DNA of 64,000 nucleotides, taken from positions 9,102,001-9,166,000 of the forward strand of contig NC_063259.1 of the NCBI RefSeq assembly GCF_019578655.1, in the 5' to 3' direction. The DNA is from Ricinus communis (Eukaryota > Streptophyta > Magnoliopsida > Malpighiales > Euphorbiaceae). A program made the position numbers and the translations under genes. Positions 1 to 64,000 of the stretch are shown piece after piece. The notes beneath the pieces are model-generated. The model had not been told where the DNA came from. It did not search any database and worked only from the letters and a program-made list of their open reading frames with translations. The stretch's first letter is position 1. Each line of letters starts with the position of its first letter.

Positions 1-75
1 TAGCAAATAAAAAATAAATACACTATTAAAGAAAAAGTATCCAAAAATGACACACATTTTAGTTCTATTTTACTG

Positions 76-640
76 ATTCCAAGATTGTATATGTGCTTTT
101 GATAATACAAAATATTATTATTACTAACAATCTTGTTTAGTGTTGTTATTGTTAATAGGTACTCTTTAATTGACATTAATGCAATGAAGTAAATATATAT
201 TAATGTTTGAAGTATGCAAGATAAAAATAAACACATAAGCATTGATTCAAGAGTTAAAGTCTTGAAGACTTAAGTCAATATGGACATCAAGATAAAATCA
301 TGAAGTAATAAAGATGGGAAGAGTGATAGAATATACAAGCGTAATGCAAAGAACATGTGGAGTCAAAAAACCCATATGAACAAGATAATTCCATGAAAAA
401 AATCGGTTAGCTGAAGTTTGAAGAATAAACTGTATTGCTTGGAAGAGTCTATGAGAGCAAGCTATAAATAGATGGATAGCTACATCAATATAGTTTTAGT
501 AACAAAAATTAAAATAAGTTTTGGAGCTAGAAAGATTGAGTTTCAAATTTTTGAGTGAATTATGCCCAAGCTGTCATATTAGACTACAATAAATAAGGTC
601 AATTAGAATTAGTAATAGTATTTCTAAAGAGGATTTTTAA
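76..640 (+). mobile_element. LTR fragment of a Ty1/copia (SIRE-like) element, left copy
   Basis: Bases from about 85 to 350 are repeated in direct orientation at 10,163-10,457: the same order of short blocks, including the ATGTGCTTTTGAT stretch, the TCTTGTTTAGT stretch and GATTCAAGAGTTAAAGTC. Since the right copy follows a polypurine tract and begins TGTTGACC, this left copy is read as the upstream LTR of the same element or family. It continues past the point where the right copy is truncated and contains a TATA box, as expected of an LTR. The first bases are diverged and the 3' end near 640 is a guess. No primer-binding site is recognisable downstream. Confidence 0.55.
462..470 (+). promoter_or_regulatory. 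TATA box of the left LTR
   Basis: CTATAAATA lies within the LTR-like segment, downstream of the part shared with the right copy, where the U3/R promoter of a plant LTR would sit. It is assigned from motif and position only. Confidence 0.4.
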
Positions 641-1200
641 CAATGCCCTTCTCCAGGTTTATAGCCGTGGAAGTCTAGTTTCATATGCAAAAGGTTTAAC
701 ATCAATCTGAGGTGTATTGAAGATGTAATAATACTGAAGCATGTACATAGTGTCATGTTGAGATGAGCAATAAAATGTTTTGATTTTCTAAAGTATGGAT
801 ATGACTGTTCTTGGCATTGCTTAAAACTATAAAATTATAGAAGATTGGTGAAAGTTTTAAACAAAATAAAAGGGTTCATCATTTGCAGTTATAGAACTCA
901 AGATATTGAATTTGGAAGCAATCATGCCCACGACATAAAAATCATGACCACAAAAAAAGAGCAAAAATAATCTAGTAAAGATTGCAATCGCGACTCTCCA
1001 ACGATCATATTTGGTGTGATTACGACAAGGATTTCTTAATCGTAAAATTAGCATTGACAGTCTATTGAATGGCAATTTTATAGTTGTTAGAGAAGATTTG
1101 ACTTAACCAACTTTTGTAACAGCTATATAGTGGAAAGACATTATAAATACTCACTTGAAACATGAACTTGAAGGTGGTTAAGCTCTCTAAGGATCAAATA
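641..1200. other. AT-rich stretch with no recognisable gene
   Basis: No coding similarity, RNA gene or clear repeat boundary is visible. The segment lies between the copia LTR fragment and a gypsy RNase H fragment. It may be retroelement leader or older intergenic DNA. Confidence 0.4.
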
Positions 1201-1204
1201 TAAG

Positions 1205-1372
1205 TGGAAAATATCTTCGAGATTGCATGCACCCTATAAGACTGGAAATAGTGTCTTAGCTTTCTCACAGCCCATATCATAGCCAAACAAGTCTGCTCTA
1301 CGAGATTGTACTTTGACTCATAAGGCAACAACTTCTTACTGAGATGATATGTTGCATACTCCACGTCATTGG
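1205..1372 (-). pseudogene. Isolated duplicate of a Tat-lineage RNase H segment
   Basis: On the minus strand this encodes the stretch around YATYHLSKKLLPYESKYNLV and CLAMIWAVRKLRHYFQSY, part of the RNase H domain that follows reverse transcriptase in Ty3/gypsy elements. About 155 bases are nearly identical to 5,822-5,977 of the larger pol fragment, with only a handful of substitutions, so the two copies are recently related. Upstream in the same frame (1,373-1,529) there is an open stretch beginning MEEDNAPWRASTPLYHGDS that is not retroviral in appearance. The join makes a 111-codon chimeric frame, which I read as accidental. No flanking LTR accompanies this copy. Confidence 0.75.
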
Positions 1373-1560
1373 GCTCCTCTACTAATGTTGCCTCTGGGGC
1401 TCCTCCTACAGCCATGTCTGATGTGATTTCAGGGAGCGTCACATTCCCCCTCGAATCTGATGGTCTCATACTGGAGTCCCCATGGTACAATGGAGTACTG
1501 GCTCGCCATGGAGCATTATCTTCTTCCATAGTTCATATTGAGCACTTGCATACATGTGGG

Positions 1561-2098
1561 TAACATTCTCTTTTATGTTTTCACGTCTCCTTTCTTGAAA
1601 AGTTAGTGAGATATAATGCAAATAACCATAAACATTCAGAGAGACCAGTTTGAGTACATAAATAGATTAGTTGGCACCACGAGGAGGCAATTTTTCATCC
1701 TTGGCGAGGAATGGTGGGTAAGAAAATGATTTGTGCAATGTAAAATCTGTGCATGTATATATATATAAAATGCACTAACTAATTTCTTTTTGGATTTTCA
1801 TCAAAGGAATCAAGAAAGCTTGCAAGTGCAAGTGGATTACCGGTAACATCAGATTAACACTCAACAACATCGGATCGACACTTTGACACTTTAGTTATCG
1901 ACCTTGCAGACCTAAGAGATGGACACCAACTTAAACAATGGGATGGGGGATTCAGTAGAGAACTCTAACTTTTGATTTTTACCTTTGTATTTTGACTCTT
2001 TTACCTTTTTGTAGAACTTTTTTTAACTTTTTTGAGTATACAAAATCCTTTATTTTGGTTTTCAAATCGCTTTCATTTTTCTTCATTTTCTTTTATTA
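1561..2098. other. Non-coding spacer upstream of the DUF7745-like frame
   Basis: No gene is visible. A short TA run sits near 1,757. T-rich blocks occur at 1,970-2,095 just before the coding-like region that follows. Confidence 0.35.
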
Positions 2099-3390
2099 TT
2101 GCATTTATATAAGCTCCTCAAAACCCTAACAGGTGATGATTTGATCAAACTTGAAAAATTATCTTTTATCCTTCAAAGCCATGCAACATACAAGCTTGAT
2201 TATGACTTTCTCCATGTTGCTGTCAACGTTTGGTGTGTCTTTAGGTTCAATGGGCAAGAGTTGTGTCCCATAATTGAAGAATTCTCTACCATTCTTGGAG
2301 GCCCTAGGATTCTACTCATCCTATTATCTTGCCAAAACTTGATGAGCCTTTTTCTGGCAAACTAATGGAGTTATTCGACATACCCCTAGCTGAGGTACTT
2401 TCTCATTTTATTGGTGAGTATATTACCCTTACTTCTCTGATCTCCTGCTCTTAGAAGAAGGAAAAGGGCACACCTGCTTGGATTCCAATACTGGCCTTTT
2501 ACCTTTATACCCAATTTCTGTTGATTACTGCTCAATGAGGGGAGATATTAGAATTGCTTGCATTATTTATCAGATGGAGCATGAAACAGATCCAATTTCA
2601 GTCATCTTGATTGAAACCATCATTGGGTTAGACTTGTACAAAGCCCATCAATGGTTTGGTGGTAGCTTCGTTCTCTTACAGGTATGCAGCCAAATCTTTT
2701 TTTTTTACTATTTATTTTTTTTCTCTTAATTTTTACCTAAGCCACCCTATCGAATTTTCAACTCAGCAGACTTTATTTTTGCTTAAGCTACCCTTTTAGA
2801 TTTTCAACTTAGCTTATTTTTCTTCTTTTTTTTTTTCCTATATGTTCTCTTTTTCTATCTCTCTTTGTAGATTTGGCAGCGAGAGAAGATTTAAACATTG
2901 ACCATCCTGAGGAATATCGACAAATGCGAGTTGAAGCACATACAAACTCGATCTGTTGTTACCCTACAAGGTCATTATGACTGGATTTTCTAGATGAAGG
3001 GCATTCCAAACACACTCATTCGTTGGGCCTGCCCTTGGTGGAAGATCAAGCATGTCACACTCATGGTGTATGGTGATTTTGTACCCTTACCAGGACTACG
3101 AGCATCCATCTTTTACACATCGCCGAGACTTTGTCACTAGTATAGGCGGAAACAACAGAGCTTGGAATTCCATTATAAATTCGAAGGCTTCCTACTCAAA
3201 TAGGATTTCTTAGATAAAATCAAGAGATTTTGGCCCCGCCGAGACATAGCGAGACCCCGATTTCGAAGATGATATGACCACTGATGACAACTTCAAAGCT
3301 TGCGTTCAGCTTCAGATTTCCACTTCTCTTGGTTTTACACGGTTCAAGAGGACCCAAAAACTAGCTGTTGTATCTAGGGATGCATATGCG
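2099..3390 (+). pseudogene. Decayed DUF7745-like frame associated with plant retroelements
   Basis: The first part (2,099-2,365) reads with the pattern FNGQELCPIIEEFSTILGGP, resembling the 'F..EL.PT.EE(Y/F)..L.G' signature of the plant DUF7745 / retroelement-associated N-terminal domain. A second block (2,478-2,690) gives ETIIGLDLYKAHQWFGGSFV followed by LLQV. A T-rich stretch that could be a decayed intron follows (about 2,686-2,868, GTATGCAG at the left, TTTGTAG at the right). The third block (2,869-3,390) has CPWWKIKHVTLMVYGDFVPL and PGL, also typical. Several stops and frame changes interrupt it. It lies just beyond the integrase end of the minus-strand Tat fragment and reads in the opposite direction, matching the antisense extra frames reported in some Tat elements. 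The family name is from memory of the motif. Confidence 0.55.
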
Positions 3391-3715
3391 AAAAGAAGAA
3401 GAAGACAAAAAACATACTTCTTGTTTAGATTTTATTTATTTTGCTTAGGACTTTTAGCTTTTTTTCTTCTTTCAATTAGTATGTAGAATGCTAAACATAC
3501 ATATATATGTTTGATAGCAATTCTAAACCATTTATTTATTTAGTAAAAGCCTAGATGGGCACATTTTGATTTCTCATGATACAACTCCTGTCATCAGCCA
3601 GTCTTTTCAGATTTTCTAGCTGATTATTTTCTCTTTTGTTGCCCTAATTTTTTGCTTGACCAGTCCTTTTAGGTTTTCCAATCAGTAACTACTTTTTTCT
3701 ATTTATTACTTATTT
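3391..3715. other. Spacer between DUF7745-like frame and Tat integrase, with degenerate motif repeats
   Basis: The segment is T-rich and non-coding. Motifs of the form CTTTTYAGRTTTTCYA recur at about 3,605-3,625 and 3,663-3,685, and related copies occur inside the putative intron at about 2,745-2,765 and 2,790-2,812. They may be remnants of short repeats of the kind found between pol and the 3' LTR of Tat elements. Confidence 0.35.
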
Positions 3716-6080
3716 TTATACATAGTATTTCTTAAGATGATCCAAGTTGATTGGTTTAGTAAACTTGTTCCCTTCTAGGTTTGAGATCTTAGCAACATCT
3801 TTAGGCATGATCTTCTTTACCAAGTACGGGTGTTCCCAATTAGGCCTGAACTTTCCTCTTGGTTCAAATGCAATAGGTCTTGTGTGCTTCAATACTAAAT
3901 CACTAGCTCTAGTCTTTCCTGGCTTCACTTTCTTATTGAATGCCCTAGCTATACTTTTCTAATACAACTGCATATGATATAAGGCTTTCATCCTTTTTTC
4001 ATCAACTAGAGCCAATTGCTGGTATCTTTGCTCGACCCGTTGATACTCTGATATTTCACCTCTAATACAACTCCCAAAGACTTTAACTCCAACTGAACCG
4101 GTAAAACTGCTTTAGTCCCGTAAACCATAGAGTATAGTGTTTGCCCTGTCGATGTTTGCTCGGTTGTTCGATATCCCCAAAGTGTAAATGGTAACTGAAA
4201 CGACCAGTTCTTATGATTCCACAACATCTTTGAGAGTATTTCTTCAAGTTCTTATTGGATGTTTCCACCTCTCTATTCGCCTAAGGTTTATACAAAGAAG
4301 ACCTGTGATGCTCGATCGCATATTCTGCTAACAGGTCTGTTGTCTCACTCATGAACTACACCCCATTATCTGTTATGACATGATGCGGGACCCTATATCG
4401 GAAAATCAAGTTCCTTTCTATAAATATGGCCATCTGTCTTACACCTATGGTAGTGGACGACTAGACTTCAACCCACTTAGAAAAGTAGTCAATTGCTACG
4501 ACTATGAACATACGACCGTTTGAGGGAGGCTTTATTTGTCCAATGATGTGGATCCCCCAAGCTGCGAAGGGCCTAGAAGATGTTAAGTTATGCAACTCTA
4601 TTAGAGGTATGTGACTCAAGTCACTATACAGCTAGCATTTACAACACTTCCTTTTTCATTGTTAACCAATAATATCCTTAACCCAAATTTACAGTGGTAA
4701 AAATAAAAAAAATGGTGGTCTTGTTTTTAATAAAAGCAAAGACTTTAATAAAGATAAAAATAAACTAATTAAATTCAATTTTTTTCTTTGGCCCCATTTT
4801 TAGTTAGAAGATTTAGCATGTATGAATTGTGGTTCAACACCAATAATGCCAGCCAGTTCAGCTTGTATGATCTTCCCGGTTAATACTAAGCCATTTATAT
4901 GAGGCCCACATACTCCTTTGTGCATTTCTTCCATTACAACTTGAGCTTTTGTTTTAGTCACACATCGGAGTTGTACACCCAAAACCATTCTTTTATATAA
5001 GACTCCCTCATGGCTGATGTAATTTCTGGCTTGAATCCACAGCGTGTATCTTTCCCTGGCATTCGCTTCCTCTAGATATTTTTTATTTTCTACAAACCTC
5101 TTTAGATCATAAAATCAAGACTTTCGGTCCCATTTGAACTTGCATTACCCGATCCTCTTAATAACAAGACGCACCCGATTTTACAGTCACCAAAGGCTTC
5201 ATCAGAAGCTACAAGAGGTTGACCCACATAGACGATAGGGTAGCCAATGCATCCGCCATCTAATTCTTATCTCGAGGCAAGTATACAAACAAACATTTGG
5301 AGAAATTACATAAGTCTTAAGATAGTTAACATACAACTTTAACTTCTCCTCCTTTACTTCCCATTCTTCAATGGCTTGTTGGATTACTAGCATGAAGTCC
5401 CTATAGACCATCAACTACTTCGCTCCCGCTACCATGGCCGCTTCAATCCAAATAAACATGCTTCGTACTCCGCCATATTATTGGTCATTCTAAAGTCCAA
5501 TATATTGGCCATTGGCAACATCTCTCCTTTTGGTGTGATCAGAACTACTCCTAACCCTGCACCTTTTGCATTTACAGCTCTATCGAAGTACATCTTCCAT
5601 TCTTGGACCTCGATTGCCCTCAGATTTTCATCAGGAAACTCCAAATCCCAAGGGTCATTATTTCGATCGCATTCTGAGCTAAAAATTATGCTACAGCCCT
5701 ACCTTTAACTACCTTCTTGGTAAAATACTCCATGTCGAACTTTGTCAAGAGAACTAACCACCTAACCAATTTTCTTATAAGATATAGAGCTTCAAACAAA
5801 TACTTCAGTGGGTCTATCTTCGAGATTGCATGCACCCTATAAGATTGGAAATAGTGTCTTAGCTTTCTCATAGCCCATATCATAGCCAAACAAGTCTGCT
5901 CTACGAGATTGTACTTTGACTCATAAGGCAACAACTTCTTACTGAGATGATATGTTGCATACTTCACGTCATTGGGTCCATATTGTGTTACCATTGTCCC
6001 TATGTCTTCCTCTTCGAAGACTAAGTATAAAATCAGCGGCCTGCCATCCTTTGGCAGCTTTAGTACCAGTGGCTTCATTA
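3716..6080 (-). pseudogene. Ty3/gypsy Tat-lineage pol fragment: RNase H, second RNase H, integrase
   Basis: Read on the minus strand from 6,080 down. The end of reverse transcriptase/RNase H (5,686-6,080) shows IKEYLMKPLVL, RPLILYLVFEEED and YHLSKKLLPYESKYNLVEQT. A second RNase H-like domain (about 5,200-5,644) shows WKMYFDRAVNAKGAGLGVVL and TNNMAEYEACLFGL; this extra domain is diagnostic of the Tat lineage. The integrase zinc-binding part (4,870-4,990) shows MEEMHKGVCGPHINGLVLTG. The catalytic core has VAIDYFSKWVEV (first Asp, near 4,470-4,500), HHVITDNG (second Asp, near 4,370) and NREVETSNKN (Glu, near 4,260). The C-terminal GPY/F-like region (3,716-3,928) ends in LDHLKKYYV and a stop. Many stops and frameshifts make it non-functional. 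Gag, protease and most of RT are missing on the upstream side, where LTR sequence joins directly. Confidence 0.88.
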
Positions 6081-6089
6081 GATACTCTT

Positions 6090-6845
6090 TAATTCTATCG
6101 AAGGTTTGGAAGATGATATGAATAATGATGCTCGGGGAACCCTCAAGTTGTCAACGTAGTTGATTGTTCTACAAGTCTCACGAGATAATCATGTAGTTGA
6201 GTCGAAGATCGGTTGAGGATTTAATGCTGGATGAGGTTTTGAAAAGCTTTTGTCATTCTTTTAAGATTTCCTAATGTCAGTTCTTTCTTAGTGCCTATAG
6301 CTGTGTGTTTTGCTTAAAGTGTATCGACTGCTAGATCTTCCTAAGAATCGGCTCCTTGCTAACACTTGCCACCCTAGACCTAGGAGTTAATGTTGCATTT
6401 ATAGACATAGGGTTTAGGAAACCCTAGGAGCAGAACGATAGACTTAATTTTTTAGAGATTATCTCTAATAAATTCAAATAAAATCCCAAATTTATCAATA
6501 AGAACCTTCTAGAAAATTATTTTGGACGTAACAGTGCCAAAAGAATGACGTCGAATCAAGAAAACCAAGAATCGACACTGTGTAGAGCCGATTGTCTCCA
6601 AATGAGAAAAAGTTTATGAAAAATTTACAATTTAGTCCCTAAACTTGTGAAATTCATCGTTTCAACCTTTAAACTTCATTTTTTTTATAATTAAATCCAA
6701 ATTAATTTTAAAAAGGTGATTTTAGTCGGATTAAACTCAGCCCTAACCTCAGATTCGCCCATCCTCCGTCTCCCGAGACCTGAGAAGGCAGTAACTTTCA
6801 TCATAGGGTGTTTCGTAATTCTTTCGATATCTTGATCTGGAAAAT
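6090..6845 (-). mobile_element. Tat-family LTR fragment fused to pol
   Basis: On the minus strand this matches the LTR at 33,218-34,120 (+): the GATGGGCGAATC block, a segment with GGCTCTACACAG-type motifs, TTCTAGAA-rich spacing, CTATAAATG and the terminal TTGACAACTTGAG region. It therefore belongs to the same LTR family as the large + strand Tat element. It abuts the RT/RNase H boundary with no PBS, gag or protease between, so an internal deletion of several kb joined the LTR to pol. Confidence 0.72.
6396..6404 (-). promoter_or_regulatory. TATA box of the minus-strand Tat LTR
   Basis: The minus strand reads TCTATAAATG at this point, aligned with the same motif at 33,783-33,791 in the + strand LTR. 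Conservation in both LTR copies supports a promoter role. Confidence 0.45.
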
Positions 6846-6850
6846 GGGTG

Positions 6851-8075
6851 CTGATAATGAGTGTTGATATTGATTTATGAAATATTGTAGAAGTTGGTAT
6901 TTGGGTTAGAAAACTCAAAAATCAATGGAATGCACATGATGAACAACAATTTATATTAAACATCAAAGCCATGGAAATTTTAAGAAATTCTTAAAATGAA
7001 ATTGCTTATGAAAAAATTGAATCATGTGTTAGTGTTAAGGATATTTAGGATTATCTTAATTCTACTTACAACACTAACACTATAAGTGAAGAGACTGAAC
7101 TTATGAAGGAAATCAAATGACAAGAAGAAAAGAATAAAAAGAACTATCAACATTGCTCTATTGAGGATCACACATTAGAATTTGTGCAATATGCTATTGA
7201 GAAGCTAATGAAGGAAAACAAAAATAAACTTTTGAAAAAGAAAATTTATCTTTGATTTCAAGACAAATTACTTTGGAAGAGCAAACTAAAGAGCTTTCGA
7301 AGAAATCACTTAGTGTTGAAAATATCTTGGAAAGTAATGAGATTCGCAAGAACGAGAATAGAGCTTTCAAAGAAGAAAATGAATATTTGAAAGATTAAAT
7401 CATATCCCTAGCTTCCACCAAAGATATTTTAGAAAAGAAAAATGATGAGCTTTCAATAAAGTCCCAAAACTTTGATAACACTTTGAAAGAAGATGAAGTT
7501 TCAAAAAAGGAAAATGAAGTTCTTAAATATGAGATTATTGATTTGAAATCATCATTTTTAAAAAGGAACAGAAACTCTTGATGCTTTTTCCTAGGTTTAC
7601 AAAAATCATCTTGCATAAGATAAGGATTAGGCTACAATAATGCATCACCTAACACACACAAGACCAAGTTTGTGAAAGCATCTTATTGCTCAAATGATCA
7701 TGCAGCAATTAGCACACAAGTGTGTATGTTGCTAAAATGTCTCATGCTAAACGTGATCATTCTAAGCATATACATAGTTATACTTACACACATAAGAATA
7801 AATTTCGTGTGAGTAGTAAGCATGGTATTATATAAAATTTTATGGATATTGTTACTCTTGCAATGCATATGGACATAAAGCATTTAATTGTAAACTAGAA
7901 GATATATCCATTCATCTCATGCTAGACCATTTATTAGACATTGCACTTATGTAATAGAAATGTTCATTTTGCTTATAATTATGCTTTCAAGAGAAAACAA
8001 TCCAAAACCAAGATGGTTTGGGTTGCTAAGACTAACAATCAAGGACCCAAATACAAATAGGTACTTAGAAAACTA
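6851..8075 (+). pseudogene. Decayed gag of a SIRE/Maximus-type Ty1/copia element
   Basis: Starting at ATG 6,851 the translation gives MSVDIDL, then NQWNAHDEQQFILNIKAMEI and ESCVSVKDI, matching the N-terminal gag (UBN2/DUF4219) of SIRE-type elements, but with in-frame stops. A charged, heptad-like segment follows in another frame (about 7,230-7,590), with SLASTKDILEKKNDELSIKS and KENEVLKYEIIDLKS, the coiled-coil part typical of this gag. Near 7,985-8,060 the motif KRKQSKTKMVWVAKTNNQGP marks the linker after the usual zinc knuckle; no intact CCHC is seen. Frameshifts and stops are numerous, so no product is expected. Confidence 0.75.
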
Positions 8076-10130
8076 TTTTCTTCTTATTGGATGCAAGGTA
8101 TAAAAAGAAAAACACTTGAACAAAATGTACAAATTGGCATGTAACAAAGGTCAAAATATTTTAATCAGCATCAAACTCCAAGGTATTGGAATGGAAATGG
8201 TGAGCAGTGGAAATACAAAGGAATAGAAAGACTATCTCCATTTAGAGACTGAAGATGGAAGATCTTATGAGGGAATTACCATCATCAAAGAGCTAAAATG
8301 GGAGAGAAAAATGAAGAACATATAAAGTCTCTCAAATACATTGGCAAATTATAACTTCTCATTCCATATGGACATCAACAACACAAAATCAAGAAAGATA
8401 AGGCAAAAGTGGTACTTCTAAACTTTAGTCTTGGTTATATATGTTTGATGTGTTTTTGGGAATATTAAATACGCATGTGTTAAATAAGTTTTATTATGCA
8501 TATATGTTATATGTTGATGTATAAATCTTAAAGTTTTACATAATTTGATGTGTAATAACCATTTGGATTATGCACTTAATCCTTTAATATAATAAATGCT
8601 AAATTATTCAAAAATTGACATCATCGTGGATAACTCTTTGTTATCTTATAGATGTTAACTCTCAAGGACCCAATAAGTTAAAGAGTACCATACTTATTGA
8701 TTCTTGTAGATATACTTTAAGGAGAATGTTCTTGCATCATGTTTAATAAAAAGGAAGGACATGAGTCAAATTTGAGAAAGCATGAGTGCAAATTAAGATG
8801 CATGCTCTTAGGAGGAGTCTAAATGTTAACAATGCTAGAATCAAAAAATAAAAGTGGAGTATCTCTTGAGTTCTTTAATTAAAATAATTTGAATTTCTAA
8901 TTTCATGCTCCCAAAGATTTTAAAATGCTCTTTATCCTTAAATTGATGGAAAGTCATTTTTACTCTTGAGATGAATACATCTTATTCTTGATTAAGCTAA
9001 CCCCTTGGTCCTTGAAAGGTAGCTATTTTTGCTTCTATTTTTGATAGAAAATATAAATAAAGTACAAAGTGGTCTCAAAGAGAAAATACCTAAGAACTCT
9101 TAATGAATATAAGAGAGAAGCATACCAAGAACTATGAACAAAGTTAAAGAATTAAGTATTTGCAACTTTCCAATGTGCTCAAGGAGATTCAATTAATCTT
9201 AGTATCGAAGGAATTTGCTAATGGAAATATAGTTGCAATGCTATTCTCAAGCACTATCTACTCTCACTCTTCAATGAACCTCATAAGTTGTGAGTAAATC
9301 TTTATGTTGAGTATACTTGAATGCTTATTTGCTAATTGCCTATGTTTATTTAATAGCAACCCTTAACTTCTCATCCTTCTTTCTATTAAGAACAAGTGGT
9401 CTTATCCTTACACTTATTAATCATGAAAAGGATTATTGGTTAATAGGGGAGCTTAATTTATATGATTATCGTGCTTGAGGGGAGATTTATATGAATTAAC
9501 GCTCTACTTGTGCAAAAGTTAGTTGTTTTTGTTTTGTAACAAAATCATTTAAGCTTCAAAAATTCTCTTCAACATTTAAATGTCAATTGATCAAGCTATA
9601 AAGACTGAAAATAAGTTGGAGGAACTAAATGATCTACTATAGAAATCTTGCCAAAAAAGAAGGAGAATCGTGTAATAAATTTCTATCATATTAAGGGGAG
9701 TATAATCAAACCTCACTTATACATTTGTTTCAGATATATTTTAGATCTTCTAGATGAAGTATTTAAATATACACTCTCATGCACCAAGATTTCAAATGAT
9801 CATATATTATAAGAAGGATTAATTAATATTTATATGATCATGCTCTTTTAAAATGGTTTATATTATTCTCTATAGTTGTGCTAAAGAATTATTGGTTTGA
9901 GGGAGAGATATATTTTTAGTTTTGCAAGTATTACTTTTTTTTAAGGAGGAGTAAACACATAAAGATCCTCGAATTGCAAAAGAAATGGAAAATATATATG
10001 TATCTTTTAATTTCATGCATTTGTCTAACCTATTGTATTTACAATATATACACTTTATGTTGATAACCCTTTTTGAATGATTCCAAAAGAGGGAGAATTA
10101 TTTTGATTATTCAATCAATGTTTTGTCATC
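8076..10130 (+). mobile_element. Non-coding internal region of the copia element, lacking pol
   Basis: Between gag and the polypurine tract no protease, integrase, RT or RNase H motif can be read in any frame. The segment is AT-rich and ends in the expected 3' internal boundary. The element is therefore either a non-autonomous deletion derivative or has had pol replaced by unrelated sequence. Confidence 0.45.
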
Positions 10131-10147
10131 ATAAAAAAAGGAGAGAT
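10131..10147 (+). promoter_or_regulatory. Polypurine tract of the copia element
   Basis: A purine-rich run (AAAAAAAGGAGAGAT) directly precedes TGTTGACC, the usual start of SIRE-type LTRs. The reverse-strand copy of the same arrangement is present at 21,416-21,430 in the second copia element. It primes plus-strand DNA synthesis in reverse transcription. Confidence 0.7.
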
Positions 10148-10262
10148 TGTTGACCCTAAAGTTTCATATGTGCTTTTGATGATACAAAATATTATTACTA
10201 TTAACAATCTTGTTTAGTCTTGTTGTTGTTAGTACTCTTTAATTACCATTGATGCAACGAAG

Positions 10263-10318
<56 letters not shown>

Positions 10319-10457
10319 GAGTATGCAAGATGAAAATAAAGATATAAGCATCGATTCAAGAGTTAAAGTCTTGAAGACTTGACTCAATATGAACATTAAG
10401 ATAAAATCATGAAGTAATAAAGATGAAAAAAGTAATAAAACATATAAGCGCAATCCA
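10148..10457 (+). mobile_element. Truncated 3' LTR of the copia element
   Basis: The LTR begins TGTTGACC just after the polypurine tract. It aligns with 85-350 over roughly 270 bases, apart from an expanded TA microsatellite, and similarity stops near 10,457. The TATA-containing part and LTR end seen in the left copy are missing, so the element lost its right end. Confidence 0.75.
10266..10315. repeat. (TA)n microsatellite inside the right LTR
   Basis: About 25 TA units. The matching place in the left LTR has only a short AAATATATATTAAT, so the run expanded after the two LTRs separated. Confidence 0.95.
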
Positions 10458-10626
10458 ATTTATTGTAATTTATTGTGAAAAGAGTACATGTGTATTATTG
10501 CCACTTAATGTGAAATATCTTTAATTTTATTTTTCATTGTAATATCTATTAGTATCTTATTATCAATTAATTTTTATATTAAATTATATAAAATTAATAT
10601 TTTAATAACACTAATCATAAAAAAAA

Positions 10627-10762
10627 TTTAGTAAATTTATATATCATTCCCCTTCCCACTTTTATGTATATATGTTATAATTATTATCATTACTCGAGAA
10701 TTTTAGTAAATTTATATATCCTTATCCTTCCCACTTATATATACATATATTATAATTATTAT
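10627..10762. repeat. Tandem duplication of about 60 bp
   Basis: Two copies (10,627-10,687 and 10,702-10,762) share TTTAGTAAATTTATATATC, then CCTTCCCACTT and TATAATTATTAT, with a few substitutions, separated by 14 bases. Confidence 0.8.
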
Positions 10763-11116
10763 AAATAGCAAAAGGATTAGCCTCTGACGTAGGCTCAGTG
10801 CATATTCATATTCGGACAACTAAACTTCTTAAAATTTATCATTTGCACACCTCAACTTTTTCTTTTGTCACGTAAACACTCAACTGCTGTCTTTCTTCCG
10901 GCAGCCGCTGACAAATCTTGAAAAGTTTTAAATGTTAGCATACATAAAAGCTACGAGTATTTTAGTGATATCTGTTTTCTGTAGAATTGGATGGGTGATT
11001 GATTGAAAGTAGCTTGTTCTGTGGTTCTGTCTATGATTCGGGAAATTAAAAAGGAAAAAGAATTTTTCTTTAAAAAAAAAGTTGAGGAATTTCTACAATA
11101 GATCAGCACGGTGGTT

Positions 11117-11318
11117 CTATTCTGAATCCTGACTTGGTCTCTGTGCAGAAGAATAGTAATGGGATTCAAGATCCTTGAGGCTAGCAGCAGCCTCCTCCCC
11201 AACTCTAGCTAACATGTCGTTCGTTTTTTCTGACAGTTGGTCAAACTCAATTATTCTTTCGTCTACATGGTCATTAAGAGATGCAAATCCTGAAAATATT
11301 GCAGTCAGCTGCTTGAAC
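11117..11318 (-). CDS. MED22: MED22 coding exon 3 with apparent 35-base deletion
   Basis: It begins after TTTTTCTGAAAGCAG with GTTCAAGCAGCTGA, which encodes the usual VQAA(D), and then passes directly to CTGCAATATTTTCAGG, which encodes TAIFSG in a different frame. The length of 202 bases is not a multiple of three although exons 1 and 2 are phase 0. About 35 bases (the SLLKLVSELKQ region of relatives, from memory) are absent. The rest of the exon is open to TAG at 11,117-11,119. Confidence 0.8.
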
Positions 11319-13615
11319 CTGCTTTCAGAAAAACTTTAAGAAATAATTGACCAAATCACTCTATCAAGTATTTAATATTTGGCTCATGAATACACTAAAT
11401 AGAACTATTCAAGAAGGCTCGTCTTCACCCTGCAATCTAATGGGAAACGGTATAGATATGACCCTAATGTTTACTTATTTTGTCATATTGGAACTTCATG
11501 TTTTTTTGGGACAAAAAAACCTCAAACTCTTTGAAAAGTGCTTTTACCCACGTTAATGTTGGCTGTTAACTCAAACAATAATAGACCTGTGTGGCAATTT
11601 TATTGGTCCAACAAGGCTGTGTGGGACCCATTATTTTTCAAGCCTTCTAACTCTCACTTATTTCTATTCTTCCCAATCATCTGCACTATTCTGTTAAGCA
11701 AATTGTCAAATGCCTAAACTACAAAGCCGAACCAGAAAAAAAATATAATGTCCAAATGCAAAAGCTATCCAAAGAACTTAAATATTTATAACTCGGGTAC
11801 TATAATGTTGCAGAGGATAAGAAGAAAGTCAATTACACCCCGATCAATTAAAACATGTAGATTGTGAATACACAATATTTAATCAAAATAGGAATGTTCC
11901 TCATCAATCACACAAAATATGCATAAAAGAAGTCTTCCATCCAAAAACATGTTATTATCCATGAAACCAGCGGAGCCTAAGATTACAATTAGTCCAACAG
12001 TGACCAATAAGACCAAAAACAATCAAGACCAACTATATATAGTTGCAAAAGGATATCCAACAAAAATAGGTGAAGACCAAACTTAACAGCAGGAAAAGGG
12101 TGCCCAATCCATATATGTACACTATAACAACCCAATAACTAAGCGATATAGAATAAATACAACTTCTAATCCAATCCATATATGTATACTATAACAACCC
12201 AATAACTAAGCGATATAGAATAAATACAACTTCTAACACCCTTCCACCTCTGATACCATGACAAATGGGCTTGGATAGAACTCTCTAAAAATTAGCTCAA
12301 AAGAAGATGGTGTCCAATCCACATATATACACCATAACAGCCTAATAACTAAGCAATATGGGATAAATACAACTTCTAGCACTTCCCTGCTTAGCGTGAC
12401 AAACAAACGGGTCGGGTCCAAACCTATCATAGCAGATAAAAGGCTGGCTCTGATACCATGACAAATGGACTTGGGTAGAACTCATTTTCAAAAGTAAGTT
12501 CAAAAGAAGAGAGTGTCCAATTCACACCATAAGCATAGTAACTAAGCAATGTGGTATACCCAATTCGTTCCAATTTTATCTATTTGTTGTTCCATTAATT
12601 GATTAGAATTAGACATCATATACACTCTCCCACCTTTTATTGATTAAACACCTCACTTTGTCTCATTATCCAAATAATTAATCTCTATCCTCTATGTAAT
12701 GCATGTCTAGCAATTTTCTCATAGGGTCAAAACTGTAATTTTCTTAGAGTTCAGGTGGTGAATAAGTTAAACAAGAATTTGGTTCAATAAATGTAGTTGA
12801 TTGAGAAGGTTTAGCGCCGATGAGGTGATTTGATATGATTTTGAATTAAGCCTCAATTTGTTTGGAAAGAAATTGTATCCAAAACACACAAAAACAATGA
12901 AAGAAGAACAGCCTGATGAAATGATGATGGTCAAAGATATTCTCGCTACAGAATTTGTTATTTAGACAAGATGAAAATGAAGAAACTGAGTTGTGTTTTC
13001 CGATGAGATAGATTAAGGTTGCAACGAGGGGAAGGAGAGATGAGGAAGGAGATGAAGAAATTCTCGCTAAACAACCTAAGAATAGACGTCTTTTAGTCCA
13101 GTTCAGTGTCAAATAGACAGAGATTATGTGAAAATATTTATCCTTTATTTCAGCGTTTAAGAGTGTGTTTTTAAAGAGTTAAGGATCATATATGTCCCGA
13201 AAAAAAATAAGGCTCTAATGTGACAAAATGGCTAAATTTTGGGATCATATTTGAGCCTTTTCCCCATTCTAATTTATCCTACAATTAGAATTTAAGATGG
13301 TAGATCCTAGATTTCCATTCGGCAGCTGTATTCTGAATGAAAATTTTATGAGGAAGCAAATTTAATCAGAAGATATTCACCTCCAAATTTAACTTTCTTT
13401 ATAATGCGAAATTATGCAGCAATTTTAAGTGTATTTATATAACAAATGATGCATAAGAGAAACTGCGTCACAAGAATTGTAAGGTTTACATTACGAAGTT
13501 CAATTTTAAACAAAAGATTAAGTCCATAAAACGATCGTGAAAGATTACAAATTAGAAGCTCAATTAAATTTAAGTGCTTGCTTATGCTTCATTGTTGCTC
13601 TAGGTGTGTCTGTGT

Positions 13616-13659
<44 letters not shown>

Positions 13660-15264
13660 GCTCATACCATTCTGGCAGCATGCATTTCCATCATAAAAGC
13701 TTCTTGTGAATTTCTAACTGGTAGCTCATTCACCTGTCATGAGTAAGCATGCTTTTGTGTAAATTTTACATCCACGTATGAAAGTAACTGTCTGGAGATT
13801 GAAGAAATGGATCTACTTCTATGAATGCAATAAGGAGAAGATATTGAAAAGTTCTTTAAAGAAACAAGCAAGTCAGCTGTACGGCTTCTAATAAAATTGG
13901 GATTTTAATGTTCATTTTTAGTTATACCTTTAAGCTCTAATCTAAGATCCATTTTGTTTACAAAGCCCAGGACCTTCGTTGCAGCTATTTATTTGTTTCT
14001 AGACTTGCAGCAATGTCTGGGATTCAATCGATAGCAATCAAAGGAGATCACTGCCCCTATCAGATCAAGAAACCATGAGTTACAAAAAAGGAAATAAACA
14101 GAAAAAGAACTGAAGAGTGAGGAAAATCGGTTTCAGTCTTTCAGATGAGCTCCATGGTATCAGAAGTAAATGTAATAGGAATTCTTTTAATCAAGGTACA
14201 TAAACTAGATACTGCAAATGAACCAAAGTTGAGGATGCCGAAGCATTGATAAGGAAGTCACTTGTTGAGAAATGCATAATTTACTTGAACTCTTTGTTTG
14301 TTTATTTGATAGAGTTTAACATTTTGCAACTAGCAAGCTGCAGGTGAAGTAATCATTCAGCCATGAAATTGAATTTCAAGATAGCACTAGCAAGATGGTT
14401 TTGTTCTATAGGCATTATGTACTTGGGGAAAAAATGACCTTAGAATTAGTTCCTAAGAGAAAGACAGGCAGAACCCACTGAATCTTCCTCTACTATGAAA
14501 TAGAATGAGGAAGTAAAGGCAAGGTTCAGAAAGATACAAGTTAGACTTGCTAATCATATCATCTATTTCTGACTATGAACCACTCATATTCCAATTACTT
14601 TAGTTATGGTTCAACTATGCAGATGATTTGCCGATTGCCATCACTGTGCCAAGCACATGCTAGTTTGTGAAGGAGATTTCTTTTGATATTCATAGATTTT
14701 CAGGGCAATCTTTAGCTAAATTACAAGGTGATAACTTTGCATGTACAATAAATTATAATGACAGAAACAAGACACAAAAAACATCTTCAACCTCTTGTAA
14801 CAATTTAAGCTCAAGAAAAATTGGAATATGCTTTATAAGAAAGATTAAAGCAGCTCAAGAACCCAAGAATTCATGATAAGTCATTTCTGAATCCAAAATG
14901 GGAAAAACACAAATCAAAAAATTTAAGTAATAAAAGACCAAAGTACCCGGAGAACTATCAGTACAAAAGCATATAAGAAGCAGTTATAATTTATATTAAC
15001 AATGGATTGAAGAAGTTAAAGAAAAAGAAGATTAAAACTATCATGGAGCAACAAAGGAAATTAAACAAAAAAGGAAAAAAGAAAAGAAAGGAATACCCCG
15101 GCGACATTGACAAGGTGAGTGAAATTGTCAACAATGTTTGCAATATCTGTTTCCACTCTCTGCATCAAAGATTTCTGCTTTTGTGCAGCTGCTGTTGCTG
15201 CCGCCGCTGTCGGCCCACTTCCCGCTCCTCCAGCACTCCCACTTCCTACTCCACCTTTATTCAT
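11117..15264 (-). CDS. MED22: Mediator subunit 22 (MED22), three coding exons, last exon damaged
   Basis: MED22 is a small head-module subunit of Mediator, the nuclear coactivator bridging transcription factors and RNA polymerase II. Exon 1 starts [10 protein letters not shown], passes an Ala-rich stretch and [20 protein letters not shown]; exon 2 gives [11 protein letters not shown]; exon 3 gives [20 protein letters not shown] and ends [15 protein letters not shown] with a short tail. These are the landmarks I know from plant MED22, and intron borders are GT-AG. In exon 3 the expected stretch of about 11 residues between VQAAD and TAIFSGF is missing. The join shifts the frame and a stop follows within about 10 codons. 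Two AGs 7 and 10 bases inside the exon would restore the frame if used as acceptors. Intact length would be near 156 residues. It could be a shortened working gene or a recent pseudogene. Confidence 0.85.
12104..12237. repeat. 67-bp tandem duplication in the MED22 intron
   Basis: Copies at 12,104-12,170 and 12,171-12,237 are almost identical, both containing ACAACCCAATAACTAAGCGA and ATAAATACAACTTCTAA. A more diverged third copy lies at about 12,315-12,380. They appear to be parts of a dispersed plant repeat. Confidence 0.85.
13618..13657. repeat. (GA)n microsatellite next to the MED22 exon 2 donor
   Basis: About 19 to 20 GA units, immediately downstream of exon 2 in transcript direction, where it reads (CT)n. 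Confidence 0.95.
13668..13733 (-). CDS. MED22: MED22 coding exon 2
   Basis: 66 bases, 22 codons, phase 0 at both ends. It reads [17 protein letters not shown] then HAARM. The acceptor is ATGACAG and the donor GTATGAG. A long (GA)n run on the + strand lies a few bases beyond the donor, so the intron begins with a polypyrimidine (CT)n tract. Confidence 0.85.
13734..15096 (-). other. MED22 intron 1
   Basis: A 1.36-kb intron bounded by GTATTC and ATGACAG on the minus strand. No further coding block is recognised inside. Confidence 0.6.
15097..15264 (-). CDS. MED22: MED22 coding exon 1
   Basis: 56 codons from ATG (15,262-15,264) to GGG, followed by a GTATTC donor; it is in phase 0 with exon 2. 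The last codon is GGG (Gly) where an Arg is usual in this position (NVAR in relatives, from memory), a one-base change next to the splice site. Reading on into the intron gives only low-complexity Phe/Leu codons. Confidence 0.85.
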
Positions 15265-15283
15265 TCTTGCTTGGCAAACTAAA

Positions 15284-16461
15284 CTGATCCAAAACCCATC
15301 AAGTTAAAAAAAAAAAAAAAAGAAGAATTTAGGAAAAGGAGACAGTACGAACCAAGGTGCATTTACAGAGACCTTCTACACCAATAACAGCTATAAATCA
15401 GACTGGCATAGACCAAAGACCCGCAATTTCTGTTCTTTCTGTAAAGATTTTCTTTACAGGTGAGAACCCATAATTATTTATTTAACATTGTTATTTACTT
15501 TTGCATACAAGGGGTAAGCATCAGTCAATTTGGTACGATCCATAAGTAGCCAAAACCAAATTAAATGGGATTTTTAAATGAGCTAACCTAACTTGATTTA
15601 CAAATAGCCAAAACCAAATTAAACGATTTCCACAAATTGATAATGAATTCAGCAGTGTAATTGAGCTAATCTAACCCATGAACTACTTAAGATTGTCTAT
15701 ATTTTGATATCCTGTGATATAAGGAGTGCACTTGAGAACTAGCTCAAGTGGTAAGAGCATTTGCTCTTGGAAGGTGGAAGTTCTGAGTGCAAGTCCTCAC
15801 TTCTGCCTTAGGTAAATTTTCGTCATTATGAAGAATGTTATTGCTTGGGATTGAGATTGCCAAAACACTTGCTCTAGTTCAACCAAGTTGAGTTCAAGTG
15901 TTTCATTGAGTCTTAAGTTCTAGGTCCAAATATGAAGCCTGATCTAGCTTGTATTGAGTTTTCAGCTTCAACTTTTAGTAAAAGCTCGAAGGTGGTGGTG
16001 TTTCGACTACATTTTATCACACCCCTAGCAAAACTGAAACAGGTTCGAGAATAGAATCGAATTAAACCAAATGAAACCAGTTCACCTCAATTCAGTTGTT
16101 CAGTTTTGAAACTTTTAGGTCCATTTTTTTTACTGGGTTCATTTCAAAAACCAAACATATGAACTCAACTAAGCCTTTGCAAGATAGAGTGACAGAATTA
16201 CGCTTACTATCTACTAAATAAACCAGAATTTTAACAGAAAAGTAGATATATACAAGTGAGTGAGAGGCCTACTAAATTCTAATTGTACCAATAGAGTGAT
16301 AAAGAAAATCCTAAAAAAGGACCAATCATGCCCACACAACTCATACTTGTTAAAGTTTTTGTCTTGAAATTGAAATTTTTTAAGAAATTAAAAATTAGAG
16401 AAGCAAAATCATGATTTCAATGAAATGAGAGAGCAAAGGCAAAGATAATAGACAAAACCAC
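15284..16461 (-). other. Possible 5'-UTR intron of MED22
   Basis: On the minus strand TATAAGCAG|GTGGTTTTG (16,461/16,462) looks like a splice donor, and a 16-base T run followed by GGATCAG near 15,284-15,325 looks like an acceptor about 20 bases before the MED22 ATG. The upstream piece (16,462 to about 16,560) would be the 5'-UTR exon. This is read from splice-site appearance only; transcript data would decide. Confidence 0.35.
15727..15815 (+). repeat. tRNA-derived SINE-like insertion
   Basis: TAGCTCAAGTGGT (15,740-15,752) resembles an RNA polymerase III A box and GAGTGCAAGTCC (15,785-15,796) a degenerate B box, spaced as in tRNA-derived SINEs. The intervening sequence is typical of plant SINE heads, but the stem pairing is too poor for a tRNA gene. 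The 3' end is not defined. Confidence 0.5.
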
Positions 16462-16569
16462 CTGCTTATATTTTTGAACGACGGAGACAACAACACAGTT
16501 GGATGCCGGACAAGTGAGAAATGGAAGATCAGCAGTCACTGAGCACTGAGTTCTTTATCTGTGCTTGAT

Positions 16570-18410
16570 TTGGTTAATTCGGAATTATTTACGCAATTTT
16601 TTTATCCAGTTTGCTGAGAAAACTCGAAATTTCATTTTCAATTGGAAACTGGAATACATATTTGCTAAATTAGAAAATTATTAAATCTGCTTTTCAAAGA
16701 AAAATTTAAATAATTAAATATAATCTTTATTTTCTAAATCAAAATTTATCTAAATATATCTAAAATTAACGTTTAAATTTTTTTAATACAATAATTTTAA
16801 TATATATATAATTTTTAAAAATTTACTACTTACTTTCTATATTTTAGTATATTATATTAAATTTTTTAATATTTAAATATATATTTTATAATTTTACACT
16901 AAAAATTTATACCGACAATATTTTTATTAAATAATCAAATTTTATGGCTAAAGTGCTAATCGATTTCTAAAATTTAAAATTAATGGGCATTTAGCTCAAA
17001 TTTTAATTTTCTTATCAATTTATATATCAATTTGATAAAAATGTCAATTCAATTTAATCAAAATACTTATTTAATATAAAAAGTTCAATTAGTCCTTATA
17101 CTTCATATTGAATCTTAAATTATATTAAACTAAATTCTTATTAAGTTAAAAGAAAAACATTTAATTATAGCATAATTTATTCATATTATTTAATAAAAAA
17201 TAATTAGATTATATTTTTAATTAAAAGTTTTAATTTAAAAAATATTATAGAACTCATATAAAATTATACAAAAATTAGGTCAAATTTATTAAATAAAATA
17301 TGTGTTATATTTAATTTTATTATTTTTTTAATGTGTATTTAATTCTTATTTATTAAGTTATTGTAGTTAAATTACAATTTTTAAGTTTTAGATTTAATTT
17401 TTATAATGTATTATGTAATTTTTTTTATTTTTTTCAATAGAAGTCAATAGAAGAAGAGTACGGAAATTAGCAAGTAGTATATATATATTATCTTTTAACT
17501 TATCGAATAAGTTAATGAATAGAGTAGTATGCTCAATTGGAAGTTTTTATTGTATTTATGGCTACATGATTGGAATTTATATTATGTTTAATTAGTGATG
17601 AATAAGTAATTATGATATGTAAAATTGATTGGTATATTAATAGAGCAGTACGACGGACATGTTATTTTTATGATTTGTATCATGGACATGTTAAATAAAT
17701 GGAACAATACACACACATGTTAAATATGCTGTGGATGTAGATGTGTATTGTATTTGTGGCTATATTTGGAATATCTTTTACTTAGGAGCTACACCTGTTT
17801 TATCGGAGGTATATATATATTATAAGAGAGATTCAATCGAAATTTCGGTAAAATTTAGAGATAAAAGAATATTTCTAAAGATAAAAAAAAGTTTTATTAA
17901 AACTATAATTAATATCTAAAGCTTAATAATTTTGATATTTTTTGAAATAAAAGAATATAAAAAAGTGATAATTAAAATATTTAAAAAGTTTAAAAATTAT
18001 ATTTAAATTTAAACTAATTTAATAATGGCCGGGATAAGAAAATATCCAGAAATGGTAACCCATAGAAAATTATTCAGTGTCTTTTTCAATAGAGAGTGAG
18101 AGGTTACTGAATTATCTAATGTGGACAGTTTAGAAATGCACTATCCGTAAAAAGACTGTGTTTGATGTTTATCCGTTGCATATGTAGATTAATCAATAAT
18201 ATCTCCATTTTGTTCTTCGTGTGCATATTGGTATATGTGTGTATTATGCGATAACATATACTCTATTTCGTGCACTTGGAGAACTGGGAGGAGATGCTGC
18301 CAAAAATTCTACGAATATGCGGATAAATGTGAAATAGTTGTACAGACGACACATTTCTAAATGCATAAGCTCCTAGCTTTGAAGTGAACACATTCGTTAC
18401 AAGGATGTAA
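16570..18410. other. Very AT-rich intergenic DNA upstream of MED22
   Basis: Long A/T stretches, many short TA-rich runs and no coding similarity. The MED22 promoter would lie at the left edge (16.56-17 kb). No CACTA terminal repeat was found before the transposase region that starts near 18.5 kb. Confidence 0.4.
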
Positions 18411-19195
18411 AAATTTGAGAATGAGAATTTCACCTTATATTTGTAATATTAAACAAACAATAAGCAATACGTAAAAGTATTATCCAATTGTAACAAGTAA
18501 AATGAGTTCAGATCGTCAATGCATGTATTTTAGGTTTGTGAGGGGCATTCTGAACCAAGAATTTTTGGATGGTTTGGAGGAGTTTATTCATTTTGCCTCT
18601 AGTCAATCTAGATAGATGGATAAGAACAAGATTAGGTGTCCATATAATCACCAGAAGTGTCAGGATAGGGTTTCCATGACCTAGATACAATAAAATACCA
18701 TGTGGCGAAATATGGATTTGTACTTGACTTTTATGTGTGGACATATCAAGGTGAAAGGATAGTTAGGATTGACAACATTTTTAAAATCAGTGCTATAAGT
18801 GGTGTTGTTAGAGAAGAAGCATTTGATCTATATCAGATGATGGTTATGTATGCAATAGGTCCTGATTTTAATATCGATGACATGGAGAAACCCCCACATA
18901 CTGAAGCACAAAAGTTTTATGATATTCTAAAGGTAGCAGATAAGGAGTTGTGGCATGGTAGTGAGAGGCATTCACAACTATATATTGTTGCTAGACTAAT
19001 GAGCATGAAGTCAAAGAACCATATGCCAGAAAGATGCTTTGATCGGATGTGTGAATTGATAAAAGAGATAGTGCTTGAAAATAATGTGGTAATTGATAAC
19101 TTTTCAGCACTAAAAAGTTACTTTATGGTATGGGCCTGCTAGTAAAAACGATTGATTGTTGTTTAAATGGGTGTATGATATATTGGTTTGAAGAT
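18411..19195 (+). pseudogene. CACTA (En/Spm) transposase 5' region, duplicate unit 1
   Basis: From ATG near 18,501 the frame gives ILNQEFLDGLEEFIHFASSQ followed by a stop, DKNKIRCPYNH and KYGFVLDFYVWTYQGERI, the transposase-associated domain of plant CACTA elements. The next block reads GPDFNIDDMEKPPHTEAQKF, then LYIVARLMSMKSKN and IVLENNVVIDNFSALKSYF, the segment preceding the TNP2 core. An open stretch of 146 codons (18,702-19,142) survives. It breaks off at the copia insertion point. Unit 2 (19,527-20,292) is a diverged copy of the same segment. Confidence 0.82.
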
Positions 19196-19526
19196 TGTAG
19201 TCCCTTGGAACTAAGAAGGGGGTTGAATTAGTAACCTCAAATTGCGGAAATAAATGGTTTTAGATAAAACACAAGGATTTAAGAAAGATCAAGGACAATT
19301 TAAAGAGAGTAAGGATTAAAGAAGATGGCACAAAGGTTTATAGTGGTTCGGGAACAATCCTCCCTACATCCATTTCTCAAGATCATACTTGAGTTTTCCA
19401 CTATAATGTATAAGATTACAACCTTTGGGTTTTACAAGTTTACCCAACAACTTGATGTTTTCAAGGCTAACACTAAAACTCTTCCCTTAGTGATCCAATC
19501 TCTTAATAAGTCTCTTAACACTTGAG
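19196..19526 (-). mobile_element. Fragment of the copia LTR in duplicate unit 1
   Basis: 331 bases starting TGTAGTCCCTTGGAAC match the terminal part of the LTR at 20,293-20,622. The same CACTA-copia junction (AAGAT followed by TG) is present, so this is the captured end of the copia element, cut at CTTGAG where unit 2 begins. Confidence 0.82.
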
Positions 19527-20292
19527 AATTTGAGATTGAGAATTTCACCTTATATTCACAATATTAAACAAACAATAAGTAGTACATAAAAATATTATGT
19601 CCAATTGTAACAAGTGAAAATAAGTTCAAATCGTCAATGCATGTAGTTTAGGTTTACAAGGGGCATTATGAAACAAGAATTTTTGGATAGTCTGGAGGAG
19701 TATATTCATTTTGCCTCTAGTCAATCTAGATACATGGATAATAACAAGATTAGGTGTCCATTTAATCACCAGAAGTGCTAGAATATACTTTTCCATGACC
19801 TAGATATAATAAAATACCATGTGGCAAAGTATGGATTTGTACTTGACTACTATGTGTGGACATATCTAGGTGAAAGTATAGTTAAGGTTGGCAACATTTC
19901 TAAAGTCGGTAGTATAAGTGGTGTTGTTAGAAAGAAACATTTAATCCATATTAGATGATGGTTATGGATGCAATTGGTCTTGATTTTAATGTCAATGACA
20001 TGGAGAAACCCCTTAATATTGAAGCACAAAAGTTTTATGACATGCTAAAGGTAGCTGATTAAGAGTTGTGGCCTGGTAGTAAGAAGCATTCACAACTATC
20101 TCTAATTGCTAGACTAATGAGCATGAAGTCAGAGAACTATATGCAAGAAAGATGCTTTAATCAGACAGTGCTTGAAAATAATATAGTGACTGATAACTTT
20201 TTATGACTAAGAAGTTACTTTGTGGTATGGACATGCCAGTAGAAATAATTAATTGTTGTTTGAATGGGTGTATGATATATTAGTTTGAAGAT
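19527..20292 (+). pseudogene. CACTA transposase 5' region, duplicate unit 2
   Basis: A copy of 18,411-19,195 with scattered substitutions and small indels. It has EFLDSLEEYIHFASSQSRYM, where unit 1 has a stop in place of the Tyr, and DYYVWTYLGE. Additional stops make it non-coding. It runs directly into the full copia LTR at 20,293, so it is the copy next to the body of the insertion. Confidence 0.82.
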
Positions 20293-21415
20293 TGTTGTCT
20301 CTTAGAACCAAGAAGGAGGATTGAATTGGTGATTTCAAATGGGAAAATAAATAGTTTTAGGTAAAACACAAGGATATAAGAAAGATTAAGAACAATTAAA
20401 GAGAGTAAGGTTTAAAGAAGATGGCACAAAGGCTTATAGTGGTTCGAGAACAATCCTCTTTATATCCACTCCTGAATATCACACTTGAATATTCCACTAT
20501 AATCTATAAGATTACAATTTTTGGGTTTTACAAGTTCACCCAACAACTTAGTATTTTCAAGGCTAACACTAAACCTCTTCCTTTAATTAACCAATCTCTC
20601 ACTAAGTCCCTTAACCCTTGAGTATTAATGGTTATTCAACAACCAATTTCTTGTATTTTTAATACCTAGGCTCACACAATAACCCTTTAGATCTTTAGTT
20701 GAATAAAGAATTTTAACTTAATATACTCTATAAAGAAAGAAATTGAGTGTAAAAAGTTGAGAAATGAATTTGCAAGAGTTTTGGTGTACCTAAATCACAC
20801 ACTTATTTATTGTGTCTTTAAGAGGAGTATTTATACTCATACCAACCTCTTGGAGACGTTACAATGGGTCTAAAACTCATTAATTGCAAGACTAATGACT
20901 TGGAAAAAGAATTGCCTAAATTCCCGAAACGCGTACTTGTGCTTTCAAAAAAGAGATGTTGGGGCTCCAACGGCTCCAAACACGTAGCATTAATAGGATG
21001 GCTGATATCTCAACGGTTATTGACATCACATTAATTGCGAAAACCGCCCCCACACCACAATAGCACCCTCGCACTTCTCATCACACTATCATCTTCCATT
21101 TTTTGTTTCAAACTCTAATATGAAGCACCCTCGCACTTCTTGAAGCTTTGACATTGACTATTAGGTGTTGCGATGCAATTGCCAAGATATCAGGTGCACT
21201 TTTCAACGTCTTCTAAAATTTTGATCATAGGAAAAGTGCCCTGTGCCCTCACACTTTTTGGGTCTTTATAGAAGACTTCCTTTAAAGCTTAAGAATGCTT
21301 AAACTTTGGTTGGTTCCTTCGGTGCTCTGTCATATAGACACTTAGACATAGGGTTATCAATGTTCAATTTTGGTGTTAAGATCAAAATAGAGATCAATTG
21401 TACCTGAGGTCAACA
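20293..21415 (-). mobile_element. 3' LTR of the minus-strand SIRE-like copia element
   Basis: 1,123 bases with TG...CA type ends: on the minus strand it starts TGTTGACCTCAGG after a polypurine tract and ends AGAGACAACA. Its sequence is repeated, in inverted orientation and without its first ~95 bases, at 26,057-27,157. Those missing bases are at 28,129-28,224. The LTR includes the unusual GC-rich CGAGGGTGCTATTGTGG-type stretch shared by both copies. Confidence 0.85.
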
Positions 21416-21432
21416 ATCTCCTCTTTTTTGAT
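21416..21432 (-). promoter_or_regulatory. Polypurine tract of the SIRE-like element
   Basis: The minus strand reads AAAAAAGAGGAGAT immediately before TGTTGACC, the same design as at 10,131-10,147. Confidence 0.7.
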
Positions 21433-23610
21433 TTTGAGAACCAAATTGATTAGAAAATCAAAATTGATAAAATATAAGTACAATTGAATAGTTGGTAGCT
21501 AACATTCAAAAAATCAAAGGAACAATTGATTTCTAGATTTACTCAATTTACTACTCCCCAATATTTGCATTTTCTCCCCTTTAGTTTCTATAACTAAGTC
21601 ATACATCTCTCATTTTTATTCTTAGAAATCAATTTATGCATACTTCTTCTCCATACTTCCTAGAAATCAATTTAAGCACACTTCTCTCCCTTTCTTAAAA
21701 TTAGAAAGGAAGACAAAGAAAGTAAATGGCAAAGAAGTAGATCATAAACTAAAATACTTGCATTAATTAAAATATTGTATATGTGTGATCAGTAAAGATG
21801 AATCCATGCATGAGAAAGAAAAATAAAAAAAGTTAAAGTAAATAAAAGATTATCTTTTTTCTTCCTTTTCTTATACCATAAGCTCCTTGCCTTTTTCTAA
21901 GCCACTTGTGCTTGCTTGAGGAGGGGGAATTGGAGCCTCTTTTTCTTCTTCTTCTTCCTAATCCTCCATATGGCAATAAGGAATTTTATGGACTTTTTGG
22001 ATTTCCACTAAATCCGCATAAAGTAGTGGAGGTAATTCTAAGTCCTCTCCATTTGCTTTAAGACCTTTTCTTCAAAAGAGAGAGAGGGTTGTCCTTGGAA
22101 GGAAGAAGGAGTGGGCTTACTTGGCAATCTATGGTCTTTATTTTTCTTCTTTCTATCATCCACATACACTCTAATTAGAAGGAAACATTTCCCATCAACT
22201 TCCCATTTAGGCCCAAGTCTTATGACTTTGACATGCTTAAGAAAGGCTAATCCTAACAAGAGAGGTAAGATAGGAGGGGTAAGAAAGGTTTTATTGAGAG
22301 AAGTTAGGACTTGTAGGTGTTTGGCAATTTTGGTGATGTAGGAGGAAATAAGAATGGCACCTTTTTGTATATTGCCAAGATGAAGAAGATGATCAAGGAA
22401 TTAGAGGTTAGAATGAGCTTACCATGGATCATAGCATAGAGGAAAAGAAGATCTTTTGGAACCGTTTCAACCCGATTGTCTCTTGCATGGATGTTAGTAA
22501 CAATCATCTTATGCACTACCTAATGATGTGTTAAGGATTTGAAGTCTTTAGAAAAAAGAGTCTTTCGAATGGGTTTCTTTGGTAGAGAATTGCCTCCAAA
22601 ATTGAGAAAATGAGAGAAGCATTTCAACTAGGTTTTCAGTGATGGAAATATGGCTTATTTCTTGAAAACCAAAGATAAATGAAAATTGGATGCTTGAGAG
22701 GTTCTTTTTCTCCCCAAAGAGTCTAAACTTTATGTTATAGTAGTCATTCTCATCTCCCTTTTTGTTAATCACTAAGGTGAAAATGAATTTCTTAGCGAGA
22801 TTCTCAAATCCTAATTCAATAGATTGGGGTAGGAAGAAGTCTCTAAGGCCAATATTTTCGAGAAGTGTATTTACCTCTTGAGATATGTCAAGCTTGATGA
22901 GGACCTCTTCATCAAAGAACCTAGTTAGTTAGGTTTCTTTCCTTTCTATATTCATAAATTTGATCCTAGCTTCATCATTTACACTCTTCATTCTTTCCAG
23001 ATGGATTCTGAGGAAGAAGAAACTCTTTCAATGGTCTTTCTTGGCCCCATACTAGTCTTGAAGAAGTTGAAGAGAGTTTTGAGTTTGAAGAAGTAGAGAA
23101 GAAACATTTTTTAAAAGCTTGAATATGAATATGTGTAAAAATGATGCAATTCTATGAAATGTGGCTTTTATAGCCTTAAGAGGGGTGAAAAGACGGCTAG
23201 TTTAACCTTAAAACACATTTTCAATATTACTATAACGACTAGTTTTTTTGCTAAAATTGAGAGGAAGTGCGCGCGTGCTTGAGAAGCACTTCTGAAAAAT
23301 TAGTCATAGCAGCTATAATTTTAGAAAATCGCGGTTACACTGAGGAATTGCGAGCGCGCTTTTAAGGTCATTTCCAATCTTTCATATAGACCTATAAAGC
23401 GCAAGCACACTTTTTGCAAATTTGAACAAAAAATGTAAAAATGCTTTGATGAGCATGCATCTTTTAAATTGATCATATTATTTAACGTATGAGTATTGAG
23501 ATGCACAAAGATTGAAGGTGATCTTATGCCAAGATAACTTCAATACTCAATTTTGCACAAAAATAGAAATTCACAAGTATAAAAAGCATACACAATTAGC
23601 ATTAAAAAAT
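21433..23610 (-). pseudogene. Downstream (env-like) region of the SIRE-like element
   Basis: Between RNase H and the 3' LTR there are 2.2 kb with traces of an additional frame on the minus strand. They include GPRKTIERVSSSSES near 23,020, SIELGFENLAKKFIFTLVIN near 22,790, FGFQEISHISITENLVEMLL near 22,640, and PKDLLFLYAMIHGKL near 22,420. The last motif resembles the putative plant-transposon domain often found in the extra 3' frame of SIRE/Maximus elements. Stops break it into pieces and no function is claimed. Confidence 0.5.
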
Positions 23611-23614
23611 GTGT

Positions 23615-24860
23615 TCATGCTAAGGTACTTCCATCTATCATTCCTAATTCTCTTTTTATGAAATTCATTCTTTCCTTATTTAGGGGCTTAGTGAAAATGT
23701 CAGCTAGTTGCTTATTTGTGTCAACATACTCTAGCACTATACTACTATTTTGAACTTGATTTCTTAAAAAATAGTGTCTAATATCTATGTGCTTACTCCT
23801 AGAATGTTGAATAGGATTTTTAGAAAGGTTTATGGCACTAGTGTTGTCACACTTAATAGGAATGTGATCAACCTCTCTTGCATTATCTTTTAATTATTAA
23901 TTCATCCATAGGATTTGAGCACAACAAGTTCCCATCGCCACATATTTGGTTTCCGCGGTGGAGAGAGCAATCAAAACCTTTTTCTTACTAAACCAAGATA
24001 CTAAGCATTCACCTAGAAAATGACAAGTTCTAGAGGTGCTCTTTCTATATAATAGACTACCATATAATCGGCATCTGAATAACCTATTATATCAAAGGAT
24101 ATTTCTCTAGGATACTAAAGCCCTAAGTTTAAAGTCCCACATAAATATTTTAAAATTCTTTTTACGGCATTCAAATGAGACTCTTTAGGACAAGATTGAA
24201 ATCTAGCACAAAGACAAACACTATACGTAATATTGGGCCTAAAGGTGGTTAAAAAATAAAAGTGAGCCAAGCACAACTATATAGAGCTTTTCATTCATGC
24301 TTTATGCCTTCTTATCCTTGTCCAATTTTGTTGTGACACTCATAAGGGTCTTGGCTACTTTGCAACTATCCTTCTCAAATTTCTTTAGGAGTTCTCTTAT
24401 ATACTTGGATTGGTTGATGAATATTCCATCATTGCTTTACTTGATTTGAAGATCAAGGAAAAATTTGAGCTCTCCCATCATGCTCATTTAAAATTCCCTA
24501 GTCATACACTTAGCAAAATCCTCACAAAGCAACTCATTAGTAGCTCCAAACACAATGTTATCAACATAAATTTGAACAATTAGAGTATCATGCTTGTGTT
24601 TCTTTACAAATAGTTATTGTCAACCTTGCCCTTTTGAAATCCATTTTCAATTAAAAAAGAACTAAGCCATTCATACAAAGCTCTAGGGGCTTGTTTCAAC
24701 CCATACAAGACTTTAGATAGTTTGAAAACATGATTGGAAAATTTATGATTTTCAAAGTTGGGAGGTTGCTCAACATAGACTTCCTCCACAATAAAACCAT
24801 TTTAAAATGCACTTTTCACATTCATTTAAAATAATTTAAAATTCATGTGACATGTATAAG
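23615..24860 (-). pseudogene. Copia reverse transcriptase C-terminal half and RNase H
   Basis: RT motifs on the minus strand are VYVEQPPNFE, NHVFKLSKVLYGLKQAPRAL (24,604-24,789) and IYVDNIVFGAT near 24,560. The catalytic YVDD is altered to YVDN, which would abolish polymerase activity. RNase H follows with VSWFSKKKVLIALSTAETKY, DIRHYFLRNQV, and ends TNKQLADIFTKPLNKERMNF near 23,650. Frameshifts and stops occur throughout. The gene order RT-RH-extra frame-LTR fits Ty1/copia. Confidence 0.85.
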
Positions 24861-26046
24861 CTAAAAGCGACCGGAGCAAAGGTCTTATTATAATCAATGC
24901 CTTCCTCTTGGTTGTAACCTTTTGTAACCAATCTAGCTTTGTTTCTAGTGATTTAGAGCCTTAATCATCTAACTTGTTTCTAAACACCCATTTACATCCT
25001 ATAATTTGTTTATCTTTAGGACTAGGAACAAGTTCTCATACTTTATTTCTCTCAAACTGGTTGAGTTCATCTTACATAGAATCTCCAAACTCTCATCATT
25101 TAAAGCCTTATCAATGGCCCTTGTCTCAATTTGAGAAACAAATGCTAGATTATTTAAAGCTACTAGTTTATAACTAGTACTTACACCTTTTGATAAGTCT
25201 CCAATGACTTGAGTAGGAGGATGATCCTTTTTGAAGCTCTACTCTTTAGGAAGATTTTGTGATGTCTCTAACTCTTGGGGACCTTGAATTACATCTTGAT
25301 TTTATTGGTCTTTTTGAACTTCCTCTATAGATTCGTCAACTCCATTTCAGGGATCATCAACATTTACTTTGAGTTCCTTAAGAGCACCTACAAATCTTTT
25401 ACACAAACACCTTTCTTAAGATCAAGCTTGTTTGACTCATCAAAAACTACATTCATAGACTTTTCAACTACTAAAGTGTGTTTGTTAAAGACTTTATAGG
25501 CTTTGATTGATGTGGAATAGCCTAGAAAAATTCCTATATCGATTTTGACATCAAATTTTCTAAGGTTGTCCTTAGTATTTAAAATGTAGCATTTGCATCC
25601 AAAAACTCTAAAATATGAGACCTTAGCTTTTCTTCCTTTCCAAAGCTCATAATAAGTTATGTTTAGTAAAGTTCTTTTGAAAACTCTCTTTGCAACATAA
25701 CAACTAGTGTTAACAGCTTCGGCCCAAAAGTAAGAAGGAAGCTTGTACACATGAGCATTGTCCTAGCCATTTTCACTGGTGTTCTATTTTTTCTTTCCAC
25801 AACTTCATTTTGTTGTGGTGCTCTAGGAGAAGAAAAATTGTGAGAAATTCCAAATTCTTTACAAAAGTTTTCAAAAAGATCATTCTTAGATTCTTTTCCA
25901 TGCTCACTCTTTATAAAGGAAATTAAATACCCTTTTTCATTTTGAACAAGTTTTGCAAAAGATTTGAAAACATTAAAAGCTTCATTTTTATGAGCAAGAA
26001 AATTAACGAAAGTAAATCTAGAGAAATCATCAATAATCACAAATGC
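24861..26046 (-). pseudogene. Copia integrase fragment
   Basis: The core reads MIIDDFSRFTFVNFLAHKNE (first Asp), FIKSEHGKESKN (the second catalytic Asp of the usual SDHGKEF motif is Glu here) and PQQNEVVERKNR (Glu). The C-terminal part (25,388-25,750) shows KLPSYFWAEAVNTSCYV, FGCKCYILN and IGIFLGYSTSIKAYKVFN. The zinc-binding N-terminus and the protease are absent: at 26,046-26,057 the sequence switches to an inverted LTR. Frameshifts separate the two halves. Confidence 0.85.
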
Positions 26047-26056
26047 ATATGACTAA

Positions 26057-27157
26057 AACCAACCAAAGTTTAAGCATTCTTAAGCTTTAAAGGAAGTCTT
26101 GTAGAAAGACCTAAAAAGTGTGAGGGCACTTACAAGGCGCGGGGGCGCTCTTCATATGACCAAAATTTTACACGAGGTTGAAAATTCCACCTGACATCTT
26201 ACCGATTGTATCGCGACACCTGGCAGTCAAACTGTCAAAGCTTTAAGAAGCACGAGGGCGCTTCATATTAGAGTTTGAGATTAAAAATGGCAGACGATAG
26301 CGCGATGAGAAGCTAAGGGCGGGTAGCTTTGGAGATCCCATTCCTCACGTTTACTATTGTCCCCACAATAGCACCCTCGTGCTTACCTTGTCCGCACCTA
26401 GAATTTCGTGCGATGTCAGTAACCATTAAGATATCAGCCATCCCATCAGTACCACGTGTCTGGAGTCACTGGAGCCCCAATGTCTCTTTCAAAAAGTGCA
26501 AGCGCGCTTGGCAAGTGTGGGAGCGCTTTTCAGGACTTTAGGCAATTTTTTGACAAGTCATCAATCTTGCAATTAATGAGTTTTTGACCCATTGTAACGT
26601 CTCCAAAAGGTTGGTATGAGTATGAATACCCCTTCTAGAGACACAATAAGTGTGTGATTTAGGTATATCAAAAGTCTTACAAATTCATTTCTCAACTTTC
26701 TACACTCAATTTTTTTTGTAAAGTGTATTAATTTGAAACTATTTGCTCAACTAAAGGTCTAAAGGCTTGTTGCATGAGCCTAGGTATTAAAAACACAAGA
26801 AATTGGTTATTGAGTAACCATTAATACTCAAGGGTTAAGGGATAGTGAGAGATTAGTTTAATAAGGGAAGAGGTTTAGTATTAGCCTTAAAAACTTCAAG
26901 TTGTTAGGTGAACTTGTAAGATTCAAAGATTGTAATCTTATAAATTATAGTGGAATAGTCAAGTGTGATCTTGAGGAGTGGATGTAAGGAAAATTTTTTC
27001 TGAACCATTATAAATCTTTTTTGCCATCTTCTCTAACCCTTACTCTCTTTAAATTATCCTTAATCTTCCTTAAATCCTTATATTTTACCTAAAACTATTT
27101 ATTTCTGCAATTTGAGGTCACCAATTCAACCCCCCTTCTTAGTTCTAAGAGACAACA
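26057..27157 (+). mobile_element. LTR of the same copia element in inverted orientation (missing first ~95 bases)
   Basis: It matches the reverse complement of 20,293-21,320 along its length, starting at ACCAACCAAAGTTTAAGCAT and ending CTAAGAGACAACA. It has the opposite orientation to pol on its left. Together with the adjacent gag it forms an inverted block whose missing LTR tip is found in the opposite orientation at 28,129-28,224. Confidence 0.88.
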
Positions 27158-27172
27158 ATTGTGTCAGAGCTT
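27158..27172 (+). promoter_or_regulatory. Primer-binding site next to the inverted LTR
   Basis: TGTGTCAGAGCTT follows the LTR end after a couple of bases and resembles the TGGTATCAGAGC site complementary to initiator tRNA-Met used by Ty1/copia elements. It is degenerate. Confidence 0.6.
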
Positions 27173-27210
27173 ACACACTCTTGTCAAGCTTCATTGTGAG
27201 TGTAAAGATC

Positions 27211-28128
27211 ATGACAACTAATGAAGGAGCCCAATACCTCAAGCCATTCTTTGACGAACCTGACTATGCGTTTTGAAAATTCCGTATGGAAATCTACTTG
27301 GACTTCTATGGCATTGAAGTGTTGGACTATGTGGTAAAGGAATGGAAAGCTCCCACAGAAATAAAAAATGGTGAAGAAAGAATTATTCCTAAAGAAGAAT
27401 GGGTGGATGCCTACAAGAAGCATAACCATAAGAATAAGCAAGCAATGGCTACACTTGTGAGTTGCCTCTCTAGAGAAGAATATGGAAGAGTACAACATTG
27501 CACTGTGGCTCATCAAATTTGGACAACCTTGGAGAACTATCATGAAGGCATAAAGTAAGTAAAATCAAAGAAGATCCAAATGTACGTCACCGAGAATGAG
27601 ATGTTCAAGATGAAGCTAACGAATCCGTAACCGACATGACTAATAGACTTCTCACCATCATCAACAACATGAGAAAGCTTGGAAAGCATTATGAGATAGT
27701 AGACATCAACAAAATAATCCTTAAGAGCCTTCCTTTAGATAAATATAATGCTAGAGTGGCTAGTATTGAAGAAGCAAATGAAGACCTAGGGAGGATTTCT
27801 ATGGATGTTCTCAGAGGCAAGCTTCTAACACATGAGATGTCTCTTATGAGGGATGAAGTTGATAGAGATAGTAGGAAGGAGAAAGCCCTAGCACTCAAGG
27901 CTAGCACAAGAGCTCAAGAAGCAATTGATGTCCCAAGTGATGATGAAGATCAAAAGGAAGCACTAAGGGAGAGTGATGATGTGGCTCTCATCACTAAGCA
28001 TGTAAAAAGAATAGTTAAAGCCAAAAGGAGACGAAGCAATAAGCCTTTCACAAGCAAGAAACCCTTCTCAAAATCAAGGACAAGAAAGAGTAAGTCACTT
28101 ACTACGAATGTGAAAAGCAAGGACATAT
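27211..28128 (+). pseudogene. Copia gag in the inverted block
   Basis: ATG at 27,211 gives MTTNEGAQYLKPFFDEPDYA, a stop where Trp is expected, then EIYLDFYGIEVLDYVVKEW and VQHCTVAHQIWTTLENYHEG (DUF4219/UBN2-type gag). A frameshift leads to a second open part (27,636-28,120) with MTNRLLTIINNMRKLGKHYE and DVPSDDEDQKEALRESDDVA and a basic tail. In another frame the end reads YYECEKQGHI, the first half of the CCHC zinc knuckle. It is cut there by the inversion breakpoint. Relative to the rest of the element it is inverted. Confidence 0.85.
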
Positions 28129-28224
28129 CTGTGCTTTGCCATATAGACACTCAAATATAGGGATATCAATGTTCAATTTCGGTGTGAAGATCAAACTAGA
28201 GATAAATTGCACCTTAGATCAACA
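28129..28224 (-). mobile_element. First ~95 bases of the copia 5' LTR, in original orientation
   Basis: GTGCTTTGCCATATAGACAC through GATCAACA aligns with 21,321-21,415, the start of the LTR read on the minus strand. It marks the original right end of the copia element in the CACTA host. CACTA coding sequence resumes straight after it. Confidence 0.85.
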
Positions 28225-30105
28225 AAATATTAACTTAGTGAGCTGTAATATTTATGGCCATCCGAGTCTAAAGAAACCACATTGGAGGTCACATAAAAGA
28301 CCAAAAAGCAGTGTGGCATAAAAGAAATGTATTATTTTTCTCTGACTCCTAGATTGCAGAGAATGTATACATCAAATGCTATTGCGAAGGATATGAGGTG
28401 GCATGCAGAGCTTGAAGTTCAAGATGGGGTTATTTGCCATCCGTCAGATTCACCTGCTTTGAAGCATTTTAATGAGATGCATCCAACTTCTGAAACTGAA
28501 AGTCAGAATGTTAGACTAGGTCTTTACACAGACAGTTTTTAACCATTTAGTCAGTCAAGGTAACAATACTCTTTATGCCAGTAATAGTAACCCTATATAA
28601 TCTTTCTTTGTGGTTATGTATGAAGGAATAATACATGTTTTTGGTTGTATTAATTCTAGAGTCGAGAAATCCAAAGGATAAGCTCAATGTATTCTTACAA
28701 CCACTAATTGCATAGTTGAAACAGTTGTGGGAAGCGGGTGTATGTAGTTATGACATTTCACCGAGATAGAATTCTTAGATGTGAGCTGCATTGATGTGGA
28801 CTATTAGTGACTTTCCTACATACTCAATATTGTTGGGTTAGGGAACTGCTTGACGGTTAGCATGTCCATATTACATGGACAACTTTCAAGATTTTACTCT
28901 TAAGCTTAGTGGAAAGCAATCATGCTTTGACAAGCATCGGAAGTTTTTGCCGGCCGATCATCTATTTCGCAGGAATAAAATGACTTTCACTAAGAATAAG
29001 ACAGTTGGGATAGAATTCCTACCCGTCCGGTCTGGGCATAAGATTTTGCAAGAATTAAAAAAGTTGGGACTGAAATAGGTTATGAAACATGGTGCAAAAG
29101 AAGTCAATGGCCCAATATGTAAAACATGTGGTTGGAAGGAAAAAAGCATTTTTTCGGATTTGCCCTACTAAAGTTCCAATATGATTCGTCACAATTTGGA
29201 TGTCAAAAGTATAAAGAAGAATGTGTCTAATAATGTCTTCAACACTACAATGAATATTCCAAGGAAAACTAAAGACACTTATAAGTCTATAGAGGAGCTT
29301 AATGATTACTATCGATGCCTTGAATTGAAAGTGATGCAACAGGAAAGTACACAAAAGCGAGTTACACCCTTGAGAAGCATGCAAAGGAAGTACCTTGTGA
29401 CTAGGTTAAGAGTCTTAGGTTTCTTGATGGTTATGTGTCTAAATATGGCCCGATGTTGATATGCAGAAATTGAAATTGTTTGGGATGAAAAGCCACGATT
29501 GTCATGTATTTATGTAGTGGCTAATTTCATTATTTTCCTTGAATTACTCACTACAAATATGTGGAAGGCCTTAATTGAACTTAGTTTGCTTCTTCAAAGA
29601 ACTGACAACTAATGCCATAAGTACTGACGATATGCTTCGTTTAAAGAGAGATATTCTTGTTATTCTACGTAAGTTGGAACAAATTTTCCCTCCAAGCTTT
29701 TTTGATTCCACGAAAAATTTACTGGTCCATCTAGCTTATCAAGTGAGAATTGTTGTGCTAGTACAATACATGTGGATGTATCCTTTTAAGAGGTACCTTT
29801 GAAAGCTAAAAAAGATATCAGAAACAAAGCAAATGTTGAAGGGTTACTTAGTGGAAGATTCATCCTCATTTTGTTCTTACTATTTTGAGGACTATGTCAC
29901 CATAAAACACAGAAATACGCCTCGAAATGATGATGGGCATGTAGACATTGACAAAAATTAGGATGAGAATTTTTCTATATTCAATCATCTAGTACAACCT
30001 TTTGGAAGGGGAAAAGAAAATACATGATAGATGAAGAGTATAAAGCCACTCAGCATTATATATTACTCAATTGATATGAAGGGCAGCCCTATATACAGTA
30101 AGTTG
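28225..30105 (+). pseudogene. CACTA transposase TNP2 core and C-terminal region (DUF4218)
   Basis: It resumes the frame broken at 20,292: INLVSCNIYGHP, SHKRPKSSVA, LTPRLQRMYTSNAIAKDMRW, GVICHPSDSPALKHFNEMHP and NVRLGLYTDSF are signature TNP2 motifs. Further on come SCFDKHRKFLPADHLFRRNK, MIRHNLDVKSIKKNV and a DUF4218-like end with QIFPPSFFDSTKNLLVHLAY and SSFCSYYFEDYV. A GTAAGTTG near 30,102 follows the frame ...SPIYS and may be a splice donor of the original gene. Stops (for example after SSVA) and frameshifts are scattered throughout, so it is an old copy. Confidence 0.87.
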
Positions 30106-31920
30106 AACTGTTCACCTTAAATAATATTAACTTTTGTTTTTATTATTTCTTATTTACTAATTGTAATTACAATTACGAAAGGGTATATGTCAAACAATTG
30201 AAAATGATACAACCAAACATGCCCAGTCAACAAGTGGATGCTAAATGATGCGCTGCCTATGCAACTAAAACTAAGGCAGCGAACTTATCAATGCAGCCTA
30301 GCACAATGGCAAGTATTAAAAATATCATATCCCTCGAGAAAGTGAAATTCTAGAGTTACTACTTCGTTCCTTGTTATCTAGCCTAAAATTAATTACAGAG
30401 ATTTCTAAATTTACCAATGACTAAAAACTAAATTTTAAGTGTAATACGAGAATGAATGAGCAAAGAGAATAATCAAGACAAAAAAGCAAACCCAAAGAGG
30501 ACCTAGACTAGTTGGCAATCAAACAAAAGATAATAGATTGTTGAGTTTGATTATGCTACCCATGGACGGATTCTAAACTGAATTCGGTTTCCTTCTCGAG
30601 ACAGTTGAATCCCTAAACCTATGAACCTAAAGTTGGAATTTCTTCCTAACGATTGATTATTAAATTAGTCTTAAGCTTTAATTCACCTTTATTAAGCTTT
30701 ATTAATTCTTAATCCAGAAAATTAATTAATCTTACCTCTAAGTGAAAATTAACCTGTTCTTGTAATTAAATTTTCAAACTCAATTAGAATTTCTCAATTG
30801 CTAAAAGAATTCTATAAATAGTAATCAATACAATCAATGTAACGAAAACTAGATTTATATTATTAATTGCAAAAAGAATATAAGAAAGGAAAATCAAACA
30901 ATCTTAACAATTCAGTATAAAACCAACATAGTAAGGAACCCCAATGGGTTTAACCAATCTAGCTACACATGTTCATGTCTAAAACAAATAGGAATTCAAT
31001 TACAATGAAAGAATAAAGAAATTGAAACATATAGACCCTTTTTTTAGAATTGGATGAACAACTCAAAATCTTGATTTACATTGCAGTTGATCTCTAGAAT
31101 TGCCTCTTGATTTGCTCCCAAAACCCCTTTTCAATCTTTAATCCAAACCCCACAATCACGAATCTGACGTTCCAAGGTGGAATCAGTCTCCTGCAAGCCG
31201 CCCTGAAATGCCTGAAACATGTTTAACAAAATTATAAAGGAAGATGAAGAGTCCAAATCACCAATCTAGAATTCCCCTTTCTCTTTTTGGCTCCTCCCTT
31301 TTATACATTGTACAAATACGGGCGTGTTCTCAGCCCGTTTCCCTCAACACGAGCCGTGTCCGGGTCTTGTGGGTCTCCAAATGACAGAATGAACTGAATC
31401 GAGCAAGGCCGTGTTATGGCCCGTGTTACCAACACGGGCTGTGTTCTTGCCACTGTTATCCAACACGGGCCGTGCTCTAGGGCGTGGTATCCTCGAAAAA
31501 TGTACTGCTTCAAAGTGCTTAAGCTACACGACCTGGAATTTTTTCACGAGATCCAACACGGGCGGTGTTGACTTCCCAAAAGTGAACCCAAGGTCAAACG
31601 CTTCTGATTCAGTCCGTTTTTGCCCGAAATTGATGTAAAACGCTCCTAGAATATGAAAGGACATAAAACACGGGTGATCTTGGAATAAAAACATAATAGA
31701 TGCTAAGAAAATGCACAATAATATACAAGCAAACATGTGTAAAACTATGCATATCACTAAACTTGAAAATGAGTTTGCAAATTAGTTCAAAAATTATGTA
31801 AGGTTTTTTTTCACATAGTACTGCATAATAATGCTAATCTTTTAATCTAGTGTAATAATAATTGCAAATTCCCATCAATTGTAGGCAAGTAATAATGAAA
31901 CAAACCAACTAATAAAGGAT
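30106..31920. mobile_element. Unclassified sequence inserted between CACTA TNP2 and DUF4216
   Basis: No transposase frame is visible here, although the CACTA protein continues on both sides. Part may be the original CACTA intron. The right half (about 31,310-31,690) has a cluster of palindromic CACGGGC/GCCCGTG motifs, a hallmark of a repeat family dispersed in many plant genomes. It carries no recognised protein. Confidence 0.45.
31312..31690. repeat. Cluster of CACGGGC / GCCCGTG palindromic motifs
   Basis: At least eight variants occur within 380 bases, such as ACGGGCGTGTT, GGCCCGTGTTACC, AACACGGGCTGTG, AACACGGGCCGTG, AACACGGGCGGTG and AAACACGGGTG, on both strands. It is locally GC-rich in an AT-rich setting. 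Confidence 0.75.
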
Positions 31921-32592
31921 CTATAGAGATGCCTTTTCATATCAGTCGTGACATATTTAGGCTATTTCATTAATGGTTTAGATTCCACACATTTGGGTAG
32001 GATTCATGTAGATCAACAATGAACAACATAGTGTGCCTATGAGGTTCAAGTTACAGTATGGATGAGAGTGATTATTATGGCCAACTGTTAGAAGTTGTAT
32101 AGTTGGAGTACTCGGGATTGCCAATTAAGAAGACTGTACTATTCAAGTGTGAGTGGTTTGACCCGACACCGAATTTGGGTATAAATTTTCATACCAAGTA
32201 CAAGCTTGTCGATATAAACCATAATCGCAAGTTTAATCGGTATGAACCATTTATACTTTCAGTTCAAGCAAATCAAGTTTATTATTATGTATATTCAAGC
32301 TTGCATCGGGATAAGGGCGACTGATGGGCCGTTTGTAAAATAAAAGTGAGATATGATCTAGATGTTATAGAATCATCATCTAAAACTCCATCAGGTCTAA
32401 CACCACCATTGTAGGAGGATCATTTGAACGTATATGTTACGATACAATTAGACGAAGATACAACTTCTTTGAATGATGTGGATGCTGGGTTAATAGAACT
32501 TAGAAATAAAACTGGCAGTAGTGACGATGACTTGGAACTTGATTCGAAAACAAACAACTAGAATGAAGAGTCAGATAAAAGTGATATTTAGG
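31921..32592 (+). pseudogene. CACTA DUF4216-containing 3' part
   Basis: DESDYYGQLLEVV leads to LEYSGLPIKKTVLFKCEWFD, INFHTKYKLVDINHNRKFNR and QANQVYYYVYSSLHRDKGD, the DUF4216 domain at the C-terminal end of CACTA transposases. A TGA replaces the first Trp of the usual DWWAVCK. An acidic tail (GSSDDDLELDSKTNN) and a stop follow. No CACTA terminal inverted repeat was seen to the right. Confidence 0.82.
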
Positions 32593-33217
32593 TATATAAG
32601 ATGTTTTCTTGTAATTAACTCAGATGTATTGTGACTTTTTATTATTTTATGTTATTTTTATATCCATTGCTTTATATTACTTTAAGCTTCTTATGAATGT
32701 TTTTTTAAGATAAACCATTGATGTTTGTAATATTTAAAAAAAAAAAGTAATTCAGATGGCAAATAAATGCCCTCATAAGGAGCATCGAGGATGAACTACT
32801 CCACCAATATGGGCGACCGTGGCCACTGCGTTTAGGTTTCGCTCTTCGTATTAGGCCCTTTCTATGAGTCATTCGGTTGGGTGCCCTAAGGGATTATGAA
32901 CGACCTTAAAACCAATTGGGGAAGGAGTCACCAACCGATGAGATTGGGACAGGTTTCGAGAGTGAGGATGAGAGCTTTGTACCCCTTGCGGAGAGCCTAA
33001 ATTTTTCCCTCCTTAAAATTTGAGATTCTAAGTTTGGAAAGTTCGGTATGAATAAAGAAGGTTTACAAAAAAATCCTTATTCACCTAGGTGGTGAAGCCT
33101 AGCCTCCACTAGAGCACACGAGCCTTTGCCTATCCTAATAACGTTGTCTTAGCCTATTCTTTTACCCTATGTTCATTTCTCACTATTAGTACCCATTTCT
33201 CGGATATAGGTATCTAG
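32593..33217. other. Non-coding stretch before the Tat LTR
   Basis: No gene is visible. The part from about 32,760 (more GC-rich) is probably the beginning of the long Tat LTR, whose true start could not be fixed because the only other copy, at 6.1-6.85 kb, does not extend this far. Confidence 0.4.
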
Positions 33218-35530
33218 GGAATTATAAAAAACCTGACGATGAAAAATACTGCATTTCTTGACTCTCGGAAGATTGAAGATGGGCGAATCTCAATTAGGTT
33301 TTGAGAATAATTAAACTAAAATTAATTTTTTAGAATCAATTTGAACCCAATAAGTAGAAAAAAATTAAGTTTGAGGAATAAAATGGTAGTTTCCGAAAAT
33401 TCAAAGACTAAAATGTAAAAAATTTATGAACATTTGGCTCCTTAAGCCAATTTGCTTTGTGTATAGTTGAATTGGCTCTACACAGAGCAGATTGGTATAC
33501 TATAGTGCTGAATCGGCTCTGTGCAGAGCCGATCGACTACACAATCCTGATTGGCTTATTTTTAAAATTTGATGTCATTTTATATATTTTAACTTAAAAA
33601 CACAAAAAATTGATAAAAGAAAGATTTTAGAAAATTCTTAATGATAATTATTAGATTTATTGATATTTATTGGATATTGATTTAAACTTAAGTAATTAAG
33701 TACTTGACAAAGGAAAATCTTTTCTTTTGAATTTAAAATCGATGAGAACTTATTTGCTCCTCTAGGATTTCCTAAACCTACATCTATAAATGGAAAAGGA
33801 TGTCCTAAGGTTAGCTACTAATACTGAAAGACGCATGTGTTTAATTAAACAAAGAGAATCTTTAGTAACTAAGAGGGGTAAGTCATTAAGAAAGAACTCA
33901 AAGATTAGGAAAGTCTCTTTTTAGATCGATAAAAGACTTTTCTTCACCAGATACACATAACCAAGCCCAAGAAATAGTAGATTCTCATCCAATCTTCGAT
34001 TCAACCACCTCATCATCTCTAAAAACTTGTAGATCAGCATTTTACGATGACAACTTGAGAGTCTCTGAATCCAACATCATCAGAATCTTCCTCTTCTATA
34101 CTGACTCTTTAGTTTTATGATTTTAGAAACATGCTAGGATTGATTTCAAATATTTTATACAATTTATGTGATCAAATCTAGAGTTTTTAATAGTTTTATA
34201 TATTTTTGTAATGTTTATGCATGCTGGGTTTTGAATCTAATAACATTGGTCTGTGTAGGATTTTAAATCTGATAACATGTGTTTTATTAGGTTGAATCTG
34301 ATGAGTTAAAGTTAAATGATTAGGGCAAAATGTTAGATTTATGGTTTCTCTAAATGATTATGTGATCGCATCAAATATCTAGGGTGCATGATTAAATCTA
34401 GCATTTATCATGTGAAATTTTCTAGCCTTCTTTCAGTTTATTCTTTTTTGGTGTTTGTATTATTTTTTATATATTTAATTTATTTTTATTCTATTGCCTT
34501 ATCTTTTTTGAGTTTTAATAAGTTTTTGACCTTTTGTGCATGTGATATTGGCTTCTAGATGAGAGGATCGGGGAAAGTTGCAGAGCAACCTTAAGAAAGC
34601 CATAAAGTCGATTGGCTCTACACCATTTTAGCCCTATTTTCAGATTTTTATGCATTTTTGAACACTGAGTCCAACCCTTCTACTAAGCTAGTGATACCCT
34701 TTTCAACTTTGCCCATTTATACCTGGTGCATGCACGAACGAATTCGTCAATCTGACATTTGTTCCCTAGGAGGGAGATTTAGTAACTAGCCTCAGATGCA
34801 GCAAAGAAAGAGGAAAGGTTGGCAGTTCAGGCTATTCTTGCTTTTTCCTTAATTCGATCTAGAGAAAGAGAATCCGATTTGCAAAGAAGTAGGGGATCTT
34901 TCCATGAGAAGAATGTGATATGGCTTCAACCTCACGAGAAGGGCCAATTCGAATAAAGATTGCCTGCGCAACCATCCACGTAGGTGGCTTTTTATCAGCA
35001 AGAAAGCGTCGCGAGAGAGGACTATAAATGTGTTTTCTTAATATTTTAGTTGTAGGACTGTTGTAATAGCTAGATTTAATTTCTTGTACTTTAATTTTCA
35101 TTCTATTTTGATCTATTCCAAATATCTATTATTTGATTGTTTAATTAAAACTAGACACATAGATTTTAGGCTTAAAATTGGACCTTAACGTGAAGTTGTA
35201 GTCCATTAGGCTAACGAATGGTGGAACATGCCTCAAATTAAAATCCATATAAACTTAATGGGTTTGGCGATGCTTTAATTAATTAAATGGGTTCACTTAG
35301 AATAAGGTCATCCAATTAGGCCTTACCATAAAAAGTAGTCCATTTAAGTTTAAAAATTAGAAATTAAGTGCATAACTTATAATTAGACTAGACTAAGTAG
35401 GCCTTTGTACATAATTAAATAGTAAGTAGGCTAACAAATTAAACAAGAATTGGGTTTAAACAAAAAAGGCTAGACTTAGAAGAACCTCACATGCTGTAAT
35501 AGATGATTGTAGAAATATAATTATCGCATT
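33218..35530 (+). mobile_element. Long LTR of a Tat-lineage Ty3/gypsy element, left part
   Basis: 33,218-34,120 matches the minus-strand fragment at 6,090-6,845. Repeated phrases such as TTGGCTCTACACAGAGC and GGCTCTGTGCAGAGCCGA form short inverted repeats. The LTR continues, after the inserted 35,531-38,226 element, to about 38,506 where a primer-binding site follows. Without the insertion it would be about 2.6 kb or more, a length expected of Tat/Ogre-type LTRs. Confidence 0.7.
33783..33791 (+). promoter_or_regulatory. TATA box of the Tat LTR
   Basis: TCTATAAATG, conserved with the minus-strand copy at 6,396-6,404. Confidence 0.5.
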
Positions 35531-35969
35531 TGTAATACCCGTGAATTTTAAATTTTAATTTTATTATTTTTGGGGCATTTTAGTAAATTAAAATTTCAAG
35601 GTGAATTGAGTATTATTTCATTAATATTATTCAATACTATAGTATATTGAAATTTTGGTGAGGTTAAATATTATTTTATAATATTTAGCAAGCCAAATTT
35701 TATTTTAATTTATTCGACTTTAATACGAATATTTATTTTATTATTTGTTATATTTTTACTTCTAGCATTTTATTTTATTTTATTTTAAAATAGACCTAAA
35801 CTTTGCTACTAATAGCATCTATTATATGTATATATATGTGTGTGTGTTTATTTTCTTTAGTGTAGGTGTTACTGTAGCTACTTTAGTAGGGGGAATTTAT
35901 GTGCATTTTTTTCCATCATTTGACAAAAAAAAACATAACAATTTTTTTTCCTTCCATCCTTTTTCTCTC

Positions 35970-36330
35970 TCCCCGACGCCACCTCCTCTCCTCACCCCTT
36001 CCTCCAATTTCCGCCGCTCCTCACCACCTGCCGTCGAGAAAGCCCCTCCCTCCTTCCCTTTTAGCCGGCGTCACTTCCTTTTCCTTCCTCTTGCCGGATT
36101 CCACTGCAGCAAGGAGGAGGAAGCATCCTCTTCATTGCCACCACTAAAACGACCACCTGCCGCCGTCCTTTCGCCTGTCTGATGCTAGAAACAAGCTGCC
36201 CGCTGTCGAAAACCCCCAAGCCAAGCTTCCCTCCATTTTTCCTCCGCTAGCAGTAGTGTGTGAGCCTCGCCAGAGCCGAAAATTTCCAGCCTCGATCCAG
36301 TGGCTTCCGGTGAGATTCCGGCAAAGATAT
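35970..36330. other. CT- and GC-rich island inside the solo-LTR-like insertion
   Basis: C- and T-rich sequence with CCGCC and CCTCC runs. It leaves a proline/serine-rich open stretch of 118 codons (35,826-36,182) that looks compositional, with no domain. Confidence 0.5.
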
Positions 36331-37479
36331 TTACATATATGGACTCCATACATCTCAAACTTTACGTAGGCGCCTCCGGATTAGAATTATGACACTATTA
36401 ACTGTAAAGACTTTTGAACCCCGGAGTTTTCTGAACGCACAGAATTTTAGATTTTTGGCTCGGTAAAATTTAGAAATTAATAACTCCATTAATTGTTAAT
36501 TATGAATAACTAATTTAATTTAATTTAATTGATAGTTTAATTATAAATATTATGAATTATTAGTGTGATTAATTATTATTCGGTTTTGTGATAATTGTGG
36601 TTGTGAATAATTAATTAGATACTAGAAAATTATTTGTGGGTTGGTTGTGAAATAAATATTAATGACGAACTTTCTGTTATTAATTGTGATATGTGGTGTG
36701 TTACAGAGTCGAGAAAATAATGCAGTTATGGATGACCCGACTCTTAATAAATATTTAATGAATATTGAAGTGTTTTTAACAGGTTTTAGACCCCTTTTTA
36801 TAGGGGGGTAAACATCCATATTTTAAGGAAGGTTTTGCTGAAATTTTCGGTAGAATTTTTAAGTCAAAATTTCTTAGGCAGTTTAATCTAGGAGTTTAGA
36901 CCTAGGAGAAATTATGAATATCTTATTAATTAAGTTATTTTTGTGAATAGATAATCTGTCAGTCCAACTGGCTCCACTAGAGGCGTAGGAGAAGACTGCG
37001 GAGCGCGACAGAACTGTAAGTTAAAATCATATAATCAAATACACTTATGTCATGTCTAAATTAAATGCAATATTAATTAATTAATAATTATTATGATTAT
37101 TATTATTAATTTTATTTGACTACTAATTATTATAAATAATATTAGCATCATTATTATTAATTTTATTTTCATTATTATCGATACCATTATTATTATAATT
37201 ATTATTATTTTTGCTATCATATTTATTGTTATTTTATTATTATTATTATATATAATTTTCATGTTTGCTATATTCGAGGGTATTCAACTTTAATTCTTAA
37301 TATGTTATTGAATAATTTTATGTTTGCTTGTGATTTATGCTATTTTTAATTATTATTGATGTTAAGATTGTAACTTCGGGATGAGACGGCAGTAGAACAT
37401 GCCACTTGATGGGTTGCATCAGGACCGCATGCGCACCGGTATTAGTCTGAGATAGGTAGTAAAAGATTATTTTTGAGAT

Positions 37480-37660
37480 TTTTGCCCTGGTCAAGTACAA
37501 CTCTCTAGGCTATGAGAATTTGACTGCTGGAGGAAAGGTCCCTAGTCGAGCGTTGCTCTTTGGGCGCCGACTTTATTGGGAATCAAGTGACCATGCTGGA
37601 TTTCAGGATCCTAGTTGAGCTTCACTCTCTAGGCACCAGTCCTATTGGAATAAGAGAGCC
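37480..37660. repeat. Degenerate ~60-bp repeats in the solo-LTR-like insertion
   Basis: Phrases of the form CCTAGTYGAGC...TCTYTRGGC...YCTATTGGRA recur at about 37,540-37,585 and 37,608-37,652, with a weaker copy at about 37,485-37,530. This looks like an old internal tandem repeat. Confidence 0.6.
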
Positions 37661-38231
37661 GAAAGGCTATTAGTATTGGGGTTAATGTTCTACTGAGGTA
37701 CTCGTCTGATAACATTTAAATTGTATTTTTTTGAATCATGGCATGACACATGTTTTAACATGATATAATATTTTATTGAGATGGTTGTATTTATTTTTGG
37801 ATTATATGATTTTAACTTACTATCGAGACTAACAGTCTCAAATTTTATTTTTCAGGTGTTTGTTAGGTTTCTTACAGTTCTTCTCCTTTAGCAGCCCAAC
37901 TTCCTTCATCTTCGGGTTTAATGTAACTAATTTTATTTGTATGTTGATTATTAGAATTCTAAATTCTCCGCAGTAGTGATTCTAAGACTTATTACTTTGT
38001 TTTGGCATATTAAACCAACTGAGGAGGTAATACCTAATTGTGCTGGCAGACTAATTTAATTATGTAGTATTTGGATGGTTGAAAATTAATAATGAAATTG
38101 TGTTATAATAGATAAAATTATAATTCGATTGAGTTAGTGATTAGTCAGGCTTGCTATGGGTTTTGGTGACCTTACGCCTACCCATTCCCTAGCGCTGGTC
38201 ACGGGCCCACAGATCGGGTCGTGAGAGCATT

Positions 38232-38506
38232 TATAAGGAATAGTCCATTAAACAATAAATTAAAAATAAAGATATACAAATAAAGAAGTTGCCTTTCAGA
38301 TCTATCCTAGATGTGGCAAAGCTTCCTTTTGGAATTAAGAAACGCCACTCAATTTGTAAAGGTGTCCTGGAGCTTTACTCGGGTAGCAACTCCCATCTTT
38401 GCACTATTCTCTATAATTAGTTAGTGTGTTCCTATTACGTTGAAAAGACTTGGAGTGCCGTATTCGCTAGAGACACTTAGGTGCACCCCCGAAACTGCCG
38501 TCCATA
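38232..38506 (+). mobile_element. Right end of the Tat LTR
   Basis: This is the continuation of the LTR after the nested insertion, ending just before the primer-binding site. It is assigned by position between the insertion and the PBS. Confidence 0.55.
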
Positions 38507-38507
38507 G

Positions 38508-38525
38508 TGGCAACTCCGCTAGGGA
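38508..38525 (+). promoter_or_regulatory. Primer-binding site of the Tat element
   Basis: TGGCAACTCCGCTAGGGA is close to TGGCGACTCCGCTGGGGA, the form I know from Tat/Ogre-type plant elements (tRNA-Arg type). Two or three substitutions separate them. It fixes the LTR/internal border. Confidence 0.7.
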
Positions 38526-39250
38526 TAAGAAAAGTTGATTTTAGTGTATCTTTTTCTTTAATTTTATTATTTACTGAGTGATTCTTGCATCATTTGCATG
38601 GTTACTTTTGGTCCCAATAGCCTCGATGGCGTCGGTTAATGGTACTTTGCTTCCACTCGAACTTTGTAATTGCGAAACTAGCCAACCATCACTTATAAGA
38701 AATGAGTGAATTTCCTTCGTTGCATGGACCCTTTAGTAGGGAGACGAGCTAAGGAATGACACCTTTTACCTGTGGGAGCCTTTTATCCTTATTCAAGACT
38801 CAACTCATGGTAATGACAGTAGCAGTTTTCCTTAAGAAACCATTTTGCTTACTATTTGAGATATTATGCTTTTAAGTGTTTTAGGCCCACATATCAAAAG
38901 GCCTTAGCTCAAAATTGTGGTAACAGGCCTTAGGGCCAAAATATGGAGGCTTTGCCCTTATTTTGGAAAATATCGCCTTTTCTGCTTTAGATTACTTTGA
39001 GAGTTTATAGTATGCACATCAGACCTACTATCCCCTGTTGATAGAAATCCCAGAACCAATATCTTAGTAAAGAAAGACTCGTAATGAACTGTGTGTAGAA
39101 GTAATAAGGTCGGGAGGATGGTTTGTGTAGTAACTTGTAAAATATTATGTGTTTGTTAACCCTTTTTCTTATGTCTTTTGTGCATTTTATGTGCATCATA
39201 CTAACACCTTATTTTTTAGCCATATAGACTCTCCAGTTGTAAATCTGGTC
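38526..39250 (+). other. Untranslated leader of the Tat element
   Basis: 0.7 kb between PBS and gag without a coding frame. TTAGGCCCACATATCAAAAGG and CAGGCCTTAGGGCCAAAAT near 38,880-38,940 give short GC-containing repeats. Confidence 0.5.
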
Positions 39251-39251
39251 T

Positions 39252-40720
39252 ATGCTAGAATACCTTGAAAGACCAAGACATCAAGCTTCTATGATTGAAG
39301 TTGGAACTACATCAGAAATGGCCAACAAAAAAGCTAATGAGCAGGACGTCGAGATCCTTAAGAATGTTGTCATAGATGATTTAAGGGGTGTAATCTAGGA
39401 GAAGCTCCAACAACTTTTGGCTAGGATAGCTGCAAATCAAGCCTTGCCTATTGCCCTAATTACATCAGTTGCCCCCTGCGGTAGCTAATCCTTCTATTGT
39501 TGTTAATCCAGTTGTAATTACTGCTGAAATTGCTACCATTGTCACAGTTGTTGCTAATGCTAATGTTGAAAGCCCTGCTAGGAGAGGAATGCCCCAAAAT
39601 TTTTTAAAATTTGATGAGTACATGTTGGACCAGGCTAAAAGAGAGACTGACCTTGCCACTAATGAAGCTATGAGTAGTTTGAGTGTTAGGGTTGACAAGA
39701 TGCAAGGCATGTTGGAAATCAAAGGGTTGGACTCGACCTATGATTTTAAAGAGCTGGTTTTGACATGCGAAGACAAGCTGCCTGCAAAGTTCAAGATGCT
39801 TGATATGAATAAGTTCAACAAGATTGGTGATCTAAAAGTTCATCTGAAGCAATATGTCATCATCATGGAAACTGCTCAGCTAAGTAGGATCCCAATTATC
39901 AAGCTATTTGTACTGTCCTTAGAAGGATCAATTATAAACTGGTACCACGGACTGAAAAAATCTGCTAAAGCTAAATGACGTGACTTATTTAATTCTTTTA
40001 TCAAACCATATGATTACAACGCTCATTTGGAGGTGTCAATAAAGGACCTTGAGTCCACTAAGAAAAAACCAAATGAGTCCACTAAGAAAAGACCAAATAA
40101 GTCATTCTCTGATATCTTAACCAGGTGGAGAAATAAGGCTGGGTTAATGAAGAACAAGCCTTCAGGAAAGGACCAAGTATGTATGGTAGTCTGAAATTTT
40201 TTTCTAGGATAGGTAGAGAGGCTATAAATGATGAACCTAAAGACCTTCATAGATTTATATGACGATGGGCTTTACGTTGAAGAGATAGAAAATGAGAAAA
40301 GAAAGACTGTGCGAACTGGCGGGAGGCCGAATTATCAGGCTGGAGGGAGCAAAAAATTAGATGGGAATATTGTCTAAAACCCAAGGGAGTTCTCCAACTT
40401 CAAGCAACCTCTCTTGAGAATTTTTAAGAGGTTTGTGCAAAATGGTGTGCTCTAACAACCACCTTTAAGAACCCACCTAACCCCAATGTACCCCATTACA
40501 AACCCAACACCTATTATAGATTTCACCTAGCACCCGGTAACCACACAAATAGTTGCATCCAGCTTAAGCATGAAATTTAAGACCTCATTAATGCTGGAAA
40601 GTTGACTGATCCAGACCAACCTAATACCAAAAGAAACCTCTTACTAAGCTACAATAATACACCACCCTTAGACCAAGTGTCCATGATCACCCCTGATTCA
40701 ATAAAAACAAGGTTATGGAC
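39252..40720 (+). pseudogene. Gag of the Tat-lineage Ty3/gypsy element
   Basis: The frame opens MLEYLERPRHQASMIEVGTT and shifts near 39,478. The main block (39,469-39,978) has KFKMLDMNKFNKIGDLKVHL, KLFVLSLEGSIINWYHGLKK, then a stop. It continues FNSFIKPYDYNAHLEVSIKD and FSDILTRWRNKAGLMKNKPS, the capsid domain typical of Tat gag. A C-terminal CQLKHEIQDL-type motif appears near 40,560 and again near 40,950. There is no clear CCHC zinc knuckle. The stretch from 40,020 to 40,110 repeats TCCACTAAGAAAAGACCAAA in tandem. Stops and frameshifts make it inactive. Confidence 0.83.
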
Positions 40721-41579
40721 TCTTTTTTTTAAGACATATCCCAACCCGAGCCAGAGCCAGAGCTAGAGCCAAAAAGTCCACAAAGAACCTTCATCGAGTT
40801 GAGGATACCATTATTTATGGTATTCTCACATCTAGTAAGAAGCAAGAGACTCAAGCCCTAATCATCGATAAGTGGTCCTAACCTTCACAATGGTAAATAT
40901 TATGAGTATCACTAGGTTTTCGAGTATGTGATGGATTAGTGTAATCGTTTCAAGCATGAAATTCAGGACCTGATAAACTGTAAGGAATGGCAAGTGGAGC
41001 AATTTTCTTGGTATGAATATGAAGACCTATTAGGGGCACCCCTAAGGTAAATTTAATTTCAAAGTTTGTTATTCGAGGCCTCCTTTAGTTGACATTCTAA
41101 TTTAGGATATTATGCCGAGTGGATAGGGATCGGATGACAAGGATCAAGCAGTTAGTGGTTCTTGCCTTCTAGAGGTATGGAAGGAGGAAGAGAATAAGTG
41201 AGTGATGGCTACAGCCATTTGGTATAACTTCAGGAATGAGTGTGAGGTCCAAGGCAGTAGGGTAAAAGATATTTAAGCAGAGAACAACTTTGATAAAGAA
41301 GCCGAGCCAATGGGTAAGGGTAAGGACACAGGGGTACAAGTTGAAACAGGTCGAGAAAGCGTCAGAAGAAGAGGATAAGGGGTTATTTAAACAGTTAAAG
41401 AAAAATAAGAAGATGGTTGACATTTGGGAGCTGTTGATATACAACATTAGATCATATAAAGGCTCTAATCTAGGCCGTATCTAGTATCACTATATGCATA
41501 ATAGCTACCTTTGAGGAAACTATCAAAACGGTAATTAAAAAAAGCCGCTAGGATGATTATTTTCTTATATGAGGACCTA
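40721..41579 (+). pseudogene. Gag-protease linker of the Tat element
   Basis: Broken frames. RFKHEIQDLINCKEWQVEQF near 40,950 repeats the gag tail motif, and MVDIWELLIYN near 41,415 matches the region preceding the protease in Tat polyproteins. No separate gene is present. Confidence 0.5.
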
Positions 41580-42240
41580 CCACTAGAGGAAAGAGACCAC
41601 AATAAGCCTCTCTTTATTGTAGTATAGGAAAAAAGGAAGAGGACCCCATATATAATGGTGGATGATGGGTCATCTATCAATGTATGTCCTTGTGTACTCT
41701 CTAAACTAGGGATGACTATGAATAACCTGAAACCATTAGACACAGTTATAAGAGCATATGATGAGATGAAAAGAGATGTGGAAGGGATGTTTTCAGCACT
41801 GGTAAAAATGGATCCTATTGAATCTTGGGTAGAATTGACTATGCTGGACATCCCAATAACTTTCACTTTGTTATTAAGTAGGCTATGATTTCATGCCCTA
41901 AGAAGAGTCCCTTCCATTGTGCATCAGAAGCTCAAATTCCCTCATGAGGGTGAGATAATCGCCATCAATGCCAAAGGTGGTAAGGTTGTCTCAACCATTC
42001 AAGAAGCTGCCAAGGAGCTGGAAGCCCTTATTGGATTCTAAGTTGTTGTCCTCTGTGAGGACTCTACTAAAGTGGCCAACATGTTCAAAAAAATGGACTT
42101 ATGCTTGGCATGGGGCTGGAAAAGAATCAATAGGGTATTGTAGAGCTGCTGGACTTCAAGGGGTAAAAGACTCGACATGGACTTGGTTACCATGAGGAGG
42201 AAGATGGGGGAACACCAAAGGGTAAGACTCTAAAAGACAT
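41580..42240 (+). pseudogene. Aspartic protease of the Tat element
   Basis: IMVDDGSSINVCPCVLSKLG is the retroviral-type protease active-site region, with DDGS in the form found in Tat elements. It is followed by AYDEMKRDVEGMFSALVKMD, WVELTMLDIPITFTLLL and VPSIVHQKLKFPHEGEIIAI, all conserved in order. Frames break after 41,888. The expected G-patch-like/RT linker is only faintly readable (KVANMFKKMDLCLAWG). Reverse transcriptase does not follow: the 39-bp satellite begins at about 42,317. Confidence 0.83.
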
Positions 42241-43416
42241 TTTTGTCTAGGAGTACAACCCCTACTCTAGGGAGCTCGAGCCTGTTAAAGTAGCTACGAC
42301 TGAGGTGTCAGGATTCAAAATCTTTCAAAATGAGAAAACAACCCCGTAAGAGGGGTATATCTTTCAACATGAGAAAACTACCCCAAAAAAGTGGTATACT
42401 AGTCAATTTGACAAAACAACCCCATAAAAGGGGTAAATTTGTCAAAATTAGAAAACAATTCTGTAAAAGAGATATATCTTTTAACAAGAGAAAAAATCCC
42501 AAAAAAGTAGGATAATTTTTAATACGAGAAAACAACCCCTCAAGAGGGATATATTTGTCAATATTAGAAAACAACCCCGTAAGAGGGCTATATTTGTCAA
42601 TATTAGAAAACAACCCCGTAAGAGGGGTATATTTGTCAATATTAGAAAACGACCTCATAAGAGGGGTATATCTTTCGACATGAGAAAACAACTCCAAAAA
42701 AGTGGTATATTTTTTAATACGAGAAAACAACCCGTAAGAGGGGTATATTTGCCAATATTAGAAAATAAACCTGTAAGAAAGGTATATCTTTCAACATCAG
42801 AAAACAGCACCAAAAAAGTGGTATATATTTTAATACGAGAAAACAACCCTGTAATAGAGGTATATTTCTCAATATTAGAAAACAACCCAATAAGAGGGGT
42901 ATATTAGTCAATATTAGAAAACAACACCGTAAGAGGGGTATATCATTCAACATGGTAAAACAACCCTAAAAAAGTGGTATATTTATCAATATGAGAAACA
43001 CATGCCGAATAAGAGGGGTATATTTGTCAAAATTAGAAAACAACCCCGTAAGTGGGGTATTTCTTTCAACATGAGAAAACAACCCCATAAAAGTGGTATA
43101 TTTTTTCATACGAGAAAACAACACCGTTAAAGGGGTATGTTTGTCAATATTAGAAAATAACCCCGTAAGAGGGGTATGTGTGTCAATATTTGGAAACAAC
43201 CTCGTAAAATGGGTATATCTTTCAACATGAGAAAACAAACCTAAAAAAGTGGTAAATTTTTTAATACGAGAAAACAACACCGTAAGAGGGGTATATTTGC
43301 CAACATTAGACAACAGTCCTGGAAGAGGGGTATATTTGTCAATATTAGATAACGACCTCGTAAGAAGGGTATATCTTTCGACATGAGAAAACAGCTCCAA
43401 AAAAGTGGTATATTTT

Positions 43417-45145
43417 TTAATATGAGAAAACAACCCGTAAGAGGGGTATATTTGCCAATAGTAGAAAACAAACCTGTAAAAAGGGTATATCTTTCAACAT
43501 CAGAAAACAGTGCCAAAAAAGTGGTATATATTTTAATACGAGAAAACAACCCTGTAATAGGGGTATATTTCTCAATATTAGAAAACAACCCAATAAGAGG
43601 GGTATGTTTGTCAATATTAGAAAACAACCCCGTAAGAGGGGTATATCTTTGAACATGAGAAAACAACCCCAAAATAGTGGAATTTTTGTCAAAATGAGAA
43701 AACAACTCCGTAAGAGGGGTATATCTTTCAACATGAGAAAACTACCCCAAAAAAGTGGTATACTTGTCAATTTGACAAAAGAACCCCATAAGAGGGTAAA
43801 TTTGTCAAAATTAGAAAACAATTCCGTAAAAGAGATATATCTTTTAACAAGAGAAAACAATCCCAAAAAAGTAGGATAATTTTTAATACGAGAAAACAAC
43901 CCCTCAAGAGGGATATATTTGTCAATATTAGAAAACAACCCCGTAAGAGGGCTATATTTGTCAATATTAGAAAACAACCCCGTAAGAGGGGTATATCATT
44001 CAACATGGTAAAACAAAAAAGTGGTATATTTATCAATATGAGAAATACAACCCCGTAAGAGGTGTATATTTGTCAAAATTAGAAAACAACCCCGTAAGTG
44101 GGGTATATCTTTCAACATGAGAAAACAACCCCAAAAAAGTGGTATATTTGTCTATATGAGAACACAACCCTGTAAGAAGAGTATATTTCTCAATATTAGA
44201 AAACAACCCAGTAAGAGAGGCATGTTTGTCAATATTAGAAAACAACGCCGTAAGAGGGGTATATCTTTCAACATTGAGAAAATAACCCCGTAAGAGGGGT
44301 AAATTTGTCAAAATTAGAAAACAATTTCGTAAAAGAGGTATATCTTTCAACATGAGAAAACAACCCCAAAAAAGTAGTATATTTTTTAATACGAGAAAAC
44401 AACCCCTCAAGAGGGATATATTTGATAATATTAAAAAAAACCCGGTAAGAGGGGTCTATTTGTCAATATTAGAAAAAGAAACCCCGTAAGAGGGGTATAT
44501 CATTCAACATGGTAAAACAACCCCAAAAAAGTGGTATATTTGTCAATATGAGAAACACAACCCCGTAAGAGGGGTATATTTGTCAAAATTAGAAAACAAC
44601 CCCGTAAGAGGGGTATGTTTGTCAATATTTGGGAACAACCCCGTAAGAGCAGTATATCTTTCAACATCAGAAAACAAACCTAAAAAAATGGTAAATTTTT
44701 TAATACGAGAAAGCAACCCCGTAGGAGGGGTATATTTGCCAATATTAGACAACAATCCCGGAAGAGGGGTATATTTGTCAATATTAGATAACGACCTCGT
44801 AAGAAGGGTATATCTTTCGACATGAGAAAACAGCTCCAAAAAAGTGGTATATTATTTAATACGAGAAAACAAACCGTAAGAGGGGTATATTTTGCCAATA
44901 TTAGAAAACAAACCTGTAAGAAGTGTATATCTTTCAACATCAGAAAACAGCGTCAAAAAAGTGGTATATATTTTAATACGAGAAAACAACCCTGTAATAG
45001 GGTTATATTTCTCAATATTAGAAAACAACCCAGTAAGAGGGGTGTGTTTGTCAATATTAGAAAACAACTCCATAAGAGGCGTATATCTTTCAAGATGAGA
45101 AAATAACCCCAAAATAGTGGAATTTTTGTCAACATGAGAAAACAA
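43417..45145. repeat. Super-repeat block, copy a
   Basis: The order of variant monomers in this block recurs at 47,071-48,761 (offset about 3,616-3,667) and 52,200-53,730 (a further 5,129). Shared rare variants include a monomer with an extra T (TATATTTTGCC near 44,890 and 48,505) and shortened ones such as CATGGTAAAACAAAAAAGTGG (near 44,010, 47,660, 52,790). Confidence 0.88.
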
Positions 45146-47070
45146 CCCCGTAAGAGGGGTATATTAGAAAATAACCCCGTAAGAGAGGTATATCTTTCAA
45201 CATGAGAAAACTACCCCGAAAAAGTGGTATATTTGTCAATTTGACAAAACAGCTGCGTAAGAGGGGTAAATTAGTCAAAAATAGAAAACAATTCCGTAAA
45301 AGAGATATATCTTTTAACAAGAGAAAATAACCTCAAAAAAGTAGTAAATTTTTTAATACGAGAAAACAACCCCTCAAGAGGGATGTATTTGTCAATATTA
45401 GAAAACAACCCCGTAAGAGGGGTATATTTATCAATATTAGAAAATAACCCTATAAGAGGGGTATATCATTCAACATGGTAAAAGAACCACAAAAAAGTGG
45501 TATATTTTTCAATGTGAGAAACACAACCCCGTAAGAGGTGTATATTTGTCAAAATTAGAAAACAACCCCGTAAGTGGGGTATTTCTTTCAACATGAGAAA
45601 ACAACCCCAAAAAAGTGCTATATTTGTCAACATGAGAAAACAACACAGTAAGAGGGGTATATTTATCAATATTAGAAAATAACCCCTTAAGAGGGGTATA
45701 ACTTTCAATATGAGAAAACAACCCCGAAAAAGTAGTATATTTTTTAATAGGAGAAAACAACCCCTCAAGACGGATATATTTGTCAATATTAGAAAACAAC
45801 CCCGTCAGAAGGGTATATTTGTCAATATTAGAAAACAACCCCGTAAGAGGGGTATATCATTCAATATGGTAAAACAATCACAAAAAAGTAGTATATTTAT
45901 CAATATAAGAAACACAACCCCGTAAGCGGTGTATATTTGTCAAAATTACAAAACAACCCCGTAAGTGGGGTATTTCTTTCAACATGAGAAAACAACCCCA
46001 AAAAAGTGCTATATTTGTCAACATGAGAAAACAACACAGTAAGAGGGGTATATTTATCAATATTAGAAAATAACCCCGTAAGAGGGGTATAACTTTCAAC
46101 ATGAGAAAACAACCACGTTAGAGGGGTATATTTGTAAAAAATAGAAAACAACCCCGTAAGAGGAGTATGTTTGTCAATATTTGGAAACAACCCGGTAAGA
46201 GGGGAATATCTTTCAACATGAGAAAACAAACCTAAAAAAGTGATAAATTTTTTAATACGAGAAAACAACCCCGTAAGAGGAGTATATTTGTCAATATTAG
46301 AAAATGACCTCATAAGAGGGGTATATCTTTCGACATGAGAAAACAACTCCAAAAAAGTGGTATATTTTTTAATACGAGAAAACAACCCGTAAGAGGGTTA
46401 TATTTGCTAAGATTAGAAAACAAACCTGTAAGAAAGGTACATCTTTCAACATCAGAAAACAGCCCCAAAAAAGTGGTATATATCTTAATACGAGAAAACA
46501 ACCATGTAATAGAGGTATATTTCTCAATATTAGAAAACAACCCAGTAAGAGGGGTATATAAGTCAATATTAGAAAACAACCCCGTAAGAGTAGTATATCA
46601 TTCAACATGGTAAAACAACCCTAAAAAAGTGGTATATTTATCAATATGACAAACACATCCCCGTAAGAGGGGTATATTTGTCAAAATTAGAAAACAACCT
46701 CGTAAGTGGGGTATTTCTTTGAACATGAGAAAACAACCCCATAAAAGTGGTATATTTTTTCATACGAGAAAACAACACCGTTAAAGGGGTGTGTTTGTCA
46801 ATATTAGAAAATAACCCCGTAAGAAGGGGTATGTTTGTCAATATTTGAAAACAACCTCGTAAAATGGGTATATCTTTCAACATGAGAAAACAAACCAAAA
46901 AAGTGGTACATTTTTTAATACGAGAAAACAACACCGTAGGAGGGGTATATTTGCCAACATGAGAAAATAATCCCGGAAGAGGGGTATATTTGTCAATATT
47001 AGATAACGAGCTCGTGAGAAGGGTATATCTTTCGACATGAGAAAACAGCTCCAAAAAAGTGGTATATTTT

Positions 47071-48761
47071 TTAATATGAGAAAATAACCCGTAAGAGGGG
47101 TATATTTGCCAATATTAGAAAATAAACCTGTAAGAAGGGTATATCTTTCAACATCAGAAAACAACGCCAAAAAAGTGGTATATATTTTAATACGAGAAAA
47201 CAACCCTGTAATAGAGGTATATTTCTCAATATTAGAAAACAACCCAATAAGAGGGGTATGTTTGTCAATATTAGAAAACAACCTCGTAAGAGGGGTATAT
47301 CTTTGAACATGAGAAAACAACCCCAAAATAGTGGAATTTTTGTCAAAATGGGAAAACAACCCCGTAAGAGGGGTATATCTTTCAACATGAGAAAACTACC
47401 CCAAAAAAGTGGTATACTTGTCAATTTGACAAAACAACCCCATAAGAGGGGTAAATTTGTCAAAATTAGAAAACAATTCCGTAAAAGAGATATATATTTT
47501 AACAAGAGAAAACAATCCCAAAAAAGTAGGATATCTTTTAATACGAGAAAACAACCCCTCAAGAGGGATATATTTATCAATATTAGAAAACAACCCCGTA
47601 AGAGGGCTATATTTGTCAATATTAGAAAACAACCCCGTAAGAGGGGTATATCATTCAACATGGTAAAACAAAAAAGTGGTATATTTATCAATATGAGAAA
47701 CACAACCCCGTAAGAGGTGTATATTTGTCAAAATTAGAAGTCAACCCCGTAAGTGGGGTATATCTTTCAACATGAGAAAACAACCCCAAAAAAGTGGTAT
47801 ATTTGTCCATATGCGAACACAACCCTGTAAGAAGAGTATATTTCTCAATATTAGAAAACAACCCAATAAGAGAGGCATGTTTGTCAATATTAGAAAACAA
47901 CGCCGTAAGAGGGGTAAATTTGTCAAAATTAGAAAACAATTCCGTAAAAGAGGTATATCTTTCAACATGAGAAAGCAAGCCCCAAAAAAGTAGTATATTT
48001 TTTAATACCAGAAAACAACCCCTCAAGAGGGATATATTTGTTAATATTAGAAAAAAATCCCGTAAGAGGGGTCTATTTGTCAATAGTAGAAAAAAAACCC
48101 CGTAAGAGGGGTATATCATTCAACATGGTAAAACAACCCCAAAAAAGTGGTATGTTTGTCAATATGAGAAACACAACCCCGTAAGAGGGGTATATTTGTC
48201 AAAATTAGAAAACAACCCCGTAAGAGGGGTATGTTTGTCAATATTTGGGAACAACACCGTAAGAGCAGTATATCTTTCAACATCAGAAAACAAACCTAAA
48301 AAAATGGTAAATTTTTTAATACGAGAAAGCAACCCCGTAAGAGGGGTATATTTGAGAATATTAGACAACAATCCCGGAAGAGGGGTATATTTGTCAATAT
48401 TAGATAACGACCTCGTAAGAAGGGTATATCTTTCGACATGAGAAAATAGCTCCAAAAAAGTGGTATATTATTTAATACGACAAAACAAACCGTAAGAGGG
48501 GTATATTTTGCCAATATTAGAAAACAAACCTGTAAGAAGTGTATATCTTTCAACATCAGAAAACAGCGCCAAAAAAGTGGTATATATTTTAATACGAGAA
48601 AACAACCCTGTAATAGGGTTATATTTCTCAATATTAGAAAACAACCCAGTAAGAGGGGTGTGTTTGTCAATATTAGAAAACAACCCCGTAAGAGGCGTAT
48701 ATCTTTCAAGATGAGAAAATAACCCCAAAATAGTGGAATTTTTGTCAACATGAGAAAACAA
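47071..48761. repeat. Super-repeat block, copy b
   Basis: Copy of 43,417-45,145. Comparing its frames with copy c at 52,200 shows only a few amino-acid-level differences over 200 codons, so the duplication is recent relative to monomer divergence. Confidence 0.88.
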
Positions 48762-51520
48762 CCCCGTAAGAGGGGTATATTAGAAAATAACCCCGTAAGA
48801 GGGGTATATCTTTCAACATGAGAAAACTACCCCGAAAAAGTGGTATATTTGTCAATTTGACAAAACAACCGCGTAAGAGGGGTAAATTAGTCAAAAATAG
48901 AAAACAATTCCGTAAAACAGATATATCTTTTAACAAGAGAAAATAACCCCAAAAAAGTAGTAAATTTTTTAATACGAGAAAACAATCCCTCAAGAGGGAT
49001 ATATTTGTCAATATTAGAAAACAACCCCGTAAGAGGGGTATATTTGTCAATATTAGAAAACAACCCCGTAAGAGGGGTATATTTGTCAATATTAGAAAAT
49101 AACCCTATAAGAGGGGTATATCATTCAACATGGTAAAACAACCACAAAAAAAGTGGTATATTTTTCAATATGAGAAACACAACCCCGTAAGAGGTGTATA
49201 TTTGTCAAAATTACAAAACAACCCCGTAAGTGGGGTATTTCTTTCAACATGAGAAAACAACCCCAAAAAAGTGCTATATTTGTCAACATGAGAAAACAAC
49301 ACAGTAAGAGGGGTATATTTATCAATATTAGAAAATAACCCCTTAAGAGGGGTATAACTTTCAATATGAGAAAACAACCCCGAAAAAGTAGTATATTTTT
49401 TAATAGGAGAAAACAACCTCTCAAGACGGATATATTTGTCAATATTAGAAAACAACCCCGTAAGAGGGGCATATCATTCAATATGGTAAAACAACCACAA
49501 AAAAGTAATATATTTATCAATATAAGAAACACAACCCCGTAAGAGGTGTATATTTGTCAAAATTACAAAACAACCCCGTAAGTGGGGTATTTCTTTCAAC
49601 ATGAGAAAACAACCCCAAAAAAGTGCTATATTTGTCAACATGAGAAAACAACACAGTAAGAGGGGTATATTTATCAATATTAGAAAATAACCCCGTAAGA
49701 GGGGTATAACTTTCAATATGAGAAAACAACCACGTTAGAGGGGTATATTTGTAAAAAATAGAAAACAACCCCGTAAGAGGAGTATGTTTGTCAATATTTG
49801 GAAACAACCCGGTAAGAGGGGAATATCTTTCAACATGAGAGAACAAACCTAAAAAAGTGGCAAATTTTTTAATACGAGAAAACAACCCCGTAAGAGGAGT
49901 ATATTTGTCAATATTAGAAAACGACCTCATAAGAGGGGTATATCTTTCGACATGAGAAAACAACTCCAAAAAAGTAGTATATTTTTTAATACGAGAAAAC
50001 AACCCGTAAGAGGGGTATATTTGCTAAGATTAGAAAACAAACCTGTAAGAAAGGTACATCTTTCAACATCAGAAAACAACCCTAAAAAAGTGGTATATAT
50101 TTTAATACGAGAAAACAACCATGTAATAGAGGTATATTTCTCAATATTAGAAAAAAACTCAGTAAGAGGGGTATATTAGTCAATATTAGAAAACAACCCC
50201 GTAAGAGGCGTATATCTTTCAAGATGAGAAAATAACCCCAAAATAGTGGAATTTTTGTCAACAAGAGAAAACAACCCCGTAAGAGGGGTATATTAGAAAA
50301 TAACCCCGTAAGAGGGGTATATCTTTCAACATAAGAAAACTACCCCGAAAAAGTGGTATATTTGTCAATTTGACAAAACAACCGCGTAAGAGGGGTAAAT
50401 TAGTCAAAAATAGAAAACAATTCCGTAAAAGAGATATATGTTTTAACAAGAGAAAATAACCCCAAAAAAGTAGTAAATTTTTTAATACGAGAAAACAACC
50501 CCTCAAGAGGGATATATTTGTCAATATTAGAAAACAACCCCGTAAGAGGGGTATATTTGTCAATATTAGAAAATAACCCTATAAGAGGGGTATATCATTC
50601 AACATGGTCAAACAACCACAAAAAAGTGGTATATTTTTCAATATGAGAGACACAACCCCGTAAGAGGTGTATATTTGTCAAAATTACAAAACAACCCCGT
50701 AAGTGGGGTATTTCTTTCAACATGAGAAAACAACCCCAAAAAAGTGCTATATTTGTCAACATGAGAAAACAACACAGTAAGAGGGGTATATTTATCAATA
50801 TTAGAAAATAACCCCTTAAGAGCGGTATAACTTTCAATATGAGAAAACAACCCCGAAAAAGTAGTATATTTTTTAATAGGAGAAAACAACCCCTCAAGAC
50901 GGATATATTTGTGAATATTAGAAAACAACCCCGTCAGAAGGGTATATTTGTCAATATTAGAAAACAACCCCGTAAGAGGGGTATATCATTCAATATGGTA
51001 AAACAACCACAAAAAAGTAGTATATTTATCAATATAAGAAACACAACCCCGTACGAGGTGTATATTTATCAAAATTACAAAACAACCCCGTAAGTGGGGT
51101 ATTTCTTTCAACATGAGAAAACAACCCAAAAAATGTGCTATATTTGTCAACATGAGAAAACAACACAGTAAGAGGGGTATATTTATCAATATTAGAAAAT
51201 AACCCCGTAAGAGGGGTATAACTTTCAACATGAGAAAACAACCACGTTAGAGGGGTATATTTGTAAAAAATAGAAAACAACCCCGTAAGAGGAGTATGTT
51301 TGTCAATATTTGGAAACAACCCGGTAAGAGGGGAATATCTTTCAACATGAGAAAACAAACCTAAAAAAGTGGTAAATTTTTTAATACGAGAAAACAACCC
51401 CGGAAGAGGAGTATATTTGTCAATATTAGAAAATGACTTCATAAGAGGGGTATATCTTTCGACATGAGAAAACAACTCCAAAAAAGTGGTATATTTTTTA
51501 ATACGAGAAAACAACCCGTA
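48500..51520. repeat. Tandem duplication of a ~1.51-kb block within the array
   Basis: Variant order at 49,517-50,002 recurs at 51,029-51,514 (offset 1,512) and that at 48,468-48,751 recurs near 50,264 (offset 1,513). This extra duplication turns the usual ~3.6-kb spacing into 5.13 kb between copies b and c. Confidence 0.83.
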
Positions 51521-52199
51521 AGAGGGGTATATTTGCTAAGATTAGAAAACAAACCTGTAAGAAAGGTACATCTTTCAACATTAGAAAACAGCCCCAAAAA
51601 AGTGGTATATATTTTAATACGAGAAAACAACCATGTAATTGAGGTATATTTCTCAATATTAGAAAACAACCCAGTAAGAGGGGTATATTAGTCAATATTA
51701 GCAAATAACCCCGTAAGAGTAGTATATCATTCAACATGGTAAAACAACCCTAAAAAAGTGGTATATTTATCAATATGAGAAACACATCCCCGTAAGAGGG
51801 GTATATTTGTCAAAATTAGAAAACAACCCCGTAAGTGGGCTATTTCTTTCAACATGAGAAAACAACCGTATAAAAGTGGTATATTTTTTCATACGAGAAA
51901 ACAACACCGTTAAAGGGGTGTGTTTGTCAATATTAGAAAATAACCCCGTAAGAAGGGGTATGTTTGTCAATATTTGGAAACAACCTCGTAAAATGGGTAT
52001 ATCTTTCAACATGAGAAAACAAACCTAAAAAATGGTACATTTTTTAATACAAGAAAACAACACCGTAGGAGGTGTATATTTGCCAACATGAGACAACAAT
52101 CCCGGAAGAGGGGTATATTTGTCAATATTAGATAACGACCTCGTAAGAAGGGTATATCTTTCGACATGAGAAAACAGCTCCAAAAAAGTGGTATATTTT

Positions 52200-53730
52200 T
52201 TAATATGAGAAAACAACCCGTAAGAGGGGTATATTTGCCAATATTAGAAAATAAACCTGTAAGAAGGGTATATCTTTCAACATCAGAAAACAACGCCAAA
52301 AAAGTGGTATATATTTTAATACGAGAAAACAACCCTGTAATAGAGGTATATTTCTCAATATTAGAAAACAACCCAATAAGAGGGGTATGTTTGTCAATAT
52401 TAGAAAACAACCTCGTAAGAGGGGTATATCTTTGAACATGAGAAAACAACCCCAAAATAGTGGAATTTTTGTCAAAATGAGAAAACAACCCCGTAAGAGG
52501 GGTATATCTTTCAACATGAGAAAACTACCCCAAAAAAGTGGTATACTTGTCAATTTGACAAAACAACCCCATAAGAGGGGTAAATTTGTCAAAATTAGAA
52601 AACAATTCCGTAAAAGAGATATATCTTTTAACAAGAGAAAACAATCCCAAAAAAGTAGGATATTTTTTAATACGAGAAAACAACCCCTCAAGAGGGATAT
52701 ATTTGTCAATATTAGAAAACAACCCCGTAAGAGGGCTATATTTGTCAATATTAGAAAACAACCCCGTAAGAGGTGTATATCATTCAACATGGTAAAACAA
52801 AAAAGTGGTATATTTATCAATATGAGAAACACAACCCCATAAGAGGTGTATATTTGTCAAAATTAGAAGACAACCCCGTAAGTGGGGTATATCTTCAACA
52901 TGAGAAAACAACCCCAAAAAAGTGGTATATTTGTCCATATGAGAACACAACCCTGTAAGAAGAGTATATTTCTCAATATTAGAAAACAACCCAATAAGAG
53001 AGGCATGTTTGTCAATATTAGAAAACAACGCCGTAAGAGGGGTAAATTTATCAAAATTAGAAAACAATTCCGTAAAAGTGGTATATCTTTCAACATGAGA
53101 AAGCAAGCCCCAAAAAAGTAGTATATTTTTTAATACGAGAAAACAACCCCTCAAGAGGGATATATTTGTTAATATTAGAAAAAAACCCCGTAAGAGGGCT
53201 CTATTTGTCAATATTAGAAAAAAAACCCTGTAAGAGGGGTATATCATTCAACATGGTAAAACAACCCCAAAAAAGTGGTATATTTGTCAATATGAGAAAC
53301 ACAACCCCGTAAGAGGGGTATATTTGTCAAAATTAGAAAACAACCCCGTAAGAGGGGTATGTTTGTCAATATATGGGAACAACACCGTAAGAGCGATATC
53401 TATCAACATCGAAACAAACCTAAAAAATGGTAAATTTTTAATACGAGAAAGCAACCCCAGGAGGGGTATATTTGCCAATATTAGACAACAATCCCAGAAG
53501 AGGGGTATATTTGTCAATATTAGATAACGACCTCGTAAGAAGGGTATATCTTTCGACATGAGAAAACAGCTCCAAAAAAGTGGTATATTATTTAATACGA
53601 GAAAACAAACTGTAAGAGGGGTATATTTTGCCAATATTAGAAAACAAACTGTAAGAAGTGTATATCTTTCAACATCGGAAAACAAATACCAAAAAGTGGT
53701 ATATATTTTAATACGAGAAAACAACTCACA
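52200..53730. repeat. Super-repeat block, copy c
   Basis: Offset 5,129 from copy b. The first 1.1 kb is nearly identical; from about 53,385 it carries a dense cluster of small deletions that neither other copy has. Confidence 0.86.
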
Positions 53731-54234
53731 AGAGGGTTATATTTCTCAATATTAGAAAACAACCCAAGAGGGGTGTGTTTGTCAATATTAGAAAACAACC
53801 CCGTAATAAAGTGATATCTTCAAGATGAGAAAATAACCCCAAAATAGTGAAATTTTTGTCAACATGAGAAAACAACCCCGTAAGAGGGGTATATTAGAAA
53901 ATAACCCCGTAAGAGGGGTATATCTTTCAACATGAGAAAACTACCCCGAAAAAGTGGTATATTTGTCAATTTGACAAAACAACCGCGTAAGAGGGGTAAA
54001 TTAGTCAAAAATAGAAAACAATTCTGTAAAAGAGATATATCTTTTAACAAGAGAAAATAACCCCAAAAAAGTAGTAAATTTTTTAATACGAGAAAACAAT
54101 CCCTCAAGAGGGATATATTTGTCAATATTAGAAAACAACCCCGTAAGAGGGGTATATTTGTCAATATTAGAAAACAACCCCGTAAGAGGGGTATATTTGT
54201 CAATATTAGAAAATAACCCTATAAGAGGGGTATA

Positions 54235-54996
54235 TCATTCAACATGGTAAAACAACCACAAAAAAGTGGTATATTTTTCAATATGAGAAACACAACCCCG
54301 TAAGAGGTGTATATTTGTCAAAATTACAAAACAACCCCGTAAGTGGGGTATTTCTTTCAACATGAGAAAACAACCCCAAAAAAGTGCTATATTTGTCAAC
54401 ATGAGAAGACAACGATGAAGAGGGGTATATTTATCAATATTAGAAAATAACCCCTTAAGAGGGGTATAACTTTCAATATGAGAAAACAACCCCAAAAAAG
54501 TAGTATATTTTTTAATAGGAGAAAACAACCCCTCAAGACGGATATATTTGTCAATATTAGAAAACAACCCCGTAAGAGGGGTATATCATTCAATATGGTA
54601 AAACAACCACAAAAAAGTAGTATATTTATCAATATAAGAAACACAACCCCGTAAGAGGTGTATATTTGTCAAAATTACAAAACAACCCCATAAGTGGGGT
54701 ATTTCTTTCAACATGAGAAAACAACCCCAAAAAAGTGCTATATTTGTCAACATGAGAAGACAACACAGTAAGAGGGGTATATTTATCAATATTAGAAAAT
54801 AACCCCTTAAAAGGGGTATAACTTTCAATATGAGAAAATAACCCCAAAAAAGTAGTATATTTTTTAATAGGAGAAAACAACCCCTCAAGACGGATATATT
54901 TGTCAATATTAGAAAACAACCCCGTAAGAGGGGTATATCATTCAATATGGTAAAACAACCACAAAAAAGTAGTATATTTATCAATATAAGAAACAC
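54235..54996. repeat. Tandem duplication of 352 bp within the array
   Basis: 54,235-54,644 and 54,586-54,996 carry the same variant order at offset 352, equal to nine monomers with one base gained. It is a local short-range duplication. Confidence 0.8.
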
Positions 54997-57900
54997 AACC
55001 CCGTAAGAGGTGTATATTTGTCAAAATTACAAAACAACCCCGTAAGTGGGGGGTATTTCTTTCAACATGAGAAAACAACCCCAAAAAAGTGCTATATTTG
55101 TCAACATGAGAAAACAACACAGTAAGAGGGGTATATTTATCAATATTAGAAAATAACCCCGTAAGAGGGGTATAACTTTCAACATGAGAAAACAACCACA
55201 TTAGAGGGGTATATTTGTAAAAAATAGAAAATAACCCCCTAAGAGGAGTATGTTTGTCAATATTTGGAAACAACCCGGTAAGAGGGGAATATCTTTCAAC
55301 ATGGGAAAACAAACCTAAAAAAGTGGTAAATTTTTTAATACGAGAAAGCAACCCCGTAAGAGGAGTATATTTGTCAATATTAGAAAACGACCTCATAAGA
55401 GGGGTATATCTTTCGACATGAGAAAACAACTCCAAAAAAGTGGTATATTTTTTAATACGAGAAAACAACCCGTAAGAGGGGTATATTTGCTAAGATTAGA
55501 AAACAAACCTGTAAGAAAGGTACATCTTTCAACATCAGAAAACAGCCCTAAAAAAGTGGTATATATTTTAATACGAGAAAACAACCATGTAATAGAGGTA
55601 TATTTCTCAATATTAGAAAACAACCCAATAAGAAGGGTATATTAGTCAATATTAGAAAACAACCCCGTAAGAGTAGTATATCATTCAACATGGTAAAACA
55701 ACCCTAAAAAAGTGGTATATTTATCAATATGAGAAACACATCCCCGTAAGAGGGGTATATTTTCAAAATTAGAAAACAACCCCGTAAGTGGGCTATTTCT
55801 TTCAACATGAGAAAACAACCCCATAAAAGTGGTATATTTTTTCATACGAGAAAACAACACCGTTAAAGGGTGTGTTTGTCAATATTAGAAAATAACCCCG
55901 TAAGAAGGGGTATGTTTGTCAATATTTGGAAACAACCTGGTAAAATGGGTATATCTTTCAACATGAGAAAACAAACCTAAAAAAGTGGTACATTTTTTAA
56001 TACGAGAAAACAACACCGTAGGAGGGGTATATTTGCCAACATGAGACAACAATCCCGGAAGAGGGGTATATTTGTCAATATTAGATAACGACCCCGTAAG
56101 AAGGGTATATCCTTCGACATGAGAAAACAGCTCCAAAAAAGTGGTATATTTTTTAATAGGAGAAAACAACCCATAAGAGGGGTAAATTAGTCAAAAATAG
56201 AAAACAATTCCGTAAAAAAGTAGTAAATTTTTTAATACGAGAAAACAACCCCTCAAGAGGGATATATTTGTCAATATTAGAAAATAACCCCGTAAGAGGG
56301 GTATATTTGTCAATATTAGAAAATAACCCCGTAAGAGGGGTATATTTGTCAATATTAGAAAATAACCCTATAAGAGGGGTATATCATTCAACATGGTAAA
56401 ACAACCACAAAAAAGTGGTATATTTTTCAATATGAGAAACACAACCCCGTAAGAGGTGTATATTTGTCAAAATTAGAAAACAACCCCGTAACTGGGGTAT
56501 TTCTTTCAACATGAGAAAACAACCCCAAAAAAGTGCTATATTTGTCAACATGAGAAAACAACACAGTAAGAGGGGTATATTTATCAATATTAGAAAATAA
56601 CCCCTTAAGAGGGGTATAACTTTCAATATGAGAAAACAACCCCAAAAAAGTGGTATATTTTTTTATACGAGAAATCGACCCCGTTGGAGGGGTATATTTG
56701 TCAAAAATAGAAAACAACCCCGTAAGAGGAGTATGTTTGTCCATATTTGGAAACAACCCCGCAAGAGGGGAATATCTTTCAACATGAGAAAACAAACCTA
56801 AAAAAGTGGTAAATTTTTTAATACGAGAAAACAACCCCGTAAGAGGGGTATATTTGCCAATATTAGACAACAATCCCGTAAGAGGGGTATATTTGTCAAT
56901 ATTAGAAAACGACCTCATAAGAGGGGTATATTTGCCAACATTTGACCACAATCCCGGAAGAGGGGTGTATTTGTCAATATTAGATAACGACCTCGTAAGA
57001 AGGGTATATCTTTCGACATGAGAAAATAGCTCCAAAAAAGTGGTATATTTTTTAATACGAGAAAACAACCCGTAAGAGAGGCATATTTGCCAATATTAGA
57101 AGACAAACCTGTAAGAAAGGTATATCTTTCAACATCAGAAAACAGACCTAAAAAAGTGGTATATATTTTAATACGAGAAAACAACCCTGTAATAGAGGTA
57201 TATTTCTCAATATTAGAAAACAACCTAGTAAGAGGGGTATATTAGTCAATAATAGAAAACAACCCCATAAGAGGGGTATATCATTCAACATGGTAAAACA
57301 ACCCCCAAAAAGTGGTATATTTATCAATATGTGAAACACAACCCCGTAAGAGGGGTATATTTGTCAAAATTAGAAAACAACCCCGTAAGTGAGGTATTTC
57401 TTTCAACATGAGAAAACAACCCCATAAAAGTGGTATATTTTTTCATACGAGAAAACAACACCGTTAAAGGGGTATGTTTGTCAATATAAGAAAATAACCC
57501 CGTAAGAGGGGTATGTTTGTCAATATTTGGAAATAACCCCGTAAAATGGGTATATCTTTCAACATGAGAAAACAAACCTAAAAAAGTGGTAAATTTTTTA
57601 GTACGAGAAAACAACCTCGTAGGAGGGGTATATTTGCCAAAATTAGACAACAATCCCGGAAGTGGGGTATATTTGTCAATATTAGATAACGACCTCGTAA
57701 GAAGGATATATCTTTCGACATGAGAGAACAGCTCCAAAAAAGTGGTATATTTTTTAATTCGAGAAAACAACCCGTAAGAGAGGTATATTTGCCAATATTA
57801 GAAAACAAACCTGTAAGAAGGGTATATCTTTCAACATCAGAAAACAGCACCAAAAAAGTGGTATATATTTTAATACGAGAAAGCAACCCTGTAATAGGGG

Positions 57901-58841
57901 TATATTTCGAATATGAGAAAACAACCCAATAAGAGGGGTATGTCTTTCAACATGAGAAAACAACCCCAAAATAGTGGATTTTTGTCAACATGAGAAAATA
58001 ATCCCGTAAGAGGGGTATATTAGAAAATAACCTCGTAAGAGGGGTATATCTTTCAACATGAGAAAATAACCCCGTAAGAGGAGTACATTTGTCAAAATTA
58101 GAAAATAATTCCGTAAAAGATACATCTTTCAACCTGAGAAAACAACCCCAAAATAGTGGAATTTTTGTCAACATGAGAAAACAACCCCGTAAGAGGGTTA
58201 TATTAGAAAATAACCCCGTAAGAGAGGTTTATCTTTAAACATGAGAAAACTACTCCAAAAAAGTGGTATATTTGTCAATTTGACAAAATAACCACATAAC
58301 AGGGGTAAATTTGTCAAAATTAGAAAAAAATTCCGTAAAAGAGAAAACAATCCCAAAAAAGTAGTATATTTTTTAATACGAGAAAACAACCCCTCAAGAG
58401 GGATATACTTGTCAATATTAGAAAACAACCCCGTAAGAGGGGTATATTATTCAACATGGTAAAACAACCACAAAAAAGTGGCATATTTATCAATATGAGA
58501 AACACAAACCCATAAGAGGTGTATATTTGTCAAAATTAGAAAATAACCCCGTAAGTGGGGTATATCTTTCAACATGAGAAAACAACCCTAAAAAATTGGT
58601 ATATTTGTCAATATGAGAACACAATGCCGTAAGAGGGGTATATTTATCAATATTAGAAAATAACCCCGAAAGAGGGGTATAACTTTCAACATGAAAAAAC
58701 AATCCCAAAAAAGTGGTATATTCTTTCATACGAGAAAACAACCCCGTTAAAGGGGTATGTTTGTCAATATTAGAAAATAACCCCGAAAGAGGGGTATGTT
58801 TGTCAATATTTGGAAACAACCCCGTAAGAGGGGTATATCTT

Positions 58842-61800
58842 TCAACATGAGAAAACAAACCTAAAAAAGTGGTAAGTTTTTTTAATACGAGAGAACAACC
58901 CTGTAGGAGGGGTATATTTACCAATATTAGACAACAATCCCGGAAGAGGGGTATATTTGTCAATATTAGATAACAACCTCATAAGAAGGGTATATCTTTC
59001 GACATGAGAAAACAGCTCCAAAAAAGTGGTATATTTTTTAATACGAGAAAACAACCCGTAAGAGGGGTATATTTGCCAATATTAGAAAACAAACCTGTAA
59101 GAAGGGTATATCTTTCAACATCAGAAAACAGCGCCAAAAAAGTGGTATATATTTTAATACGAGAAAACAACCCTGTAATAGAGGTATATTTCTGAATATG
59201 AGAAAACAACCCATTAAGAGGGGTATGTTTGTCAATATTAGAAAACAACCCCGTAAGAGGGGGTATATGTTTTTACATGAGAAAACAACCCCAAAATAGT
59301 GGAATTTTTGTCAACATGAGAAAATAACCCCGTAAGAGGGGTATATCTTTCAACATGACAAAATAACACCGTTAGAGGGGTAAATTTGTCAAAATTAGAA
59401 AACAATTCCGTAAAAGAGATATATCTTTTAACAAGAGAAAACAACCCCAAAAAAGAAGTATATATTTTAATACGAGAAAACAACCCCTCAAGAGGGATAT
59501 ACTTGTCAATATTAGAAAACAACCCCGTAAGAGGGGTATATTATTCAACATGGTAAAACAACCACAAAAAAGTGGTATATTTATCAATATGAGAAACACA
59601 AACCCGTAAGAGGTGTATATTTGTCAAAATTAGAAAACAACCCCATAAGTGGGGTATATCTTTCAACATGAGAAAATAACCCCGTAAGAGGGGTATATTA
59701 TTCAACATGGGAAAACAACCACAAAAAGTGGTATATTTATCAATATGAGAAACATAACCCCGTAAAGGGTGTATATTTGTCAAAATTAGAAAACAACCCT
59801 GTAAGTGGGGTATATCTTTCAACATGTGAAAACAACTCCAAAAAAGTGGTATATTTATCAATATGAGAACACAATGCTGTAAGAGGGGTATATCTTTCAA
59901 CATGAGAAAATAACCCTGTAAGAGGGGTAAATTAGTCAAAATTAGAAAACAATTCCGTAAAAGAGGTATATCTTTCAACATGAGAAAACAATTCCGTAAA
60001 AGAGGTATATCTTTCAACAGGAGAAAACAACCCCACAAAAGTAGTATATTTTTTAATACGAGAAAACAACCCCTCAAGAGGGATATATTTGTTAATATTA
60101 GAAAACAACCCCGTAAGAGGGGTCTATTTGTCAATATTAGAAAACAACCCTGTAAGAGGGGTATATCATTGAACATGGTAAAACAACCCCAAAAAAGTAG
60201 TATATTTATCAATATGAGAAACATAACCCCGTAATAGGGAAATATTTGTCAATATTAGGAAACAACTCCGTAAGTAGGGTATATTAGTCAATATTAGAAA
60301 ACAACCCCGTAAGAGGGTATATTTGTCAATATTAGTAAACAACTCCGTAATAGGGGTATATCATTCAAAATGAGAAGACAAGCCCAAAAAAGTGGTATAT
60401 TTGTCAATATGAGGAAACAACCCCGTAAAAAGGGGTATGTTTGTAAATATGAGAAAACAATCCCGTAAGAGGGGTATATTTGTCAATATTAGAAAATAAC
60501 CCCGTAAGAGTGGTATAATTGTCAATGTTAGAAAAATAAACCCTATAAAAGGGGTACATCTTTTAATATTAGAAAACTACCCCAAAAAAGTGGTATGTTT
60601 GTAAATATGAGAAAACATCCCCGTAAGTGGGGTATATTTGTCAATATTAGAAAACAACCCCGTAAGAGGGGTATATAATTCAACGTGAGAAAATAACCAT
60701 AAAAAACTAGAATATTTGTCAATATGAGAAAACAACCCCGTAAGAGGGGTATATTTGTCAATATTAGAAAACAACCTTGTAAGAGGGGTATATTTGTCAA
60801 AACTAGAGAACAACCCCGTAAGAGGGGTATATCTTTCAACATAAGAAAACACCACGAGAAAAGTGTTATATTTGTCAAGATGAGAAAACAACCCCGTAAG
60901 AGGGGTATATTTGTCAATATTAGAAGACAACCCCGTAAGAGGGCTAAATCTTTCAACATGAGAAAACAAGCCCAGAAAAATGGTATATTCTTAAATACAA
61001 GAAAACAACCCCTTTAGAGGGGTATATTTGTAATTATTAGAAAATAACCCATAAGAGGGCTATATTGGTCTATATTAGAAAATAATCCTGTAAGAGGATT
61101 TTATTTATGAATATTAGAAAACCACCCCATAACTAGGCTATATCTTTCAACATAAGAAAACAACCCCAAAATAGTAGAATATTTGTAGATCTGAGAAAAC
61201 AACCTCGTAAGAGGGGTATATATGTCAATATTAGAAAAAAACCCCGGAAGAGTGGTATATTCGTCAATATTAGAAAAGAAGCCCGTAAGATTGGTATATC
61301 TTTCAACATGAGAAAACAACCCTAAAAAAAGTAGTATATTTTTCAATATGAGAAAACAACCCCGTAAGGGTGTATTTGTCATTATTACAAAACAACCTCG
61401 TAAGAGGGGTACGTCTTTCAACATGAGAAAACAACCCCAAAAAAGTGTTATATTTGTTAATATGAGAAAACTACCCCGTAACAGAGGAATATTTGTCAAT
61501 ATTAGAGAACAACCCCGTAAGAGGAGTATATATTTCCACATGAGAAAACAATCCCAAAAAAGTAGTATATTTTCTAATACTAGAAAACAACCCCGTAAGA
61601 GGTGTATATTTGTTAATATTACAATACAACCCCGTAAGAGGTGTATATCTTTCAAAATGAGAAAACAACCTCAAAAAGCTGGTATATTTGTCAATATGAG
61701 AAAACAACCCCGTAAGAGTGTTATATTTGTCAATATGAGAAAACAATCCCGTAAGTGGGGTATATTTGTCAATATTAGAAAACGACCCCGTAAGAGGGGT

Positions 61801-64000
61801 ATATTTGTCAATATTAGAAAACAACCCAATAAGAGGGGTATATCCTTCAAAATGAGAAAACAACGCCAAAAAAGTGGTATATTGGTCAATATAAGAAAAC
61901 AACCTCGTAAGAGGGGTATATTTTTCAATTTTAGAAAACAACCCCGTAAGAGGGGTATATCTTTCAACATGAGAAAACAACCCCAAAAAAGTGGTATATT
62001 TTTTCATACGAGAAAACAACCCCGTTAAAGGGGTATGTTTGTCAATATTAGAAAATAACCCCGAAAGAGGGGTATGTTTGTCAATATTAGAAAATAACAC
62101 CGAAAGAGGGGTATGTTTGTCAATATTTGGAAACAACCCCGTAAGAGGGGTATATCTTTCAACATGAGAAAACAAACCTAAAAAAGTGGTAAGTTTTTTT
62201 AACACGAGAGGACAACCCCATAGGAGGGGTATATTTACCAATATTAGACAACAATCCCGGAAGAGGGGTATATTTGTCAATATTAGATAACAACCTCGTA
62301 AGAAGGGTATATCTTTCGACATGAGAAAATAGCTCCAAAAAAGTGGTATATTTTAATACGAGAAAACAACCCGTACGAGGGGTATATTTGCCAATATTAG
62401 AAAACAAACTTGTAAGAAAGGTATATCTTTCAACATCAGAAAACAGCGCCAAAAAAGTGGTATATATTTTAATACGAGAAAACAACCCTGTAATAGGGGT
62501 ATATTTCTGAATATGAGAAAACAACCCATTAAGAGGGGTATGTTTGTCATTATTAGAAAACAACCCCGTAAGAGGGGTATATCTTTTAACATGAGAGAAC
62601 AACCCCAAAATAGTGGAATTTTTGTCAACATGAGAAAATAACCCCGTAAGAGGGGTATATCTTTCAACATGACAAAATAACCCCGTTAGAAGGGTAAATT
62701 TGTCAAAATTAGAAAATAATTCCGTAAAAGAAGTATATCTTTCAACATGAGAAAAAACCCCAAAATAGTGGAATTTTTGTCAACATGAGAAAACAACCCA
62801 GTAAGAGGGGTATATTAGAAAATAACCCCGTAAGAGGGGTATATCTTTCAACATGAGAAAACTACCCCAAAAAAGTGGTATATTTGTCAATTTGACAAAA
62901 CAACCCCGTAAGAGGGGTAAATTTGTCAAAATTAGAAAATAATTCCGTAAAAGAGATATATCTTTTAACAAGAGAAAACAACCCGAAAAAAGAAGTATAT
63001 TTTTAATACGAGAAAACAACCCTTCATGAGGGATATACTTGTCAATATTAGAAAACAACCCCGTAAGAGGGGTATATTTGTCAATATTAGAAAACAACCC
63101 CGTAAGAGGGGTATATTATTCAACATGGTAAAACAACCACACAAAAGTGGTATATTTATCAATATGAGAAACACAACCCCGTAAAGGGTGTATATTTGTC
63201 AAAATTAGAAAACAACCCCGTAAGTGGGGTATATATTTCAACATGAGAAAACAACTCCAAAAAAGTGGTATATTTGTCAATATGAGAACACAATGCCGTA
63301 AGAGGGATATATCTTTCAACATGAGAAAATAACCCTGTAAGAGGGGTAAATTTGTCAATAATTAGAAAACAATTCCGTAAAAGAGGTATATCTTTCAACA
63401 TGAGAAAACATTTCCGTAAAAGAGGTATATCTTTCAACATGAGAAAACAACCCCAAAAAAGTAGTATATTTTTTAATACGAGAAAATAACCCCTCAAGAG
63501 GGATATATTTGTTAATATTAGAGAACAACCCCGTAAGAGGGGTCTGTTTGTCAATATTAGAAAATAACTCCGTAAGAGGGGTATATCATTCAACATGGTA
63601 AAACAGCCCCAAAAAAGTGATATATTTATCAATATGAGAAACATAACCCCGTAATAGGGGAATATTTGTCAATATTAGAAAACAACTACGTAAGTAGGGT
63701 ATATTAGTCAATATTAGAAAACAACCCCGTAAGAGGGTATATTTGTCAATATTAGTAAACAACTCCGTAATAGTAGTATATCATTCAAAATAAGAAGACA
63801 AGCCCAAAAAAGTGGTATATCTGTCAATATAAGGAAACAGCCCCGTAAAAAGGAGTATATTTGTAAATATGAGAAAACAATCCCGTAAGAGGGGTATATT
63901 TGTCAATATTAGAAAATAACCCCGCAAGAGTGGTATAATTGTCAATGTTAGAAAAATAAACCCCATAAAAGGGGTACATCTTTCAATATTAGAAAACTAC
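58842..64000. repeat. Right-hand super-repeats, period about 3.3-3.6 kb
   Basis: Landmarks at 58,963, 59,248, 59,599 and 60,224 recur near 62,277, 62,569, 63,174 and 63,644 respectively. The last bases of the window (63,961-64,000) match 60,541-60,580 at offset 3,420. Offsets vary by whole monomers. The array therefore continues past the window in the same pattern. Confidence 0.84.

What the first reader, a model, noticed from the sequence alone, without database searches (positions are those of the whole stretch)
42317..64000. A 39-bp satellite forming an array of at least 21.6 kb
A very regular minisatellite-sized unit fills a third of the window with no interruption and runs off its end. 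I do not recognise the monomer as a known plant satellite. Array length, homogeneity of period and higher-order structure are those of a true satellite, although 39 bp is short compared with the usual 150-180 or 300-360 bp of plant satellites.
Basis: partly seen in the sequence, partly recalled or inferred. Interest (0 to 1): 0.82.

Follow-up and report, generated by a model that had tools for sequence, protein, structure and literature searches.

The report
Ordinary 39-bp plant satellite DNA array
A third of this plant DNA window is a short sequence of 39 letters repeated head to tail more than 550 times, which is a real satellite array with layered internal structure but of a kind already described in plants, possibly grown beside or out of a dead retrotransposon.

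Summary
One head-to-tail 39-bp array runs from about 42,318 to the window's end (TRF 42,323-63,997, 557 copies). I parsed 558 monomers without a break; 443 are exactly 39 bp. It is less homogeneous than claimed: two monomers share on average 76%, and 375 of 558 aligned monomers are distinct.

Higher-order structure is real. A diverged "B" monomer recurs every 3-4 units in 127 of 160 intervals, against 25% expected. On top lie segmental duplications, the largest 127 monomers at 97%, 5,130 bp apart. I find no sign of coding. A possible hairpin shows little support: two of five pairs co-vary, mostly through a few inherited variants.

The array starts abruptly beside what I read as a decayed Ty3/gypsy gag-protease region. 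That reading rests on recalled motifs; Pfam, PDB and a protein search gave no support. Short plant satellites with long arrays, 117-bp trimers or retrotransposon origin are published, so this is a new member of a known kind. I found no match to a described satellite, but could search neither repeat libraries nor the source genome.

The parts
42318..64000 (+). 39-bp satellite array, truncated by the window end; consensus TTTCAATATGAGAAAACAACCCCGTAAGAGGGGTATATT
   Evidence: TRF, cyclic profile parse into 558 monomers, boundary scan
44776..49710 (+). First copy of the largest segmental duplication (127 monomers, identity 0.970)
   Evidence: monomer identity matrix; 121 substitutions and 28 gap cells against 4,767 identical cells
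49906..54822 (+). Second copy of that duplication, 5,130 bp further on
60561..62039 (+). Stretch of 38 monomers outside any detected duplicated block of 12 or more monomers; B monomers still mostly 3-4 apart by eye
38500..42317 (+). Left flank: probable decayed Ty3/gypsy (Tat/Ogre-like) element, primer-binding-site-like sequence near 38,510, gag-like 39,300-40,600, protease-like 41,600-42,050; many stops and frame changes
   Evidence: sequence and three-frame translation read against recalled motifs; Pfam, PDB and protein searches of some of its pieces gave no support

Best explanation
The array is non-coding satellite DNA of a plant. It most likely began as a short tandem repeat in or next to a non-autonomous Tat/Ogre-type Ty3/gypsy retrotransposon and grew in steps after that element had died. 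An early step made a loose trimer/tetramer of one B and two or three A monomers (117-156 bp). Unequal exchange or replication-based copying then duplicated blocks, seen at lags of about 0.35, 1.5, 3.6 and 5.1 kb. Shown: the array, the A/B spacing, the nested blocks, and a left flank full of stops. Inferred: that the flank is Tat/Ogre-like, that the repeat came from it, the order of steps and the recombination mechanism. Any chromosomal role (heterochromatin, pericentromere) is untested.
For: 558 monomers in one orientation. B monomers 3 or 4 units apart in 127 of 160 intervals; 1,000 random placements gave mean 25%, largest 35%. Blocks of 12 or more monomers cover 88% of monomers, with lags of 351, 1,512, 3,616 and 5,130 bp among the 40 longest runs listed. 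The largest block copies differ by 121 substitutions in 4,888 compared cells, so they look like separate copies. The flank reads in the array's orientation as gag-like then protease-like, ending where the array starts (recalled motifs). Published parallel: nine of 11 Lathyrus satellites sit in Ogre elements downstream of gag-pol, and for two of them gag lies close to the array because pol is often deleted (PMC7004042, section 7 read in full).
Against: No database search supports the flank's identity. No reverse transcriptase or 3' LTR is in view, so chance abutment or insertion cannot be excluded. In the published scheme the tandem repeats lie after pol; here the array follows the protease-like region, so a pol deletion must be assumed. 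The nine Ogre-derived Lathyrus satellites showed no period longer than the monomer, unlike this array. No short copy of the 39-bp repeat lies elsewhere in the window.
Confidence: 0.48

Rival explanations
1. An ordinary satellite of independent origin. The gypsy-like fragment was simply broken by array growth, or the array landed there by recombination.
For: Abrupt edge with a 95% consensus monomer at the junction; nothing in the rest of the window resembles the monomer above shuffle level; gypsy and copia pieces also lie elsewhere in the window, so meeting one at the edge is unsurprising.
Against: The flank's gag-like and protease-like order and orientation (recalled motifs) match the arrangement described for pol-deleted Ogre elements, though one junction cannot decide.
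Confidence: 0.4
2. The repeat is maintained for a hairpin (CCCC-GTAAGA-GGGG) or for a 13-residue repeat protein, since 39 is 13 codons.
For: The consensus has a 4-bp stem (5 with A-T); stop-free frames up to 293 codons exist. Over 284 distinct gap-free monomers, changes on both sides that keep a Watson-Crick pair exceed 1,000 shuffles at two of five pairs (10 against mean 3.0, largest 8; 12 against mean 3.7, largest 10).
Against: At the other three pairs there is no excess (0, 5 and 3 against 0.4, 5.0 and 4.2). Nine of the 10 and 8 of the 12 cases fall in one cluster each of similar monomers, so they may be few inherited events; shuffles ignore relatedness. An intact 4-bp stem occurs in 62 of 284, shuffles 57.9 +/- 5.2, largest 73. 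The B class breaks the stem with T opposite C. For coding: 99 of 558 monomers shift the frame, and 97 of 100 shuffles of monomer order give a longest frame at least as long.
Confidence: 0.06
3. The array length is an assembly artefact.
For: Nested near-identical blocks are hard to assemble; no reads were available.
Against: The largest block pair differs at 2.5% of compared cells, 70 transitions and 51 transversions, more than consensus error should give (inference).
Confidence: 0.05

Closest known systems
Chenopodium CficCl-61-40 (f1) satellite family
   Same: About 40-bp monomer, arrays over 40 kb, and in C. acuminatum a 117-bp unit made of three 39-bp subrepeats (passages of PMC6429384 and PMC7591062 seen).
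   Different: Its conserved motif TTTCATTTGA has 0 exact matches in the window, though TTTCAATATGA here is similar by eye; its parent is given as a CACTA-like element.
Ogre-derived Lathyrus satellites (FabTR-51, -52 and -54 to -60)
   Same: Short monomers, and array growth from tandem repeats in Ty3/gypsy elements; for FabTR-54 and -57 gag lies close to the arrays because pol is often deleted (sections of PMC7004042).
   Different: Monomer sequences are in a data file that I could not read, so sequences were not compared. Those nine had no period longer than the monomer (passage); this array has.
Nigella Nb-Sat4
   Same: 39-bp monomer; (peri)centromeric signals on all chromosomes of N. bucharica and N. 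integrifolia (passages of PMC9261981).
   Different: Its two primers align to this consensus no better than shuffled primers.
Petunia PSAT6
   Same: 38- and 39-bp subrepeats, 65-70% alike (passage of PMC10587573).
   Different: Arrays of 1-2 kb; sequence not compared.

Membership tests
Satellite DNA | Long uninterrupted head-to-tail array of one monomer | tested here: met
Satellite DNA | Many copies and large arrays across the genome | not testable with these tools
   The genome search did not answer in eight tries
Satellite DNA | Higher-order structure and local homogenisation (common, not required) | tested here: met
Satellite derived from Tat/Ogre retrotransposon tandem repeats | Array lies inside an element, fixed in place relative to its domains | tested here: inconclusive
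   One edge only; gag-like and protease-like order, no database support
Satellite derived from Tat/Ogre retrotransposon tandem repeats | Short arrays of the same repeat in other element copies | not testable with these tools
Chenopodium CficCl-61-40 | Conserved TTTCATTTGA motif in each monomer | tested here: not met
   0 exact matches in the window; the motif is given
Nigella Nb-Sat4 | Sequence similarity | tested here: not met
   Only its two primers could be compared; scores at or below shuffled level
Centromeric satellite | CENH3 association | not testable with these tools
   Needs ChIP or CUT&Tag

The most novel reading that the evidence does not exclude
The 39-bp repeat is a species- or genus-specific satellite that recently arose from a pol-less Tat/Ogre-like element and is a main (peri)centromeric repeat of its host, with functional 117-156 bp A/B units of nucleosome-like length instead of a 150-180 bp monomer.
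Probability: 0.07. Interest if true: 0.5.

Novelty: new member of a known kind. Interest (0 to 1): 0.22.

Why it matters
It is one more short-monomer plant satellite with several visible layers of growth, and possibly a snapshot of a satellite abutting the retrotransposon that seeded it. If the origin were shown, it would extend the Lathyrus findings to another plant. Otherwise it is ordinary repeat annotation.

Tried and rejected
Hairpin under selection: not supported, though two of five pairs show an excess carried mostly by a few inherited variants. Coding repeat: rejected, frame broken and open frames no longer than in shuffles; the weak Pfam matches of three array frames are below their curated cut-offs. 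Rfam: 0 matches at gathering threshold in the window. tRNA: none. Exact monomer words in viral contigs and GTDB contigs: 0 matches, as expected for a plant repeat. One translated array frame against 5.8 billion proteins: 1,147 candidates, none at E <= 0.01; this may reflect how repetitive sequence is scored and proves nothing. BLASTN self-comparison returned no non-self hits although duplicated blocks exist, so I treat it as failed; the single orientation rests on the parse. Deamination: C-to-T and G-to-A differences from the consensus (0.119, 0.123 per site) exceed A-to-G (0.021), but T-to-C is 0.090 and G-to-T 0.110, so methylation is only hinted at. Host: a copia integrase piece has 224 relatives, 120 listed, the one with a source name being from Apostasia shenzhenica, an orchid, at 61%; the species of the window is not identified.

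Full report
Observation. TRF reports one array at 42,323-63,997 with period 39 and 557.4 copies. A cyclic profile alignment gave 558 monomers, 42,323-63,980, all read in + orientation, with no gap between neighbours. Lengths were 39 bp in 443, 40 in 45, 38 in 43, and other in 27. Mean identity to the consensus was 85%, range 67-97%, and roughly even along the array, 81-86% per 31 monomers. Of 558 aligned monomers 375 are distinct. Mean pairwise identity was 76%. AT skew is about 0.25 throughout the array. The left edge is sharp near 42,318; the right edge lies beyond the window.

Higher-order structure. A B monomer (consensus TTTCAACATGAGAAAACAACCCCAAAAAAGTGGTATATT, defined by T at position 31) makes up 161 of 558. 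Of 160 intervals between B monomers, 78 are 3 units and 49 are 4 units; 8 are 1 unit. Random placement gives 25% at 3-4 against the observed 79%. B, post-B and pre-B monomers are more alike within classes (0.81-0.83) than between (0.69-0.76). The 38 monomers at 60,561-62,039, outside detected long blocks, keep the spacing by eye with some exceptions, so the A/B pattern seems older than the blocks (inference). Runs of at least 12 monomers, extended while monomer identity stays above about 0.86, cover 88% of monomers. The largest is 127 monomers at a lag of 5,130 bp, identity 0.970; others among the 40 listed lie at lags of 351, 1,512, 3,616 and 3,655 bp. This nested pattern is what repeated unequal exchange or replication-based copying yields (established knowledge; mechanism inferred).

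Function tests. The consensus can pair CCCC with GGGG. Over 284 distinct gap-free monomers (445 of 558 are gap-free), all standard pairs other than the consensus pair, G-T included, come out at or close to expectation at each of five positions, and intact 4-bp stems occur in 62 against 57.9 +/- 5.2 in 500 shuffles. Counting only changes on both sides that keep a Watson-Crick pair, two of the five pairs exceed 1,000 shuffles (10 against 3.0; 12 against 3.7) and three do not. Nine of the 10 and 8 of the 12 fall in one cluster each of similar monomers, and among 311 column pairs tested for joint change these two rank 16th and 8th. I read this as a few inherited variants, with a selected stem unlikely but not excluded. 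Stop-free frames reach 293 codons, but 99 of 558 monomers shift frame, and 97 of 100 monomer-order shuffles give a frame at least as long. No Rfam family reaches its threshold and no tRNA is in the window.

Left flank. The 3.8 kb before the array read, in three frames with many stops, as a primer-binding-site-like stretch near 38,510, a gag-like region and an aspartic-protease-like region with a DDGSS motif, then the array. The resemblance to Tat/Ogre-type elements is recalled. Pfam gave nothing credible for the pieces scanned, the PDB nothing for the protease-like piece, and the gag-like piece found no protein at E <= 0.001 among 72 candidates. So the flank is probably, not certainly, a decayed gypsy element. 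It carries many stops, whereas the array holds copies 97% alike; array growth therefore seems to postdate the element's decay (inference). Pfam-supported gypsy-type RNase H pieces and copia gag and integrase pieces lie elsewhere in the window, which fits a plant genome.

Comparison with print. In Lathyrus sativus nine of 11 satellites derive from tandem repeats in Ogre elements, and one of them, FabTR-51, has arrays up to 174 kb (PMC7004042: passages, section 7 in full and part 1 of section 5). Monomers there start at 32 bp. In Chenopodium a 40-bp family forms arrays over 40 kb, and a 117-bp unit of three 39-bp subrepeats exists (passages of PMC6429384 and PMC7591062). Nigella has a 39-bp (peri)centromeric satellite (passages of PMC9261981), Petunia 38/39-bp subrepeats (passage of PMC10587573). 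About half of the potentially recently active Retand elements studied carry tandem repeats between pol and 3' LTR (passages of PMC11963269, part of the abstract among them). Sequence comparison was possible only for Nb-Sat4 primers (no match) and the Chenopodium motif (absent). Six words of the monomer, searched in the full text of the paper library, gave four papers (listing only): two on Mycoplasma, one on chicken cells, one on safflower microsatellite markers; the core word CCCCGTAAGAGGGG and its complement occur in none. That is a weak test, since monomers usually sit in supplements.

Verdict. A genuine satellite array of a known kind. It is probably an undescribed sequence, but this was not tested against repeat libraries. 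Its origin in the decayed gypsy-like element beside it is plausible and not proven.

Noticed in passing
18412-20626: A 1.1-kb direct tandem duplication (85-90% alike in its pieces); parts of it and of the sequence up to 21315 recur inverted within 26057-27134 (seven inverted arm pairs).
   Followed up: no
25388-28160: Copia-type remnants: integrase core and SH3-like domain on the - strand, a copia gag piece on the + strand at 27600-28160.
   Followed up: partly
1194-1532 and 5686-6150: Two reverse-transcriptase RNase H pieces on the - strand; 162 nt of them are 98% identical.
   Followed up: no
12104-12379: Three copies of a 66-nt repeat, two of them adjacent and 98% alike.
   Followed up: no
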